DNA from: Peristeroidobacter soli
Lineage (GTDB): Bacteria; Pseudomonadota; Gammaproteobacteria; Steroidobacterales; Steroidobacteraceae
Direction of reading: 5' to 3'
Assembly (NCBI RefSeq): GCF_004138485.1
Contig: NZ_RYEV01000003.1
Span: 124,001 to 188,000 of the forward strand
DNA: 64,000 bases
Below the pieces are notes generated by a model, which was not told where the DNA came from, made no database searches, and saw only the letters and a program-made list of their open reading frames with translations. Position 1 is the stretch's first letter. Each line of letters begins with the position of its first letter. Positions 1 through 64,000 of the stretch are shown here, piece after piece. Made by a program: the position numbers and the translations under genes.

Positions 1-885
1 CGGCCCGAACGTGGCGGCGACGAAATCGACGAATGCGCGCACCTTCGGCATCAGATTGCGCCGCTCCGGATAGACGGCGTGGACGGCAATCTCCGGCGGC
101 TTGAACTTGCATAGCAAGGGCTTCAGCTCGCCCGAGCGCAGTTGATCGCCCAGATAAAACGTCGGCAATTGAATGATGCCGCCACCCGCGACCGCGGCCG
201 CGCGATTCACGAGCCCGTTGTTCGAATGCAGATTGCCGTTCACCGGCACCACATGTTCTTCGCCATCGCTGCCCGTGAAGCGCCATTCGCGAGGCGCGCT
301 CAGCAACGAATAAAGAATGCAGTTGTGCTCGAGCAGGTCTTCGGGTCGCTCCGGGGTGCCGTGCTTCGCGAGGTAGGCGGGCGAAGCGCAGATGACCTGG
401 CGTGTCGGTGCGATCTTGCGCGCGATCAAATTCGAATCGCGCAGCCGGCCGATGCGAATCGCGACGTCGAATCCTTCCTCCACCAGATCGACCGTCCGAT
501 CGTCCATGCTCAGCTCGACGGTGACGCCGGGATAACGTTCCATGAACGTTTGTATCGATGGGCCCAGCTGCAGGATGCTGAACGACATGGGCGCGGAGAC
601 GCGCAACGTGCCGCGCGGCTCTGTTTGAAAGCGCGCGACTTCAAGTTCGGCATTCTCGATTTCACGCAGCGCGCTGCCGGTGCGGCGAAACAGCTCGGAG
701 CCGGCTTCGGTGAGGCTGAGCCGGCGTGTGGTGCGATTCAACAATCGCGCGCCCAGCTTCTCTTCCAGGCGCGTGACCGCCTTGCTGACCACGGGCTGTG
801 ACATTTCCAGTGCTTCGGCGGCTGCCGTGAAGCTGGAGAGCTCGACTACTTTGACGAAAATCGCAATATCGGTGAGGTTTTGCAT
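1..885 (-). CDS. LysR-family transcriptional regulator, 3' end off the left edge
   Basis: The frame is open from an ATG at 885 down to base 1, giving 295 residues with no stop, so only the last few codons are missing. The protein begins MQNLTDIAIFVKVVELSSFT and carries a typical N-terminal LysR winged helix-turn-helix (about residues 1-60, with AAEALEMSQPVVSKAVTRLE), followed by the periplasmic-binding-like effector domain. The sequence resembles the large LysR group that represses or activates neighbouring oxidoreductase genes. The divergently placed rhodanese gene at 1004 lies 118 bases away and could share its promoter region. The target is unknown. Confidence 0.9.
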   Translation of the reverse strand, partial: MQNLTDIAIFVKVVELSSFTAAAEALEMSQPVVSKAVTRLEEKLGARLLNRTTRRLSLTEAGSELFRRTGSALREIENAELEVARFQTEPRGTLRVSAPMSFSILQLGPSIQTFMERYPGVTVELSMDDRTVDLVEEGFDVAIRIGRLRDSNLIARKIAPTRQVICASPAYLAKHGTPERPEDLLEHNCILYSLLSAPREWRFTGSDGEEHVVPVNGNLHSNNGLVNRAAAVAGGGIIQLPTFYLGDQLRSGELKPLLCKFKPPEIAVHAVYPERRNLMPKVRAFVDFVAATFGP

Positions 886-1003
886 TTGGCTCGATTCGGG
901 GAATAAATCCCATGCCTGGGAGCCCGATGATCCGGCGCTCGCGGCTGACTAACGTAGCACCCATTGGGTCGGGCGTCGCCTGACCGCCAATGAAGGTGCT
1001 GTC

Positions 1004-1366
1004 ATGTCCGCTCAGGATACCCTCCAGGCCCGCAACTTTTTCGCCCAGCGGCTGGCTTTTCTCACCGGGCCGTACGAGTTGAACGGCCAGATGCGCCGGA
1101 ACGAGCCGATCACCATTGTCGACGTACGACTGCCCAACGACTACCAGGCCGGCCACATTCCCGGCGCCATCAACCTGCCACAGGGCAAGTGGCATACGCT
1201 CGCGGGCGTGCGCAAAGATCGCACGGCCGTTCTCTATTGCTACAGCCAGACCTGTAAGCTCGCCGCCGCGGCGGCGGTGGAGTTGGCGTCCGCCGGCATT
1301 CCGGTCGTCGAGATGGAAGGTGGCTTCGAAGCGTGGGTGAAGAACGAGTTTCCGGTCGAGCGTTGA
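1004..1366 (+). CDS. rhodanese-like domain protein, cytoplasmic
   Basis: A 120-residue single-domain rhodanese without a signal peptide. The first conserved block, TIVDVRLPNDYQAGHIPGAI, is at residues about 37-57, and the active-site loop CYSQTCK starts at about residue 78, offering a persulfide-forming Cys. The loop ends in Lys where Arg is common, which could shift the acceptor. The family moves sulfane sulfur to thiols or cyanide, or has lost catalysis and serves as a binding module. It sits between divergent and convergent LysR genes with no evident operon partner. Confidence 0.85.
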   Translation: MSAQDTLQARNFFAQRLAFLTGPYELNGQMRRNEPITIVDVRLPNDYQAGHIPGAINLPQGKWHTLAGVRKDRTAVLYCYSQTCKLAAAAAVELASAGIPVVEMEGGFEAWVKNEFPVER

Positions 1367-1375
1367 AACGCTCAG

Positions 1376-2296
1376 CTACTGCGGTTCCAGCCGTTCGCCT
1401 TCCGGCGGCGGAAACTCACTGCAGACTTCGCGCAGCCAGTCCCTGAATCGAATCACTTTCGGCACTTCGAAGTTGTGGGCCGGCGCGACGAAATAATAAG
1501 AGTTGTGCTGCCTCACGCTCTGCGTCGACGGCCGCACGAGCCGTCCCGACGCGAGATCGCCCGCCACCAGCGACCATCTCGCCAGCACCAGGCCGTGACC
1601 TTGCTCGGCCGCCGCCAACACCGATGCGGAGTCGTCGAGGATCGGGCCGCGCTCGATGCGTGTCGTGTCGCCGCCGACCCGTCGCAGCCAATCCACCCAC
1701 GGCTCGCTCGCGCTATGAAGCAGCGGATATTTATTCAGATCGCCCAGCGTCGTGATCGGCCCGAGTTTCGCGAACAGCGCGGGACTCGCGACCGGAAACA
1801 CCCAGTCATCGAGCATCTTCTCCGCCTGCAACTGCGGCCAGCTGCCGGAGCCATAGCGAACGGCCGCATGGAAATCGGTTTGCATGAAGTCGACCAGCTC
1901 GCGGCTGGCGCTGAAGCGCAGGTCCACTTCCGGATGCTTCTGATAGAAATCGCCGAGTCGCGGCAGCAGCCACTTCTGCAGGAACGAGCCGAGCAGACTG
2001 ATGTTGAGCAAGCCGCTGCTGCGATCGAGGCGCAACTGATCGACCGCGCGCGTCAGCTCGCCCATGCCTCGTTGCACGCCTGGTAACAAGCGCGCACCCT
2101 GTGGCGTGAGACGGACCGAGCGGCTGTGCCGCACGAACAGGGGTGTTTCGAGGAATTCTTCGAGCGACTTGATGTGCGAGCTGACCGCCGCGGTCGTGAC
2201 ATTCAGGGACTGGGCCGCGCCCGTGAAGCTCAAGTGGGCGGCGACGGCCTCGAAGGCCCGTAGGGCATTCAAAGGCAATTTGGTGTCAGCGCTCAT
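1376..2296 (-). CDS. LysR-family regulator, GcvA-like
   Basis: A 306-residue regulator starting MSADTKLPLNALRAFEAVAA, which is the GcvA/AmpR subgroup signature. Its DNA-binding helix region is TGAAQSLNVTTAAVSSHIKS. Residues about 90-295 form the substrate-binding-like domain. The C-terminus runs to within 10 bases of the convergent rhodanese stop. The 156-base gap to the divergent acetyltransferase at 2453 could be a shared control region. The family usually senses amino acids or beta-lactam-derived peptides, but the ligand here cannot be inferred. Confidence 0.9.
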   Translation of the reverse strand: MSADTKLPLNALRAFEAVAAHLSFTGAAQSLNVTTAAVSSHIKSLEEFLETPLFVRHSRSVRLTPQGARLLPGVQRGMGELTRAVDQLRLDRSSGLLNISLLGSFLQKWLLPRLGDFYQKHPEVDLRFSASRELVDFMQTDFHAAVRYGSGSWPQLQAEKMLDDWVFPVASPALFAKLGPITTLGDLNKYPLLHSASEPWVDWLRRVGGDTTRIERGPILDDSASVLAAAEQGHGLVLARWSLVAGDLASGRLVRPSTQSVRQHNSYYFVAPAHNFEVPKVIRFRDWLREVCSEFPPPEGERLEPQ

Positions 2297-2452
2297 CCTC
2301 GTTCCGCCGCTTCGTTCAAAATTCTTTTAATCCATGAACCCGAAACGCCACACGAACCCTCGCAAGCGCAATGAAAATATATCGATTCACTTAATGATGC
2401 AAGGTACGATACCGGTCCTTCGTCCCGGGCAATCCTCAGGAGTAGGCCAGCC

Positions 2453-2941
2453 ATGACCAGCTTGCACATTGAGCCGGCGACCCCGGCCGACGTGCCGATG
2501 ATCCTGCAGTTGATTCGCGAGCTCGCGGAGTTCGAGCACCTGCTGCATGAGGTGACGGCGACCGAGGAGCAGTTGCATGAGCACCTGTTCGGGCCGAAGC
2601 CCAAGGCTGAGGTCATCATGGGGCGCTTGCCGGGCGGCGAAGTCGCCGGCTTCGCGCTGTTCTTCCACAACTTCTCGACCTTCCTGGCCAAGCCCGGCAT
2701 CTATCTGGAGGACCTGTACGTTCGTCAGCAGTATCGAGGTCGCGGCTACGGCGAGCAGCTGCTGCGTCGTCTCGCGGGGATCGCGATCGAGCGCAATTGC
2801 GGGCGACTCGAATGGTCCGTGCTGGATTGGAATCAACGCGCCATCGATTTCTATAAGAGCCTGGGCGCGGTGCCGATGAATGAATGGACCATTTATCGCG
2901 TGACTGGGTCAGCCTTACAAAAGCTCGGCGACGGCGGCTGA
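2453..2941 (+). CDS. GNAT N-acetyltransferase, diamine acetyltransferase-like
   Basis: A 162-residue single-domain GNAT protein. The acetyl-CoA pyrophosphate-binding loop is visible as QQYRGRGYGEQLLRR (about residues 88-102), preceded by the beta-4 strand YLEDLYVR and followed by EWSVLDWNQRAIDFYKSLGA. The ELAEFEHLLHEV helix and the FFHNFSTF segment are characteristic of the SAT1-type spermidine/thialysine acetyltransferases, so a small polyamine or amino-acid amine is the likely acceptor. That substrate call is family inference. Monocistronic, divergent from the GcvA-like regulator. Confidence 0.88.
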   Translation: MTSLHIEPATPADVPMILQLIRELAEFEHLLHEVTATEEQLHEHLFGPKPKAEVIMGRLPGGEVAGFALFFHNFSTFLAKPGIYLEDLYVRQQYRGRGYGEQLLRRLAGIAIERNCGRLEWSVLDWNQRAIDFYKSLGAVPMNEWTIYRVTGSALQKLGDGG

Positions 2942-3136
2942 TTCACCGGTGCAATCGATTCTTTCGATGGCACCGATTGGAGATAACTGCCGATAAATCG
3001 TTGCTGATGACGTTTACCGTGCTGGCGGCCGACATCGACGCGGTGTATTTTCGGGCGCGATACGCTGGAGGCGCAGGACGCGCCGGGCCAGCATCGGGGT
3101 TACTAATAATTTCGCGCTGGACCAACGAGGGTTCGC

Positions 3137-3469
3137 ATGTCCATCCGCGCCTTGCGCTACCTCATCGCTCTCGCCGAGTGCTTGAACTTCACTCGTGCCG
3201 CCGAGCGTTGCTCCGTCACTCAATCCACACTGAGCATTCAGCTGCGCAAACTCGAAGACTATCTCGGTGTGCGTTTGTTCGAGCGCGATCGCTCGCATGT
3301 CGCGCTCACTGAAGATGGGCGCAAGGTGCTGCGCTTCGCTCGCGTCGCCGTTCGCGCCGCGGATCGTATCGTTACTGTCAGCCGGGGTCGTGCTCACTCT
3401 GTCGTCATGGTCTCCGCGCCGGAGGGGCTTATTGACGAGATCAATTGTCAGCGCGTGCCCATTGATTAG
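3137..3469 (+). pseudogene. LysR-family fragment, DNA-binding half only
   Basis: The first about 85 residues are a normal LysR winged helix-turn-helix plus linker helix, close to the OxyR/CynR group (FTRAAERCSVTQSTLSIQLR). The effector-binding domain, about 200 residues, is absent. After TVSRG the reading frame gives about 29 unrelated residues and stops at 3469. A full LysR protein is about 300 residues, so this is a truncated remnant or, less likely, a stand-alone DNA-binding protein. The downstream gene encodes a di-haem peroxidase, a plausible original target for an OxyR-like protein. The stop codon falls inside the inverted repeat at 3465-3481. Confidence 0.7.
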
Positions 3470-3487
3470 ACTTCGTCTAATTTAGAC
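3465..3487. promoter_or_regulatory. inverted-repeat operator candidate upstream of the peroxidase operon
   Basis: ATTAGAC-TTC-GTCTAAT (3465-3481) is a perfect 7-3-7 inverted repeat. It is followed at once by a third half-site, TTAGAC, at 3482-3487. The block ends 44 bases before the ATG of the di-haem peroxidase gene, a normal place for an operator. The cognate regulator is not identified. Confidence 0.5.
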
Positions 3488-3531
3488 ACGGGCTACGACT
3501 GAAACGTCGAGCTCAGCAGGGGAGACACAGC

Positions 3532-4764
3532 ATGGCACCGCCGATTCAGCCCGTGCGTGTGGCGACGTGCGCCACTCTTTTGTCCGGCCTGGTTGCAATG
3601 GGAGCCGCGCTGGCGCAGCCGTTGGGCTTGCCTCCAGTCCCCGTCCCACAGAACAACCCGCAAACGCCCGAAAAGATCGCGCTCGGCGACAAGCTCTTCA
3701 ACGACAAACGTTTCAGCAGCACCGGCGAAGTGAGCTGCGCGACGTGTCACGATCCCAAGAAAGCCTTCACCGATAGCCCGCTGGTGACGTCGGAAGGCAT
3801 CAACAAACTCACCGGCACGCGTAACGCGCCGACGGTGATCAATTCCGCTTACTTCAAGCTGTTCTTCTGGGACGGCCGCTCGCTCGACATGGAAGATCAG
3901 GCGCAGCACCCGATCGTCAATCCGGTCGAGATGGGGCTGGTGAATCACGATCCGGTGTTGCAGATCGTGCGCACCGATCCCGACTACGTGGCGCGCTTCA
4001 AGAAAGTCTTCAACAAGGAAGGCGAGCAGGTCACGATGAAGGAAGTGCAGCAGGCCATTGCCAGCTTCGAGCGCACCATCGTCGCGGGCGATTCGCCGTT
4101 CGATAAATGGCACTACGGCGGCGACGAAAAGGCCGTGAGCGAGCAAGTGAAACGCGGCTTCAATGTGTTTCTGACCAAGGGCCGCTGCGTTTCCTGTCAC
4201 ACGATGGAGCAGGATTACGCGCTGTTTACCGACAACCGGTTCCATAACATCGGTGTGGGTGTGAATCGCATCCAGGCTGAAATCCCGCAGTTCGCGCCGG
4301 CATTTCTCACCGCGAAGAGCGCGGGCACCGATGTGGACAAGGCGGTGCTGACCAATCCGAAAGCATCCGAGCTGGGCCGTTTTGCGGTGACCGAGACGCT
4401 GGATGAGATCGGTGCATTCAAGACTTCGACGTTGCGTAACGTCGCGGTGACCGCGCCGTTCATGCACGACGGCAGCTTGAAGACGCTGCGCGATGTGGTC
4501 GAGCACTACAACAATGGCGGCGTCACCAAGAAAGACGATCCGGTGAACGACTTCCTGAGCGGCGGCATCCGGCCGTTGAATCTCACCGACGCTGAGATCA
4601 GCGATCTGGTCGCGTTCATGGAATCGTTGACCAGCCCGCAGTTCGCCGCGCAGAAAGCCGCGTCGGCGAATCCTGCGTCCTGCAATGTGAAGACCACTGC
4701 GGTGGCCAACGTCAGCCCGGTCGCACCGGCCGGCAAGTCCGCAAGCGGCGGAGAGGGGATGTAA
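3532..4764 (+). CDS. di-haem cytochrome c peroxidase / MauG family, periplasmic
   Basis: A 410-residue exported protein with a signal peptide (about residues 1-29, ending GAALAQ). There are two c-type haem motifs, C69-A-T-C-H73 and C219-V-S-C-H223, in the spacing of bacterial di-haem peroxidases, and the conserved TAPFMHDGSLKTL block with M311 near the second haem. The family reduces H2O2 with electrons from a small cytochrome, or oxidises protein side chains as MauG does. The next gene starts 2 bases after the stop, and a small cytochrome c lies two genes on, a possible electron donor. A 35-residue Ala/Ser-rich tail follows the catalytic domain. Confidence 0.93.
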   Translation: MAPPIQPVRVATCATLLSGLVAMGAALAQPLGLPPVPVPQNNPQTPEKIALGDKLFNDKRFSSTGEVSCATCHDPKKAFTDSPLVTSEGINKLTGTRNAPTVINSAYFKLFFWDGRSLDMEDQAQHPIVNPVEMGLVNHDPVLQIVRTDPDYVARFKKVFNKEGEQVTMKEVQQAIASFERTIVAGDSPFDKWHYGGDEKAVSEQVKRGFNVFLTKGRCVSCHTMEQDYALFTDNRFHNIGVGVNRIQAEIPQFAPAFLTAKSAGTDVDKAVLTNPKASELGRFAVTETLDEIGAFKTSTLRNVAVTAPFMHDGSLKTLRDVVEHYNNGGVTKKDDPVNDFLSGGIRPLNLTDAEISDLVAFMESLTSPQFAAQKAASANPASCNVKTTAVANVSPVAPAGKSASGGEGM

Positions 4765-4765
4765 C

Positions 4766-5839
4766 ATGGACATCAAATACGATCGCCGCAGTTTCATCAA
4801 AACATCGACGGTGGGAGTGGCCGGCGCGGCCTTGCCGCTGACCATGGTGGAACTGGCATTCGCCAAGCCGAGCGACAACTTCACGTTCGCGTACATCTCG
4901 GATTCGCACATTCAGCAGATCAAGGGCAACCAGTTCGTGCGCAACTGGGATCGCGGCTTGATTCGCGCCGTTGCCGAAACGAATCTGCTCACGCCCAGGC
5001 CGGACTTTGTGATTTTCGGCGGCGACCTGGCGCAGATGGGCTCGAAGCCCGAGCTCGATCACGGCGCGGAGCTGCTCTCGAAGCTCAACGGCAAGGTCTA
5101 TCACGTGATGGGCGAGCACGACTATTACCTCGACCTCGGCGAGTACTGGTCCAAGCTGTTCGGCAAGCACTACTACAGCTTCGACCACAAGGGCGTGCAC
5201 TTCGTGGTGTTGAACAGCATTCTCACCACCGATGAATGGACGTTCCATCGCTGGCCCAGCAACGAGCAGCGCATGGCCGAGATGGCCGGTCTGGACAATC
5301 CGAACGGTTCGCCGTTCATGGTCGGCGACCAGCAGCGCGACTGGTTGAAGAAAGATCTGGCCAAGGTGAAGAAGGACACGCCGGTCGTGGTGTTCTCGCA
5401 TTCGCCGCTGCAAAAGATCTACAAGGGCTGGAATTTCTGGACCGACGATGCCGAGCAGGTGCAGGCGTTGCTGGCGCCGTTCGACAAGGTCACGGTGTTC
5501 TACGGCCACGTGCACCAGATCCAGTACAACCAGATCGGCAACATCGCCTTCACTTCCGCGATGGCGACGGCGTGGCCCTGGCCGTATCCGCAGAGTTACT
5601 CGCAGGCTCAGCAGTTGCTGCCGAAGCTGACGGTGCAGATGAATCGTGCCGATCCGTTCTTCGAGCGCGACGCCACCGGCTGGCAGTTCATCGATGTGAA
5701 CAGCGGCCGCGCCAGCGCGACGTTCAATCTCTACAACAACAAAGTGCGCACCGTGGCGTTCGATCCGCAGGCCGGGCATCCTATAGACAAGACGTATCAG
5801 GATCCCGACCGGCGCATCCAGCCTCAAACGCACTATTGA
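4766..5839 (+). CDS. Tat-exported metallophosphoesterase
   Basis: A 357-residue protein with a twin-arginine signal, DRRSFIK at residues 6-12, followed by a hydrophobic stretch ending ELAFA. The calcineurin-like metal ligands are present in order: D46-S-H48, G85-G-D87, G116-E-H-D119 (Glu replaces the usual Asn of GNHD), S-H212-S and G247-H-V-H250. This is a two-metal phosphodiesterase/phosphatase acting in the periplasm, folded before export. The Asn-to-Glu change is at a metal and phosphate contact and may alter specificity. It lies 2 bases after the peroxidase gene and 8 bases before the cytochrome c gene, so it is clearly co-transcribed with redox proteins. Confidence 0.92.
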   Translation: MDIKYDRRSFIKTSTVGVAGAALPLTMVELAFAKPSDNFTFAYISDSHIQQIKGNQFVRNWDRGLIRAVAETNLLTPRPDFVIFGGDLAQMGSKPELDHGAELLSKLNGKVYHVMGEHDYYLDLGEYWSKLFGKHYYSFDHKGVHFVVLNSILTTDEWTFHRWPSNEQRMAEMAGLDNPNGSPFMVGDQQRDWLKKDLAKVKKDTPVVVFSHSPLQKIYKGWNFWTDDAEQVQALLAPFDKVTVFYGHVHQIQYNQIGNIAFTSAMATAWPWPYPQSYSQAQQLLPKLTVQMNRADPFFERDATGWQFIDVNSGRASATFNLYNNKVRTVAFDPQAGHPIDKTYQDPDRRIQPQTHY

Positions 5840-5847
5840 GAGCCCCC

Positions 5848-6249
5848 ATGAAAATCGCATCCGTCATTGCTTGTGCTGCGCTGGCGCTGGGTGTCACCGG
5901 TCTGGCCCGTGCCGACGAATTCAGCCAGGAAGATCTGGCTCGCTGGCAGGAACAGTTCGACGGCGTGGTGAAAGAAGGCCGCGCACTGTTTACCGACGCC
6001 AAGCTCGGCAAGAACGGGGTGGTGTGCGCGCAGTGCCATCCGAACGCCGCCAACACCCATCCGGAAACCTATCCCAAATTCCAGAAGCAGCTCGGCAAGG
6101 TCACCAGCCTGTGGGAGATGGTGAACTGGTGTATCCGCAATCCGCTGGAAGGCGATCAGCTCGCCGCCGACGATCCGAAGATGACGGCCCTCCTGTCTTA
6201 TATTGCCTGGGAGCGTCGCGGTGTGAAGCTGGAGCCGGGTAAGCACTGA
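5848..6249 (+). CDS. small periplasmic mono-haem cytochrome c
   Basis: A 133-residue protein starting at the ATG at 5848, 8 bases after the phosphoesterase stop. It has a signal peptide (about residues 1-22, ending GLARA) and one haem-attachment motif, C60-A-Q-C-H64. M112 in DDPKMTALLSYI is the likely distal axial ligand. The PETYPKFQKQLG...EMVNWCIRNPLEG pattern recalls SoxX/SoxA-type cytochromes of sulfur oxidation. It probably delivers electrons to or from the di-haem peroxidase of the same operon. The TGA overlaps the ATG of the rhodanese gene by one base, which indicates translational coupling. Confidence 0.88.
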   Translation: MKIASVIACAALALGVTGLARADEFSQEDLARWQEQFDGVVKEGRALFTDAKLGKNGVVCAQCHPNAANTHPETYPKFQKQLGKVTSLWEMVNWCIRNPLEGDQLAADDPKMTALLSYIAWERRGVKLEPGKH

Positions 6250-6641
6250 TGCGCTGGGTTGCCCGCTCGTTGGTGACGGCTGCGGCGTTCATGTTCGCTG
6301 CCGTTTCTCATGCCGGTGACACACCGAAGATCGATCAGGCGTTGCTACTGAAGCGGATCGAGAAGAAAGATACGTCGATGGTAATCCTCGACGTTCGCAC
6401 CCCCGAGGAGTACGCGGCGGGCCACGTTCCCGGCGCCATCAATATTCCTTACACGCACCTGCCTTCACGCATCTCCGAAGTCGCCGACGCCGGCGACAAG
6501 GACATCGTCGTCTACTGCGCCGTCGGCGTCAGAGCAGAGAAGGGCGCGGAACGTCTGCGCGAGAATGGCTTCACCAGGCTGCTGCACCTCGACGGTGACA
6601 TGAAAGGCTGGGAAGCGCAGAAGCGCCCGGTCCAGAAATAA
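6249..6641 (+). CDS. periplasmic rhodanese-like protein
   Basis: A 130-residue protein with a signal peptide (about residues 1-22, ending VSHA) and one rhodanese domain. The block ILDVRTPEEYAAGHVPGAIN and the active-site loop C-A-V-G-V-R fit the catalytic C-x4-R pattern, so persulfide chemistry is likely. It is the last gene of the peroxidase operon, overlapping the cytochrome c stop by one base. Together with the SoxX-like cytochrome this suggests periplasmic sulfur handling or sulfide/thiol detoxification, which is inference. Confidence 0.9.
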   Translation: MRWVARSLVTAAAFMFAAVSHAGDTPKIDQALLLKRIEKKDTSMVILDVRTPEEYAAGHVPGAINIPYTHLPSRISEVADAGDKDIVVYCAVGVRAEKGAERLRENGFTRLLHLDGDMKGWEAQKRPVQK

Positions 6642-6708
6642 TCTCGACCTCGGCCGGGGGCGTCGTCGCTGATCGTGTTTCGCGGCTCCGGGCGGATTTC
6701 CGGGGCGC

Positions 6709-7830
6709 TCAGCCGAGCGCCTGATCCAGGTCCGCGATCAAATCCTCGGCGCTTTCCAATCCCACTGACAGCCGCAACAGATTCTGCGGCGTCACCGTGT
6801 GCGGCCCTTCAACCGACGCGCGATGTTCAACCAGCGATTCCACGCCGCCCAGGCTGGTTGCTCGGATGAACAACTGCAACTTCGCGGCAACGGCGAAGGC
6901 GGCGTCGCGCCCGCCACGAACATTGAACGACAGCATGGCGCCGAAGCCGCCTTTCATTTGACGAGCGGCGAGGGCGTGGCCGGGATGCGTCTCCAGGCCC
7001 GGATAGAACACGCGTTCGACGCCTTTATGACTCTGCAGAAAGCCGGCGATCCTACTGGCGTTATGAGTCTGCGCGCGCAGACGACACGATAATGTCGTGA
7101 GGCTGCGGCGGATCAGCCAGCAATCGAAAGGCGAAGGTACGCTGCCGACGGTTTGCTGATAGTCGCGCAGCCTGTCGGAAAGGCCACCGCGATCGCGGGT
7201 GACGACTGCGCCACCCATCACGTCGCTGTGGCCACCGAAGTACTTCGTGCTCGAGTGCATGACCAGGTCGGCGCCGAGCTCGAGCGGACGTTGCCACACT
7301 GGCGTTGCGAACGTGTTGTCACAACAGACCATCGCGCCACGACCGTGAGCCAACTCGGCGATGGCTTCGATGTCGCTGATGTTGAGCATCGGATTCGACG
7401 GCGTCTCGATCCAGACCAGCCGCGTTTCTTTGCGAAGCGCCTCACGCACCGCGTCGACGCGCGTCATATCGACGAACGTATGAGTGACGCCCATCGGGGC
7501 CAGCACGTCGCGAAGTTGTTTGGCCGTGCCGTGATAGGACTCGATTGGCGCGATCACATGCTCGCCCGGCCGCAACAGGCTGAAGACCGCCATCGATGCG
7601 GCCGACCCTGAGCTGTACGTCGTTGCATCCTCACCGCCTTCGAGCGCGGCGATGCACGCTTCCAGAGGCTTGCGGCTGGGATTGTCGGCACGTCCATAGG
7701 AGAAGCCGCGCGACCATTCGCCATCGATGTCACGCTCGAAAGTCGTGCTCATCTGAATCGACGGAGCGACGGCGCCGGTGCCGCGCTCGACTTCTCGTCC
7801 GACATGGACCGACAGGGTTTCGAACTTCAT
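6709..7830 (-). CDS. PLP-dependent trans-sulfuration enzyme (cystathionine gamma-synthase/lyase family)
   Basis: A 373-residue Cys/Met-metabolism PLP enzyme. The PLP-binding Lys is K196 in [27 protein letters not shown] (about residues 43-53), the SSGSAAS cofactor loop and the [10 protein letters not shown] block are all present. Family members make or cleave cystathionine, sulfhydrylate homoserine esters or release methanethiol from methionine, and the sequence alone does not separate these. It is convergent with the rhodanese gene and divergent from RidA, a PLP-enzyme helper that removes reactive enamines, which makes functional sense. Confidence 0.9.
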
Positions 7831-7926
7831 CGTGGCCTTCCTGATCAGGAGCCCAGCACTTTACTGCAAAGTGTCCGGGCCGGCAGGTTTGATATCCGCG
7901 GGTGGGCACGGGTTATGATGGCGCGT

Positions 7927-8316
7927 ATGAGCTCATCGAAACCCCGCGTCATCGACGTCCCCGATCTTCCGCCACCCAACGGTCACTACGCTTACGGCAT
8001 CGAGCATGGCGGCGTGATCTACGCCTCAGGCCAGCTCGGTCGCGGTCCCGGCATGTCCGACGCCGAGGCCGGCGACGTCTCCCGCCAGACGCGCTTCTGC
8101 CTGGAAAAGATCGAGAAAGTACTGCGCGCGGCGAACAGCGATCTGTCGCGTTTACTGAAAGTGAACATCACGATAGTAAATATGGACGATTGGCCGGCCG
8201 TGAATGCCGTCTACAGCGAGATGCTGGGCGCACACCGTCCGGCGCGCGCGGTCATCGCGGCGAAGGATTTGCACTTCGGCGCGCTGATCGAAGTCGAAGC
8301 GATCGCCGCCACCTGA
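7927..8316 (+). CDS. RidA/YjgF/UK114-family enamine/imine deaminase-like protein
   Basis: I chose the ATG at 7927, giving 129 residues, because the family is about 128 long; ATGs at 7915 and 7918 are also in frame. Recognisable blocks are IYASGQLGR, the trimer-forming LLKVNITIVNMDDWPAVN and PARAVIAAKDLHFGALIEVEAIA, which carries the Arg that binds ligand carboxylates. RidA proteins hydrolyse 2-aminoacrylate and related intermediates made by PLP enzymes. The divergent gene at 7830 encodes such an enzyme. Confidence 0.88.
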   Translation: MSSSKPRVIDVPDLPPPNGHYAYGIEHGGVIYASGQLGRGPGMSDAEAGDVSRQTRFCLEKIEKVLRAANSDLSRLLKVNITIVNMDDWPAVNAVYSEMLGAHRPARAVIAAKDLHFGALIEVEAIAAT

Positions 8317-8348
8317 AAAAAACGCTCTCCGTCTTGCGACGGAGAGCG
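8316..8348. terminator. bidirectional intrinsic terminator
   Basis: CGCTCTCCGTC (8323-8333) pairs perfectly with GACGGAGAGCG (8338-8348) around a TTGC loop. Seven A residues at 8316-8322 become a T run on the minus strand, so it is a classic terminator for the efflux operon. It lies between two convergent genes and can also serve RidA. Confidence 0.85.
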
Positions 8349-8370
8349 AGTGGGGGTTCCGAGGAATTAC

Positions 8371-11300
8371 TTAAGGCGTCGCCGGAGAGATCTGTCCCGG
8401 CGCAGTGGCATGAGCGGCCGCGGACGATGCGGTCGTCTTCCTCACCTCGATCGCCGGCGGAATCAGTTTGTACATCACCGGCGTGACGACTCGTGCGATC
8501 AGTGTCGACGAGATCAGGCCGCCGATGATGACCCACGCCAGCGGCGAGTACATGCCCGCGTTCTGCAACGCCAGCGGCAACAGACCGCCGATCGCAGTCG
8601 CGCTGGTCAACAGAATCGGCAGGAAGCGAATCTCACCGGCGCGCTCGATGGCTTCATCCAGCGGCATGCCATCCGCTCTCAACTGGTTGGTGAAATCGAC
8701 CAGCAGGATCGAGTTCTTGGTTTCGATGCCAATCAGCGCAATGAAGCCGATGGTCGCCGTGAACGAGATGCTGTAACCGGCCAGGCCCAGCGCCAGGATG
8801 CCGCCGGCGATACCGAAGGGCACGACGCTCAGCACGATCAGCGTGCTCTTGAAACTGCCGAACTCCAGCACCAGCACCGCGACGATGCCGAGCAGCGCCA
8901 CGATCGTCGCAGCCTGCAAGCCGCCGAAACTTTCCGCGCGACTCTCCAGCTCGCCGCCCGGCACGTAGGAATATCCGCGCGGCCACTGCATTTGATCGAG
9001 TCGGCTCAACACTTCGGTCGTTACGCGATCGGTGTTGTAGCCGTTTTGAACTTCCGCATTGATCGTCACTGCCCGTGAACGGTTGTAGCGATCGATCTGA
9101 GTCGGCGCAGCGGCGAATTCCACTTGAGCGAGCTGGCTCAGCGGCAGCGTCGCTCCGCTCAGCGTCGTCACACGCACCTGATCGAGCGCGTGAATGTCGG
9201 CGCGCTCGGTGATCGGTGCGCGAACCATGATGTCGTACTGCTCGCCGTCGGTTTCCTTGTAGCGGCTCGCCGGAATTCCTGCGACCGCCAGTCGTACGGC
9301 ACGATCGAACTCGATCGCCGGCACGCCAAACAATGCCGCCTTCTGCGAGTCGATCTTCAGCTGCAAGTTGGTGCGCTTGATGCGCACGGGATTCTCGACA
9401 TCGCGCGTGCCCGGCGTCTCCTTGATCACTTGCTCGACCTTGCCCGCCAGCCGATCCAACTCGTCGAGCTCCGGTCCGACGACCCGAATCGCAATCGGCG
9501 CCGTGATCGGCGGACCGTTCTGGAACTCCTTCACATAGATGTGCGCGTTCGGATACTGCTTCAGCTCGCGACGCAGAGTCTCCAGTTTCTTGGGTGTGTC
9601 GCTGGTGTCGTACGATTTCAGCTTGACGAAGATGTCGCCGTAGTTGCTGGCGCCTTCGTTGCCGAACTCGTTGTAATAGATCTTCGGGTTGCCATGACCG
9701 AGGTTCGTGAAATACGACGCGACTTCGGGCAGCGCGGTCAAGCGCTGTTCGACGAACTTCAGCGCGCGATCGGTCTCGGCCAGGCTGCTGCCGTCAGGGG
9801 TCTCCACCGTCACGATGAAGTTTGGCGTATCCGCTTTCGGAAACAGACTGAAGCCGATGATGCCGCCCACGCCAATCATGATCACGAAACACGCCGCGAG
9901 CGAGCCCCACACGGTCAACTTCGGTTTGGTCAAGGCCCGATGCAACAGCGGCTGATAGAACCGGTGAATGCCACGTTGCACGGACTGCAGCAGTCGATTG
10001 CCTTCCGCTTTCTCGTGCTTGCTGAGAATGCGGCTGGCGAGGAAGGGGATGATGGTCAGTGCAATCAGCAACGATGCAAGCACCGTCGAAAGTACCGCCG
10101 TCGGCAGCACGCGAATGAATTTGCCGGACGGGCCGGACAGCATCATCAACGGCAGGAAGGCGAAGATGATCGTAGCCGTACAGCCGAGGATCGCCAGGAA
10201 GATCTGACGCGTCGCCAGGATTGCCGCCTGCGTGCGCGAATGGCCCTCGCGCAGGAAGCGTGAGATGTTTTCAACGACGACGATGGAGTCGTCCACGAGC
10301 AGGCCGAGCGCGACGACGAAGCCGGCGATCGAAATCTGATTCAGCGAGTAACCCACCATGTGCAGCGTGGACACGCCGATGGCCAGCGACAGCGGAATGG
10401 AGATCATCACGATGCTGGCAGCACGCAGGCCGAGCGGCAGCAATGTGATGGCGACCAGCGCGATCGCGATGGCGAAGTCGGTGGTCAGCCGATTCAAGCG
10501 TGTCGCGACGTTGTCCGATTGATCGAAGCCCAGTTCCAGCTTGATGCGCTTGGGCAGTTGCTGCTCGAATTTCTTCGAAGCTTCCAGGATACGCTTGCGG
10601 ACCTCGAAGATGTTGTAGCCGTCTTTCTGATTGGCGGTGACGAACACAGCGCGCTGGCCGTTGAAGCGGCCCAGGTACGTATGTTCCTGCGTATCCCAGT
10701 TCACTTCGGCGACATCGCGAATACGCACGGTGCGGCCGTCGATGGCGGCGACGACGGTGTCGCGCACTTCGTCCAATGATTCGTAGCTGCCCGAAGTCTT
10801 GACGCTGAAGCTGCGGCTGCCCACATCGATCGCGCCGCCGGGTACCGTCGTGTTCTCGCTCTGCAGAGCTTCGATCACCCTGCTGGGTGCGAGCCGCAGC
10901 TCGGCCATGCGAGGCAGATCGAGCGCCACGCGCAGCTCGCGAGCGGGATAGGCCCACGTTTCGGCGGTGCGGACGCCGTCGACGGCTTTCAACATGTCTT
11001 TGAGATCGCGCGCCTGATCTTCCAGCTCGCGATACGGCGCATCCGGCGACACCAGCGCGAACTGCACAATGTTCACCAGCCCCGGATTGCTCTTCTTGAT
11101 TTCCAGTCGCGCGATTTCGGCCGGCAGCGTGGGGCGCAGCGCGTTGATCTCTCGCACCACCTCGTCGTATTTCTTTTCGGCATCGGCCGTGCTGTAGAAC
11201 TCGGCGACCATCGTGGCCAGGCCATCGTTGCTGAACGACTCGATCTTCTTGATGTCGTCCAGCTCACTGATCCGATCCTCGATGGGTTTGACGACCAGGC

Positions 11301-11481
11301 GTTCGACATCCCGAGGTTCGGCGCCGGGGTACGCGACGATGATCTGATAGATCGGGATCGGGAAGTACGGGTCTTCCTGTCGCGGAATGCTCATGAACGA
11401 GGAGATGCCGAGCGCCACCAGCATGGCGAACGCGACCAGCGTGAACTGGTAGCGCTTGATGGGGAATTCCAGGAAGCTCAT
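8371..11481 (-). CDS. RND-family efflux transporter, inner-membrane pump subunit
   Basis: A 1036-residue RND transporter of normal AcrB length. A first membrane helix lies at residues about 12-30. Two large periplasmic loops are separated by membrane blocks, with the proton-relay Asp pair in LGLLVDDSIVVVENI (about residue 395) and a second membrane half ending before a short Ala/Thr-rich tail. The family exports drugs, solvents or lipophilic compounds by proton antiport. It is the third gene after the outer-membrane channel and the membrane-fusion protein, 3 bases downstream of the latter. The sequence does not fix the substrate. Confidence 0.94.
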   Translation of the reverse strand: MSFLEFPIKRYQFTLVAFAMLVALGISSFMSIPRQEDPYFPIPIYQIIVAYPGAEPRDVERLVVKPIEDRISELDDIKKIESFSNDGLATMVAEFYSTADAEKKYDEVVREINALRPTLPAEIARLEIKKSNPGLVNIVQFALVSPDAPYRELEDQARDLKDMLKAVDGVRTAETWAYPARELRVALDLPRMAELRLAPSRVIEALQSENTTVPGGAIDVGSRSFSVKTSGSYESLDEVRDTVVAAIDGRTVRIRDVAEVNWDTQEHTYLGRFNGQRAVFVTANQKDGYNIFEVRKRILEASKKFEQQLPKRIKLELGFDQSDNVATRLNRLTTDFAIAIALVAITLLPLGLRAASIVMISIPLSLAIGVSTLHMVGYSLNQISIAGFVVALGLLVDDSIVVVENISRFLREGHSRTQAAILATRQIFLAILGCTATIIFAFLPLMMLSGPSGKFIRVLPTAVLSTVLASLLIALTIIPFLASRILSKHEKAEGNRLLQSVQRGIHRFYQPLLHRALTKPKLTVWGSLAACFVIMIGVGGIIGFSLFPKADTPNFIVTVETPDGSSLAETDRALKFVEQRLTALPEVASYFTNLGHGNPKIYYNEFGNEGASNYGDIFVKLKSYDTSDTPKKLETLRRELKQYPNAHIYVKEFQNGPPITAPIAIRVVGPELDELDRLAGKVEQVIKETPGTRDVENPVRIKRTNLQLKIDSQKAALFGVPAIEFDRAVRLAVAGIPASRYKETDGEQYDIMVRAPITERADIHALDQVRVTTLSGATLPLSQLAQVEFAAAPTQIDRYNRSRAVTINAEVQNGYNTDRVTTEVLSRLDQMQWPRGYSYVPGGELESRAESFGGLQAATIVALLGIVAVLVLEFGSFKSTLIVLSVVPFGIAGGILALGLAGYSISFTATIGFIALIGIETKNSILLVDFTNQLRADGMPLDEAIERAGEIRFLPILLTSATAIGGLLPLALQNAGMYSPLAWVIIGGLISSTLIARVVTPVMYKLIPPAIEVRKTTASSAAAHATAPGQISPATP

Positions 11482-11484
11482 GGG

Positions 11485-12555
11485 CTACTCCCGGTTCGCC
11501 GTCAGAGGCTCGGCGAGGGCCACTTCCTCGCCGTCTTCCAGATATTGCGCGCCGTCGGTGATGACTTGCTCGCCAGCCTTCAGGCCGGTGTCGAGCGCGA
11601 CGGTCTCGCCTTCGATGAAGGCCACATTGACCTCGCGACGACGGGCGTGATTCTGTTCGAGCACGAACACGCGGGCGGTGCGGCCGTCTCCCTCGACAAT
11701 AGCGCCGATGGGAACGTAGATACGCTCGCCGGCTTTGGCGGTCGACGGAATGATGGTGAGCTTCGCGACCAGGCCGCTCTTCAACGGCAGATCGATCGGA
11801 TCCAACGAAACTTCGATGCCGAACATGCCGCTGCCCGTATCGGAGGCGCCGGATACTTCAGTGACTTTGCCGGCCAATGTCTTGCCGGGCAGGGCATCGA
11901 GGCGAATCTGCGCTTCGTCGCCCAACTTCACTTGCACGATTTCGCGATCGGCCAGGCCGGTGCGCACGATAAAACCTTTGTCCTTCGAGCCGAGCACCAG
12001 GATGGGATTGCCGGCCTGGACCAGCTCGCGCTCTTCAGCGAGGCGACGCAGAACGGTGCCGTCGTGAGGCGCAACGATGGCGGCATAACTCCAGTTGAAC
12101 CTGGCCGAGTTCAAAGCCGCTTCATTGACTGCGAGCTGTGTGCGCAGATCCTGCAGCTGTTCGAGGCTGATGACTTTGTCCGCATACAAACGCTCGCCGC
12201 GCTCGAGATCACGACGCGCCTTCTCATGAGCCTGCGCCGCTTGCTCGACCTGAGCATCGATTTCCGTCTGCTCGATCTCGGCGAGCTTCTGACCTTTGCG
12301 CACTTGCTCGCCCTCGGTCACCGACAACCGGCGAATGACACCGCCCACTTTGAACGACAGGCGAATCTCGTCTTCGTTGGCAAGCAAGCCGTTGGTGCGA
12401 ATAGTGGGCGCCGCCGGACCGACAACCGCCGGTGCCGTGCGAACTCGTGCAAGCTCGACCGGCGGTGGATCGTCAGCGTTGCTGTTGCAGCCCGCGATGG
12501 CCAGCAAGCTGGCGGACAGCAGCAGCGGAGGTAGAACACTGAACAGGCGCGGCAT
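11485..12555 (-). CDS. RND efflux periplasmic adaptor (membrane-fusion) lipoprotein
   Basis: A 356-residue HlyD/AcrA-type adaptor. The lipobox LLAIAGC puts the acylated Cys at position 23, so it is anchored in the inner membrane. It shows the barrel-sandwich/lipoyl segment (GVIRRLSVTEGEQVRKGQKLAEIEQ), a coiled-coil hairpin (about residues 95-150), the returning lipoyl half (APHDGTVLRRLAEERELV) and the beta-barrel and membrane-proximal domains. It links the RND pump to the outer-membrane channel. Two bases separate it from the channel gene. Confidence 0.93.
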   Translation of the reverse strand: MPRLFSVLPPLLLSASLLAIAGCNSNADDPPPVELARVRTAPAVVGPAAPTIRTNGLLANEDEIRLSFKVGGVIRRLSVTEGEQVRKGQKLAEIEQTEIDAQVEQAAQAHEKARRDLERGERLYADKVISLEQLQDLRTQLAVNEAALNSARFNWSYAAIVAPHDGTVLRRLAEERELVQAGNPILVLGSKDKGFIVRTGLADREIVQVKLGDEAQIRLDALPGKTLAGKVTEVSGASDTGSGMFGIEVSLDPIDLPLKSGLVAKLTIIPSTAKAGERIYVPIGAIVEGDGRTARVFVLEQNHARRREVNVAFIEGETVALDTGLKAGEQVITDGAQYLEDGEEVALAEPLTANRE

Positions 12556-12557
12556 GA

Positions 12558-13973
12558 TCAGACTCCTGGATCGAGCGGGATTTCACCCGTCGAGGTCGCA
12601 TATTCCAGCTCGGCGCGGCGCGCGAGCACGTTGAAGCGGGTGAGGTTGTGATTCAGCTCGGCGCTGGTGAGCGCGCTGCGGGCGTCGATGAATTCGACCT
12701 GGCTGATCACCCCTTCGTCACGTTTGCGGCTGGCAATACGGAAGGCCGCGCGCGCCGCTTCCGCTCGAGCCGCGGCGGTTGCCAGCGAATCCCGCGCGGT
12801 GGTGAGCCGATCGTAAGACTGTTGCACTTCGAGCCGGATCTGTTGCGCGATCTCTTCCTGTCGCAACACGAGTTGTTTCTCGGCGGAGCGTGCTTGATGA
12901 ACGCGCGCAGTGTCGCCGCCGCCATCGAAGATGCGCCAGCTGAAGATGAGCGACGCCGTGCCGAAGTTATAGCCGTCGCCGAAACGATAGTCCTCGCCCT
13001 GTGTGCCCGCATCCACGCCGAGCGACAAGGTCGGCCATTTCTGCTTTCGAGCAATCCGCACCTGCTCTTCGCTCGCGCGTCGCAACTGTTCGTTCTGTGC
13101 GATCTCCGGACGACGATTCAGCGCCGTCGACCACAGCTGCTCGAGCGCGGCTTCGCTGCCGGTAGCGTTGTTGGGAGGCGAGGTGGGCTCGATCGACGAC
13201 TGCAGCTGTCGATTGAGCAGGAAGTTGAAAAAGCTCTGCGCCTGAGTGGCCAGATTCTGGGTGTCGCGCTTCTGTTGTTCGACTTCCAGCAGCTCGGCCT
13301 TGGCTCGCAGCACCAGGTCTTCGGTGATCTTGCCGTTACCGAACAACGATTCGTTGACGCGCAGATTCTCTTGTAACAAGGCTTCGCTGGCGGCAACGAT
13401 CTCGACCGAGCTGCGCGCTTTCAGCCAATCCACGTACGCGACGGTGATGTCGCGACGGAGTGCGCGCGCAATCGCCATTCGATTGAAGCTGCTCGCGTCC
13501 AGCAACGCACGCTGAGCGCGGACGGCTGCGGGAATTGCAGGCGCATATAACGGCTGACGCAACAGCACTCGCGTATCCTGTTCTTCGGTGCGCAGGAACG
13601 GAATGCTCTGATCCGCCACTTGCGGGAAACGCGCCGGCTGGCCTTGCGCCACCAGCATCTCGTTCAAGGTCGAGTAAACCGGATTGAGTGCGGAGCCCAT
13701 CGGAATATCGATGACCCGGCCGCCCTCGGCGCGGGTATAGCGAGCTTCGAAAGAAAGCTCGGGGAAGAATCGGGCGCGCGCCTCCGCGAGGGCCCCTGCC
13801 GCCTTTTCTACTTCGAGATGCTGGCTCTGCAGGGCGAGGTTGCTGCGCAAGCCTTCGGCCACATAGTTGGCGACGACCGAATCGAAGTCACCGCCGCCCG
13901 CTGGCGCTTGCGCCCCAGCGCCGGTCGCGCTCAGGCACAGGCCGATCATCGCCAGAAGAGGTGGCGCTCGCAT
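12558..13973 (-). CDS. TolC-family outer-membrane efflux channel
   Basis: I place the start at the ATG at 13973 (471 residues): it is preceded by AAAGGGA at a good distance and gives a clean signal peptide ending GAGAQ. An in-frame start at 14012 would add 13 unlikely residues. Two repeated outer-membrane efflux domains are visible, each ending in a long amphipathic helix (for example ARAEAARAAFRIASRKRDEG). It is the first gene of the efflux operon, with an operator candidate 53 bases upstream at 14026-14040. Confidence 0.92.
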   Translation of the reverse strand: MRAPPLLAMIGLCLSATGAGAQAPAGGGDFDSVVANYVAEGLRSNLALQSQHLEVEKAAGALAEARARFFPELSFEARYTRAEGGRVIDIPMGSALNPVYSTLNEMLVAQGQPARFPQVADQSIPFLRTEEQDTRVLLRQPLYAPAIPAAVRAQRALLDASSFNRMAIARALRRDITVAYVDWLKARSSVEIVAASEALLQENLRVNESLFGNGKITEDLVLRAKAELLEVEQQKRDTQNLATQAQSFFNFLLNRQLQSSIEPTSPPNNATGSEAALEQLWSTALNRRPEIAQNEQLRRASEEQVRIARKQKWPTLSLGVDAGTQGEDYRFGDGYNFGTASLIFSWRIFDGGGDTARVHQARSAEKQLVLRQEEIAQQIRLEVQQSYDRLTTARDSLATAAARAEAARAAFRIASRKRDEGVISQVEFIDARSALTSAELNHNLTRFNVLARRAELEYATSTGEIPLDPGV

Positions 13974-14025
13974 GCTCGATCCCTTTCGTGGCGCTCCGTC
14001 ATCGATTGCCACAACTGTTCAGTCG

Positions 14026-14040
14026 TTAGACAAGTGTCAA
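14026..14040. promoter_or_regulatory. TetR operator candidate upstream of the efflux operon
   Basis: TTAGACAAGTGTCAA contains the inverted repeat GACA-AG-TGTC and shares the exact right half AGTGTCAA with the perfect palindrome in front of the adjacent tetR gene (14746-14760). It lies between the end of tetR and the start of the channel gene. Confidence 0.5.
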
Positions 14041-14064
14041 AAATGGCTCAAATAAAAACCAGCG

Positions 14065-14724
14065 TTAACCGGCCAACGACCGCCCCGTACCGGCCAATGT
14101 GTAGCGAATCATCGCGATGGCTTGCTGGGTCAGCTGCGGCACCGTGATGCCGGACTCCGCCAGCGGGCCGGCCTTGGTAATCGCAATCTGGGTCAACCCG
14201 TGCGTAAAACCCCACAGCACCCGGGAAGTGACTTGCAGGTCGCCGAGGTCGGCGCGGATGCTTCCATCGCGTTGCCCGGCTGCCAGCGAAGCCACCACCA
14301 CACCGTGAACCTTCAGGCCCATCTGGAACGCGGCGGCTTCATGCGACCCCTCTACCGGCGTGCCGGTCGCACGCTGTTCCAGGCGCGAGCAAGCATCGAA
14401 ATAATGGGGAAATTCCATGCCGAACGCCATGTACGCCCGCCCTATGGCTTCGATCTGATCGAGGCCGATGCGAGTGCGCGCACTGGCCTCTTCGAAGCGT
14501 GAGTGAAGTGTTTCCATCGCCCGACCGGTGATCGCCAGCAGCAGTTCGCCCTTGTCCTTGAAGTACACGTATACCAGAGCTCGACTTAGGCGAGCCTTAC
14601 GTGCCACGCCGTCCATGGTGACGGCTTCCCAACCGGTCTCCCGGTACAGGCCCTCGGCCGCGTCGACGATTTCATTGCGTCGGCGGTCTTTCTCTTCCTG
14701 GCGGCGGTCGGCGATATAGGACAT
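14065..14724 (-). CDS. TetR-family repressor of the efflux operon
   Basis: The start is the ATG at 14724 (219 residues, MSYIADRRQEEKDRRRNEIV). A TTG-initiated extension would run through the operator. The N-terminal TetR helix-turn-helix is at about residues 18-65 (EAVTMDGVARKARLSRALVYVYFKDKGELL). The C-terminal all-helical domain would bind the inducer. It lies 91 bases upstream of the channel gene on the same strand, and two related inverted repeats flank it, so it probably represses both itself and the pump, as in AcrR-type systems. Confidence 0.9.
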   Translation of the reverse strand: MSYIADRRQEEKDRRRNEIVDAAEGLYRETGWEAVTMDGVARKARLSRALVYVYFKDKGELLLAITGRAMETLHSRFEEASARTRIGLDQIEAIGRAYMAFGMEFPHYFDACSRLEQRATGTPVEGSHEAAAFQMGLKVHGVVVASLAAGQRDGSIRADLGDLQVTSRVLWGFTHGLTQIAITKAGPLAESGITVPQLTQQAIAMIRYTLAGTGRSLAG

Positions 14725-14745
14725 GGGCGCATGGTGCGCCAGTAT

Positions 14746-14760
14746 TTGACACAGTGTCAA
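14746..14760. promoter_or_regulatory. perfect palindrome, likely TetR autoregulatory operator
   Basis: TTGACAC-A-GTGTCAA is a perfect 7-1-7 inverted repeat ending 21 bases before the tetR start codon. The AGTGTCAA half recurs at 14033-14040 in front of the efflux genes. A TTAGACA half-site, found at 14026, also occurs on the minus strand near 14777. Confidence 0.65.
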
Positions 14761-14775
14761 TGACTAAATCGATGT

Positions 14776-16578
14776 CTAAGAATGGGTTGGCTGAACGCCC
14801 ACCACGAGGGTCCCCGGGCCGCCGTGGGCGGTAAGGGTGCTGCCGACCGGCATCACGAAAGCGCTTTCTATACAAGGATGCGCGCGCCGCAGTTGTTCGA
14901 GCAGGTCGTGCGCATCGGCCTCTGCATTCGCATGACCGATGCCGACGCGATAGGACCGGCCCCTATGCATGCGCCGGGTGATGAAGCGGATCAATTTGGC
15001 CCGCCGATTGCGTCGGCCGAACAGCATGCCGGCGGGCGCGACGCGGCCGTCCGTGTGACTGGCGAGCACAGGCGACAGGCCCAACGCGTTCGCGATGGAT
15101 TTCACCGCAGGCTTCACGCGGCCACCACGAACGGCGTATTCGAGTGAGCCGATCAACGCGTACGTGCGCGTCAGAGGAATCATCTTGCGAACGGCGGCAA
15201 CGATGTATGCGGCGTCGAAACCCTTCGCGGCCAACTCAGCGGCGTAGATCGCGAGCAGGCCCTGACCGATCGATGCATTGCCTGAGTCGAGCACTTCAAT
15301 GGTGCTCGCACTTTGCACTCGCTCTGCCGCGGATTGCGCGGTGTTGTGCGTGCCGCTGACCTTCCCTGTGACATTGATCGAAACGATCGCGTCGAAATGC
15401 GAGGCGAGGAATTCGAACTGACGACGAAAGTCGCCGGCCGGCGGCTGCGATGTCTTGGGATGTTTCGGATTGCGAACCAGCTCGGCCAGGAATTCCTCGG
15501 GCGACAGACCGACCTTATCCAGATAACTCTGCTCGCCGAATTGAATGCGCAGGGGCACGACGTGAATGCCGAGCTGATCGAGCAGGTCATCCGGAATGTC
15601 AGCGACTGAGTCCGTCACAACGGCAACGCGGCGCTGGCGGGCATGCGCCGCCTGTTGCTGGCGCTGCATGTCGTCGGCCTTCTGACCGGTCACTTCACCG
15701 AACGAGCCGGCGATGCGAAACACCTCGGCCGGCTCGTTGACGTGGATGTGAACTTTCGATTTGCGCGTCGTTCCCGCCAGCACCAGCGACGAACCGAGCG
15801 CGGCGAGTTGCTCGCGCAGCTTGCGACGATCGATGGTTGCATTCGTGATCGTGCACTCGGTGCAGAAGCGGTGAGACAGGTCGTGCGTTTCCCCAGCGGC
15901 CGCTTCATGTTCCGCCGCAGTGATGGCGACCTCAGCAGGTTCCGCATCGACATCACGATGCAAATGTTCCGCCATGCCTTCGAGCAAATCGACAAAGCCC
16001 TGCGCTCCGGCATCGACGACCCGAGCGGCGCGTAATTCCTCGAGCTGATCCGACGTCCGCTGAAGCGAGGTGCGAGCTTTGAGGAGTGCTTGCGAGAACA
16101 GGCCGAGGTAGTCATGCAAGCCCGTGGCGGCGAGCCGCGCGGTTTCGGCGGCGAAGTCGGTGATCACAGTGAGCACTGTGCCTTCGCGCGGTTCGGACAA
16201 ACTATCGCGAGCGTAGGTCGCGCCGGTGGTTACTGCTGTCGCGAATTGCGCAGTCGATAACGCGGCGTGTGATGCGGCGCTGTCGCCCATCCCTAGAAAG
16301 AACTGCGCCAGGATCGCACCGGAGTTGCCGCGAGCGCCATCGAGTGCCGCGTCGGCTGCGCGAGTGAGTGTGCTGCCGGCATGGTCATCCGCGCCTCGAC
16401 GGAGGCTCGCGAGCACGGCGCCCATGGTGAGTGCCATGTTGGTCCCGGTGTCGCCATCGGGGACGGGAAACACGTTGATCCGATTCAAATGCTCCTGATC
16501 GGCGAGCAGGCGTTGAATGCCGGCGCGGAGCAGGCGACTGAGGCGGGCGCCGTTCAGCGTATGAACTGGGGCAGGCAT
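14776..16578 (-). CDS. DhaL (DAK2)-DegV fusion protein, fatty-acid-kinase-like
   Basis: A 600-residue protein with three parts. Residues about 8-205 form a DhaL nucleotide-binding domain, with the metal-binding PVPDGDTGTNM (D41, D43) and GARGNSGAIL. Residues about 235-305 resemble the FakA middle domain, with C239, C242 and the H277-I-H279 pair that would suit a zinc site. Residues about 318-595 are a DegV/FakB lipid-binding domain beginning VAVVTDSVADIP, with the TSQPP loop at 376-380. In Firmicutes FakA and FakB are separate and phosphorylate fatty acids; here kinase and lipid carrier are one chain. The FakA C-terminal domain is missing. Monocistronic. Confidence 0.88.
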   Translation of the reverse strand: MPAPVHTLNGARLSRLLRAGIQRLLADQEHLNRINVFPVPDGDTGTNMALTMGAVLASLRRGADDHAGSTLTRAADAALDGARGNSGAILAQFFLGMGDSAASHAALSTAQFATAVTTGATYARDSLSEPREGTVLTVITDFAAETARLAATGLHDYLGLFSQALLKARTSLQRTSDQLEELRAARVVDAGAQGFVDLLEGMAEHLHRDVDAEPAEVAITAAEHEAAAGETHDLSHRFCTECTITNATIDRRKLREQLAALGSSLVLAGTTRKSKVHIHVNEPAEVFRIAGSFGEVTGQKADDMQRQQQAAHARQRRVAVVTDSVADIPDDLLDQLGIHVVPLRIQFGEQSYLDKVGLSPEEFLAELVRNPKHPKTSQPPAGDFRRQFEFLASHFDAIVSINVTGKVSGTHNTAQSAAERVQSASTIEVLDSGNASIGQGLLAIYAAELAAKGFDAAYIVAAVRKMIPLTRTYALIGSLEYAVRGGRVKPAVKSIANALGLSPVLASHTDGRVAPAGMLFGRRNRRAKLIRFITRRMHRGRSYRVGIGHANAEADAHDLLEQLRRAHPCIESAFVMPVGSTLTAHGGPGTLVVGVQPTHS

Positions 16579-16625
16579 GACAAGTCCGTTCGCCCTTCAT
16601 GCCCGCGAAGATTCACAGGCGTTGG

Positions 16626-17450
16626 TTATTGTCTTGGCAGCAGGAACCGCAAGCCGCGCTGGTTGAGAATCACGCCCTCGGGAGTAATCCGCTCCACGGT
16701 CGGGCCTTCTTTGAGCACTTCGCCTTCCAGGTACTTTTTCATGTTCACGAACACGAAGCGCTCGCTGGGCTTCTGCGAGTTCACGTGAATGTCCAGATGC
16801 AGGTCGGGCAGGTTGGTGCCGCTCGACGCCAGATCCTCGAGCGTCGGCAATGTTTCATTACCGACCAGCGCGCCACTGCCCGCAGCGGGCGCATTCGCGG
16901 CCTGTTTCGCTTCAAACACTGCGCCCGACGGCAGCGGAGCGACCGAAGGCGCTTGAATCTGACGAACCATCGGCGGGCCTTCGGGCACAGCCGCTGCGCT
17001 GGACAGATGTGAGTTCGCCGGATCCTCCGGATAACCCTCGCCGTAGCCGCTGGCTTCGTCCGCGAGCGAGCGCACTGACGGATCGGTCGGCACAGTCTGT
17101 TGATAGCTCTGCTGCTGCGGACGCTGCTGTTGCTGTTGATACTGATATTGGTACTGCTGCGCCGGTGCAGGCTGCGCGTTGTAATTCTGCTGAGGCACAG
17201 CTTGTGGCGGCGGCGCGCTTGGCACGGGAGCCGGTGCCGCTTGAGCTGACTGCGGCGACTTCGCGTCGCCATTGCGAAGCAGGACGACCAGCAACACCCC
17301 CAGATTCACGACCAGCAGCGCTGCCACCGCAACGACCCACCACGGCCGCTCGTTACTGCGCCGGACCGCTCGCACATCGGCCAGTGAAGGGCCGGTATTG
17401 CGTTGACGCTCGTTCTCGGATTTTTTCAGGGCATCGAGAATGAAGCTCAT
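16626..17450 (-). CDS. gspB: general secretion pathway protein B-like (GspB/ExeB)
   Basis: A 274-residue inner-membrane protein. It has a short cytoplasmic start (MSFILDALKKSENERQRN), one membrane helix at about residues 38-60, a long Pro/Gln/Tyr-rich periplasmic linker with low-complexity Gln runs, and a conserved C-terminal domain ending PEGVILNQRGLRFLLPRQ. This is the GspB layout: with GspA it helps install the GspD secretin through peptidoglycan. The gene overlaps the gspA-like stop by one base. The rest of the type II secretion operon is not in the window. Confidence 0.88.
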   Translation of the reverse strand: MSFILDALKKSENERQRNTGPSLADVRAVRRSNERPWWVVAVAALLVVNLGVLLVVLLRNGDAKSPQSAQAAPAPVPSAPPPQAVPQQNYNAQPAPAQQYQYQYQQQQQRPQQQSYQQTVPTDPSVRSLADEASGYGEGYPEDPANSHLSSAAAVPEGPPMVRQIQAPSVAPLPSGAVFEAKQAANAPAAGSGALVGNETLPTLEDLASSGTNLPDLHLDIHVNSQKPSERFVFVNMKKYLEGEVLKEGPTVERITPEGVILNQRGLRFLLPRQ

Positions 17451-19099
17451 CAGCTCGTTCCCCGAGCCTGCGCCACCAGCACCGGCGTGCCGGGCGCGTT
17501 GCCGAGCGCGTCCAGCACGATCTGAGTCTGCACGCCGGCGATGCCGTCGACGTTCAAGCGATACTGGCGCTGAAAGTCCTCGACCATTTTCACCAGGTCC
17601 TCATCGTAGTAATCGCTGGCCGGCGCGCCTTCAGGCTTGCCGGCGACAGTATTGAGCTTGGTGCGCAGCCAGCGCACGCCGTCGCCCTGCATGCCGGCCG
17701 ACAGCGGACGCGCCGAGCCGAGTTGCGGCCGCCACATCACCAGATAATCGCCGTACCAGAGTCGTGACAACGAGGCGATCGACACCATCCTGGTTTCATC
17801 CGGCAAGTTGATCTTGGCGGTGTCGCCCACCAGTCCGGAGACCACGACCTGATGCGCGTTACTGTCCTCGTCGATCAGGGTCAGGATCGCGGGACGATTC
17901 AAAGTGCGCAGCTGGCCCCAGGTGCCTTGCTGATAAACGCACGAAAGACCTTGTTTGCTCGCCTGGTCGCACGGCCGGCCACCCTTCGGCGTGAACTTCG
18001 CGCCCCACAGAGCGAACAGCTGACTGAACGCGCTCTCGGTATTGGTCATGCCGACCTTTTCCACCAGGACTTCGGCGACATCTTGAGGACGCGGCGGCGG
18101 AGGCGGCAGAGCCGGTTCGGCTTGCGCGAGCTGTACCGGCGCCGGTTCGACGACAGCTGGCGCAGGCGCTGCGGCGACAGGTTCGGCGTCGGTCGTTCGA
18201 GTGAGTTGCCAGATGCCGAGCGTCAGGCCCAGCACGGCGATGCTGCCCGCCGAGCCGACCAGCAACTTCATCCACGGCGGATTGAACGAGCGACCATACA
18301 CTTCGCTGGCCGCCTCACGAATCATTCCCGGCCCGATACGATGTTGTTCCTGCGTGAACGCGCCGAGCAGCGCGCGATCGCAAATCACATTGATGATGCG
18401 AGGCACGCCGCCGCTCAGTCGATGCACTTCGCGCAAGGCCGCGTTGCTGAAGATCTCACCTTGAGCGCCCGCGACTTTGAGTCGGTGATTCACATACGAC
18501 GCTGTCTCGCTTCGAGACAGCGGTGCGAGGTGATACCGGCCGGTGATGCGCTGAGCGAGCTGACGCAACTCGACGCGATCCAACAATTCGCGCAGTTCGG
18601 GCTGGCCGATCAGGATGATCTGCAGCAGCTTCTTGGACGCGGTTTCGAGATTGGTCAACAGACGCACTTGCTCGAGCGTCGCCGGCATCAGGTTCTGCGC
18701 CTCGTCGACGATCACCACGATGCGGCGGCCCTTGGCATTGGCTTCGAGCAGCCGACGATTCAACAGATCCACCAGATCCTTGATGCTGGTGGCGTCCTCG
18801 TCGCGCATGAAGATGCCCAGCTCTTCGCAGATCGTCAGGACAAACTCAACCGGCGTCAATTGAGGGTTGAGGATGACCGCCACGTCGGCATGGCCCGGCA
18901 TGCGCTCCAGCAGCGAGCGCACGATGGTGGTCTTGCCGGTACCGACTTCGCCCGTCAGCTGAATGAAGCCGCCGGCCTCGGTGATGCCGTACAAAAGATG
19001 CGCGAGCGCCTCCGCATGCCGCTCGCTCATGAAGAGGTAGCGCGGGTCGGGGGTGATCGCGAAGGGCTTCTCGCCCAGGCCAAAAAAGCTCGTGTACAT
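17450..19099 (-). CDS. gspA: general secretion pathway ATPase GspA/ExeA-like with peptidoglycan-binding domain
   Basis: A 549-residue protein starting MYTSFFGLGEKPFAITPDPR, the ExeA signature. Its AAA ATPase has the Walker A GEVGTGKTT (residues 50-58) and Walker B VVIVDEAQNL (about 128-137). One membrane helix lies near residues 275-300. The periplasmic part ends with a peptidoglycan-binding fold (LSAGMQGDGVRWLRTKLN ... VDGIAGVQT). ExeA uses ATP to make room in the cell wall for the secretin. Translationally coupled to gspB. Confidence 0.92.
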   Translation of the reverse strand: MYTSFFGLGEKPFAITPDPRYLFMSERHAEALAHLLYGITEAGGFIQLTGEVGTGKTTIVRSLLERMPGHADVAVILNPQLTPVEFVLTICEELGIFMRDEDATSIKDLVDLLNRRLLEANAKGRRIVVIVDEAQNLMPATLEQVRLLTNLETASKKLLQIILIGQPELRELLDRVELRQLAQRITGRYHLAPLSRSETASYVNHRLKVAGAQGEIFSNAALREVHRLSGGVPRIINVICDRALLGAFTQEQHRIGPGMIREAASEVYGRSFNPPWMKLLVGSAGSIAVLGLTLGIWQLTRTTDAEPVAAAPAPAVVEPAPVQLAQAEPALPPPPPRPQDVAEVLVEKVGMTNTESAFSQLFALWGAKFTPKGGRPCDQASKQGLSCVYQQGTWGQLRTLNRPAILTLIDEDSNAHQVVVSGLVGDTAKINLPDETRMVSIASLSRLWYGDYLVMWRPQLGSARPLSAGMQGDGVRWLRTKLNTVAGKPEGAPASDYYDEDLVKMVEDFQRQYRLNVDGIAGVQTQIVLDALGNAPGTPVLVAQARGTS

Positions 19100-19345
19100 G
19101 CTGAGTTGCGTTAGCGCAAGGCCGTCATGATGCGCCCTGAAATCGTGCCGTCAAGCCACCTGTGACAGCGAAAATCCGCCCGCTGTCGGCCCACCGACAC
19201 GTCGGTCATTCCAGCAGTTCGTTGCAGGCACGACATTGGTGACCGTGCCTGCCTTGCTGGCGCGGGTCCGGCCCGATACCCTTCGCAGCCACTTTTCCCA
19301 CTCCGATCAATGTCATCGCCACCCTGTACGGGGGCTGAAGGCGCC

Positions 19346-20272
19346 ATGCAAGCACTGACCTTCGAGCAGCTCACAAAGACCTACAAGAACGGCGTTCAGG
19401 CGCTCAAGGGGATCGACCTGGCCGTCGAGGAAGGGGATTTCTTCGCACTGCTGGGGCCCAATGGCGCCGGCAAGACCACCGCCATCGGCATCGTCACCTC
19501 ATTGGTCAACAAGACCAGCGGCAAAGTTCGGGTGTTCGGCCACGACATCGACACCGAGCTGGCGGTGGCCAAGTCCTGCATCGGCCTGGTGCCCCAGGAA
19601 ATCAACTTTAACCAATTTGAAACAGTCACCACGATTCTGCTGAACCAGGCGGGGTTCTATGGCATTCCCCGGCAGCTGGCCGCCCAGCGCCTGGAAAAAT
19701 ATCTGACCGCACTGCAGTTGTGGGAAAAGCGGAACGCGGTGTCGCGCACCCTGTCCGGCGGCATGAAGCGCCGTTTGATGATCGCCCGCGCCCTCATGCA
19801 TGAGCCGCGCTTGCTGATCCTCGACGAGCCCACCGCCGGCGTGGATATCGAAGTCCGTCGCACCATGTGGACGTTCATGCGCGACATCAACGCCGCCGGC
19901 ACGACCATCATCCTGACCACGCACTATCTCGAAGAAGCCGAGAACCTGTGCCGCCACGTCGCCATCATCGACAAGGGGCGCATCATCGAGAACGACCGCA
20001 TGAGCCGCGTGCTGCGCAAACTGCAGACCGAGGTGTTCGTGTTCAACCTGCGCAATCCCATCAGTGCGCCGCCGGTGTTGCCGGGCTACGCGGTCAGCAT
20101 GCCGGACGATCATTCCCTGGAGATCGAAGTCTCCAAGGATCAAAGTCTGAACGACATTTTCTCGCGCTTGTCCGCCTCCGGCATGGAAGTGCTGTCGATG
20201 CGCAACAAGACCAACCGGCTGGAAGAGCTGTTCATGCGGCTGGTGAATCAGAAAGAGGCCGCCCATGGATAA
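19346..20272 (+). CDS. yadG: ABC transporter ATP-binding protein, YadG-like
   Basis: I use the ATG at 19346 (308 residues, equal to E. coli YadG), not the in-frame start at 19310. Walker A is GPNGAGKTT (residues 37-45), the signature is LSGGMKRRLMIARAL (about 136-150) and Walker B follows at LLILDEPTAGVD. It powers the ABC-2 permease encoded by the next gene, whose start overlaps this stop by 8 bases. The pair belongs to the drug/polysaccharide-type exporter family, and the cargo of YadGH is unsettled. Confidence 0.93.
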   Translation: MQALTFEQLTKTYKNGVQALKGIDLAVEEGDFFALLGPNGAGKTTAIGIVTSLVNKTSGKVRVFGHDIDTELAVAKSCIGLVPQEINFNQFETVTTILLNQAGFYGIPRQLAAQRLEKYLTALQLWEKRNAVSRTLSGGMKRRLMIARALMHEPRLLILDEPTAGVDIEVRRTMWTFMRDINAAGTTIILTTHYLEEAENLCRHVAIIDKGRIIENDRMSRVLRKLQTEVFVFNLRNPISAPPVLPGYAVSMPDDHSLEIEVSKDQSLNDIFSRLSASGMEVLSMRNKTNRLEELFMRLVNQKEAAHG

Positions 20273-21089
20273 CGCCGTAGATCGCTCATCGCTGGCTGCC
20301 GCGGTGAAAGAACCCGCGCTGTTGAAGACGAACATCGTCGGGTTCAACACCATCGTCATTCGCGAGTTCAGCCGGATCATTCGCATCTGGGGCCAGACCA
20401 TCGTCCCGCCGGCGATCACCGCGACACTGTACTTCATCATCTTCGGCAGCCTGATCGGCGGCCGCATCGGCGACATGGGCGGCTACACGTACATTCAGTA
20501 CATCGCGCCCGGTTTGATCATGATGTCGGTGATCACGAACTCGTACGGCAACGTCGTGTCGTCGTTCTTCGGGGCGAAGTTCGGCAAGCACATCGAAGAG
20601 CTGCTGGTGTCGCCGTTGCCCAGCTGGCTGATCGTGGCGGGCTATGTGGTCGGTGGCATGGTCCGCGGCATCATCGTCGGCGGTGTGGTCACCGCGATCA
20701 CGCTGATCTTCACGCACATGAAGATTCACAGCATCACGGTGGTGCTCTCGGCGGTGCTGCTCAGCTCCATCGTGTTCGCACTGGCCGGCATGATCAACGC
20801 CATCTTCGCCAAGAACTTCGATCAGATCTCGTTCATCCCGACCTTCGTACTGACGCCGCTGACTTATCTGGGCGGCGTGTTCTATACCATCAAGCTGCTG
20901 CCCGGCTGGGCGCAGGGTATCTCGCATGGCAATCCCATTCTTTATATGGTGAACGCGTTCCGCTACGGCTTCCTGGGCGTGTCCGATGTGAACGTGGGGC
21001 TGGCCTACACCATCATGATCGGCGCCGCAGTCGTTTTGTATATCGCCTGCGTATGGCTGCTGCACCGGGGCGTCGGCACGCGCGAGTAA
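20265..21089 (+). CDS. yadH: ABC-2 type permease, YadH-like
   Basis: A 274-residue integral membrane protein with about six hydrophobic segments, for example TIVPPAITATLYFIIFGSLI and IIVGGVVTAITLIF, and the ABC-2 signature near FIPTFVLTPLTYLGGVFY. It starts inside the yadG stop region, so the two are coupled. E. coli YadH is 256 residues; the extra N-terminal 18 or so are hydrophilic. Confidence 0.92.
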   Translation: MDNAVDRSSLAAAVKEPALLKTNIVGFNTIVIREFSRIIRIWGQTIVPPAITATLYFIIFGSLIGGRIGDMGGYTYIQYIAPGLIMMSVITNSYGNVVSSFFGAKFGKHIEELLVSPLPSWLIVAGYVVGGMVRGIIVGGVVTAITLIFTHMKIHSITVVLSAVLLSSIVFALAGMINAIFAKNFDQISFIPTFVLTPLTYLGGVFYTIKLLPGWAQGISHGNPILYMVNAFRYGFLGVSDVNVGLAYTIMIGAAVVLYIACVWLLHRGVGTRE

Positions 21090-21166
21090 CTGAACGCCAC
21101 CTCATCGGCAGTGGTATTGCTCGTAGGGCACTGAACTTTTCCTGCGCGGGGAAGTACGCATTGTTG

Positions 21167-21185
21167 AGCCGCCGGGCCGGCGGCT
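21167..21185 (+). terminator. stem-loop after yadGH
   Basis: AGCCGCCG (21167-21174) pairs with CGGCGGCT (21178-21185) across a three-base loop. There is no T run, so termination here would be weak or factor-dependent. Confidence 0.35.
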
Positions 21186-21234
21186 TAGCTATGTCGACTG
21201 GAAGTCTCCACTCGCCGCAGTCGCCGGGAAGCCC

Positions 21235-21498
21235 GTGGCCAATGAAGCTGAATATCAGCGCGGTCCATTCGGCGTGCTATTCGCCTGGCTCGGCCTGTTC
21301 GCCGGCGCCTCCATGGGCGCGGAGACGAAAGGCATTCTCACGACTGTGATCTGCGCGGCCATCATGGCCGTCGTCGGCTTCTACATCGGGCGCCTGAGCG
21401 ATACGTTGATCGCCTGGCTGGCGTTCATCTTCGTCGCGGTGGTTGAGTTGCTCGTCAACGATTCGGTACGGCACGCGTTGGTGGGCGTATTCAGTTGA
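21235..21498 (+). CDS. small membrane protein, unknown function
   Basis: An 87-residue ORF beginning at a GTG (MANEAEYQRGPFGVLFAWLG), the only usable start in an open frame that runs back to 21127. It has two or three hydrophobic segments (about 12-28, 34-52 and 58-76) and ends VRHALVGVFS. I recognise no family. No clear ribosome-binding site precedes the GTG, so the start is uncertain. Confidence 0.5.
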   Translation: MANEAEYQRGPFGVLFAWLGLFAGASMGAETKGILTTVICAAIMAVVGFYIGRLSDTLIAWLAFIFVAVVELLVNDSVRHALVGVFS

Positions 21499-21523
21499 CG
21501 TCGCTTCAGCAACGAGCTGCAAG

Positions 21524-21656
21524 ATGGCTTACCATTCCGCGTGGCCGCGTTCGCGCAACGACCCCTGCCCATGCGGCTCCTGGAGGTCGTTTCAAGAAGT
21601 GCTGCATGCTCACCGGCCAGTACGATGGCTCAGACCGGCACTACTACCGACGCTAG
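21524..21656 (+). pseudogene. frameshifted small SEC-C zinc-motif protein
   Basis: The ATG at 21524 gives MAYHSAWPRSRNDPCPCGS, the start of a SEC-C motif as found at the SecA C-terminus. The frame is then lost. If the single T at 21581 is skipped, translation continues GGRFKKCCMLTGQYDG and so on to a TAG at 21654, restoring the whole C-x-C-x8-C-C motif. The corrected protein would be 43 residues. This is a one-base insertion in the genome or a sequencing error. SEC-C motifs bind zinc and contact SecB or ribosomes. Confidence 0.75.
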
Positions 21657-21704
21657 CTATCCGTCCCATTCAACCGAGGTGCCCGCCGTAAGGCGGGCGT
21701 CCTC

Positions 21705-22166
21705 TCACTTCAATGGCAAATACACATCCGTGATCATCTCGTCTTCCTGGACGTTGGGTCCGACGTTCACGTAGTGGAAGAAGATCGGGAAATCAGCCAG
21801 CTGCTCACCACTGGCCGGTAACCACTCCCGATAGAGATAAACCGCCGCGGAGTTGTGACGTCGAGAGCCGAGGTGGCGGGCGACGGCGCAGCGGTTCGCG
21901 GGAATGATTTTGGCGAGGATGCCTTGAAGGTTTGGCTCGACGGGCAGGTCGTAGGTCACGCAGAAATCGACCCGATGGTCTGCCGGAGTCACCGTTTGTG
22001 GGTCGGTGTAGTGCACGCCGTAAGTGCGATGATTTGCGGGCGAGAGGCGGTGTTGAATGCGCCACTCGATCAGCTTCTGCGACGTTTCATACTCGAGCGC
22101 CGGCGGGCCGCGATGCTCGGCGACGGCGACCCGGGTCTCGGGGAATTGAACGATCCGGACTTCCAC
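21705..22166 (-). CDS. GyrI-like / AraC effector-binding-domain protein
   Basis: About 153 residues from a GTG at 22166, which has GGAG six bases upstream; a TTG at 22181 is less likely. The protein starts VEVRIVQFPETRVAVAEHRG and continues with the GyrI-like small-molecule-binding fold (TYGVHYTDPQTVTPADHRVDFCVTYD ... YLYREWLPASGEQLADFPIF). There is no DNA-binding domain, so it is a stand-alone ligand-binding or SbmC-like protein. E. coli SbmC protects gyrase from toxins, and many relatives hydrolyse or bind cyclopropanoid compounds. The role here is unproven. Confidence 0.82.
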   Translation of the reverse strand: MEVRIVQFPETRVAVAEHRGPPALEYETSQKLIEWRIQHRLSPANHRTYGVHYTDPQTVTPADHRVDFCVTYDLPVEPNLQGILAKIIPANRCAVARHLGSRRHNSAAVYLYREWLPASGEQLADFPIFFHYVNVGPNVQEDEMITDVYLPLK

Positions 22167-22276
22167 GAACAACTCCAGCAATGATCAGTTGTGGCCGTAA
22201 TTGATCGTCCCTGGTCCGCGACGCAGCGGCGCGCTATCGCGATCAGGGGTACCTTACGCAGACCAAGGAGTGCGTC

Positions 22277-22519
22277 ATGCTGCAACTCAGGCCCAATTGT
22301 GAATGCTGTAACGTCGATCTGCCACCCGACTCGACGTCGGCACTGATCTGCACGTTCGAGTGCGCCTTCTGCGCTGACTGCGCCGGGCAACGACTGGAGG
22401 GCATGTGTCCGAACTGCGGCGGGGAGCTCGTGCGCCGCCCGCGACGGCCGGCCGACAAGCTTGCGAAGTATCCGGCTTCGACCGAGCGGATAATCAAAGC
22501 GGCGGGGTGCCGGAAGTAA
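22277..22519 (+). CDS. DUF1272 cysteine-rich small protein
   Basis: An 80-residue protein starting MLQLRPNCECCNVDLPPDST with a good ribosome-binding site, AAGGAG. Eight cysteines occur in paired motifs (C-E-C-C, C-x3-C-x2-C, C-x2-C), ending MCPNCGGELVRRPRRPA. This is the DUF1272 pattern, probably binding zinc. The function is unknown and the adjacent genes give no clue. Confidence 0.85.
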   Translation: MLQLRPNCECCNVDLPPDSTSALICTFECAFCADCAGQRLEGMCPNCGGELVRRPRRPADKLAKYPASTERIIKAAGCRK

Positions 22520-22557
22520 CGAACAATGATAGAAATGCCATGCGAAATTGAAATCTC

Positions 22558-23346
22558 ATGCACATGGCGAAAACCTCCAAAACGCCGGTCGTCCACCAGA
22601 CGCCGGGCAGTCCGTTTCTCAATCGCATCTCGTTGCACTCAGACAGAGTGCAGCCAGGCGTGCACCCGTTCACGATCCCACTGTTGAATCAGAAGCTCGA
22701 TCTGAAACTCACCACGCCTGTCACCTTTCTGGTCGGCGAGAATGGTTCGGGAAAGTCGACGCTGCTGGAAGCGTTGGCGTGGGCGTTGGGCTTCAATGCA
22801 CAGGGAGGTAACAAGGACAACTCTTACGCCGAGGGTGCGGACGGTCACGCGCTGGGTCGTGCGCTGGCGCTCAGCTGGCGGCAGAAAGTGACCGACGGTT
22901 TCTTCCTGAGAGCCGAAACCTTTTTCAACTTCGCCACCTATCTGGAAGAGGTCGGCAGCTCCTTTCGAGCTTATGGCGGCAAATCTTTCCACGAGCAATC
23001 TCATGGCGAGGGCTTCCTGGCCCTGTTCGAGAATCGCATGGAAGATGGGGTGTATCTGCTCGACGAACCGGAAGCCGCGCTGTCGCCAGGACGTCAGCTC
23101 ACATTCCTGAGCATTCTTTATCAGCTCGCGTCAATGAAAGTGGCGCAGTTCGTCATCGCCACGCATTCACCGATTCTTCTCACCCTGCCTGGGGCCACGA
23201 TCTTCAGCATCGAGGAAGGCCAGCTGCGTGAAGTCGGCTATCGCGAGACCGAGCATTACAAATTGACTCGCGACTTTCTCAACGCTCCGGAGCGGTTTCA
23301 TCGCGCTCTTTTCCGGGCCGAGAACGATCCGGACGAGGGCGAGTGA
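22558..23346 (+). CDS. AAA/ABC-type ATPase, RecF/SMC-like fold
   Basis: 262 residues; the ATG at 22564 is an equally good start. Walker A is VGENGSGKSTLLEAL, Walker B is VYLLDEPEAALSPGRQ, and a switch His occurs in FVIATHSPILLTLPGA. This is a soluble ATPase of the DUF2813/AAA_23 kind with a short coiled segment between motifs, not a transporter subunit. Such stand-alone proteins are common and mostly uncharacterised, although some belong to defence modules. No nuclease or TOPRIM gene lies next to it. Its 3' end overlaps the convergent gene by 68 bases. Confidence 0.85.
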   Translation: MHMAKTSKTPVVHQTPGSPFLNRISLHSDRVQPGVHPFTIPLLNQKLDLKLTTPVTFLVGENGSGKSTLLEALAWALGFNAQGGNKDNSYAEGADGHALGRALALSWRQKVTDGFFLRAETFFNFATYLEEVGSSFRAYGGKSFHEQSHGEGFLALFENRMEDGVYLLDEPEAALSPGRQLTFLSILYQLASMKVAQFVIATHSPILLTLPGATIFSIEEGQLREVGYRETEHYKLTRDFLNAPERFHRALFRAENDPDEGE

Positions 23347-23815
23347 CCTTGGGGCCGGTCGCGCACTCGGCGGACAGCTGCGTCTCACGCGCCATGCGCG
23401 CGGCTCGATCCATGCCTTGTGAGCTGAGCACGCATAAATAAGTAATGAACATCGCCGGCAGCAGCGCGAAGGCGATGGCCTGCCAGCCCTTCTTGATCTT
23501 GACCCGGCCATAGACCTTGCGACCCGGCGGTGGATAGCGACGAGTCGCGAAGGTTTCCATCGACTGACGAGCCGTGAGCAGCACGATCATGATCGCCGCG
23601 GCCAGTGGAGCACCCACGAACGCGCTGTAAATCAGGATGGTGGAACCGGAGATGCCGAAGATGGCTTCGCAGGCCGCGCCGGCGGAGAACGAGTGGAAGC
23701 GAGGCAGCACCCACCAATACAGAGCCGCCCCCAGCAGCGCGCCGAGCACACCATGCGCGAGCAACCGACGCCGGCGCTCCTTGGGGGAATATTGAGGTGC
23801 AAACTCCGGCTCCAT
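23279..23815 (-). CDS. membrane protein, unknown function
   Basis: I chose the ATG at 23815 (178 residues, MEPEFAPQYSPKERRRRLLA); an in-frame GTG at 23839 exists. Three hydrophobic segments are visible (GVLGALLGAALYWWVL, IFGISGSTILIYSAFVGAPL with AAAIMIVLL, and AIAFALLPAMFITYLCVL). The Arg/Asp-rich tail overlaps the end of the ATPase gene on the other strand. No family is recognised. Confidence 0.65.
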   Translation of the reverse strand: MEPEFAPQYSPKERRRRLLAHGVLGALLGAALYWWVLPRFHSFSAGAACEAIFGISGSTILIYSAFVGAPLAAAIMIVLLTARQSMETFATRRYPPPGRKVYGRVKIKKGWQAIAFALLPAMFITYLCVLSSQGMDRAARMARETQLSAECATGPKVTRPRPDRSRPGKERDETAPER

Positions 23816-24001
23816 GGGGCGCGAACCTTCCGGCAGCACGGCTGCGGTGTCAAGACCCGGTCAGTGGGGCAAAGGCCGCAAATATCGAGTTCCGGCACCG
23901 TCCCGACGCTGCCGGAGGAGCGCGCGAATTCACTCAACCGCAATGACGAATCCGATCGGCCCTCTCCGGAGTTTCAGTGGTGTCCCTGTATCCGAGCGTG
24001 C

Positions 24002-24478
24002 ATGAAGTTGAAGTATCAGGCCAGTGCGGAGCAAACGAGCGAGCATCCAGGCCTGCGTGAGCTGGTGGTGCGCTCGTTGACACCCGACGTCAATGAAGCG
24101 GCTGTGCCGTCAATCGACACGGAGTCGCGACCGTCGCTGCGCAGCCCGCGATTGATCGGTGAGCGCGCGCATCGCTTTCATTTTCTCGACACGTCGTCCA
24201 TCGACTACCTGCAGGTCGATGGCAACTACGTCACCATCCACGTCGGCGAAGATCGATACCTGACCCGTGCCACACTGAAGTATCTGTCCGATGTGTTGAG
24301 CCCCTGCGATTTCATGCGAATCGAGCGTTCGCTGCTGATCAATCTGCGCCAGGTCGACTACATCGAACGGCTCGAGAGCGGCCGCTTTGGATTTCAGCTG
24401 CACTGTGGCCGTTACCTCGTTTCGAATCGAGAGCGCAGCGGCGCCATCCTACGATTGCTGAGAAGCGGCGTCTTTTGA
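24002..24478 (+). CDS. LytTR-domain DNA-binding protein
   Basis: 158 residues from the ATG at 24002. Residues about 55-156 are a LytTR domain (IDYLQVDGNYVTIHVGEDRY, LTRATLKYLSDVLSPCDFMR, RSLLINLRQVDYIE). The preceding 50 residues are not a receiver domain and have no membrane helix, so it is a response-regulator relative lacking its own phospho-acceptor. LytTR proteins bind direct repeats upstream of target promoters. The TonB receptor 265 bases downstream is a possible target. Confidence 0.85.
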   Translation: MKLKYQASAEQTSEHPGLRELVVRSLTPDVNEAAVPSIDTESRPSLRSPRLIGERAHRFHFLDTSSIDYLQVDGNYVTIHVGEDRYLTRATLKYLSDVLSPCDFMRIERSLLINLRQVDYIERLESGRFGFQLHCGRYLVSNRERSGAILRLLRSGVF

Positions 24479-24743
24479 GCAACATGCGGCGATCGCTGCA
24501 AGACGCGGCCACGCAACGCGCCTGATAGCGGAGCTCACACGCCGCCTGCCGTGGTTCAACCTCGACTTACGCCACTCGTCACGCACACAAGGCGACTCAT
24601 CCCATTTCATGGCAATGCGTCGACGCGCTCGTCTATCTATCGACACATCCGGTTCGCGGGGGAACCTGTGTGCCGTTGTACGCGCGCCAAAGCCGGCTTC
24701 TGCACACAGCAAGGGTCATCCCCGCTGCACAGAGGACAGGTCT

Positions 24744-27575
24744 ATGTCGTACTCGAATGCGCGCGAAGGTTCCTCGCAGTCACGGCTTCCTCGAGTGATC
24801 GCTCACTCACTGGGATATACGAGTGCAATCGCGCTCGGGGTCACAGTGGCGATGCCGATGCGGTACGCCGTCGCGGCCGAGGACGAGAATCAGCTCGAAA
24901 CAGTCGTCGTCACTGGCACGCGTATCCGCCGCACCGACGAAGGAGCGCTGCCGGTTCAATCCATCACCCAGGCACAGATCCAGAGTCAGGGTGTGACGAC
25001 CTCCGAACAATTTCTACAGACGGTATCGGTGGCCGTGCAAGGAAACACCAACACGGTATCGGCCAGCGGATCCGGCTCGACGACCGGCGGCGTATCGAGC
25101 GTCTCTCTGCGCGGCCTGGGTTCACAACGCACACTCGTGCTCATCGACGGGCGTCGTGTCTCCGGCGGCGGCACGATCACGGACAGTACTTCCGTCGACA
25201 TCAACAGCATTCCACTCGCGGCGGTCGATCGCGTCGAGGTGCTGAAGGAAGGCGCGTCCTCGGTGTATGGCTCCGATGCCATCGCCGGCGTCATCAACTT
25301 CGTCCTGCGCAAGAACTATCAAGGCGCGGATGTGAATGCCTACTACGGCGATACCAGCGATGGCGGCGCCGGCGTTTCCAAGGTGAGCGCCGTGCTCGGC
25401 TACGGCGATATCAAATCGGATCGTTTCAATGTGATGCTGGTCGGCAGCTGGCAGAAGGAGAAGGCGCTGTTCGGGCGTGAGCGCGCCTTCGCCAGATCCA
25501 GTATCAACGAGGGTGCGGAAAACGACACGACATCCGGCAACGCTGTTCCGGCCAACGTGGCATCCGAAGACGGCACGGTCTCCATCAATCCCGGGGCACC
25601 GGGTTGCGCGCCGTCGGTATCGGATCCGTTCTTCAGTCCCGATGTGTGTCGCTACGACCCCTCTCCCGAGGTAGCGTTGCTGCCCGAGGCTGAACGTTGG
25701 AATGTCTACGGCACGGCACGATACGCAGTCACTCCGACTGTTACCGCGTATCTGGAAGCCTCATACAGCAGTAACTGGATGCAGTTCACCATCCAGCCTG
25801 TGCCGCTCTCCGATCAGTTCGCGCTGCCGGAGAACAATCCGCTGTTCAATCTCGATCCCTACAACGGCTTCGCGACCGTGTTGCTGCAACCCTCCAGTCC
25901 TTTCTATCCAACCGCGGCTGTCACTGGACAGACCGGCGGTGCCACGCCTGATCTGCTGGTGCGCTATCGCTCGGCCATCACAGGCAATCGCCGCTGGACC
26001 GACCAGATCGATCAGCCGCGTTTCGTGCTCGGTATCGGTGGCGATACCGGCGACTGGAATTGGGATGTGGCCGGACTGTATTCCGAAACCAAGCTCACGG
26101 AAGATTTCCGGAACGGCGCGCCGGCGTACTCGCAGATCCTGCCGCTGCTCAATAGCGGTCAGGTGAATTTCTTCGGTGAGAACTCCGCCGATGTGCTGTC
26201 GGCCGCGGACGCGGCGCAGTTCCGGGGCCAGGCGTACGAGACCAAGACGAGTATCGAAGGCATCGCCGCCAGCGTCACGCACGATCTGGTCAAGATGAAA
26301 GCCGGTCCCCTGGCGCTGGCGCTCGGCATGGAATATCGCAAGGAGAAGTTCGAAACCAACCCCAGCGCGGCGATTCAATCGGGCGATATTTCCTCGTATG
26401 GCGGCAACTTCTTCCCCATCGATCAAAGTCGCGATGTGTACGCGGCGTTCGCGGAGTTGAACATCCCGATCGTGCAGTCGCTGGAAGCGAACCTCGCCGT
26501 GCGCTACGACGATTATCAAGGCACGGGCAGCAAGACCGTACCGAAGATCAGCGTTCGTTGGCGACCGACGGATTGGATGCTGCTGCGTGGCTCGGCTGGC
26601 AGGGGCTTCCGGGCGCCCAGCCTGTCGGAATTGTGGCAACCGCAAGTGACGGGCGTATCGGCCGCGGGTCTCAACGATCCCGCGCGCTGCGGCGTGGCCG
26701 ACGCCAACGGCGTCGTCAATCAGGATTCGCGAGATTGCGCGACCCAGTTCCCGATCACGCTCGGCGGCAATCCCGATCTGAAACCCGAGGAGTCGGACAA
26801 CTACACGCTCGGCGTCGTGTTCGAGCCTTCCCAGAACTACTCCTTCGGCTTCGACGGCTTCTACGTGAAACTGAAGGACACGATCATCTTTGGCGTGGCG
26901 CCGACGGCGATCCTCGCCGATGTCGACCGTTTCGGCAGCCTGGTCACGCGCGGCGCGCCGGAGGCGGCGACGCCGGGCTTGCCTGGACGCATCGTCAACA
27001 TCGATCAGATCAATCTGAATTTCGGCGAAACCCGGGTGTCGGGTGTCGATGCCGATTTCCGGGCGCGCTTCGACATCGGTCGCGCCGGCTCGCTCAACGC
27101 GTCCATCGTCGGCACCTACTTCACCAAGTATGACGTCCAGAATCCGGACGGCAGTTTCGACAGCATTCTCGGCGAAGTCAGTCCGATCGTGAACGGCGCC
27201 GGCGGCGTCATCCCGCGGTGGCATCACTATCTGACGCTCGGTTGGAGCCTCGGCCCGTGGGACGCGACCATCACTCAGAATTTCCAGACCAGCTATCACG
27301 ACCTGCCGGGCAACTTCCAGGACACCGAGGTGCCCGGATTCAAGGTGCGTGATGTGGCCTCGTATCTGACCCATGACGCGCAGGTGGCTTATCACCTGGA
27401 GAATTGGCGTTTCGCGATCGGCGCTCGCAACTTCCTGAACCGCGATCCTCCGTATACAAACGCCGGTGGCCAGAATTTCTTCCAGACCGGCTACGATCCC
27501 GGCTACGCCGATCCACGCGGCCGCTTCTGGTATGGCCAGTTGTCCTATTCGTTTGCGGGAGGCGCCGGCCAATAA
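24744..27575 (+). CDS. TonB-dependent outer-membrane receptor
   Basis: 943 residues from the ATG at 24744, preceded by AGAGGACAGG. A long signal peptide ends near residue 45 (RYAVAA), followed by a TonB-box-like ETVVVTGTRI, the plug domain (about 60-170: PVQSITQAQIQ ... LRGLGSQRTLVLIDGRRVSG ... AIAGVINFVLRKNY) and a 22-stranded barrel ending QLSYSFAGGAGQ with the expected aromatic strand. The sequence is of the large Xanthomonas/Caulobacter-type receptor group that imports peptides, sugars or siderophores. The tricorn-type peptidase downstream suggests peptide import, but that is inference. Confidence 0.92.
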   Translation: MSYSNAREGSSQSRLPRVIAHSLGYTSAIALGVTVAMPMRYAVAAEDENQLETVVVTGTRIRRTDEGALPVQSITQAQIQSQGVTTSEQFLQTVSVAVQGNTNTVSASGSGSTTGGVSSVSLRGLGSQRTLVLIDGRRVSGGGTITDSTSVDINSIPLAAVDRVEVLKEGASSVYGSDAIAGVINFVLRKNYQGADVNAYYGDTSDGGAGVSKVSAVLGYGDIKSDRFNVMLVGSWQKEKALFGRERAFARSSINEGAENDTTSGNAVPANVASEDGTVSINPGAPGCAPSVSDPFFSPDVCRYDPSPEVALLPEAERWNVYGTARYAVTPTVTAYLEASYSSNWMQFTIQPVPLSDQFALPENNPLFNLDPYNGFATVLLQPSSPFYPTAAVTGQTGGATPDLLVRYRSAITGNRRWTDQIDQPRFVLGIGGDTGDWNWDVAGLYSETKLTEDFRNGAPAYSQILPLLNSGQVNFFGENSADVLSAADAAQFRGQAYETKTSIEGIAASVTHDLVKMKAGPLALALGMEYRKEKFETNPSAAIQSGDISSYGGNFFPIDQSRDVYAAFAELNIPIVQSLEANLAVRYDDYQGTGSKTVPKISVRWRPTDWMLLRGSAGRGFRAPSLSELWQPQVTGVSAAGLNDPARCGVADANGVVNQDSRDCATQFPITLGGNPDLKPEESDNYTLGVVFEPSQNYSFGFDGFYVKLKDTIIFGVAPTAILADVDRFGSLVTRGAPEAATPGLPGRIVNIDQINLNFGETRVSGVDADFRARFDIGRAGSLNASIVGTYFTKYDVQNPDGSFDSILGEVSPIVNGAGGVIPRWHHYLTLGWSLGPWDATITQNFQTSYHDLPGNFQDTEVPGFKVRDVASYLTHDAQVAYHLENWRFAIGARNFLNRDPPYTNAGGQNFFQTGYDPGYADPRGRFWYGQLSYSFAGGAGQ

Positions 27576-27843
27576 TAGACACGACACGTCCACGTGCCGC
27601 TTCATGACGGAGCCGACTTCCGGCGGCACGGGGACCGTGCTGCTGGTCTGGGCCTCACGGCGACAGGCCGCAAATACTCTGGTGCAACCTTTCTTGCCCT
27701 ACCCTGCGTCTGATTCGAAGCAGGCCGGAGCGCTCGTCGTCGAGCCCTTTGGTCCCCAAATCATGTCTCGCAGATTGCTCTAACAGATAAAAACCGCCGG
27801 TGCGACGTGTACAGTCGCGCCACGAACGGACCTCGGAGATTCC

Positions 27844-30800
27844 ATGAAAAAAACCACGATGCTTGCGTCACTCGGTCTCGCGATGGCGCCGTTGGGCCAC
27901 GCGGCGGACGCGGGCAACACACGAATGCTGTCGAGCCCGGCCGTGCATGGGCAGAACCTGGCCTTCGTTTACGACAATGATATCTGGCTGACCTCTCTGA
28001 CCGGCGGCAGTGCGCGCCGCTTGACGCAGGCACCCGGCAAAGAATCGGCCTTGCGCTTTTCGCCGGACGGGCAGTGGTTGGCGTTCAGTGCCAACTATGG
28101 CGATAACACCGATGTATACGTGATGCCGGCGCAAGGCGGTGAAGCGCGACGCCTCACCTGGCATCCCGGCCGCGATGTGGTGGTCGGGTTCACACCGAAC
28201 GGACGTGTCCTGTTCTATTCCGAACGCGGCCGATTCGTGGCGCAGGGGACGCAGCTCTATTCAATCCCCGTGACCGGCGGCGTGCCCGAGCGACTCCCGG
28301 TACCGCTCGGCACCAAGGCGGCGTTGTCCTCTGACGGACGCACCCTTGCATACATTCCGAATCGCGAAGTGTTCAAGCAATGGAAGAACTACCGCGGTGG
28401 CACGCAGAGCCGCGTGTGGTTGATGGACATGGGCGACTACTCGGTGAAGGAAGTGCCCAAGCCAGCGGGCGGCAGCAACGATACCGATCCGATGTGGGTC
28501 GGCGGCACGTTGTATTTCAATTCCGACCGCAACGGCGAATTCAATCTGTTTCGCCAGGATGCCAGCGGCGCCGCTCAGCTCACGCAGCTGAAAGATTTCC
28601 CCATCACCGATCCGACGTCGGATGGCGCGGGTGTCATCGTATTCGAGCACGCCGGCTATCTGCATCGGCTGGATACCCGCGACAACTCGGTACAGCAGAT
28701 TCGTATCTCGGCGATTTCCGACCTGGTCGAGACGCGGCCGCGTCTGGCGAGCGATCCGAAATGGATCCGGGAGGCTACAGCCTCTCCCGATCTGAAGCGC
28801 ATGGCGTTCAATTATCGCGGCGAGATCGTCACGGTGCCGGCGGAGAAGGGTGACGCCCGGCAGCTCACTCGCTCGACCGGCGCGAACGATCACTCGCCGG
28901 CCTGGTCGGCCGATGGCAAACAGATCGCATGGTTCTGCGACAGCAGCGGTGAATATGAGCTGCTGGTCGGCGATCAGGACGGCAAAGGCCAGCCGCGTCG
29001 TTACAAGCTGGCGGGCGCCGGTTTCTACGATAGCCCGATGTTCTCTCCCGACGGCACTCGCATCGCCTATCGCGACAACAGTCAGTCGCTGTGGGTGACC
29101 GAGATGGCGACGGGCAAGAACCTCAAGATCGCGTCCGAGCCGGTTTACTCGCCGCTCAATCTGATGCGAGCCAGCTGGTCGCCGGATTCGCGCTGGCTGG
29201 CGTACACGGTGCAGGCGTCGGGCTTGATTCAGACAGTGAATGTCTGGTCGGCGCAGACGGGTCGATCCATTCAGGTGACCGACGGCTTGTCCGAAATGCT
29301 CGAGCCGGTGTTCGATCCGAACGGCGAGTTCCTGTATGTGCTGGCGTCCACCGATGCCGGTCCGCTGAAGGATTGGTTCTCGCAGATCAACATCGACACT
29401 CCGGTGCGTTACGGACTGTATGCCATCAGCTTGCGGCAGGACGGGCCGAGCGCGGTGCCTCCGCAGAGTGATGAAGTGGATCTCGGTGCATCGTCGAGTG
29501 CCACGGCCGAGCCCGAAGACAAGAAGAGCAAGGACAAGGGCAAAGACAAGGATGCCAGTAAGTCGCCGATGGTTCGTATCGATGCCGTCGGTATCGAGGA
29601 CCGCATCGTCGCGTTGCCGGTGGGCGTCGGCGTGCGCCACGACCTGCGCGTCGGTGCAAGTGGCGAGATCTATTTCATCGAAGGCTCAGGCGCCACGGCG
29701 CAGGAAGCCCTTAGCAAGCCCGGCGAGCTGAAGCGCTTCACGCTCGCCAAGCGCGAGCTGAAGACGCTGGCGGGTGGTGTGGACAGCTTCGTCCTGTCGC
29801 GCGATGGCAAGCGGATCGGCTATCACGTCGGCCAGGACTGGTTCGTCACGGATGTGGCGGATGAGTTGCCGCCGGGCAAAGGCAAGCTCGCACTTGGCAG
29901 CGTCAGTGTACGGGTCGAGCCGCGAGCCGAGTGGTCGCAGATTCTCGATGAGGCCTGGCGCATCAACCGCGACTACTTCTACGCCGCCAACTACCACGGT
30001 GCCGACTGGCCGGCGATGCGCGAGAAGTATCGCGCGTTCCTGCCCGATCTCGCCCGACGCAGCGATCTGGATCGCGTGATCGAGATGATGCTGAGTGAGC
30101 TGGCGGTGGGTCACAGTTTCCAGACTCCGGGCGACGATCCGTTCAAGCCGGCGAGAATTGGCGTGGGCCTGCTCGGCGTCGACTACACGATCGAGCAGGG
30201 GCACTATCGCTTCGGCAAGATTCTGGGGGGATTGAACTGGAATCCCGATCTGCGCTCGCCACTGCGCGCGCCGGGTGTGTACGTCAAGCCGGGCGAATAT
30301 CTGTTGGCGGTGGACGGCGTCGAGCTGCGCGCGCCGGCCAGTGTGTATTCGTTGTTCGAGAATCGCGTCGATCGGCAAGTGCGCATCACGGTCGGCCCGA
30401 GCGCCGACGGCAAAGGTTCGCGCGATGTCATCGTCGTGCCGATCGCCGATGAAACCTCGTTGCGTTACATGGATTGGGTGGAAGGAAACATCCGCTACGT
30501 CTCCGAGAAGAGCGGCGGTCGGCTCGCCTACGTGCACGTGCCCGATACGGCGAATGGTGGACACACCATGTTCAAGCGCTATTTCTATCCGCAGTCGGAT
30601 CGTGCCGGGATCATCCTCGACGAGCGCTTCAACCGCGGCGGTCAGATCGCCGATTACTACATCGACATTCTGCGCCGGCCTCCCATCGCCCATTGGAAGT
30701 TGCGTTACGGCGCGGACCTGACGAGCCCGCGCGGCGCCATCCAGGGGCCGAAGATTCTGCTCGCCGATGAGAACGCGGGTTCCGGCGGCGACTTGCTGCC

Positions 30801-31119
30801 GTGGATGTTCAAACATTTCGAGCTCGGGCCCATCGTCGGCAAGCGGACGTGGGGCGGCCTCGTCGGCATCCTCGGTTACCCGCCGTTGCTGGACGGCGGC
30901 GGCATCACGGCGCCGAATATCGCGTTCTGGACCGAGCAGGGCTATGGTGTGGAGAACGAAGGCGTCGCGCCGGATGTGGACGTGGAGCAGTGGCCGCGTG
31001 AGGTGAACGCCGGTCGCGATCCGCAGCTCGATCGTGCGATCGAAATCGCGCTGTCGGATCTCGCGAAGAATCCGCCGACTACGCCGAAGGCGCCGCCGTT
31101 TCCAGTGCGGGTGAGATAG
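27844..31119 (+). CDS. secreted tricorn-type serine peptidase (S41 family)
   Basis: 1091 residues with a signal peptide (about 1-21, ending GHAA). Two N-terminal beta-propellers carry WD40-like TolB repeats (SPDGQWLAFS, SPDGTRIAYR, SPDSRWLAYT). A Lys/Asp-rich linker lies near 555-580, a PDZ domain near 760-840, and the S41 catalytic core at the C-terminus. H757 in VGHSFQTP and the nucleophile S980 in ENAGSGGDLLPW match the tricorn catalytic positions. In archaea tricorn is cytosolic and degrades peptides; this homologue is exported, so it would work in the periplasm. Confidence 0.92.
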   Translation: MKKTTMLASLGLAMAPLGHAADAGNTRMLSSPAVHGQNLAFVYDNDIWLTSLTGGSARRLTQAPGKESALRFSPDGQWLAFSANYGDNTDVYVMPAQGGEARRLTWHPGRDVVVGFTPNGRVLFYSERGRFVAQGTQLYSIPVTGGVPERLPVPLGTKAALSSDGRTLAYIPNREVFKQWKNYRGGTQSRVWLMDMGDYSVKEVPKPAGGSNDTDPMWVGGTLYFNSDRNGEFNLFRQDASGAAQLTQLKDFPITDPTSDGAGVIVFEHAGYLHRLDTRDNSVQQIRISAISDLVETRPRLASDPKWIREATASPDLKRMAFNYRGEIVTVPAEKGDARQLTRSTGANDHSPAWSADGKQIAWFCDSSGEYELLVGDQDGKGQPRRYKLAGAGFYDSPMFSPDGTRIAYRDNSQSLWVTEMATGKNLKIASEPVYSPLNLMRASWSPDSRWLAYTVQASGLIQTVNVWSAQTGRSIQVTDGLSEMLEPVFDPNGEFLYVLASTDAGPLKDWFSQINIDTPVRYGLYAISLRQDGPSAVPPQSDEVDLGASSSATAEPEDKKSKDKGKDKDASKSPMVRIDAVGIEDRIVALPVGVGVRHDLRVGASGEIYFIEGSGATAQEALSKPGELKRFTLAKRELKTLAGGVDSFVLSRDGKRIGYHVGQDWFVTDVADELPPGKGKLALGSVSVRVEPRAEWSQILDEAWRINRDYFYAANYHGADWPAMREKYRAFLPDLARRSDLDRVIEMMLSELAVGHSFQTPGDDPFKPARIGVGLLGVDYTIEQGHYRFGKILGGLNWNPDLRSPLRAPGVYVKPGEYLLAVDGVELRAPASVYSLFENRVDRQVRITVGPSADGKGSRDVIVVPIADETSLRYMDWVEGNIRYVSEKSGGRLAYVHVPDTANGGHTMFKRYFYPQSDRAGIILDERFNRGGQIADYYIDILRRPPIAHWKLRYGADLTSPRGAIQGPKILLADENAGSGGDLLPWMFKHFELGPIVGKRTWGGLVGILGYPPLLDGGGITAPNIAFWTEQGYGVENEGVAPDVDVEQWPREVNAGRDPQLDRAIEIALSDLAKNPPTTPKAPPFPVRVR

Positions 31120-31130
31120 CCGTCAAGGCT

Positions 31131-31157
31131 GCGTGACTCCGAGCGTCGGGGTCACGC
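31131..31157. terminator. stem-loop between convergent genes
   Basis: GCGTGAC-T-CCGA (31131-31142) pairs with TCGG-G-GTCACGC (31146-31157). It lies between the tricorn-peptidase stop and the last codons of the convergent DUF1697 gene. No T run follows. Confidence 0.45.
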
Positions 31158-31667
31158 GGCCGCGCACTTCTTCACAGTGTCCAACGTTCGGGTCGTGATC
31201 TCCGTACCGAATGTTTTCTCGATGAGCCGCATGAACTCCGGCGACCCCGGCTGCGGCACGTAAGACACGAGTATTTCCTGGCCCCGCACGGCCAGGATCC
31301 TGGCTTCGTTCAGCTGGATCGGCAACGACAGCTTCGCGGTCGGCGCCTTGCGAAGAAACGTCACCACGTGCTTCGATTTCACCGGCAGGCGAAACTCACT
31401 GTAGAGATCGGCGGCGATCAGCTCGTTCAACGCCTTCGTCGATCTCACGATGGTCAGGAAGCTGCGATCCAGATGTTCCTGCATCGCCCGCTCCGCCTGA
31501 CGCGCCAGTGCGGTTGTCGATCGGGAAGGCGAGTCGAATATCACGTTGCCGCTGGAGAGCAGGGTCTTCACATGGGTGAACCCCGCCTTCTCGAAAGCCT
31601 TCTTCACCTCGGGCATCTTCGCGTTCATCGGGCTCACGCCCCGCAGGAAGGCGACGTAACGGGGCAT
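31152..31667 (-). CDS. DUF1697 protein
   Basis: 171 residues from the ATG at 31667 (MPRYVAFLRGVSPMNAKMPE); upstream in-frame starts would add non-homologous residues. The opening block, FEKAGFTHVKTLLSSGNVIF and the C-terminal VRGQEILVSYVPQPG are typical of DUF1697. The family is widespread and uncharacterised, soluble and about 170-180 residues long. It has no operon partner here. Confidence 0.88.
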   Translation of the reverse strand: MPRYVAFLRGVSPMNAKMPEVKKAFEKAGFTHVKTLLSSGNVIFDSPSRSTTALARQAERAMQEHLDRSFLTIVRSTKALNELIAADLYSEFRLPVKSKHVVTFLRKAPTAKLSLPIQLNEARILAVRGQEILVSYVPQPGSPEFMRLIEKTFGTEITTRTLDTVKKCAAA

Positions 31668-31776
31668 GACGGCTCCTGCCAATTGGATCGCCGGATCATA
31701 ACGATTCCGCGTCGACGCCGCCCGCCCGCGTCGCTTATCCTTCGCTGCAAACATTGACGAACCGACGGGAAGATCG

Positions 31777-32043
31777 ATGTCAGGCGAACCCGAAATCCAT
31801 TGCCCGAAGTGTTCGTATCGACCCGCCGCCGAAGACCGCTGGGCCTGTCTGCCCGGCTGCGGCACTCAATGGAACACCTTCTGGACCCACGGCGTCTGCC
31901 CCGGCTGCGGCCACGCCTGGCAGGACACTCAATGCCTCGCTTGCTTGAAGATCTCACCCCACCGGGCCTGGTATCACTATCCGGATGGGGGCGAGCTGCC
32001 GGAGATCGAGGAGGAGAGTGATATTGAGGTGGCTGCTCGATAA
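31777..32043 (+). CDS. small zinc-ribbon protein, unknown function
   Basis: 88 residues with cysteines arranged as C-P-K-C, C-x3-C, C-P-G-C and C-x2-C plus His residues, as in double zinc-ribbon proteins, and an acidic tail (ELPEIEEESDIEVAAR). The ATG is preceded by GGGAAG. I recognise no characterised family member. Confidence 0.75.
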   Translation: MSGEPEIHCPKCSYRPAAEDRWACLPGCGTQWNTFWTHGVCPGCGHAWQDTQCLACLKISPHRAWYHYPDGGELPEIEEESDIEVAAR

Positions 32044-32160
32044 AGAAACATACAGACCGAGCACGTCCACTTCTCGGTCTCCCAACGCCAGCTCGAAGGC
32101 GATCAACAGATCCTGCTTCTTTTCCAGCGCATAGGTGAGGCGCGGCGCGCGGCCTCGGAG
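32044..32160 (-). pseudogene. vestigial coding segment, possibly nucleotidyltransferase-like
   Basis: On the minus strand, in a frame that begins just after the DUF2938 stop, the sequence reads LTYALEKKQDLLIAFELALG followed by DREVDVLGL, with strong GC at third positions but no start codon. It looks like a piece of a larger gene. The tail GREVDVL-like pattern recalls MntA-type nucleotidyltransferase antitoxins, which I offer only as a weak resemblance. The 123-base gap holds nothing else I can identify. Confidence 0.3.
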
Positions 32161-32166
32161 ATCGAG

Positions 32167-32652
32167 CTAACCTGGATAACGGATCATCCATGCCGCAGCC
32201 CATAGGCCGAAACCGAAGACTGCGTGCGTGATGAGACTCTGCAGCCGTGCCGAGTTCGGATTCGGCGTGCGCGAGGCTGCGAAGCCGGCGCCCATGCCTG
32301 GCTGCATTAGAAGAAATGGCGCGGCGACTGTCGCTATTCCAAATGCCAGCGCAGGTCCGAGTGTTGGCGCGCGAAGCCATTTGAAGCCCACGATCCAGAT
32401 AAGAGCTGCGGCGAATGCCACGCCGGTGGCGTAATGAACGATCCAGCCAAGGGCTCGCTCGCCCTTGACGGGTGAGGCCGCGGCAATTCGGTCATGGCGA
32501 AACCTGCCGTCCGCCATGTGGCCAATCCATCGCCCGACCAGGGTGTAGTCAGGAGCAGGCAAGCCGAGCAAGGGCTTGCGAATCAATCCCCAGGCGTCTG
32601 TGACCACGGTCGCGCCGATGCCGAGCAGGAGGATGGAGAGCACGTCGTTCAT
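32167..32652 (-). CDS. DUF2938 membrane protein
   Basis: 161 residues with four hydrophobic segments: ILLLGIGATVVTDAWGLI, IVHYATGVAFAAALIWIVGF, LGPALAFGIATVAAPFLLM and LITHAVFGFGLWAAAWMI. The motifs DAWGLIRKPLLGLPAPDYTL and GRWIGHMADGRF are those of DUF2938. It is an inner-membrane protein of unknown function. Confidence 0.85.
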   Translation of the reverse strand: MNDVLSILLLGIGATVVTDAWGLIRKPLLGLPAPDYTLVGRWIGHMADGRFRHDRIAAASPVKGERALGWIVHYATGVAFAAALIWIVGFKWLRAPTLGPALAFGIATVAAPFLLMQPGMGAGFAASRTPNPNSARLQSLITHAVFGFGLWAAAWMIRYPG

Positions 32653-32860
32653 GGGTCATAGCGTGCCACTTCAAGTCGACTTGAGGTCAAGGGGCGACGA
32701 TCGGAGTGCGCTTGCGCGATGCCGTCGAGGTCCCCCGGCGAAGTCATTTAGAAATATATCGTTCCGAGGCGTGGGCGGGCCTTGCGGGCCGTCGTTGCGT
32801 TGCTGTTCAATTCCCAGGGGTTCTGGGTTTTGATCAATGGAGTGTCAGTAAGGAGGTCTC

Positions 32861-33394
32861 GTGCGAAGCACAATAGCGGCAGCGACCATTCTCGCGCTCT
32901 TGTTTCTAACGACCGCCCAGGCAGATGTCGCACCCTTCGGTGTCCGAATCGGAGTGGCCACGCTCGAAGAGGTTCGATCGGTCGTCGGCAGCAAGACTCG
33001 CTTGACCGACGTTGGCATCAACAAATGGAGCGACGGGCCGATGCTCAGGGCCCAGGGGAGTGAACTGGGCATCGAGGGATTGCAGCGGGCAACTTTCATC
33101 TTCGACCCGGGCAACAAGCTCGTCGGTGTCTTGTTGAGCTTGCCCAATACCCGGTTCGATTCGATCAAGTCCTCGCTTCAGGAAAAATACAAACTGGTGG
33201 ATGAGAAGATCCCGTTCGTAGGCAACAAGTCCGCCCGGTTTCGTGACGGGCCCGTCTCGATCGAGGTCAAGGCGCCTCATCTGAGCTTCGATATGGAGGT
33301 GAACTACATCCATGCCGAGTTGCAGGCGAAGTTCGATCAGGCTTCGCAAGCCGAGCAGGCCCAGCAGAAGAAAACACAGACGGACTCTTTGTAG
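32861..33394 (+). CDS. exported protein, unknown function
   Basis: 177 residues from a GTG at 32861, decided by the near-perfect ribosome-binding site TAAGGAGG five bases upstream. A signal peptide (about 1-21, ending TTAQA) is followed by a compact domain (VAPFGVRIGVATLEEVRSVV ... FIFDPGNKLVGVLLSLP ... FDSIKSSLQEKYKLVDEKIP) and a Gln-rich tail. This resembles small periplasmic proteins with a repeated beta-alpha unit, but I can name no family. Confidence 0.78.
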   Translation: MRSTIAAATILALLFLTTAQADVAPFGVRIGVATLEEVRSVVGSKTRLTDVGINKWSDGPMLRAQGSELGIEGLQRATFIFDPGNKLVGVLLSLPNTRFDSIKSSLQEKYKLVDEKIPFVGNKSARFRDGPVSIEVKAPHLSFDMEVNYIHAELQAKFDQASQAEQAQQKKTQTDSL

Positions 33395-33414
33395 AGTCGC
33401 AGCCCTGCCGAACC

Positions 33415-33444
33415 CCCGGGACGTTTCCGCGGAAACGTCCCGGG
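33415..33444. repeat. perfect 30-bp palindrome (copy 1)
   Basis: CCCGGGACGTTTCCG is followed at once by its exact reverse complement, giving a 15+15 palindrome 21 bases after the exported-protein stop. A related copy occurs at 33991-34010. It could be a terminator stem (TTCATTT follows) or a mobile palindromic element. Confidence 0.7.
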
Positions 33445-33571
33445 TTCATTTCCGGCTGATGCACCTTGCTAACTTTGTAACCTGTCGATGGTCCGCACCG
33501 CTATCATGCGGGCCTGGCGGCCCGCGACTCACACCCGATGGTTCTGGTTCCGCCCGGTCACGGAGGCAGAG

Positions 33572-33981
33572 ATGTGGATAATCTTCGGTTGGGAGAAGGA
33601 ACAGAAGCCTCTGGGGGTGGTGGCCACGGCGTACTGTTACGACTGTCGGCGTGCTCGGAATGGCTGGTTTCGAAGGAGGCGGAATGGGTCACCCTGTCGG
33701 CCATCCGTGTCTTCCGTTTTATCCTGAAACATCATCTGCACTGTACTGGCTGCAGCGCTGTTTTCCCGCTGAAGCCGGCCGAGTTCAGAACGATCGATCG
33801 TCACATGCGGCAGCATGAGTCGATCGACGGAACGGATATTCACGTTTCTTTAGCGAAAAGAATCGAGGCGGAGCAACTGGCCGGGAAGACGCCGCTCCAA
33901 CTGAAGTTCATCTGTGAGTCCATGGCGGCTCAGAAACAATACAAGGCGGCTATCAAGTCGCAGGACGACCAATCACATTAG
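33572..33981 (+). pseudogene. frameshifted zinc-ribbon protein
   Basis: The ATG at 33572 has GGAGG upstream and begins MWIIFGWEKEQKPLGVVATA, then YCYDCRRAR. From about 33657 the homologous reading continues in another frame: EWLVSKEAEWVTLSAIRVFR, then CTGCSAVFPLKP, ending at 33981. One base is missing near 33656-33658. The combined product resembles the small family starting M-x-I-I-F-G-W with a C-x2-C/C-x2-C zinc ribbon. It is either decayed or affected by a sequencing error. Palindromes lie on both sides. Confidence 0.65.
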
Positions 33982-34334
33982 AGCCAGGTCGACGTTTCCG
34001 CGGAGACGTTCCGGGTGACTTGATATACGGGCCTCTCCTCTTGAACCCGAAAATGCCAATACGCTGGTCGGCGTGAATGATGTGCGACGGCGACGATGAG
34101 GATGCCATCCGGCGCGGGGCGGTAAATTACCGCGAACGGAAAGCTGCGAACGAAAACTCGACGTGTATTTTTGGATGCAGGTGAGCCAGAGAAAGGGAAT
34201 GCAAGAGCTCTTGCTGTCGCCGCTTCTACCGCTTTGGTAAAGCGAGCACCCAGGTCAGGCTCTCGCGTGTGGTAGTACGCGACCTCCGCGAGAAACTCAC
34301 GCCGGGCGGACGCGACGAATCTCGCACGCTTCAT
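33978..34334 (-). CDS. RelE/ParE-family toxin
   Basis: 118 residues. The ParE fold is evident: MKRARFVASARREFLAEVAY, EAATARALAFPFSGSPAS, RRVFVRSFPFAVIYRP and IVAVAHHSRRPAYWHFR. Family members end near that last motif at about 95-100 residues; here about 22 more residues (VQEERPVYQVTRNVSAETST and so on) run through the palindromic repeat. ParE toxins poison gyrase and RelE toxins cut mRNA on the ribosome; which applies is not clear. The gene starts within the stop of the antitoxin gene. Confidence 0.88.
   Translation of the reverse strand: MKRARFVASARREFLAEVAYYHTREPDLGARFTKAVEAATARALAFPFSGSPASKNTRRVFVRSFPFAVIYRPAPDGILIVAVAHHSRRPAYWHFRVQEERPVYQVTRNVSAETSTWL
33991..34010. repeat. imperfect palindrome (copy 2)
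   Basis: GACGTTTCCGCGGAGACGTT differs from the core of the perfect palindrome at 33421-33440 at only a few bases and keeps a stem with two G-T pairs. It falls inside the 3' end of the ParE-like toxin gene, encoding part of its last residues (NVSAET). Confidence 0.6.
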
Positions 34335-34558
34335 CGTGAGATGCGGCGTGCGTCGGCGAACACATCCTCGGCCGGATACGCGGAGATCTCTCCGCGATCG
34401 AAGGCTGCGAGGCGCTGCTCGATTTCCTCGGCCCAGGCTTTTTCGATGTCGGACTGCGGCGAATCGGGTGATTCCAGCAGGGAATTGACCAGCTTCGCGC
34501 GATCTTCAGTCGACAATGCGCGAGCTTGCTCCAGGATCTGTTTCAGGGAAGTCGGCAT
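34331..34558 (-). CDS. antitoxin of the addiction-module component family
   Basis: 75 residues starting MPTSLKQILEQARALSTEDR with the block AKLVNSLLESPD and a C-terminal helix (IEKAWAEEIEQRLAAFDRGE). This matches the short 'addiction module component' antitoxins that pair with RelE/ParE toxins. The ATGA overlap of 4 bases with the toxin gene shows translational coupling. It would neutralise the toxin by its C-terminal segment. Confidence 0.85.
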   Translation of the reverse strand: MPTSLKQILEQARALSTEDRAKLVNSLLESPDSPQSDIEKAWAEEIEQRLAAFDRGEISAYPAEDVFADARRISR

Positions 34559-34720
34559 GACTGCGCCTCCACGTTTGAATGATCAGTCTACAAGGATGGG
34601 CGGAAATCGGTAGCGATCTCCCGCTTAAAACCAAGATTCAGGGAATCCCCCGGACGGCCGAAGGCGAATCGTCAGAGCGTGGCTCGTTCTAATGAACAGC
34701 GACCCCGGGAGAAACTCGAA

Positions 34721-35059
34721 ATGATTGTCACGAGCGTGAAGATCGATTGCGCGCGGATCACCGATTGGCCGTCTTTCCACGCAGTGTTCGCCGAGACGTT
34801 CGGGTTTCCGTCCTTCTATGGAAAGAACATCAGCGCCTGGATTGACTGCCTCACCTCCTTGGACGCTCCCGACGACGGCATGACGACATCGCACTGTGCG
34901 CCCGGCACGGTGGTCACGTTGCGGCTCGATCATGTTCGGGATTTCCGGCGGCGGTGTCCGGAGCAGTATGCGGCACTCATCGAGTGCTCGGCATTCGTCA
35001 ACTGGCGACGCAATGAGAGCGATCGCGCGTCCGTGCTTGCGCTGAGCTTTCACGACTAA
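34721..35059 (+). CDS. barstar-family ribonuclease inhibitor-like protein, orphan
   Basis: 112 residues from the ATG at 34721 (MIVTSVKIDCARITDWPSFH). The block FAETFGFPSFYGKNISAWID is the barstar signature region that blocks a barnase-type active site. No barnase-like RNase gene is adjacent, so it may be an immunity protein against toxins delivered by neighbours. Immediately left is the ParE module; to the right is gene debris. Confidence 0.85.
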   Translation: MIVTSVKIDCARITDWPSFHAVFAETFGFPSFYGKNISAWIDCLTSLDAPDDGMTTSHCAPGTVVTLRLDHVRDFRRRCPEQYAALIECSAFVNWRRNESDRASVLALSFHD

Positions 35060-35503
35060 TTGGACTTCAACTACCGGACCAGATAGCGGACACGGAAGCG
35101 GTCTTCCGAAGGAGGCTGAAATCAATAAACTGATGATGTATAAGGATTTATGGTTGAAATCAAAGCGGACAAAGAAGCGGACATGGGGGCGGTCGTCGAC
35201 GATGGCGAAAGCACCTCGCTGATGATGCCTTTGCTGATCGGAGAGGGCGCCCGTCAGCGCGCCGAATTGACCGACCTGGCCATCAAATACCGGTCGCACT
35301 CACGCGCCGCGCCGCGGCCTTCGTTGATGGCCCGCACGATCAAGCTCTGACCGCGGCGCCAATTCACCGGCGGGCGAACACGCCTTTCAAGCCAGTCCCG
35401 ATTGTTCTCGAGTTCTGGATAATCCATCCAGACGCGCCCGGCTGATCGGCAGGCATGTGCAGCCTAGACTGCAGGCCTTTCCGGCGTCGATCAGGAGGGT
35501 GTC
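35060..35503. other. 444-base gap containing gene debris
   Basis: The stretch has an A/T-richer patch at about 35125-35165. An ORF at 35150-35350 (MVEIKADKEADMGAVVDDGE ...) contains [17 protein letters not shown], weakly resembling the N-terminal region of some Fic proteins, and then runs antisense into the gltD remnant. The promoter of the SDR gene at 35504 probably lies in 35400-35500. I see no intact gene. Confidence 0.5.
35279..35393 (-). pseudogene. decayed copy of the gltD 3' end
   Basis: On the minus strand the fragment reads GLKGVFAR, then, after an indel and a stop, [20 protein letters not shown] followed by CDRYLM. The intact GltD encoded at 37522-39006 ends [20 protein letters not shown] and continues [19 protein letters not shown]. 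Over the last about 26 residues only two differ. The fragment has no start and a broken frame, so it is a pseudogene piece left by duplication, rearrangement or transfer. Confidence 0.85.
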
Positions 35504-36277
35504 ATGGCCGATCATTCCATCAAGGGCAAAGTCGTTCTCATCGCGGGTGGCGCCAAGAATCTAGGGGGATTGATTGCCCGGGATCTCGCGCGGCAGGGCG
35601 CCAAAGCCATCGTCGTGCATTACAACAGCGATAGCACCCGAGCGGATGCGGAAGCCACAGTGGCCGCCGTCGAGGCGGCTGGCGCGCAGGCGGTGGCATT
35701 GCAGGGCGACCTGACCCGTGCCGTGGGCATGGAGGAACTGTTCATCGATGCGCTCGCGGCGGTCGGCCGGCCCGATATCGCTATCAACACGGTAGGCAAG
35801 GTATTGAAAAAGCCGCTGACCGAGATCAGCGAGGCCGAGTATGACGAGATGGCGGCGGTGAATGCGAAAGCGGCCTTCCTGTTTCTTCAGGAAGCCGGGC
35901 GACACGTCAACGATCACGGCAAGATTCTCACTCTCGTGACGTCGTTGCTGGGCGCGTTCACCCCTTTCTATTCCTCGTATGCTGGCACCAAGGCGCCGGT
36001 GGAACATTTCACACGCGCGGCCGCCAAAGAGTTCGGCGAGCGTGGTATCTCGGTAAATGCCGTCGGCCCCGGTCCGATGGACACGTCATTCTTCTATCCA
36101 GCGGAAGAGGCCAATGCCGTCGCGTATCACAAGACTGCTGCCGCGTTATCGCCGTTCTCCAAGACCGGATTGACCGACATCGAGGATGTAGTGCCCTTCA
36201 TCCGGCACCTGGTCAGTGACGGTTGGTGGATTACCGGTCAGACCATTCTCATCAACGGCGGTTACACTACGAAGTGA
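35504..36277 (+). CDS. short-chain dehydrogenase/reductase (SDR)
   Basis: 257 residues with a strong AGGAGGG ribosome-binding site. The nucleotide-binding loop reads AGGAKNLGGLIARDLA, a variant of T-G-x3-G-x-G. The catalytic Tyr-Lys pair is in YSSYAGTKAPVEHF. The product ends NGGYTTK as classical SDRs do (substrate-binding WWITGQTILINGGY). NADP preference is possible from HYNSDSTRADA. The substrate is unknown. The LysR gene two genes downstream on the same strand could regulate it. Confidence 0.88.
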   Translation: MADHSIKGKVVLIAGGAKNLGGLIARDLARQGAKAIVVHYNSDSTRADAEATVAAVEAAGAQAVALQGDLTRAVGMEELFIDALAAVGRPDIAINTVGKVLKKPLTEISEAEYDEMAAVNAKAAFLFLQEAGRHVNDHGKILTLVTSLLGAFTPFYSSYAGTKAPVEHFTRAAAKEFGERGISVNAVGPGPMDTSFFYPAEEANAVAYHKTAAALSPFSKTGLTDIEDVVPFIRHLVSDGWWITGQTILINGGYTTK

Positions 36278-36311
36278 GCCGCCCGCGGCGGAATCGCTTC
36301 GGAGAAGTAGC

Positions 36312-36560
36312 GTGCGTACTTTGATCATCGTCCTGGTGGGGCTGGCCGTCGCGGCCGCGCTGTTGCGCTTCACGCCGGCCGCGCATCGTGTGCTCGCGGT
36401 GGGAATTTTCACGGTCGTGTGGCTGGTCGTGACGATATGGAATCTTCGTACCGGCCTGTCGCACGGCTACAGCCTGGCGGAGGAACTACCCATTCACGCG
36501 GTGTTGTTCGGTGTTCCCGCGGTGGCCGCTTGGGCGTGGGCCTGGTGGATCGGGCGTTAG
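36312..36560 (+). CDS. small membrane protein, unknown function
   Basis: 82 residues from a GTG at 36312 (VRTLIIVLVGLAVAAALLRF), preceded by GGAGAAG. Three hydrophobic segments (about 3-20, 25-42 and 58-78) and a short soluble loop (NLRTGLSHGYSLAEELPIH). Related small proteins occur in proteobacteria, but no function is known to me. It sits between the SDR and LysR genes in the same direction. Confidence 0.7.
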   Translation: MRTLIIVLVGLAVAAALLRFTPAAHRVLAVGIFTVVWLVVTIWNLRTGLSHGYSLAEELPIHAVLFGVPAVAAWAWAWWIGR

Positions 36561-36569
36561 CGGCCCACG

Positions 36570-37475
36570 ATGGACAAACTTCATCAGTACCGCATCTTTG
36601 TGCAAGTCGCCGAGATGGGGAGCTTCATCAAAGCGGCTCATGCGTTGAATGTGCCGAGGGCCTCGATGTCAGCGGCCGTGCAACAGCTGGAGTCCGCGGT
36701 TGGCACGCGATTGCTCCATCGCACTACACGCCAGGTTCGTCTGACCGCGGATGGCGCGCAGTTGCTGGAGCGCGTGCGTGCGTTGCTCGGCGATGCGGAT
36801 GATATCGAGCAACTGTTCCAGACACGGCAGCGGCAGGTGGCCGGGCGGTTGGTGGTCGATGTCCCCAGTCGAATCGCCCGTCGTTTGATAGCCCCGGCGC
36901 TGCCTGCCTTGTTACGCAAGTATCCAAAATTGCAGCTCACGCTTGGATCGACTGATCGCGCCATCGACCTCGTGCAGGAGGGTGTGGACTGCGCCGTCCG
37001 AGTTGGCAGTCTCAGCGAAAGCCGAATTGTGGCACGGCCTCTCGGCCGGCTCGCGCTGATCAACTGTGCTAGCCCGGCTTATCTGCATGAACGCGGTATG
37101 CCCAAATATCCGAGCGAGCTGCAGGCAGGTCATTGGGCCGTCGGTTATGCATCGGCCAGCAGCGGGCGCGAAGTTCCCTGGGAGTACCGGCAGGGTGACC
37201 GTAACGTAGAGATGTCGGTGCCTGCCCGGGTGACGGCTAACAATGCGGAAAGTTACATCGCGTGCTGCCGTGCCGGGCTCGGCTTGATTCAAATCCCGCG
37301 CTTCGATGTCCAGTACCTGCTCGATTCGGGCGAGCTCATCGAAGTGATGCCGGCGTATCGTGCCGAGTCCATGGAAATCTCGCTGCTGTACTCACATCGG
37401 CGGCAACGCTCGCGGCGGCTGACCGTATTCGTGGAATGGTTCGAGGGATTGATTCGGCCACACCTGGAGCAGTGA
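36570..37475 (+). CDS. LysR-family regulator
   Basis: 301 residues starting MDKLHQYRIFVQVAEMGSFI, the DmlR/AaeR-like subgroup. The HTH is KAAHALNVPRASMSAAVQQL, with the effector domain following (VDVPSRIARRLIAPALPALL ... GLGLIQIPRFDVQYLLDSGEL). Its start is 9 bases after the small membrane protein stop. These regulators usually control oxidoreductase genes nearby, so the SDR gene at 35504 is a candidate target. Confidence 0.9.
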   Translation: MDKLHQYRIFVQVAEMGSFIKAAHALNVPRASMSAAVQQLESAVGTRLLHRTTRQVRLTADGAQLLERVRALLGDADDIEQLFQTRQRQVAGRLVVDVPSRIARRLIAPALPALLRKYPKLQLTLGSTDRAIDLVQEGVDCAVRVGSLSESRIVARPLGRLALINCASPAYLHERGMPKYPSELQAGHWAVGYASASSGREVPWEYRQGDRNVEMSVPARVTANNAESYIACCRAGLGLIQIPRFDVQYLLDSGELIEVMPAYRAESMEISLLYSHRRQRSRRLTVFVEWFEGLIRPHLEQ

Positions 37476-37481
37476 GGGTCG

Positions 37482-37505
37482 GAGGGGATCGGAATCGATC
37501 CCCTC
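37482..37505. terminator. stem-loop between convergent lysR and gltD
   Basis: GAGGGGATCG (37482-37491) pairs perfectly with CGATCCCCTC (37496-37505) around a GAAT loop. No long T run is present on either side. Confidence 0.6.
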
Positions 37506-37521
37506 GCCAAACACCTGAGAA

Positions 37522-39006
37522 TCAGGGAAGCTCCGTCGACCCCATCAAATAACGATCGCACTCACGCGCAGCGCCGCGGCCTTCGTTGATGGCCCACACG
37601 ATCAGGCTCTGGCCGCGACGGCAATCGCCGGCGGCGAACACGCCTTTCAAGCTCGTGGTGAACTTGCCGTGGTCGGCCTTCACGTTGCTGCGAGGGTCGG
37701 TCTCAACCGCCAGGTCCTTCAGCAGCATCTGCTCGGGGCCGAGGAAGCCCATGGCGAGCAGGACCAGCTGAGCGGGGTAGACTTTCTCCGTGCCTGGCAC
37801 TTCGACAGGGACGAAGCCGCCCTTGTCATTCTTCTGCCAGCTGATTTGCACAGTAACGACTTCGTTCACAGCACCGTCGGCATCGACGCCGAAACGCTTC
37901 ACGGTCGTGAGATACGTGCGCGGGTCGGCGCCGAACTTGGCTGCGGCTTCTTCCTGGCCGTAGTCCATCTTGTAGACCTTGGGCCACTCCGGCCAGGGAT
38001 TGTCGGAAGCGCGATCCATCGGCGGCTGCGCCATGATTTCGATCTGAGTGACGGTCTTGCAGCCTTGGCGCACGGCTGTGCCGACGCAGTCGGTGCCGGT
38101 GTCGCCGCCGCCGATGACGATCACGTCTTTACCGCGAGCGTGAATCGGGGCGTGGTCAGCGCCGCCGTTCAACAGCGCCTGGGTGCTACCGGTGAGATAT
38201 TCCATGGCGAAATGCACGCCCTTGGACGAGCGGCCGTCGACAGGAAGATCTCGCGGCTGGGTAGCGCCGGTGGCGATGACGATGGCGTCGAAGTCCTTAC
38301 GCAGCAGCTGCGGCTCGACGTTGTCACCGACGTTGGCGTTGCAGATGAACTTGATGCCTTCCTGTTCCATCAACTTCAAGCGACGCTCGACGACTTCTTT
38401 CTTATCGAGCTTCATGTTCGGAATGCCGTACATCAGCAAACCGCCCGGACGGTCGGCACGCTCGAGCACAGTCACGTTGTGACCGGCCTTGTTCAGCTGA
38501 GCCGCGGCGGCGAGGCCGGCGGGGCCGGAGCCGATGACAGCGACGCGCTTGCCGGTGCGAGTCTTCGGCGGCTCGGGCAGCACCCAGCCTTCTTCCCAGC
38601 CGCGATCGACGATCGCGTTCTCGATGGTCTTGATCGTGACGGGAGGATTGTTGATGCCGAGCACGCACGAGCCTTCGCACGGCGCCGGGCACACGCGACC
38701 GGTGAACTCGGGGAAGTTGTTGGTCATGTGCAGACGGTCGAGCGCTTCGCGCCACAGCCCGCGATAGACCAGGTCGTTCCATTCCGGAATCACGTTGTTC
38801 ACCGGACAGCCCGAGGCCATGCCGCTGATCAATTTGCCGGTGTGACAGAACGGCACACCGCAGTCCATGCAACGAGCGGCTTGATTGCGCAGCCGCTTGT
38901 CTTCCATGTGGTGATGGAATTCCTTCCAGTCCTTGACGCGCTCCTGCGGAGTGCGATCGACCGGCAGCTCGCGTAGATATTCGATGAATCCTGTTGGCTT
39001 ACCCAT
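37522..39006 (-). CDS. gltD: glutamate synthase [NADPH] small subunit
   Basis: 494 residues. N-terminal cysteines C46-x2-C49-x4-C54 and C67 plus C106-x3-C110-x3-C114 would hold the [4Fe-4S] clusters. The FAD site is [20 protein letters not shown] (about 156-175) and the NADPH site is [15 protein letters not shown] (about 298-312). It ends [11 protein letters not shown]. It feeds electrons from NADPH to GltB for making two glutamates from glutamine and 2-oxoglutarate. It begins 6 bases after gltB. A broken copy of its 3' end lies at 35279-35393. Confidence 0.96.
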
Positions 39007-39012
39007 GGCTCT

Positions 39013-43668
<4,656 letters not shown>

Positions 43669-44035
43669 ATTGGCCTACCGTTACCATCTTCGGGAAATTC
43701 GCATCTGGCCAAGCATCGCCTGCGAGCGACGGGCATGGCCAGGGCCGCACTTCGAGCCCACCTCGTGGACAGCAGCGTACGTTGCTGCATCCCAAGCGGA
43801 GCGCCCGGCGCGGGACCGTCGCCGCGGCGTGCGGCGTCCGATCGGCGGTGCTGGCACCGCGACCACGGTCTAAGTCATTGATTCAGTAGGGTTGATTCGC
43901 GAGAGTCGGTGACGCGTGAAGCCGGCCAGGGCCCCGACGCGGACGAGCGCGTTGAATACAACCCGAAGGAATGGCAGTCATATTACAGAGGTCGGCCCCT
44001 GCGTCAATGCGCCAGGAAAGACAAGCCCCTGAGAG
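43669..44035. other. 367-base intergenic region upstream of gltB
   Basis: It separates gltB from the lipoprotein gene, whose 3' end lies at 44036; both are on the minus strand. It must contain the gltBD promoter. I could not identify an Lrp-, Nac- or sigma-54-type site, a riboswitch or a small gene with confidence. The plus-strand ORFs here are extensions of antisense reading through gltB. Confidence 0.4.
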
Positions 44036-44476
44036 TTATTTCGGCATCACCTCCAGGAAGCTGACTTTCCATTCGTCATCCTCCCGGCGCAGAGCGACTT
44101 TGAAGGTGCGCACCTCGGCGGCGAGATCCCACTGATCGGCCGCGGCGGCATCGCGGCCGAGCATGCCGACCAGCACCTGGGCTCGAGCTTCACCCTCTGT
44201 CGGGAAAGTCAGTTCCTCGATGCGAGTCAGCAGATGGATGGATTGGTTGGCGATGAAATAGCCCCGCGCATAACGCGTGGCCTCTTCAGCGCCCATTCCA
44301 TTGGCGTCGCGATAATCCGCGGACAGGTGCCCGGCCAGCTCGCGAACATTGCGGTTCTCGGCCGCCTGTTCCATTTGTTCGATGACCGCCCGAACCTGCT
44401 GTTCAGGGGAGCCGCCGTCGCTGCAAGCGGCCAGCAGGACCAGCGGAATCAGGCTCAGGCAGTGGCGAATCGTCAT
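44036..44476 (-). CDS. putative lipoprotein, unknown function
   Basis: 146 residues from the ATG at 44476 (MTIRHCLSLIPLVLLAACSD). The lipobox LLAAC puts the acylated Cys at 18. The rest (EQQVRAVIEQMEQAAENRNV ... GYFIANQSIHLLTRIEELTF ... WKVSFLEVMPK) has the alpha-beta pattern of NTF2/SnoaL-like cone folds, a structural guess. No operon. Confidence 0.78.
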   Translation of the reverse strand: MTIRHCLSLIPLVLLAACSDGGSPEQQVRAVIEQMEQAAENRNVRELAGHLSADYRDANGMGAEEATRYARGYFIANQSIHLLTRIEELTFPTEGEARAQVLVGMLGRDAAAADQWDLAAEVRTFKVALRREDDEWKVSFLEVMPK

Positions 44477-44712
44477 AGGTGGCCAGCAATGTACTGAAGT
44501 TGCATTTTCAGCCGCGAAGCGGGCTGGAATGATGCGGGCACTATGGCGTGCCGCCACCTGCCGGGCAACGAGCACGGCCGGCAATGTTCAAGTGGGAGCT
44601 GTGCGCTTGACCGTCTCCGAGCTGCGTGCTCAGATCCCCGGCCTTGGCGCCTGGCGGCCCAAACTGGCTTTAAATCAAGTATTTCGCACCGTCGGCGCGT
44701 TGGGAGAAAGTT

Positions 44713-45699
44713 ATGAAGTCCGTATCGGCCCGTGTTTCAGGGGTGAAGACGCTGGGCGTACGCGCTGCTGTCGTCGCCGCGTTGAGCGTGGTGGGCTTGC
44801 CGCTCACGGCGAGCGCGCAAGATGGCATCGAGCACTGTGACAAGCCCATGGGGGCGCTCGCCGTGGTCGAGCCGCAAGACTATGTGTCGCAGTCGCTGTC
44901 CCGTTATGGCCTGCAATCTCCGACCGGTTTGATCCGCATGATGGTTCAGCAGTCGAACTGCTTCATCGTCGTGGAGCGCGGCATCGGCATGCAGAACATG
45001 ATGCAGGAACGCGCCCTGCAGGAATCCGGTGAGCTGCGTCAGGGCTCGAACATGGGCGGCGGCCAGATGGTCAGCGCCGATTTCGTGCTCACTCCGGCTG
45101 TGGTGTTTTCCGAGAACGATTCGGGCGGTATCGGTGGCGCGCTTGGCGGTCTGCTCCCGGGTTCCAAAGGCCGTGCGCTCGGCGCCGTCGCCGGTGGCCT
45201 GAAATTCAAGGAAGCTCAGACCAGCATGCTCGTGACCGACGCGCGCTCCGGCGTTCAGGTCGCTTCCGCCGAAGGCAACTCGAAGAAGGCAGATCTGAAT
45301 CTTGGCGGCGCGCTCTTCGGTAGCAGCGCAGCCGGTGCTCTCGGTGGCTACACCAAGACCAACGAAGGCAAGGTGATCGCGGCCAGCCTCGCGGACAATT
45401 ACAACAACATCGTGCGCTCGGTTCGCAGCCAGCCGAGCCTGCAGCGCGATGTCGGTACCCTCGCGGAAGAGGCGGCGAAGAAGACCAAGGGCGGCGCCGT
45501 GTACAACGAAGGCGACACCATCGTGCCGAAGCTCGGCAACCTCAAGGTGTATTCGTCGCCGAGCGAATCCTCGAAGTCGGTCGCGACGCTCGCCAAGGGC
45601 GAAGAGATGATCTTCATGGGCGAAGAGAAGGACGGCTTCCTGAAGATCGAGTCCAGCAACGGCGGCGGCTGGGTGAAGAAGGTTCTGGTCACGCGCTGA
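44713..45699 (+). CDS. CsgG-like exported protein with C-terminal SH3-type domain
   Basis: 328 residues with a signal peptide (about 1-35, ending LTASAQ). Residues about 45-240 follow the CsgG/HfaB outline: GLIRMMVQQSNCFIVVERGI, then VSADFVLTPAVVFSE, a Gly-rich stretch GGIGGALGGLLPGSKGRALG, and SMLVTDARSGVQVASAEG. The C-terminal about 65 residues look like a bacterial SH3 domain (LKVYSSPSESSKSVATLAKG ... GWVKKVLV). CsgG relatives form outer-membrane secretion pores for curli, but there are no curli genes here and no lipobox, so this is probably a periplasmic or surface variant. Confidence 0.8.
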   Translation: MKSVSARVSGVKTLGVRAAVVAALSVVGLPLTASAQDGIEHCDKPMGALAVVEPQDYVSQSLSRYGLQSPTGLIRMMVQQSNCFIVVERGIGMQNMMQERALQESGELRQGSNMGGGQMVSADFVLTPAVVFSENDSGGIGGALGGLLPGSKGRALGAVAGGLKFKEAQTSMLVTDARSGVQVASAEGNSKKADLNLGGALFGSSAAGALGGYTKTNEGKVIAASLADNYNNIVRSVRSQPSLQRDVGTLAEEAAKKTKGGAVYNEGDTIVPKLGNLKVYSSPSESSKSVATLAKGEEMIFMGEEKDGFLKIESSNGGGWVKKVLVTR

Positions 45700-46069
45700 T
45701 CGACGCGCGAGCGAACAGGAGCCGGGCGGGATGGAAGTCTGGCCCGGCTTGGATCCATCCCAGCATCGAGGCCGAAATAAACAGAAAAATGAGCGCCATC
45801 GCTATCGGCAGCAGCGCCACGAACCAGAAAAGGATGGGGGTCGACTCGCGATCCGGTGTCAGTTCGGGCCTGCTTCCTATCGCCACGCCCGAGCGAATCG
45901 TTAGATAAGCCCACCACGCACAGTATCCCGAAGAGAATAAAAACAGCGTGGGGCCGATCGGTTGCTGCCAGCTGTCGGTGATGATGACGTAGAGCAACCC
46001 GGCCGCTGCCGCGACCACCAGCGGCAGGTACAAAAGACGCCATGGAAATCGACCCTCGACGATTTTCAT
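45689..46069 (-). CDS. membrane protein, unknown function
   Basis: 126 residues starting MKIVEGRFPWRLLYLPLVVA with three hydrophobic segments (about 11-29, 38-58 and 80-103). Its end overlaps the convergent CsgG-like gene by 11 bases, and its start is 10 bases from the stop of the next minus-strand gene, so the three small membrane-protein genes between 45689 and 46685 may be one transcript. No family recognised. Confidence 0.65.
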   Translation of the reverse strand: MKIVEGRFPWRLLYLPLVVAAAAGLLYVIITDSWQQPIGPTLFLFSSGYCAWWAYLTIRSGVAIGSRPELTPDRESTPILFWFVALLPIAMALIFLFISASMLGWIQAGPDFHPARLLFARASISA

Positions 46070-46079
46070 CGGGGCCGGA

Positions 46080-46328
46080 CTATTTTCCCCAACGCCAGGC
46101 CAGCGGCTTTTCGCCTTTGACCCAGTGAATGGCGATGAGCACCGCCGTGCTCACCAGCAGCAGAATCCAGAATTGTTTTCTTTGTTGGGGTAGGAAGAGC
46201 TTTGCGCCGGCGATGAGCAAGGCGATGTAGCCGATCTGAACCACCCATCCTTGCCAGCAGTTCGCGATACCCCAGCCCCAGCCGTAACGTTTCGCTGGAA
46301 ACCAGAACTTCGGTGTGTCTTCGCTCAT
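46080..46328 (-). CDS. small membrane protein, unknown function
   Basis: 82 residues starting MSEDTPKFWFPAKRYGWGWG, with two hydrophobic helices (about 28-46 and 53-68) and a basic end (KGEKPLAWRWGK). The FPAKRYGWGWG-x-P/A-x-x-W-Q-G-W pattern recurs in many proteobacterial small membrane proteins of unknown function. It lies between two other small membrane-protein genes on the same strand. Confidence 0.78.
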   Translation of the reverse strand: MSEDTPKFWFPAKRYGWGWGIANCWQGWVVQIGYIALLIAGAKLFLPQQRKQFWILLLVSTAVLIAIHWVKGEKPLAWRWGK

Positions 46329-46346
46329 GGTGCCTCGCTCGCTCCC

Positions 46347-46685
46347 TCAAGCCTGATGCCACCTGTAAGCAGTGTAGACCACCGCCAGAACAAACAGCGA
46401 GCCGAAAATCTGCTTGTTGTAACGGGCGAGGAGGAGGGGGAGATAGATGTCGAAGTTGTCGCTGCGGTCCGCGGTGAAGCGCGCCGCGACGTTGGTGAGG
46501 GGGCAGGCCCAGTGATTGAGTGCAAGAACCAGGATTTCGACGGCGACCAGGCCGATCAGGAGGATCGCCATGTCAAAGCGGCCGAGGAATGCCGCGATCG
46601 GCAGCAGGATGATGCAGCTCGCAAAGAATGCCCATACAGCGGTGTGCGCTGACTTTACGAGCGCGAGGGCGGTGGAAGATTTCAA
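46347..46685 (-). CDS. small integral membrane protein, unknown function
   Basis: 112 residues from a TTG at 46685 (LKSSTALALVKSAHTAVWAF); no ATG is available near the start of the conserved region and longer starts run into the neighbouring VOC gene. About three membrane helices are visible, with the conserved loop ALNHWACPLTNVAARFTADR and FDIYLPLLLARYNK before the last helix. This pattern recurs in small proteobacterial membrane proteins, function unknown. Confidence 0.72.
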   Translation of the reverse strand: MKSSTALALVKSAHTAVWAFFASCIILLPIAAFLGRFDMAILLIGLVAVEILVLALNHWACPLTNVAARFTADRSDNFDIYLPLLLARYNKQIFGSLFVLAVVYTAYRWHQA

Positions 46686-46702
46686 AGTTCCGATATCGCG
46701 TC

Positions 46703-47101
46703 TCAGGCGGCCAGATTCAGCTGCCAGGAAACACCGAACCGGTCGTTGAGCCAGCCGAACCGCTTGGAGAAACCGTAATTGCCGAGCGGCATCAGCACCT
46801 GGCCGCCCTCCGACAGAAGGGCGAACACGCGCTCCAGCTCGGTGACTGAATCGAAGTCCACGAACGTGGAGCTCGACGGCGTGAATGAGAAGCCATGTTT
46901 GATCGGGCTGTCCGAACACATGAACTCGCGGCCGCACAGCGTGAACACGGCGACCTTGATCGTTCCCACCGGACCGCCCTGTCCTTCAGCGTAGTGCTCG
47001 ACTCGCACCATTCCGGAGTCCGGGAAGGTGGCGAAGTACAGGTCCAGCGCCGCTTGCGCCGTGCCGCCCTGGAACATCAGAAAGGGTCTGGCTGTGGTCA
47101 T
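46703..47101 (-). CDS. VOC-superfamily protein, PhnB-like
   Basis: 132 residues from the ATG at 47101 (MTTARPFLMFQGGTAQAALD). The order FATFPDSGMVRVEHYAEGQG, TLCGREFMCSDSPIKHGFSF and GGQVLMPLGNYGFSKRFGWL matches the PhnB-like branch of the vicinal-oxygen-chelate fold. The usual C-terminal DRFGVSWQL is present. PhnB-like proteins mostly lack a known reaction, so no specific function is proposed. Confidence 0.85.
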   Translation of the reverse strand: MTTARPFLMFQGGTAQAALDLYFATFPDSGMVRVEHYAEGQGGPVGTIKVAVFTLCGREFMCSDSPIKHGFSFTPSSSTFVDFDSVTELERVFALLSEGGQVLMPLGNYGFSKRFGWLNDRFGVSWQLNLAA

Positions 47102-47436
47102 GGCGATCTCGATGGGGTCGTTCGACAGGGCGCTATGCGAGATATCATAACTCGATCGGACCGGGTCCTCGTGGACGGAGCGTGCGCAACTCACCTAGGT
47201 GGCTCGAAGTGGCTCCGCGCGAGCCATCGGAGGCCGATTCTCCCAAGGCGGCCGGCATCTCTGATACATGGCTCATTTTTGGAGACGGCCAAGAGGAGCA
47301 TCGACCCTGGCCGGGATAGACTCCTTCCTGGGAGCCTTGGGACCGAGCCACTGGCAGCTGCAGCGATTGGAAGAGTCCGTCGAGGTCCGAGTGGACGGAT
47401 GAGACGGGGCACAAGAATTTTTCTGAAGGAGAGAGC
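47102..47436. other. 335-base divergent intergenic region
   Basis: It lies between the divergent VOC genes at 47101 (minus) and 47437 (plus). The segment should contain both promoters. GAAGGAGAGAGC directly before 47437 is a good ribosome-binding site. No gene, RNA or strong repeat is visible. Confidence 0.5.
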
Positions 47437-47832
47437 ATGTTCAATCATGTGATGATCGGTTCGAACGATATCGAGCGCTCGAAGCGCTTCTACGACGCTG
47501 TGCTCAAGACGCTCGGCGCCGGCGAGCCAATACGCAACAACGCGAGCACCGGCCACGTGCGGCTCTTCTATCGTCACAATGGCAGCACGTTCTGCGTTTC
47601 CGAGCCGATCAACGGCGAAGCGGCGACCTTCGCGAACGGCGGCACCATCGGGTTCAAATGCAACTCGCCGGAGCACGTCAAGGAATTCCATGACGTGGCG
47701 CTCGCTCATGGCGGCAAGTCGATCGAAGATCCGCCGGGGTTGCGCGAGGGTGGCAGCTTGGGCGCCATGTACCTGGCATACGTGCGTGACCCGGACGGCA
47801 ACAAGCTCTGCGCGATCTATCGAGCCAAGTAA
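47437..47832 (+). CDS. VOC-superfamily (glyoxalase/dioxygenase-fold) protein
   Basis: 131 residues beginning MFNHVMIGSNDIERSKRFYD, with the paired beta-alpha-beta modules of the VOC fold, a metal-ligand-type H at residue 4 and the closing YVRDPDGNKLCAIYRAK. The SRSKRFYD/EHVKEFHDVALAHGG layout is typical of glyoxalase-I-like proteins of unknown specificity. Strong ribosome-binding site GAAGGAG. Convergent with the tannase-family gene. Confidence 0.86.
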   Translation: MFNHVMIGSNDIERSKRFYDAVLKTLGAGEPIRNNASTGHVRLFYRHNGSTFCVSEPINGEAATFANGGTIGFKCNSPEHVKEFHDVALAHGGKSIEDPPGLREGGSLGAMYLAYVRDPDGNKLCAIYRAK

Positions 47833-47839
47833 GGTGGGA

Positions 47840-47877
47840 GCGTTCAGGCGCATGCGAAATCGCGCGCGCCTGAACGC
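47840..47877. terminator. 12-bp stem-loop between convergent genes
   Basis: GCGTTCAGGCGC (47840-47851) pairs perfectly with GCGCCTGAACGC (47866-47877). It sits between the VOC stop and the tannase-family stop. No T run, so the efficiency is unknown. Confidence 0.6.
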
Positions 47878-47886
47878 AGCGATCAA

Positions 47887-49488
47887 TTACTTCGGCGCCC
47901 GAACCCAATCCAACCGATCGTCCGGTTCCTTCCTCGGCGACGCCTTGACCCAGTTCGCTTCGCTGTTCACATCGCCCTTGCCCGTGTACTTCGCATAAGC
48001 GGGATACGGGAACAGCGGGCGAGTGCGAATCACGCCTTGCGCACCGCTTTGAGTGGCGACGACGCGCTCGGGTGCCTGGCCTTGCTCGACCCACTTCACC
48101 AACTCGGGCAACAACTCAAACGTGTTCGGCGCGTTGCCGCCGCGGCAATGAAACATTCCGGGGACCATGAACACGCGGAACCAATCGCGCACTTTTTCGC
48201 CGCCGCCCTGACGTGAGGTGACCTGAGCGTAGTAATCGAGCAGCGCCATCGGCGATACGCCGGCGTCGGCCCAGCCGTGATACACGATCAGCTTGCCGCC
48301 ACGCTGCTCAAACTCACGCAGATCCGGCGCAGTATGAGGCGCGACAGGATCGTACTTGCCCGCCATCTCTTCCGTTTTCTCAACATCAGTGTCGAAGTTG
48401 AACGTGCGATAGTTGTAATCCGCCGGCGGATTGGTCGGGAACGCGAGATAGCGCAGATACCCTTCTGCAAGTGAGCGACGACCCGCGCCACTCCACGAAA
48501 GCTCGCTGCCATACGGCGTCGCGCCCGGCATCAGCTTTTCGCCCTTGCTGTTGACCGGTCCACTGTACAGCGCCTTCGCGGCCGCAACCTGTTCCGCGGT
48601 CAAGCAATCCGGCCCGTCACCGCTCTTGCACTGAAGCTTTGCGGGATCGAAGGTGCATGCGCGCGGGTCGGTGAGAATGCCGTCGGCGAGGCCGTCGAGC
48701 TTGTCGCACGCTTTCATGACGCCTTTGTTCAGCACTTCGAGCTTCGCGGGGGTGAAGACTTCCGAGCCGTCGTCGCGCAGCAGCTTTTGTGCGTCCCAGT
48801 TGTTCGCGATCGCACCGAGGCGACCGGGGAAGGCGGGGTCGCCGGCGATGATGCCGTCGAAGTCGCCGGGATAGTGCTGCGCTTCGGTAAGCCCTTCTCG
48901 GCCGCCGGTCGAACATCCTCGAAAATATGCGCGCGCCGGACGCTTGCCGTAGTACCGTTCGGCCAGTGCCTTGCCGGCAATGGACATCAAATGCGTGGAA
49001 CGGCCAGCGAAGTCTTCGCGGAGCGCAGGATCGCTCCCCCAGACAGGATCTTTGACGACCAGCCCGACGTGCCCCATGTTGTGAGCCGCGACCACGAAGT
49101 TCTCGGCGAGCGCGTCGGCGCAGTTGTTGATGTTGATGACGCCGCAGAAGCCGCCGCAGCCCACCTGAAAATAGCGGCCGTTCCAACTCTTGCTGGGCAA
49201 GCGCACTTCAAACTGAATCTGCGGCTGAATCACGCCGTTGACGGCGCAATACTCCGCCGTGCCGTCTTTGGCCGGCACCAGCTTTGCCGAAAGCACCGAG
49301 AGCGGCGCTTCGAAAGTGTTCTTGAAATCTTCCTCGACCAGTCGCTCGCAGGGAATCGCGCCGCCGATTTGAGCATCGAGCGTTGCCAGCGCGGCCGCAC
49401 CCTGCGACGCGTGCGCGCCACTGGTTGCCGCAAGGAACGCCACACAAAACAGCAAGGGGGCAGTAAGGGCTCTTATGGTGGACTGCAC
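47887..49488 (-). CDS. tannase/feruloyl-esterase family exported hydrolase
   Basis: 533 residues from a GTG at 49488, with AGAGGAAAG upstream. A signal peptide ends near residue 27 (SGAHA). The catalytic serine is S193 in RGCSTGGREGL next to C192, and a His-Cys pair occurs in FMVPGMFHCRGGNAP (about 446), giving the CS-D-HC arrangement of this family, where a disulfide joins the active-site residues. Substrates are esters of aromatic acids, such as gallate, ferulate or mono-hydroxyethyl terephthalate. It ends next to the catabolic island and could supply aromatic acids, but it lacks the island's operator. Confidence 0.9.
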   Translation of the reverse strand: MQSTIRALTAPLLFCVAFLAATSGAHASQGAAALATLDAQIGGAIPCERLVEEDFKNTFEAPLSVLSAKLVPAKDGTAEYCAVNGVIQPQIQFEVRLPSKSWNGRYFQVGCGGFCGVININNCADALAENFVVAAHNMGHVGLVVKDPVWGSDPALREDFAGRSTHLMSIAGKALAERYYGKRPARAYFRGCSTGGREGLTEAQHYPGDFDGIIAGDPAFPGRLGAIANNWDAQKLLRDDGSEVFTPAKLEVLNKGVMKACDKLDGLADGILTDPRACTFDPAKLQCKSGDGPDCLTAEQVAAAKALYSGPVNSKGEKLMPGATPYGSELSWSGAGRRSLAEGYLRYLAFPTNPPADYNYRTFNFDTDVEKTEEMAGKYDPVAPHTAPDLREFEQRGGKLIVYHGWADAGVSPMALLDYYAQVTSRQGGGEKVRDWFRVFMVPGMFHCRGGNAPNTFELLPELVKWVEQGQAPERVVATQSGAQGVIRTRPLFPYPAYAKYTGKGDVNSEANWVKASPRKEPDDRLDWVRAPK

Positions 49489-49641
49489 GGGCTTTCCTCT
49501 CGACTCGCAGGGTTGAGAATCTTTGGGTCACGGACGGTCAGGCGCAACGCTGGTGCATGAACTGTGCGTTGCCGCACCAACTTTGCGCTCATTCCGACTT
49601 GAGCCAGGCTTGAATTGTCACCGCCAGGCTCTCTATGATCG

Positions 49642-49657
49642 TCATACATCATACAAA
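49642..49657. promoter_or_regulatory. GntR operator candidate, site 1 (TonB receptor promoter)
   Basis: TCATACATCATACAAA contains two overlapping TCATACA half-sites; CATACAAA matches the right half of the island-wide motif TTGT-CAT-ACAA. It lies about 112 bases upstream of the TonB-receptor ATG. The left half is degenerate here. Confidence 0.5.
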
Positions 49658-49768
49658 AATACCATCGTATTATCGGTTCGAATGGTGGTATGCAAGTTGC
49701 AGTGCTTGAGAGTTGTGGGTTGTGGGGATGCGCGACGCGGTCGCGTCGCATAACTTTGAGGAGCTTGC

Positions 49769-52033
49769 ATGAGAGTCAGCACCAATCGGCTCGGTGGCCG
49801 GGTCGCCGTCCGGATCGGCCAGGCCGTCGCGCTGGCGGCGACCGCCATGGTCACTGTCGCGAACGCGCAGGAGGCGATCGTCGAGGAAATCGTCGTTACC
49901 GCGACCAAGCGCGAAACGACGATGAAAGATACCCCCGCGGCCATTTCGGCGGTCACCGGTGACGCCATTCGCGAGAGCGCCGCGTTCTCGCTGGAAAGTT
50001 TCACGCGAATGGACCCGTCCATTCAGGTCAACAACCGCGGTGTGGGTGACAACCAGATCATCGTCCGCGGCATTTCCTCGTCGGGCAAGCCCACGGTCGG
50101 TTTGTACTTCGACGAAGCAGTCATCACCGGCCTCGGCCTCGATGGCGGCAGCGACAATCAACCGAACATCCAGCTCCACGACATGGAGCGCGTGGAAATT
50201 CTCAAAGGTCCGCAGGGCACGCTGTTCGGTGCCGGATCGATGAGCGGCACGGTGCGCTTCATCACCAACAAGCCCGACTTGTCGAAAGCATCGTTCGGCT
50301 TCACCGGCTCGGCGGCCAGCGTGAAGGACGGCAACGAGCTGTTCCAGGGCGAAGCGGTCGCGAACCTGCCCATCATCGAAGACAAGCTCGGCATGCGCGC
50401 CGTGGTGTGGGGCGATACCGGTGGCGGCTATATCGACCAGAACCGCAATGGCCGGCAGTACGAAGATGTGAACGACCAGACCGTATGGGGCGGGCGCCTG
50501 TCGCTCGCTTCGCAAGTGACCGATTCGTTCAAGGTCACGCTGATGGGGCTGTATCAGGAAAGCAAAGCCGACGGTTCCCAGTACTTCGAGTTCGGTCAGC
50601 CCGACTACCAGAACATCTCGCCGACCCAGGAGCCGTTCGAGGACGAGATCAAGCTGTTCAGCATCATCGGCGACTACGACGTGGGCTTCGGTACCTTCAC
50701 CGGCACCGCCTCGTACATGGATCGCACGTTGTATTTCTCGCGTGACAGTACGCCGACCGCTCAGCGATTCAATCTGGGCGTGGATCTGGCGTATCACCAG
50801 GACCAGGATATTTCCAACTTCTCCTCCGAATTCCGCTTTGCCTCGAAGCTCGGCGGTCCGGTCGAGTTCGTCGCCGGTGTGTTCTACGCCGAGCAGGAAT
50901 CCGATGCGCGCACCGCCGCGCTGGTCGCCGATCCGAACACGGGCCTCGCGCGCTGTAACTTCCACAACGACTGCGTCGCCGCCGGCTTCGCGCGCGACGA
51001 CATCAATTCGGGCATCAACAACACCACCATCGATCAGTTCGCCGCTTTCGGCGAGCTGGAATACAAGATGACCGACAAGCTCACCGGCACGATCGGTGTG
51101 CGTTACTACGAGGCGGACATCGGTCAGCGCAACATCACCAGCCAATCGCTGCGTCATCCGGTGTTCATGCCGGTGCAGACGGCGGATGTCGTGTCGCTCG
51201 ATGTGGATACCACGCAGGACGAGCTGAGCTACAACTTCGCGCTGTCCTATGAGGCCACCGAAGATACGACGTTCTATGCGCGCATCGCCTCCGGCTTCCG
51301 TCCGGGCGGCGCGAACAACTCGGACGCGGCGCGCGAACAGGGCGTCACCGTGCCGGATGCCTACGATTCGGACACGCTGTGGAGCTACGAGCTCGGCGCC
51401 AAGAGCTACTTCTTCGATCGCTCCATGTACACCGAGCTGGCGGTCTATCGCATCAACTGGTCCGATCAGCAGATTTCGCTGACCGATCCGGGTGGCACGT
51501 TCGTCTACATCGGCAACGCCGGCAAGAGCTACGTGAACGGCTTCGAGTTCACGGTCAACGCGCAGCCGACCGATCAGCTGTCGATGACGTTGGGCGCGAC
51601 GTATACCGATTCGCGGCTGTCGGAAGACATGCCGGTGCCGCCGCCGCCGGCCGATCCCGATGACGAGCCGACGCCGTACGGCTTCAAGGGCGATCGCATT
51701 CCGTACAGCCCGAAGTGGGCGTTCGCCGGCCAGGTGCAATATGAAGTGCCGTTCTCCTCGGCGCTCACCGGCTATGCCAATACCAACTTCAACTACCGGA
51801 GCGCGTCGTACACCAACTTCAACAGCACCTTCGGCGACTATCAGGAAGTCGAGGATTACTTCCTGGTGGGCCTGCGGCTGGGGGTGCGGTTCGATGGCTG
51901 GGACACGGGTCTGTTCGTCGACAACCTGACCAACGAAGTGCCGCAGATCGGCCTGCGCGTCAGTGGTGACGGTTATCGCGTGTACACCACGCGGCCGCGC
52001 ACGATCGGTCTGCGAGTCTCGACGCGTTTCTAA
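49769..52033 (+). CDS. TonB-dependent receptor of the catabolic island
   Basis: 754 residues with a signal peptide (about 1-33, ending VANAQ) and a TonB-box-like EEIVVTATKRE. The plug domain (about 45-160: TPAAISAVTGDAIRE ... RVEILKGPQGTLFGAGSMSG) and a barrel ending RPRTIGLRVSTRF are complete. This is the sphingomonad/Caulobacter-type receptor seen beside aromatic or xenobiotic catabolic genes. It probably imports the island's substrate across the outer membrane; the MFS transporter 67 bases downstream would take it through the inner membrane. Confidence 0.92.
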   Translation: MRVSTNRLGGRVAVRIGQAVALAATAMVTVANAQEAIVEEIVVTATKRETTMKDTPAAISAVTGDAIRESAAFSLESFTRMDPSIQVNNRGVGDNQIIVRGISSSGKPTVGLYFDEAVITGLGLDGGSDNQPNIQLHDMERVEILKGPQGTLFGAGSMSGTVRFITNKPDLSKASFGFTGSAASVKDGNELFQGEAVANLPIIEDKLGMRAVVWGDTGGGYIDQNRNGRQYEDVNDQTVWGGRLSLASQVTDSFKVTLMGLYQESKADGSQYFEFGQPDYQNISPTQEPFEDEIKLFSIIGDYDVGFGTFTGTASYMDRTLYFSRDSTPTAQRFNLGVDLAYHQDQDISNFSSEFRFASKLGGPVEFVAGVFYAEQESDARTAALVADPNTGLARCNFHNDCVAAGFARDDINSGINNTTIDQFAAFGELEYKMTDKLTGTIGVRYYEADIGQRNITSQSLRHPVFMPVQTADVVSLDVDTTQDELSYNFALSYEATEDTTFYARIASGFRPGGANNSDAAREQGVTVPDAYDSDTLWSYELGAKSYFFDRSMYTELAVYRINWSDQQISLTDPGGTFVYIGNAGKSYVNGFEFTVNAQPTDQLSMTLGATYTDSRLSEDMPVPPPPADPDDEPTPYGFKGDRIPYSPKWAFAGQVQYEVPFSSALTGYANTNFNYRSASYTNFNSTFGDYQEVEDYFLVGLRLGVRFDGWDTGLFVDNLTNEVPQIGLRVSGDGYRVYTTRPRTIGLRVSTRF

Positions 52034-52049
52034 ACCAGCCGTAACGATC

Positions 52050-52090
52050 CGGCGGTCGTTCCCGATGCGGGGAGCGACCGCCGTTTGTTT
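52050..52090 (+). terminator. intrinsic terminator between TonB receptor and MFS genes
   Basis: CGGCGGTCG-T-TCCC pairs with GGGA-G-CGACCGCCG (stem 52050-52083), followed by TTTGTTTG. It ends 11 bases before the MFS start codon, so read-through or a separate promoter must express the transporter. Confidence 0.8.
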
Positions 52091-52100
52091 GTGACAGTTC

Positions 52101-53354
52101 ATGACTGAATCAAAAATCTTTCTGCGTGGCTGGGTCACCGTCGTGGTGTGCCTGCTCGGCATTTCCACCGGGCCGGCCGCGTTCGGGCTGGCGTCGCTGT
52201 TTCTTTTGGGCGGCCCGATCGGCGCCGAGTTCGGATGGAGCCGCACGGCCATCAGCGCGGCCGTGTCGGTGATGATGTTATGCACGGCGGTGTCGCTGCC
52301 GTTCATGGGGCGGATGGTCGACCGCTTCGGCGTGAAGAAGATCCTGGTGCCCTCGATCATCATCTTCGGCCTGTGTTTCCTCGCGGCGTCGATGATCAAC
52401 AGTTACTGGCAGTTCATCGCGCTGTATGTGGCGATGGGCACCATCGCCGTGGGCACGAACAGCGTGCCTTACATGCGGGTACTCACCTCCTGGTTCGATC
52501 GGCGCCGCGGTCTCGCGATCGGCATCGCCGGCAGCGGCACCGGTCTGGGCTTTGGCTATGTGCCGCTCATTACTCAAGAGCTCGTCTCGCACTACGGTTG
52601 GCGTGGCGGCTACTTCGGCCTCGGCCTGATCATGTTGTTGTTCACGCTGCCGATGGTTGTGTTTCTGCTGCACGAAAAGCCGCAGTCGCTGGGCTTGCAT
52701 CCCGACGGCGCGGTTTCCGATGCGCCGCCGGAACATCCTGTGGCCACCGGCGATACGCTTGCCGAAGCCATGCGACGACGTGACTTCTGGAGTTTGATCA
52801 CGATCTTCTCGGGCCTGGCGTTCGTGCTGTACGGATTGATCCCTCACATGGTGCCGATGCTTCAGGATCGCGGCGTGCCGGCGGGTCTGGCTGCGGGTCT
52901 TGCGTCGGCGTTCGGCTGGTCCGCGTTCGGCGGGCGATTGCTGATCGGCTTCCTGGTCGATCGTTTCGACGCGCGGCGCATTGCCTTCGTGTTCTTCTCG
53001 TTGTCGGCAGTGGGATTGGGATTGTTGTCCGCGCCTTTGCCGATCTGGGTGTTCACTGTCGCGGCGATCTTGCTCGGTCTGAGCCTGGGCGCTGAAGTGG
53101 ACATGCTCGCGTATCTCACCAGCCGCTACTTTGGCTTGAAAAACTTCGCGCAGATCTTCGGCGCGATGTTCTCGGCGGTGATGGTGGCGATGAGCCTGAG
53201 TCCGCTCGCCTTTGGGTACGTGTTCGATCACACGGGTTCGTACAAGTCGATTCTCGCGCTCGGTGTGCCGCTGTGTGCGCTGGCGATCGTGCTGGTGTTG
53301 ATGTTGCGGCCCTACGGTGAGCGCGCTCGCGGCGGCCCGATCTCCGTCACCTGA
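52101..53354 (+). CDS. MFS transporter, monocarboxylate/oxalate-like
   Basis: 417 residues with 12 predicted membrane helices. The loop 2-3 signature appears as GRMVDRFGVKKIL and loop 8-9 as GRLLIGFLVDRFDARRI. Residues such as TSWFDRRRGLAIGIAGSGTG place it in the OFA/monocarboxylate-transporter-like branch common in catabolic clusters. It probably imports the aromatic or organic acid used by the island. Confidence 0.9.
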   Translation: MTESKIFLRGWVTVVVCLLGISTGPAAFGLASLFLLGGPIGAEFGWSRTAISAAVSVMMLCTAVSLPFMGRMVDRFGVKKILVPSIIIFGLCFLAASMINSYWQFIALYVAMGTIAVGTNSVPYMRVLTSWFDRRRGLAIGIAGSGTGLGFGYVPLITQELVSHYGWRGGYFGLGLIMLLFTLPMVVFLLHEKPQSLGLHPDGAVSDAPPEHPVATGDTLAEAMRRRDFWSLITIFSGLAFVLYGLIPHMVPMLQDRGVPAGLAAGLASAFGWSAFGGRLLIGFLVDRFDARRIAFVFFSLSAVGLGLLSAPLPIWVFTVAAILLGLSLGAEVDMLAYLTSRYFGLKNFAQIFGAMFSAVMVAMSLSPLAFGYVFDHTGSYKSILALGVPLCALAIVLVLMLRPYGERARGGPISVT

Positions 53355-53379
53355 TCCCAAAAATCAGGACATAAAAAAA

Positions 53380-53405
53380 GGCCCGAGGTCTCTCGACCCC
53401 GGGCC
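53380..53405. terminator. bidirectional intrinsic terminator
   Basis: GGCCCG-A-GGTC (53380-53390) pairs with GACC-C-CGGGCC (53395-53405) around TCTC. The A run at 53373-53379 gives a T run for minus-strand transcripts, so it mainly ends the aldolase/dioxygenase operon. Confidence 0.8.
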
Positions 53406-53426
53406 TAGCCTCATAACCTCAGCAGA

Positions 53427-54278
53427 TCAGGCCGACTCTTTCGGCCCGCCCTGGTCCGCGATCTGCACGCGGAAGCCCGAGCGCAGTTGCGGGAAGTAAT
53501 CCCAAATCGCCAGGTGCTGCGTGCAGCGGTTGTCCCAGAACGCCACCGAGTGCGGCTCCCAGCGGAAGCGCACCTGGAAGTACGCGTTTTCGCAGTGGTG
53601 GAACAGGAACTGCAGGATCGCCGCGCTCTCCGCATCGGGCACTTCGTTGATGCGCGCGGTGAAGCCCTTGTTCACGTACAGCACTTTGCGGCCCGTCACC
53701 GGATGGGTGCGAATCACCGGATGGACCGCGACCGGGAATTTGCCATCGGGATTGAATCGGCCAAATGCGAGTTTTCCGTCATGCGTCGCTGTGAGGCCCT
53801 CGAGATAGGCCTTCATGCGATCCGACAGCGCATCGTAGGCGGCATACATGCTCGCAAACACAGTGTCGCCGCCCATGGTCGGCAGCGTGTGCAAATAGAG
53901 GATGCTACCCATCGGAGGAATCGTCGCGCACGACATGTCGGTGTGCCATTCCTCGCCGGCGACATGCTTCGAATTCGCATCCGCCTGCAGCTTGCGCACT
54001 TCCGGATGATCCGGCAGGCCCTGCAACGCGTGGATCTGCAGCTCGCCGAAATATTGACCGACGCGCTTCAGCGACGGCGGATCGAGCGCCTGATTGCGGA
54101 AGAAAATCACCTGGTGATCGGCGATCGCGGCATTCAGATCGGCGACCTGCTGAGCGCTCAGCGGCTTGCTCAGATCGATGCCGGAGATCACGGCGCCGAT
54201 GGTCGGCGTCAGCCGGTCGGCGGTGAGGGTTTGATAGCTCTGGCTGGGCGGAACGGCTGGCTTCGGATTGGCGGCCAT
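53427..54278 (-). CDS. TauD/TfdA-family Fe(II)/2-oxoglutarate dioxygenase
   Basis: 283 residues from the ATG at 54278. The metal ligands are H112-T-D114 in EEWHTDMSC and H255 in NRCTQHLAIWDY; R266 or R270 would bind 2-oxoglutarate. Family length is normal. TauD removes sulfite from taurine and TfdA cleaves the ether bond of aryloxyacetates; both reactions couple substrate hydroxylation to succinate and CO2 release. Being last in the aldolase operon, it probably does an upper-pathway hydroxylation or ether cleavage on the island's substrate, which is inference. Confidence 0.9.
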   Translation of the reverse strand: MAANPKPAVPPSQSYQTLTADRLTPTIGAVISGIDLSKPLSAQQVADLNAAIADHQVIFFRNQALDPPSLKRVGQYFGELQIHALQGLPDHPEVRKLQADANSKHVAGEEWHTDMSCATIPPMGSILYLHTLPTMGGDTVFASMYAAYDALSDRMKAYLEGLTATHDGKLAFGRFNPDGKFPVAVHPVIRTHPVTGRKVLYVNKGFTARINEVPDAESAAILQFLFHHCENAYFQVRFRWEPHSVAFWDNRCTQHLAIWDYFPQLRSGFRVQIADQGGPKESA

Positions 54279-54300
54279 GGGAATCTCGAAAAGAAATTGA

Positions 54301-55353
54301 TTACGAAGCAAGTTTGTCTTGGCGGTCTGCAGCGCCGTCGCGAGCCCGCACGAGGTCGAGCGCGACGTCGGTGATCATGTCTTCCTGGCCGCCGACCATG
54401 CGGCGCCGGCCGAGCTCGACCAGGATGGTGCGAGTGTCGAGCCCATACATCGCCGCGGCCTTTTCGGCGTGGCGCAGGAACGAGGAGTAAACGCCGGCAT
54501 AACCGAGCGTCAGGGTTTCGCGATCGACGCGCACCGGCCGGTCCTGCAACGGGCGAACCAGATCTTCCGCGGCGTCCATCAGCTTGAACAGATCGCAGCC
54601 GTGCTGCCATCCGTACACATCAGCGGCGGCGATGAAGACTTCCAGCGGCGCATTGCCGGCGCCGGCGCCCATGCCGGCGAGGCTGGCGTCGACTCGGATC
54701 GCACCGTTTTTCACGGCGAGAATGGAGTTCGCGACGCCGAGGCTCAAGTTGTGATGCGCGTGAATGCCGCGCTGAGTCTCAGGCTTCAAAACGCGATCGT
54801 AAGCTTGGAAACGCGCGGCGGTGTCGTCCATCGTCATTGCGCCGCCGGAGTCGGTGACGTACACGCAATGAGCGCCGTAGCTTTCCATCAACTTCGCTTG
54901 CGCGGCGAGTTGCTCGGGCGGACTCATGTGGCTCATCATCAAGAAGCCGGACACGTCCATGCCGAGATTACGCGCGTATTCTATGTGCTGCTGAGAAACA
55001 TCAGCTTCAGTGCAGTGAGTGGCGATGCGCACCGAGCGCACGCCGAGATCGAATGCATGACGCAAGTCGTGAACGGTGCCGATGCCGGGCAGCAGCAACG
55101 TCGTGAGCTTGGTGTGTTTGATCACTTCGGCGACGGCTTCGATCCACTCCCAATCGGTGTGCTTGCCGAAACCGTAGTTGAATGAAGAGCCGGCGAGGCC
55201 GTCGCCATGCGCGACTTCGATGGCGTCGACACGTGCTTCATCGAGCGCACGCGCAATCTTCTTGACGTGATCGATACCGTATTGATGGCGAATGGCGTGC
55301 ATGCCATCGCGCAATGTCACGTCTTGAATGTAGAGCTTGCTGGTCGGGCTCAT
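54301..55353 (-). CDS. 4-hydroxy-2-oxovalerate aldolase
   Basis: 350 residues of the MhpE/BphI/DmpG type. The HMGL-like TIM barrel has the R15-D-G17 motif in [15 protein letters not shown], the metal-binding [12 protein letters not shown] and the C-terminal communication domain ([20 protein letters not shown]). It splits 4-hydroxy-2-oxovalerate into pyruvate and acetaldehyde, channelling the aldehyde to the dehydrogenase encoded upstream. The two ORFs overlap by 4 bases (ATGA), as expected for a complex made together. Confidence 0.95.
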
Positions 55354-56300
55354 GCAGCGATCTCCTCGCGGAGATTGAGGGCCACGCGCTCGGCGGTGCG
55401 CAGCGCGGCGGAGGTCATGATATCGAGATTTCCCGCGTAAGCCGGCAGGTAATGCGCGGCGCCTTCCACTTCCAGGAATACGCTGACCTTGAGTCCGACG
55501 AATGATTCGTCGACGCCCTTGAACGGCAGCTTGATGCCCGGGCCGACGCGCTCGAATTGCACGCGTTGTTTCAGGCGATAGCCGGGAACGTAACTTTGCA
55601 CTTCCGAGACCATGTTTTGCACGGACGCTTCGATCGCGCTTTCGTCGGCGAGCGCGGTGAGGCAGTACACCGTATCGCGCATCACCAGCGGAGGCTCGGC
55701 GGGGTTCAGCACGATAATGGCCTTACCGTGCTGCGCCCCGCCTACCTGTTCGATGGCTCGTGCCGTGGTCTCAGTAAACTCGTCAATGTTTGCTCGCGTG
55801 CCGGGGCCGGCGGATTTGCTGGCGATCGACGCGACGATCTCCGCGTACAACACCGGCGCGACCTTGCCGACGGCGGCGACGATGGGGATGGTCGCCTGAC
55901 CGCCGCAGGTCACCATGTTCAGATTCGGCGCGCCGAGATGCTGATCGCCGTTCACCGGCGGAATAACGAACGGACCGACCGCGGCCGGAGTCAAATCGAT
56001 CAGCGTCTTGCCTTGCGCGCGCAATATCGAATCGTGATGTTTGTGAGCGCCGGCGGACGTGGCGTCGAACACCAGGCGCACGTCTTTGAATTCCGGCATG
56101 GCCCGGAAGCCGTCGATGCCCTGCGAGGTGGTTGCGACGCCGAGTCGCCTGGCGCGGGCCAGTCCCTCGGACTGAGGGTCGACGCCGACCATCGCTGCCA
56201 TCCGCAAAGTGCGGCTGGTGCGCAGGATCTTGATCATCAGGTCCGTGCCGATATTGCCGGAGCCGATGATCGCTACGGGGACGCGGGCTGTCGTGTCCAT
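55350..56300 (-). CDS. acetaldehyde dehydrogenase (acylating)
   Basis: 316 residues of the MhpF/BphJ/DmpF type. NAD binding is at [14 protein letters not shown] (residues 11-24) and the catalytic Cys is C132 in [31 protein letters not shown] and [16 protein letters not shown] are family-conserved. It converts acetaldehyde and CoA to acetyl-CoA. First gene of a three-gene minus-strand operon, with an operator-like palindrome 36-50 bases upstream. Confidence 0.95.
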
Positions 56301-56335
56301 GGCCAGTAGTCCGGTGAAGGGGTGGCATTAAGGTA

Positions 56336-56350
56336 GTATGATCATACAAT
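56336..56350. promoter_or_regulatory. GntR operator candidate, site 2 (divergent promoter)
   Basis: GTATGATCATAC (56336-56347) is a perfect 12-bp palindrome, and CATACAAT (56343-56350) matches the right half of the island motif. It lies between the divergent acetaldehyde dehydrogenase (56300) and aspartate-dehydrogenase-like (56382) genes, so it can control both. Confidence 0.65.
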
Positions 56351-56381
56351 ATTATCAAATACCGCCTGATGGACGGCGGTC

Positions 56382-57209
56382 ATGAGGCGGGCGATGCGAC
56401 GTAATGTGCGGCTGGGCATGATCGGTTTCGGCGCCATGGGGCGCGAGGTCCTGACCGGTCTGGAGAAACTGGGCGAGACCGACACCCTGCAGGCGGTGCT
56501 GGTCCGGCCGGGTCGGGAGGCTCCGAAGGCGGTTCATGATGTCCAGGCTCTGCTCGCCGCGCGACCTCAGGTCGTCATGGAATGCGCCGGCCATTCGGCG
56601 GTGAAGGAATTCGCGGCGCCGCTGCTGCGAGCCGGGATCGACGTGATCATTTCGTCGGTCGGCGCGCTGGCGGATGACCAGGTCAGAAATGAATTACTCA
56701 CAGCGGAACGTGGTGGCGGCCGCGCGCTGCTGCCAGCGGGCGCGATCGCCGGGCTCGACGGGCTGCTGGCCGCGAGGCTCGCAGGTTTGGATGAAGTGAC
56801 CTACACATCGTTCAAGCCTCCGCATGCATGGCGAGGCACGGCGGCCGAGCAGGTACTTGACTTAAACCATTCCGAAGCGGAGCGCGAATTCTTTGCGGGC
56901 TCGGCGCGCGAGGCGGCGTTGGCGTATCCGAAGAACGTCAATGTAGGTGTGGCTATCGCGTTGGTGGGCCTGGGAATGGATGCGACCCGAGTGCGGCTGG
57001 TGTCGTCCCGCAACGTCACCGACCCGCTCGGCCGCATCGAAGCGAGCGGCGCGTTCGGATACTTTCGTTTCGATATTTTCGCGCGTGCAGCGATGGATAA
57101 TCCGAAAACTTCGGCGCTGACCGCGTACAGTATCGTGCAATGTGCCCGCCTCGGCGGCGCCTTGCCGATTGCCGGTTTGTGCTCGCCACCGATGCCAGCA
57201 ACCCTATGA
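56382..57209 (+). CDS. aspartate-dehydrogenase-like (NadX-type) oxidoreductase
   Basis: 275 residues; the ATG at 56394 is also possible. The Rossmann loop is GFGAMG (15-20), followed by VVMECAGHSAVKEFAAPLL, the NVNVGVAIALVG block near 184-195 and DNPKTSALTAYSIVQC at the end. These match the L-aspartate dehydrogenase family. The family's N-x-H-x-I active-site segment reads DPLGRI here (G216 where His is expected), so true aspartate oxidation is doubtful. It may act on an island intermediate as an amino- or oxo-acid dehydrogenase. It lies 40 bases before the GntR gene, same strand. Confidence 0.82.
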   Translation: MRRAMRRNVRLGMIGFGAMGREVLTGLEKLGETDTLQAVLVRPGREAPKAVHDVQALLAARPQVVMECAGHSAVKEFAAPLLRAGIDVIISSVGALADDQVRNELLTAERGGGRALLPAGAIAGLDGLLAARLAGLDEVTYTSFKPPHAWRGTAAEQVLDLNHSEAEREFFAGSAREAALAYPKNVNVGVAIALVGLGMDATRVRLVSSRNVTDPLGRIEASGAFGYFRFDIFARAAMDNPKTSALTAYSIVQCARLGGALPIAGLCSPPMPATL

Positions 57210-57249
57210 TTTTTGCCGCCGCTTCTGCGCGCGACTTCGAGGAAGGACC

Positions 57250-57981
57250 TTGGAATACCAGGATCTGAGAATTGTTGAGAATCCGACGCTGGTGCGAGAG
57301 CACGCGCTGGACAAGCTGCGTAGTGCGATCAGCCGAGGCTTGTATCCGCCGGGCATGAGGTTGGTGGAGCGCGAGCTGTGCGAGGCGCTGGGTGTCAGTC
57401 GCACCTCGGTGCGCGAGGCTTTGCGTCAGCTGCAGGCGGAGAACCTGATCGAAGTCGGCAAGCGTCGCAATATCACGGTCGCGATCGTTTCGTCGAAGGA
57501 CGCGGAAGACATTTATCTGATGCGAGAGATGCTGGAGACGCTGGCAGTGAAGCGTTTCGTGGCGCTTGCCGATGACAGCGCTGTGAAGAAGCTGGCGCGC
57601 ATCCACAAGGATCTTCGCAAGGTGTTGAACAAGGGCGACGTGCGCGAGCTGGCCATCATGGCGGGCGAGTTCTACGAGACCATCCTCAATGGTTCGGGAA
57701 GCAAGGTGATCGCCGACATGGCGCGCCAGTTGTTGACGCGCGTGAACTATCTACGCATGCGATCGATGGCCGAGCCGCATCGTCTCGAAGATGGCATCCA
57801 TGAGTGGGACACCTTGATGGAAGCGATCAATGCTCGCGATCCGGAAGCGGCGGCGAAGGCGATGGGTGCGCATCTGGCGAATGCGCGCAAGGCCATTGTG
57901 GCCAAGCTGAAGCAAGAGGAAGAGGCCGCTGCCGTGGTGGCTGTGCCCGAGCGGGCTACCGCCGCTCGTCGCTCTGGCTGA
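57250..57981 (+). CDS. GntR-family regulator, FCD subfamily
   Basis: I choose a TTG start at 57250 because GAGGAAGGA lies just upstream; 243 residues (LEYQDLRIVENPTLVREHAL). The winged helix is at about 18-80 (MRLVERELCEALGVSRTSVR, EALRQLQAENLIEVG). The FCD effector domain follows (about 90-220). The usual D-x3-H metal-ligand pair of helix 4 is EFYETI here, with Tyr replacing His. It is the only regulator in the island, so it should bind the TTGT-CAT-ACAA sites, including the one upstream of its own operon. Confidence 0.9.
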   Translation: MEYQDLRIVENPTLVREHALDKLRSAISRGLYPPGMRLVERELCEALGVSRTSVREALRQLQAENLIEVGKRRNITVAIVSSKDAEDIYLMREMLETLAVKRFVALADDSAVKKLARIHKDLRKVLNKGDVRELAIMAGEFYETILNGSGSKVIADMARQLLTRVNYLRMRSMAEPHRLEDGIHEWDTLMEAINARDPEAAAKAMGAHLANARKAIVAKLKQEEEAAAVVAVPERATAARRSG

Positions 57982-58041
57982 TCGGGCCAGGGCGAGCCCC
58001 GTTAGCACGGGGCGGATGGGTCTTAATTGTGTGATTCTATG

Positions 58042-58054
58042 TTTGTCATACAAA
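58042..58054. promoter_or_regulatory. GntR operator candidate, site 3 (monooxygenase promoter)
   Basis: TTTGT-CAT-ACAAA is a perfect 5-3-5 inverted repeat, the best copy of the island motif. It ends 46 bases before the ATG of the FAD monooxygenase gene. Confidence 0.72.
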
Positions 58055-58100
58055 GACCGCCCGGCTACACTCTCCGCCATCGCCAGCGGAAGTTCGATTC

Positions 58101-59333
58101 ATGGGCACAGCGCCGGATAGAGATCGGGTCATCATCGCCGGGGCGGGGCCGATCGGCGCCGTGCTCGCCTACGCGCTGCGACAGCGCGACATTCCGGTCC
58201 TCTTAGTCGAGGCACTGCCCGCACCCGAAATCGATTGCCGCGCAGCCTCCTGCCACCCGCCGACCGTCGCCATGCTCGAGGAGCTCGGGCTCCTCGAAGC
58301 CGGTCTCGAGCAGGGCCTCGTCTCCCCGGTATTCAATTATCTGGATCGCGTCACCGGCCAACTCGTCGGTCGCTTCGACATCGAGGCCATGCGCGACCGC
58401 CCCAAACATCCGTACGTTCTGCAGTGGGAGCAGTACAAGATCGTCGGTACCGTATTGCAGCGTCTGGCCACTGACGCCGGAGCCGAAATCCGCATGTCGA
58501 CGCGCGTCGTCGCGATCGAGCAGGACGCGGACAAAGTTGAAGTCACTGTGACATTGCCCGACGGCAGCGACGAAATCCTTTCCGGCCGCTATCTGGTCGG
58601 TTGCGACGGTGGCCGCAGCACCATTCGCAAACTGGCCGACATCGAGTTCGACGGCTTCACCTGGCCGGAACGTTTTCTGAAGATCGACACCCGCTTCGAC
58701 TTCTTCGGGTTGCGGCCCGAGCTGAGCAATCGCAACTACTTCTCCGATCCCGACGAATGGTTGAATCTTTTCAAGGCGCGTGGCGCCAGCGGCGAAGGGA
58801 TGTGGCGCGCTGTGAGCCCCACGTTGCCGGAGCAAACCGATGACGAACTGTTATCACCGGACGCCGTCGAGGCGCGTCTGCAGAAGTTTTGTCCCAAACC
58901 GGGCCGCTATGAAATTGCGACCATCGCGCTATACAAAGTGCACCAGCGCGTGGCTGCGACGTTCAACCGTGGTCGCGTGTTACTCGCGGGCGATTCGGCG
59001 CATGTGAACAATCCGGTGGGCGGCATGGGCATGAACGGCGGCATTCACGACGCCATCAATCTCGCCGACAAGCTGCAGGCGATCTGGTTCGAGGGCGCCG
59101 ACCCGCAGCCGCTGCTGGATCGTTACACCCGGCAACGTCGCAAGGCGCAGGTCGATTACGTGCAGGCGCAGAGCATTCAGAACAAGCAGACGCTCGGTGA
59201 GAAAGATCCGGTCGAGCGGGCCAAGAAGCTGGATGGCATCCGGCGCCAGTCGGCCGATCCCGAATTGCACGATGCATTCATTCGTCGCGCCTGTCTGATC
59301 GATAGCCTGCGCGATGCGAACGCCACTCTGTAG
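58101..59333 (+). CDS. FAD-dependent aromatic monooxygenase (MhpA/PheA-like)
   Basis: 410 residues, group A flavoprotein hydroxylase. Dinucleotide binding is IIAGAGPIGAVLAYALRQRD (residues 11-30), the second FAD motif is LVGCDGGRSTIRKLADIEFD (about 166-185) and the GD motif is VLLAGDSAHVNNPVGGMGMN (about 293-312). NAD(P)H reduces FAD and the flavin hydroperoxide hydroxylates a phenolic ring. It is shorter than MhpA (about 550), lacking the C-terminal thioredoxin-like domain. First of a three-gene run with cupin and gamma-glutamyltransferase-family genes. Confidence 0.92.
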   Translation: MGTAPDRDRVIIAGAGPIGAVLAYALRQRDIPVLLVEALPAPEIDCRAASCHPPTVAMLEELGLLEAGLEQGLVSPVFNYLDRVTGQLVGRFDIEAMRDRPKHPYVLQWEQYKIVGTVLQRLATDAGAEIRMSTRVVAIEQDADKVEVTVTLPDGSDEILSGRYLVGCDGGRSTIRKLADIEFDGFTWPERFLKIDTRFDFFGLRPELSNRNYFSDPDEWLNLFKARGASGEGMWRAVSPTLPEQTDDELLSPDAVEARLQKFCPKPGRYEIATIALYKVHQRVAATFNRGRVLLAGDSAHVNNPVGGMGMNGGIHDAINLADKLQAIWFEGADPQPLLDRYTRQRRKAQVDYVQAQSIQNKQTLGEKDPVERAKKLDGIRRQSADPELHDAFIRRACLIDSLRDANATL

Positions 59334-59344
59334 AGGTTTCCGCC

Positions 59345-59872
59345 ATGTCCGTTGCCCGTCATCCGCGTCCGCCCGAACTGGTCGGCGCTTCGCTCGAGCA
59401 GATCATGGATCGTTACGTCGCGCGCTTCGCCGATCGCGTGCCGGACTGGAATGCGTTCTCGGATGCCAACATCGACGGCTATCGCCGTGCGCAGCATCGG
59501 TTCGTCGGCGCGGGCGCGTCGGGCAAGCACGATGACAGCACCATCGTGCCGGCCGGCAATTTCACGCTGTCGATCATGCTGGTGCCGCCGGGGCAGGGCA
59601 ATGCGCCGCATACGCATGAAGTCGAAGAGATCTTCTTTGTGCTGCAGGGTCGCTGTGTCGTGTTCATCGAAGAGGAAGACGGCCGGCGCCTGAGCAGGGA
59701 GCTGAATCAGTGGGAAATGATTTCCTGTCCGCCGGGCGTCATTCATGGTTACGTGAATGAAACCAACGAGCCGGTGTATCTGCAGGTCATGCTCGGTCGC
59801 GGCCGGCCGGAGACCGCGGGTTTCGTCGATCAGAAGCTGTTCGAGAACAAGAACGCGCACCTGACGCGTTAA
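59345..59872 (+). CDS. cupin-domain protein
   Basis: 175 residues with one cupin barrel. Motif 1 is APHTHEVEEIFFVLQG (about 83-98: H-x-H-x4-E) and motif 2 is SCPPGVIHGYVNETNEP (His near 139), giving a normal mononuclear metal site. An N-terminal helical part of about 65 residues precedes the barrel. Cupins in catabolic clusters act as isomerases, dioxygenases or decarboxylases; ring cleavage is possible but not shown. It starts 11 bases after the monooxygenase stop, and the next gene starts 3 bases after its stop. Confidence 0.85.
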   Translation: MSVARHPRPPELVGASLEQIMDRYVARFADRVPDWNAFSDANIDGYRRAQHRFVGAGASGKHDDSTIVPAGNFTLSIMLVPPGQGNAPHTHEVEEIFFVLQGRCVVFIEEEDGRRLSRELNQWEMISCPPGVIHGYVNETNEPVYLQVMLGRGRPETAGFVDQKLFENKNAHLTR

Positions 59873-59875
59873 CCG

Positions 59876-61666
59876 ATGTTCACGACTCGCCCGGAGATTC
59901 GCGGCACCTACGGCGTGGTCGCCTCGACGCACTGGATCGCGTCGGGTGTCGGCATGGCCATGCTCGAGCGCGGCGGTAACGCGTTCGATGCGGCTGTCGC
60001 CATCGGCTTCGCGCTGCAAATCGTCGAGCCTCATTTGTGCGGGCCAGCCGGCGAAGTGCCGATCATCTTCAGGTCGGCACGCGACGCGCAGCCCACCGTG
60101 CTGTGTGGCCAGGGCGTGGCGCCCGCCGCTGCAACCATCGAGCACATGCGCTCGATGAATCTCGACATGGTGCCGGGTTCGGGGTTGATCGCCGCGGTCG
60201 TGCCGGGCTCGTTCGACGCGTGGATGACGCTGCTTCGAGATCACGGCAGCATGCGGCTCGCCGATGTGTTGGAGCCGGCGATTCATTACGCCGAAGCAGG
60301 TCATCCATTGTTGCCCGGCGTGTCGCGCGCGATTGCGGATGTCGCCGATGCGTTCCGAAAGCTATGGCCTACGTCTGCGCCGGTCTGGTTGCCGAACAAT
60401 GAAGTGCCAACGGCGCATCAACTCTTCCGCAATCCAACGCTCGCGGCGACGTGGCGAAAGATTCTTGACGCAGCGGGTGAGGGCACGCGTGAGCAACAGA
60501 TCGAGCGCGCGCGAGCCGCGTGGTCGAACGGATTCGTCGCGGACGCAATCGATCGGTTCTGCCGCACGCAGGAACTGATGGATGCGAGTGGCGAGCGTCA
60601 CAAAGGGTTGCTCACCGGCGACGACATGGCGAAGTGGCAGGCCACTTACGAATCGCCCCAGACCTTTCGATATCGCGACTGGACCTTTCACAAGACCGGG
60701 CCTTGGGGACAAGGGCCGGTGTTGTTACAGACATTGTCGCTGCTTGCCGGGTATGACTTGTCGAAGCTGCCGGCGTCGGAGCCGGAGTTCGTGCATGTCG
60801 TGCTGGAGGCGCTCAAGCTCGCGTTCGCGGATCGCGAGGCGTACTACGGCGATCCGAATTTCACCCAGGTTCCGCTCGATGCGTTGTTGAGCGAGAGCTA
60901 CGCGGCAGAGCGCCGCAAGCTGATCGGCGACAGCGCTTCGCATGAGTTGCGCCCGGGTGTGCTGCCCGGCTTCGAAGCGCAGGTCGCCAAGAGCCTGAAC
61001 ATGGTTCGGATCGCCAGGAATGAAAGCGCCGGCCTCGGTGTGGGCGAGCCGACGATGATGCATTTGAAGCCGACCTTGAAGCCCGGCGACACCGTTCATT
61101 TCGACGTGATCGACCGCTTCGGCAACATGGTCTCGGCGACGCCATCGGGCGGCTGGCCGCAATCGTCGCCGACGATTCCGGAGCTGGGATTTGCGCTGAA
61201 TACACGCGCGCAGATGTTCTGGTTGGAGCCTGGGTTGCCGGGCAGCCTCGAGCCCGGCAAACGGCCGCGCACGACGCTTACGCCGACGCTGGCGACGCGC
61301 GATGATGGGCTGTCGTTGATCTGCGGGACGCCGGGCGGCGATCAGCAGGACCAGTGGCAGTTGATTCTGTTACTGCGCTACATCCACCACGGGCTCGATC
61401 TGCAACAGGCCATCGACGCGCCGCTGTTCCACAGCGTGCACTTCCCGGCGTCGTTCTATCCGCGCGAGGCGTTGTTGGGAACGGCGGTGATCGAAGAGAG
61501 TTACGGTGAGAAGGTCATCAGCGAGTTGAAGCGCCGCGGTCACAACGTGAAAGTCGCGCCCGAATGGTCCGCAGGCCGACTCACAGCGGCGTTGCGGGGA
61601 ACGGATGGAATATTGAGAGCAGCCGCGACGCCGCGCTTGATGCAAGCGTACGCAGTGGGAAGATAA
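59876..61666 (+). CDS. gamma-glutamyltransferase-family enzyme
   Basis: 596 residues, Ntn-hydrolase fold without a signal peptide, resembling the YwrD-type branch. The self-cleavage and nucleophile threonine is probably T406 in GDTVHFDVIDRFGNMVSATP. The Gly-Gly oxyanion region is ICGTPGGDQQDQW and the N-terminal block is SGVGMAMLERGGNAFDAAVA. Family enzymes hydrolyse gamma-glutamyl amides or acylated beta-lactam side chains. It ends the monooxygenase-cupin operon, so it may open an amide or gamma-glutamyl conjugate of the island substrate (inference). Confidence 0.88.
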   Translation: MFTTRPEIRGTYGVVASTHWIASGVGMAMLERGGNAFDAAVAIGFALQIVEPHLCGPAGEVPIIFRSARDAQPTVLCGQGVAPAAATIEHMRSMNLDMVPGSGLIAAVVPGSFDAWMTLLRDHGSMRLADVLEPAIHYAEAGHPLLPGVSRAIADVADAFRKLWPTSAPVWLPNNEVPTAHQLFRNPTLAATWRKILDAAGEGTREQQIERARAAWSNGFVADAIDRFCRTQELMDASGERHKGLLTGDDMAKWQATYESPQTFRYRDWTFHKTGPWGQGPVLLQTLSLLAGYDLSKLPASEPEFVHVVLEALKLAFADREAYYGDPNFTQVPLDALLSESYAAERRKLIGDSASHELRPGVLPGFEAQVAKSLNMVRIARNESAGLGVGEPTMMHLKPTLKPGDTVHFDVIDRFGNMVSATPSGGWPQSSPTIPELGFALNTRAQMFWLEPGLPGSLEPGKRPRTTLTPTLATRDDGLSLICGTPGGDQQDQWQLILLLRYIHHGLDLQQAIDAPLFHSVHFPASFYPREALLGTAVIEESYGEKVISELKRRGHNVKVAPEWSAGRLTAALRGTDGILRAAATPRLMQAYAVGR

Positions 61667-61668
61667 CT

Positions 61669-61764
61669 CGGCTCGCCGGGACAGGCCGCAAGCTTTACCG
61701 GAGCAACGCGGCTCGCCAAGACAGGCCGCAAGCTTTACCCGAGCAACGCGGCTCGCTGCCGAAG
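61669..61764. repeat. 40-bp tandem repeat, two full copies and a partial third
   Basis: Units of 40 bases start with CGGCTCGCC and end GAGCAACG at 61669-61708 and 61709-61748, differing at about three positions. A third unit starts at 61749 and diverges after about nine bases into a GCCGAAGGCGGC hairpin. It lies just after the gamma-glutamyltransferase stop. Confidence 0.8.
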
Positions 61765-61794
61765 GCGGCAAGCGCGTCTGCAAGATAACCGAGC

Positions 61795-61815
61795 CTCGCC
61801 GCCGAAGGCGGTGAG
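61795..61815. terminator. stem-loop between convergent operons
   Basis: CTCGCCGCC pairs with GGCGGTGAG around GAA (one G-T pair). It ends 10 bases before the Rieske-ferredoxin stop and shares its GCCGAAGGCGG core with the hairpin at about 61757. Confidence 0.5.
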
Positions 61816-61824
61816 TGCTGCCTC

Positions 61825-62169
61825 TCAGTTCTTCAGCAGCAAATAAACTTTGCCGTCGGCGATCTCGATCGGCCACGTGCGCAGTGCCTGCTTGCACGGC
61901 AGGCTCTTCGCCTTGCCCGAGCAAACATCGAAGCTGCCTCCGTGCATCGGACAGAACACGATGTTTCCTTGCAGCCGGCCTTCCGACAACGACGCGATGG
62001 CGTGCGTGCATTCGTCATCGACCGCATAGATCTTGCCGCCGACATTGCACACCAGGATGGGATCGTGCCCCTCCGGTTGAACACGCAACATGCCGCCGGG
62101 CGCAACGTTGCCCGCCTCACACAACTGCAGGCGTCTGGACACAGGAATCATCGCGGCTTCGGCACTCAC
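61825..62169 (-). CDS. Rieske-type [2Fe-2S] ferredoxin
   Basis: 114 residues; the GTG at 62169 is used, and an ATG at 62151 is also possible. The cluster ligands are C54-T-H56 and C73-P-M-H76, with MHGGSFDVCSGKAKSLPC typical of NdoA/BphF-like ferredoxins. Such ferredoxins carry electrons from a reductase to a Rieske ring-hydroxylating dioxygenase, but no oxygenase subunit is visible in the window. The reductase at 62443 is a natural donor. Operator site 4 is 36-48 bases upstream. Confidence 0.9.
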   Translation of the reverse strand: MSAEAAMIPVSRRLQLCEAGNVAPGGMLRVQPEGHDPILVCNVGGKIYAVDDECTHAIASLSEGRLQGNIVFCPMHGGSFDVCSGKAKSLPCKQALRTWPIEIADGKVYLLLKN

Positions 62170-62204
62170 TCACGCAGACCCGACCCAAGAAGGATGGTTG
62201 TAGT

Positions 62205-62217
62205 ATTGTCATACAAA
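62205..62217. promoter_or_regulatory. GntR operator candidate, site 4 (ferredoxin promoter)
   Basis: ATTGT-CAT-ACAAA contains the perfect core TTGT-CAT-ACAA (62206-62216). It lies between the Rieske ferredoxin start (62169, minus) and a short plus-strand ORF (62235). Confidence 0.7.
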
Positions 62218-62234
62218 GTTCGCCCGGTCAACCG

Positions 62235-62396
62235 GTGATTGCACCGAATGCGAACTCAAGCAGGATTGGCCGCGCAACCGACCGGAAGTGCGAGGTGCCG
62301 CGGAAGCGCTACGAGCCCACTTGGCGTGCGATGCAGATGTTCACCAACGAGCGCGACGCGAACACGCCCGACCAGATCTGGAGGCGACAGCGATGA
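62235..62396 (+). CDS. short ORF with coding bias, unknown
   Basis: A 53-residue frame from a GTG at 62235, divergent from the ferredoxin and just downstream of operator site 4. The region RKRYEPTWRAMQMFTNERDA, then NTPDQIWRRQR, has high GC at third positions and a hydrophilic, protein-like composition. There is no clear ribosome-binding site. It could be a small protein or the remnant of a larger gene. I recognise no homologue. Confidence 0.35.
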   Translation: MIAPNANSSRIGRATDRKCEVPRKRYEPTWRAMQMFTNERDANTPDQIWRRQR

Positions 62397-62442
62397 AAAG
62401 GCCGAGCGAAGCGCCGGCCGATGACTCTTGGGAGTTTCTTGA

Positions 62443-63462
62443 TCAGCCGCCAGGCTGAAACCGCTCGGCGCGGATCGCCTGGCTCGCGACGCCGTGCGAA
62501 GTCAGGGCTTTGCGCGCGGCATCGACCATTGGCGGCGGGCCGCAAAGATAGCAGACAGTCTCCGCGTCGAAGTCTTCTTTCTGGAGCAGCGAAACGGCTG
62601 TGCCCGCGCGCAAATCTCCGTCCGCACCCTCCATCACAGCGATGCGCACTTCGAGCTCCGGCATTTCCGCGACGAGTGCCGCTAGCTCCAATTCATAGAA
62701 CAGTTCCTGCCGCCGCGTGCACCCGAAGCACAACAGCGCGGGCTGTCCGCGGCCGCGCAGTGAACGAATCATCGACAACACCGGCGCGAGCCCGGTGCCG
62801 CCAGCGATAAACACGTGTCGACGCGCACGATCGTCGAGTCCGAACGCGCCGAGCGGCGCCTGCAATTTCACGCGGTCGCCAACCTTCGCGACTTCTTGCA
62901 GCCAGCGTGACATTTTTCCGTCAGGGACCAGGCGGATCATCAGCTCGATCAACGGCAGCTCGCGGGTCGTGCTGGCGATGGAATACGCGCGCGCTTCGCC
63001 GACGCCTGGCGCGGCGAGACGAATGTACTGACCGCTCTGAAAAACGAAATCCTCGGCGCGATCGAGCTTGAGCGTCAGCAGTGCCACAGACGGCGCGCCA
63101 CGACGCAGCTCCATGATCTGCGCGGAATGTTTCGAGGGCGCGGAGGCGGCCGAACCCAGCGAGTAGGGCAGCTCGAACGACGCATCCGAGTTCAGGCGAG
63201 TGAGGCAGGCGGGCCGCAGTCCGGCCATCAACTCATCCGCGTTGACCGGGACTTTGCCAGTCAAATCAACGACGGTCTGACCGTCCAGGCATTGGACTAC
63301 GCAACTGCCACAGCTGCCGGAGCAGCAGTCATAGCGGACCGGCAGATCCACGGCCAGTGCGCCTTCCAGCACGGTCTGACCGGCCTCCACCTCGACAGAG
63401 CGCTCCGCGCCGTCCTGAAAAATCAATCGCGCCCGATGCATTAAGGTAACCGCTTCGACCAT
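62443..63462 (-). CDS. ferredoxin-NAD(P)H reductase with plant-type [2Fe-2S] domain
   Basis: 339 residues; an ATG at 63441 is also plausible. Residues about 8-100 form a plant-type ferredoxin with C46-x4-C51-x2-C54 and C86. The FAD domain follows (SGQYIRLAAPGVGEARAYSI), then NAD(P)H binding (VFIAGGTGLAPVLSMI) and the C-terminal YLCGPPPMVDAARKAL. This is the electron-input component of multicomponent ring oxygenases (BenC/XylZ/MmoC type). Its partner is likely the Rieske ferredoxin or an unseen oxygenase. Operator site 5 is just upstream. Confidence 0.93.
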   Translation of the reverse strand: MVEAVTLMHRARLIFQDGAERSVEVEAGQTVLEGALAVDLPVRYDCCSGSCGSCVVQCLDGQTVVDLTGKVPVNADELMAGLRPACLTRLNSDASFELPYSLGSAASAPSKHSAQIMELRRGAPSVALLTLKLDRAEDFVFQSGQYIRLAAPGVGEARAYSIASTTRELPLIELMIRLVPDGKMSRWLQEVAKVGDRVKLQAPLGAFGLDDRARRHVFIAGGTGLAPVLSMIRSLRGRGQPALLCFGCTRRQELFYELELAALVAEMPELEVRIAVMEGADGDLRAGTAVSLLQKEDFDAETVCYLCGPPPMVDAARKALTSHGVASQAIRAERFQPGG

Positions 63463-63470
63463 GTTGCATG

Positions 63471-63483
63471 ATTATCATACAAT
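63471..63483. promoter_or_regulatory. GntR operator candidate, site 5 (divergent promoter)
   Basis: ATTAT-CAT-ACAAT differs from the perfect motif at one position. It lies between the divergent reductase (63462) and hydratase (63516) genes and can control both. Confidence 0.65.
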
Positions 63484-63515
63484 CATATAACGTTACCTCA
63501 GCAAGAGGGCGAATC

Positions 63516-64000
63516 ATGGATCACAGAGTCGGCGAGACCGCGCAAGCCTTGTTGGATGCCTATAGCGGCGCGCCGCTGCCCCCGATCCGCAGTCGATTCG
63601 ATGCGGGCGACACCCGCGCGGCCTACGCCGTGCAGCTGGCGCAGATCGAGCATTGGATCGAGAAGGGCCGCCGGCCCGTGGGCCGCAAGATCGGACTCAC
63701 GTCGCCGGCGGTACAGAAGCAGTTGGGCGTGGCTGAACCGGATTTCGGTCAGCTGTTCGCGGACATGGTGTATGGCACCGGCGAGACGATTCCGGTCTCC
63801 CGATTGCAGCAGCCGCGCGTGGAGGCCGAGATTGCGCTGATCCTGTCCCGTGATTTGGATATGGCCCACGCGACCGTCGCGGACGTGATTGCATCGGTCG
63901 GCTGTGTATTGCCCGCGCTGGAAGTCGTCGGCAGTCGCATCGCCGGTTGGCAGATCGACATTGTCGACACCATTGCCGACAACGCGTCGTCGGGCGTGTT
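63516..64000 (+). CDS. 2-keto-4-pentenoate hydratase, cut by the right edge
   Basis: 161 complete codons from the ATG at 63516, with AAGAGGG upstream. The FAH-like hydratase fold shows GRKIGLTSPAVQKQLGVAEP, DFGQLFADMVYGTGETIPVS, then RVEAEIALILSRDL and ALEVVGSRIAGWQIDIVDTI, all typical of MhpD/BphH/TesE. Full proteins are about 260 residues, so about 100 are missing. It hydrates 2-oxopent-4-enoate to 4-hydroxy-2-oxovalerate, the substrate of the aldolase at 54301. Confidence 0.94.
   Translation, partial: MDHRVGETAQALLDAYSGAPLPPIRSRFDAGDTRAAYAVQLAQIEHWIEKGRRPVGRKIGLTSPAVQKQLGVAEPDFGQLFADMVYGTGETIPVSRLQQPRVEAEIALILSRDLDMAHATVADVIASVGCVLPALEVVGSRIAGWQIDIVDTIADNASSGV

Follow-up and report, generated by a model that had tools for sequence, protein, structure and literature searches.

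Five candidate operators of an FCD-type GntR protein in a catabolic island of Peristeroidobacter soli

For FCD/FadR-type regulators, the operator consensus TKGT-N3-ACMA has been described, and Arg at position 28 of the helix-turn-helix together with Ser at position 40 accompanies G in TKGT, that is, TGGT and not TTGT (PMC4494728). The FCD/VanR repressor AlkR protects ATTGTCAGACAAT over -10 regions, and the consensus of the VanR group is ATTGTCXXACAAT (PMC12042122). We analyzed a related arrangement in Peristeroidobacter soli (assembly GCF_004138485.1, contig NZ_RYEV01000003.1, positions 124,001 to 188,000 of the forward strand; this stretch of 64,000 nt is hereafter the window) and scanned the genome of 9.37 Mb. 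Five sites in the window are very probably operators of an FCD-type GntR protein encoded at 57250, which would co-control the surrounding island as a repressor and be released by a pathway compound.

Gene content of the island and its proposed regulator

The island of about 20 kb appears, from its sequence, to consist of aromatic ring-oxidation and meta-cleavage genes, as follows:

47887..49488, - strand: tannase/feruloyl-esterase family gene, divergent from the TonB gene and island-adjacent in 4 of 4 relatives
49769..52033, + strand: TonB-dependent receptor
52101..53354, + strand: MFS transporter
53427..54281, - strand: TauD/TfdA-family dioxygenase
54301..55353, - strand: 4-hydroxy-2-oxovalerate aldolase (score above the TIGR03217 cut-off)
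55350..56300, - strand: acetaldehyde dehydrogenase, acetylating (score above the TIGR03215 cut-off)
56382..57209, + strand: aspartate-dehydrogenase (NadX)-like gene, the first gene ahead of gntR
57250..57981, + strand: gntR, FCD-type GntR regulator, candidate reader of the five operators
58101..59333, + strand: FAD-binding monooxygenase
59345..59872, + strand: cupin-domain protein
59876..61666, + strand: gamma-glutamyltransferase-family protein
61825..62169, - strand: Rieske ferredoxin
62443..63462, - strand: ferredoxin reductase (Fer2-FAD-NAD)
63516..64000, + strand: 2-oxopent-4-enoate hydratase-like gene, truncated by the window edge (score below curated cut-offs)

Beyond the window (L024), the hydratase is followed by genes for a CarAa-type Rieske oxygenase, an alpha/beta hydrolase, a LigB dioxygenase, and a TauE/TSUP permease, and the proposed regulon is one that reaches past the window edge. 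The oxygenase matches solved CarAa at E 7e-134 and is adjoined by LigB and the hydrolase, so that the combination of CarAa-type oxygenase, class III dioxygenase, and hydrolase found in car clusters is present. The oxygenase gene ends at L024 position 2498 and the hydrolase gene starts at 2501, leaving no space between them for a CarBa small subunit gene. By sequence, the island enzymes would fit the type expected for carbazole as substrate.

The protein encoded at 57250 matched the winged helix-turn-helix family PF00392 (1.1e-17, 63.9 bits vs a cut-off of 27) and the FCD C-terminal domain PF07729 (8e-26, 91.3 bits vs 24.3). No DNA-binding Pfam family was matched by the other island proteins that were scanned, which agrees with the first-pass annotation in that GntR was named there as the only regulator of the island. 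Its gene was the sole genome match at E <= 1e-30 (28 scored of 54 first-look candidates); the start codon is TTG, with an upstream GTG at 57142 likewise open and the NadX-like gene immediately 5'. Classical FCD domains have a set of metal-ligand residues, which is not required of all members. In an alignment to 7xp0 and 50 homologues, the latter by eye, 3 of these 4 positions hold non-ligand residues (D..FH to A..FY, EH to EW), and the last His is kept. Arg28 and Ser40 are both present, which counts against the TTGT reading; a homologue with identical residues at 28 and 40 (L115) sits behind TTGTCAGACAA.

Five sites sharing one octamer

Candidate operators, all given on the + strand, were delimited as follows:

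49631..49656, + strand: s1, upstream of the TonB receptor-MFS genes
56331..56349, + strand: s2, between divergent acetaldehyde dehydrogenase (-) and NadX-like/gntR (+)
58035..58053, + strand: s3, upstream of the FAD monooxygenase-cupin-GGT genes
62198..62216, + strand: s4, upstream of the Rieske ferredoxin (- strand)
63464..63490, + strand: s5, between divergent reductase (-) and hydratase-Rieske oxygenase (+)

The motif had been placed at 49642-49657, 56336-56350, 58042-58054, 62205-62217, and 63471-63483, and all five copies are present there. Each was also said to lie upstream of island transcripts, which holds, with s4 preceding the minus-strand ferredoxin only, as judged by open reading frames. 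The exact element common to all of them is TCATACAA (at 49649, 56342, 58046, 62209, and 63475, all +), and its 5 matches on both strands of the window are solely these sites, against a mean of 0.41 and a maximum of 2 in 100 window shuffles.

Around this octamer, the sites differ in form. An exact core TTGTCATACAA is found in s3 and s4, behind the outer arms TTCTATGT and TTGTAGTA, respectively, and s5 has outer arm TTGCATGA, core TTATCATACAA, and a second outer arm TCATATAA. The first site comprises outer arm CTCTATGA, core TCGTCATACAT, and an overlapping second half-site TCATACAA; this better core lies at 49639-49649, 3 bp before the start first reported, and has two mismatches to TTGTCATACAA. 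The best inverted repeat of s2 is TAGTATGA-TCATACAA with zero spacer. As 4-3-4 palindromes, s1 and s2 are weak, with two mismatches to TTGT-N3-ACAA. Measured against TKGT-N3-ACMA, s3 and s4 have no mismatch, s5 and s2 have one, and s1 has two; against the AlkR/VanR-type core TTGTCNNACAA, s3 and s4 again have none, s5 has one, and s1 and s2 have two. The earlier description of the best copies as perfect inverted repeats thus stands for s3 and s4, whereas s5 has one mismatch, s2 has two, and s1, at its originally stated coordinates, lacks the left half-site.

Genome-wide, exact TTGTCATACAA occurs in 2 copies only, s3 and s4, both inside the island. Allowing one mismatch adds 20 places, s5 and 19 outside the island; because the reversed TTGTCATACAA control gave 46 matches (19+27) in the same search, we regard this one-mismatch class outside the island as background. 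With up to two mismatches, TTGTCATACAA had 7 matches in the window, which is not above chance (shuffle mean 5.49; 32 of 100 shuffles reach 7). The significance of the sites therefore comes from the invariant right half, the site positions, and conservation, and not from the literal TTGTCATACAA count. The genome scan proposed with the motif was run with the 16-base IUPAC consensus WNNWWBRTCATACAAW, which matched at the five island sites alone (backward control 0); as this consensus was derived from those sites, it is informative solely by its absence elsewhere. The concern that the motif might be equally frequent at random intergenic sites is answered by the genome scans, the consensus, the shuffles, and the outer half-site described below. 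The pattern TTGTNCATNACAA, with 5 matches and none at the five sites, was dropped as a motif form.

Across five genomes (this one and four other cluster-bearing members of the genus), all 25 site copies retain TCATACAA. Cultured relatives with these sites include S. agaridevorans and S. gossypii. Invariant blocks extend over 34 bp at s2, 20 bp at s3, 20 bp at s4, and 30 bp at s5, in an ungapped display in which indels exaggerate the divergence of the outer flanks. Of 14 genomes from the genus, the same 5 have gntR, the CarAa-type gene, and all five sites; consensus strays number one in total across the 9 others and one in one of the 5 carriers. These data bear on the proposal that a regulator encoded elsewhere, such as Fur, reads the sites and GntR is merely a neighbour, which we consider very unlikely. 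The presence of a TonB receptor and iron-sulfur proteins in the island would suit Fur, and s5 resembles, by eye, part of a Fur box. A global regulator would, however, be expected to have sites elsewhere, and the consensus has none outside the island in this genome. The co-distribution of gntR and sites in 14 genomes likewise speaks against an outside regulator, though linkage alone gives this too. A further point against it is that the core turns up again at homologous gntR genes that have other catabolic genes nearby.

Promoter overlap, outer half-site, and recurrence

In 14.2 kb, 5 of 6 sigma70-like matches overlap the five sites (consensus match). Predicted + promoters have their -10 covered by s1 (promoter at 49610-49639), mostly held within s2 (TACAAT), and formed by TACAAT at s5; at s3, the core start is the -35 (TTGTCA-17-TACACT), and s4 overlaps the -10 of a predicted - promoter (TTGACC-18-AATACT). 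A minus-strand promoter was predicted for s4 only, and none at the divergent pairs s2 and s5. Taking TCATACAA as part of a shared promoter element (a TACAAT-like -10) and not an operator would account for TACAAT/TACAAA inside the sites and for the -10 elements at s2 and s5, but this is very improbable: at s3 the octamer sits toward the -35, at s4 it is on the other strand from the transcript, conservation at s3 reaches 10 bp upstream of the octamer and 7 bp past the predicted -35, and the octamer in its site context is absent from the rest of the genome in scans of 9.37 Mb.

Overlap with sigma70-like matches makes repression likely. A GntR protein that binds these operators and activates or acts both ways, like BphR1 of P. 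furukawaii, is an unlikely alternative; biphenyl-cluster GntR proteins are able to act as activators from an operator placed outside the promoter (PMC10282184), but the predicted promoters here run through the operators, with the -10 or -35 within the site, and this layout is that of the repressors AlkR (PMC12042122) and BphS (PMC10282184).

The proposed operator is a TTGT-N3-ACAA core (TTGTCATACAA) whose right half, TCATACAA, does not vary between sites, together with an outer half-site, TTGTATGA, beginning 8 bp before the core. The outer half-site is matched at 6/8 positions in s3, 6/8 in s4, and 7/8 in s5, compared with 0-4/8 for the 19 places elsewhere in the genome that have one mismatch. 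In other bacteria, it recurs at the same offset in 21 core sites (flank shuffling, p 0.0004). In s2, the outer arm fits just 4/8 at a 3-bp spacing. The picture of a simple inverted-repeat site is accordingly borne out in its FCD geometry and falls short at s1 and s2, which are poor 4-3-4 repeats, and in that the outer half-site is part of the operator.

We searched upstream of related clusters in 42 non-redundant gntR loci of other bacteria (34-43% identity). Of these loci, 17 have TTGTNNNACAA with up to one mismatch in the 250 bp ahead of gntR, vs 44 of the 956 other windows (p 2e-11, Fisher test), and exact TTGTNNNACAA is found in 5 of 42 vs 4 of 956 (p 1e-5); since these background windows include coding DNA, which is G+C-richer than promoters, the better-matched control is the ranking of 4352 4-mer/spacer inverted repeats in the same upstream regions, where TTGTNNNACAA was second after the overlapping TGTC-N1-GACA. 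The third-ranked repeat, TTGT-N11-ACAA (4 loci), was set aside, 3 of the 4 being alike and at the gene start. In the other 25 of the 42 loci, two of which (L066 and L109) are the closest homologues, no core was found in those 250 bp; at L080, it is 761 bp upstream of gntR. In the homologue loci, TCATACAA taken alone is not significant, with a count of 8 that 37 of 400 permuted octamers equalled or exceeded. In L072, a more distant cluster of the CarAa type, TTGTCCTACAA and TTGTCTGACAG lie between the oxygenase and a divergent GntR gene, and TTGTCTGACAA is ahead of the hydrolase. The FCD geometry, the Pfam class, and the core at 17 of 42 loci support the reading, first made from the sequence, of a putative GntR regulon.

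Proposed regulon and described systems

We infer binding by the GntR protein, repression, operon structure, and release by a pathway compound from sequence data. The protein from 57250 would bind all five operators, which together would control seven transcripts, or perhaps eight, as gene order suggests, with the tannase gene, which is possibly also under s1 control. Bound GntR most likely blocks RNA polymerase at the overlapped sigma70 promoters, and a substrate or intermediate of the pathway would release it from DNA. Since s2 precedes the NadX-like gene and gntR follows that gene directly, the regulator probably limits its own synthesis. More tentatively, and with some doubt, an FCD clade that lacks the usual metal site may read the composite TTGT-N4-TTGT-N3-ACAA as at least two dimers side by side, the outer half-site setting the tightness per promoter so that one regulator grades the whole island, an architecture that other heteroaromatic-pathway regulators across Proteobacteria might share.

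An uncharacterised 20-kb catabolic island can thereby be tested as a single regulon in which the regulator is named, five operators are located, and the co-controlled genes point to a single pathway. The regulon would tie in functions that otherwise seem unrelated (NadX-like, gamma-glutamyltransferase, TauD-like, and tannase-like), and an operator definition is gained for an FCD clade whose genes, in several proteobacteria, adjoin those for the catabolism of aromatics and heterocycles. No earlier report of this regulon was found among the matches listed, an absence that is no proof.

As in the island, a CarAa-type oxygenase (54.6% identity to the island enzyme over 366 aa), a class III dioxygenase, a hydrolase, a TonB receptor, and a GntR gene stand together in carR-carAaBaBbCAc on pCAR3 of Novosphingobium KA1. 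KA1 CarR and the island GntR share 30% identity, TTGTNNNACAA was not found in the carR-carAa gap of pCAR3, and the pCAR3 genes form one run, whereas those of the island lie behind five promoters. BphS and BphR1 are likewise GntR proteins that govern an aromatic meta-cleavage pathway; their effector is a ring-cleavage intermediate, and their clusters differ from the island in gene set (PMC10282184). Like AlkR, the island protein would be an FCD-GntR repressing a catabolic oxygenase gene, known here from sequence, and its core TTGTCATACAA fits ATTGTCAGACAAT and the group consensus; AlkR has alkB2 as its main target and acyl-CoA effectors, in contrast to five promoters and an aromatic pathway here, and the two proteins are distant (9ISW matched at E 6.5e-05). 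The (GGTATA)3 operator of E. coli NanR likewise has several close half-sites, bound cooperatively by several dimers, but NanR combines direct repeats with a 32-residue N-terminal extension (PMC8012715), whereas the island sites combine an inverted core with an outer half-site. A GntR-type switch is of a familiar bacterial kind, of which the proposed island regulon is a new, well-supported example.

The island and its putative operators

The window corresponds to C2:124001-188000 in a genome of 9.37 Mb. The catabolic island extends from 47.9 kb to the end of the window and ~4.3 kb beyond it (L024). It contains a tannase-family gene, a TonB receptor, and an MFS transporter; oxygenases (a TauD-family dioxygenase, an FAD monooxygenase, a CarAa-type Rieske oxygenase, and a LigB-type dioxygenase); a Rieske ferredoxin and a reductase; and 4-hydroxy-2-oxovalerate aldolase, acetaldehyde dehydrogenase, and a 2-oxopent-4-enoate hydratase-like gene. 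Also present are a NadX-like gene, the regulator gene gntR (57250-57981, + strand), a cupin, a gamma-glutamyltransferase (GGT)-family protein, a TauE/TSUP permease, and an alpha/beta hydrolase, for which HsaD/BphD were the nearest models, with scores below their cut-offs. Judged by what is established for enzymes of these types, the set makes up a route of ring oxidation and meta-cleavage with a lower part leading to pyruvate plus acetyl-CoA.

Predicted transcripts, from gene order
Transcript 1: TonB-MFS
Transcript 2: aldehyde dehydrogenase-aldolase-TauD
Transcript 3: NadX-gntR
Transcript 4: monooxygenase-cupin-GGT
Transcript 5: ferredoxin
Transcript 6: reductase
Transcript 7: hydratase-oxygenase-hydrolase-dioxygenase-permease

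The first-pass annotation had proposed that five promoter regions (s1 to s5) share one motif, and the octamer TCATACAA was identified at 5/5, with no further copy on either strand of the window. Against 0.41 copies expected (maximum of 2 in 100 shuffles), these 5, together with the genome-wide scans and the outer-arm comparison below, speak against the motif being equally frequent at random intergenic sites. The description of the best copies as perfect inverted repeats with a 3-base center (TTGT-N3-ACAA, the core) held for s3 and s4; the other three carry mismatches.

Octamer start (+ strand at all sites), mismatches to the core, and promoter predicted by sigma70 consensus scan
s1: 49649; two (re-registered core, 49639-49649); 49610-49639, +
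s2: 56342; two; 56322-56350, +
s3: 58046; none; 58043-58071, +
s4: 62209; none; 62231-62202, -
s5: 63475; one; 63455-63483, +

Across the 9.37-Mb genome, the exact 11-mer TTGTCATACAA occurred only at s3 and s4, and with one mismatch at 20 places (s5 and 19 elsewhere); a backward control of the pattern gave 46 hits. A genome scan along the lines suggested, run with a 16-base consensus of the five sites, matched the five island sites and nothing else.

A second element, an inverted TTGTATGA arm ending 3 bp before TCATACAA, matched at 29/40 positions over the five sites (z 5.4) with s1 anchored on its first copy and at 24/40 (z 4.0) with the second, and under both anchorings it topped 182 offset/strand combinations, the anchor itself excepted. 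This outer arm matched at 6/8 in s3 and s4 and 7/8 in s5, which carries the box on both sides; s2 matched at 7/8 without spacer vs 4/8 at the 3-bp spacing. At the 19 places elsewhere in the genome where the 11-mer has one mismatch, the arm reached only 0-4 of 8. Measured from the core, it amounts to an additional TTGT half-site, 8 bp ahead of the first core base.

Conservation within the genus

The named relatives with the cluster belong to Steroidobacter and Peristeroidobacter. The cluster and gntR (88-92% identity) were found in four further genus genomes, and the motif recurred at the orthologous positions, with TCATACAA at 25/25 sites (five sites in five genomes). Invariant runs spanned 34 bp at s2, 30 bp at s5, and 20 bp at both s3 and s4, with 9%, 16%, 21%, and 2% of columns, respectively, invariant outside the site region, in an ungapped display in which indels depress these outer-flank figures. 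At s1, conservation reaches well past the operator, with 45% of outside columns invariant, and is therefore less telling. The gntR gene, the CarAa-type gene, and the sites co-occurred in the same 5/14 genus genomes; stray consensus hits amounted to one in total across the 9 gntR-less genomes and one in one of the 5.

The TonB leader (49609-49701) was kept well past s1 in all five genomes, with invariant runs between -40 and +52 around TCATACAA, including GGTGGTATGCAAGTTGCA, despite only 71-77% identity of the receptor protein across relatives; the leader might hold an additional regulatory element or act as a leader RNA. In Peristeroidobacter agariperforans (L037:15242-18120), ~2.9 kb separates the ferredoxin operator from the reductase gene, with an ORF in this gap (15898-16764) that looked RHS/YD-repeat-like by eye; s4 is intact.

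The regulator and its homologues

The gene at 57250 codes for a GntR protein of the FCD type. Among the 28 of 54 first-look candidates scored in its own genome, no other protein matched at E <= 1e-30. Outside the genus, 50 homologue loci were collected, and 42 remained after 8 redundant ones were dropped. With up to one mismatch, TTGTNNNACAA lay within 250 bp upstream of the homologue in 17/42 loci vs 44/956 other windows drawn from the same loci (Fisher p 2e-11), and exact copies in 5/42 vs 4/956 (p 1e-5). The remaining 25/42, including the closest, L066 and L109, had no such site within 250 bp. Among 4352 4-mer/spacer combinations of inverted repeats upstream of homologues, the top rank went to TGTC-N1-GACA, present in 7 loci, and the next to TTGT-N3-ACAA, present in 5; both are compatible with TTGTCNGACAA. 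Over all 50 loci, exact and single-mismatch copies of the 11-mer together numbered 20 (40 permuted 11-mers: mean 1.8, maximum 10); the octamer alone was not significant.

In L080, an exact core lies 761 bp upstream of the homologue, within the divergent promoter of the preceding gene. This Mariluticola plasmid locus (L080:5144-9657; GntR 42% identical) carries TTGTATGACAA in that divergent promoter, which leads to a 48% homologue of the island FAD monooxygenase. In L123:1-4663, the homologue adjoins trigonelline genes (tgnABC-annotated), and in L112, L116, and L120 similarly built catabolic operons.

The outer half-site was also assessed in other bacteria, over 21 core sites: the 17 found before gntR homologues, one each in L080 and L083, and two in L072. 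TTGT at the 8-bp offset was the best of 27 offsets (z 3.0; best for ACAA, z 2.0), with p 0.0004 against flank shuffles (0.0007 for 19 sites, 0.004 for a 13-site subset). Suvorova and co-workers describe GntR-family sites with further boxes of lesser strength, placed 7-12 nt from the site center (PMC4494728), and the outer half-site is thus an instance of a reported phenomenon.

The same paper ties a G at the K of TKGT, giving TGGT and not TTGT, to the HTH residues Arg28 and Ser40; both residues are present in the island GntR and count against the TTGT reading. This trend is not decisive, because homologues with both residues sit behind TTGTCAGACAA (L115). At position 59, our alignment has Asn vs Gly in most homologues, and Asn there tends, without significance, toward A/T (PMC4494728). 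Three of 4 classical FCD metal-ligand positions are non-ligands, so effector recognition is probably metal-free; by eye, the same three are missing across the clade's 50 homologue rows (FH to FY, EH to EW/EI/EM), and the last His is kept in most.

Proposed mechanism and related systems

A consensus scan of 49400-63600 predicted six sigma70-like promoters (shuffles, mean 3.4), each individually weak, and 5/6 overlap the five sites. The natural reading of this arrangement is that GntR on its operators would block the promoters sterically, a pathway compound would relieve repression, and s2 would mediate autorepression of gntR. By analogy with biphenyl GntR regulators, for which activation is also recorded (PMC10282184), the island GntR might possibly activate instead.

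The footprinted FCD operator of AlkR, ATTGTCAGACAAT (PMC12042122), matches the island sites in type. A more distant CarAa-type cluster, in a genome of the same class (L072:8319-10331; oxygenase 53.8% identical), has its oxygenase divergent from a different FCD-like GntR regulator that keeps the three classical His by eye; TTGTCCTACAA and TTGTCTGACAG lie in the regulator-oxygenase gap, and TTGTCTGACAA precedes the hydrolase. In the car-like cluster of an Acinetobacter johnsonii plasmid (L129:7941), TTGTAGAACAA lies ~100 bp upstream of the run's first gene; the sequence examined there has no annotated GntR. Control of catabolic pathways by GntR/FCD repressors through TTGT-N3-ACAA operators is already known; what the island adds is its GntR as a further member, a putatively closed island-wide regulon, and evidence for an outer half-site apparently common to its clade.
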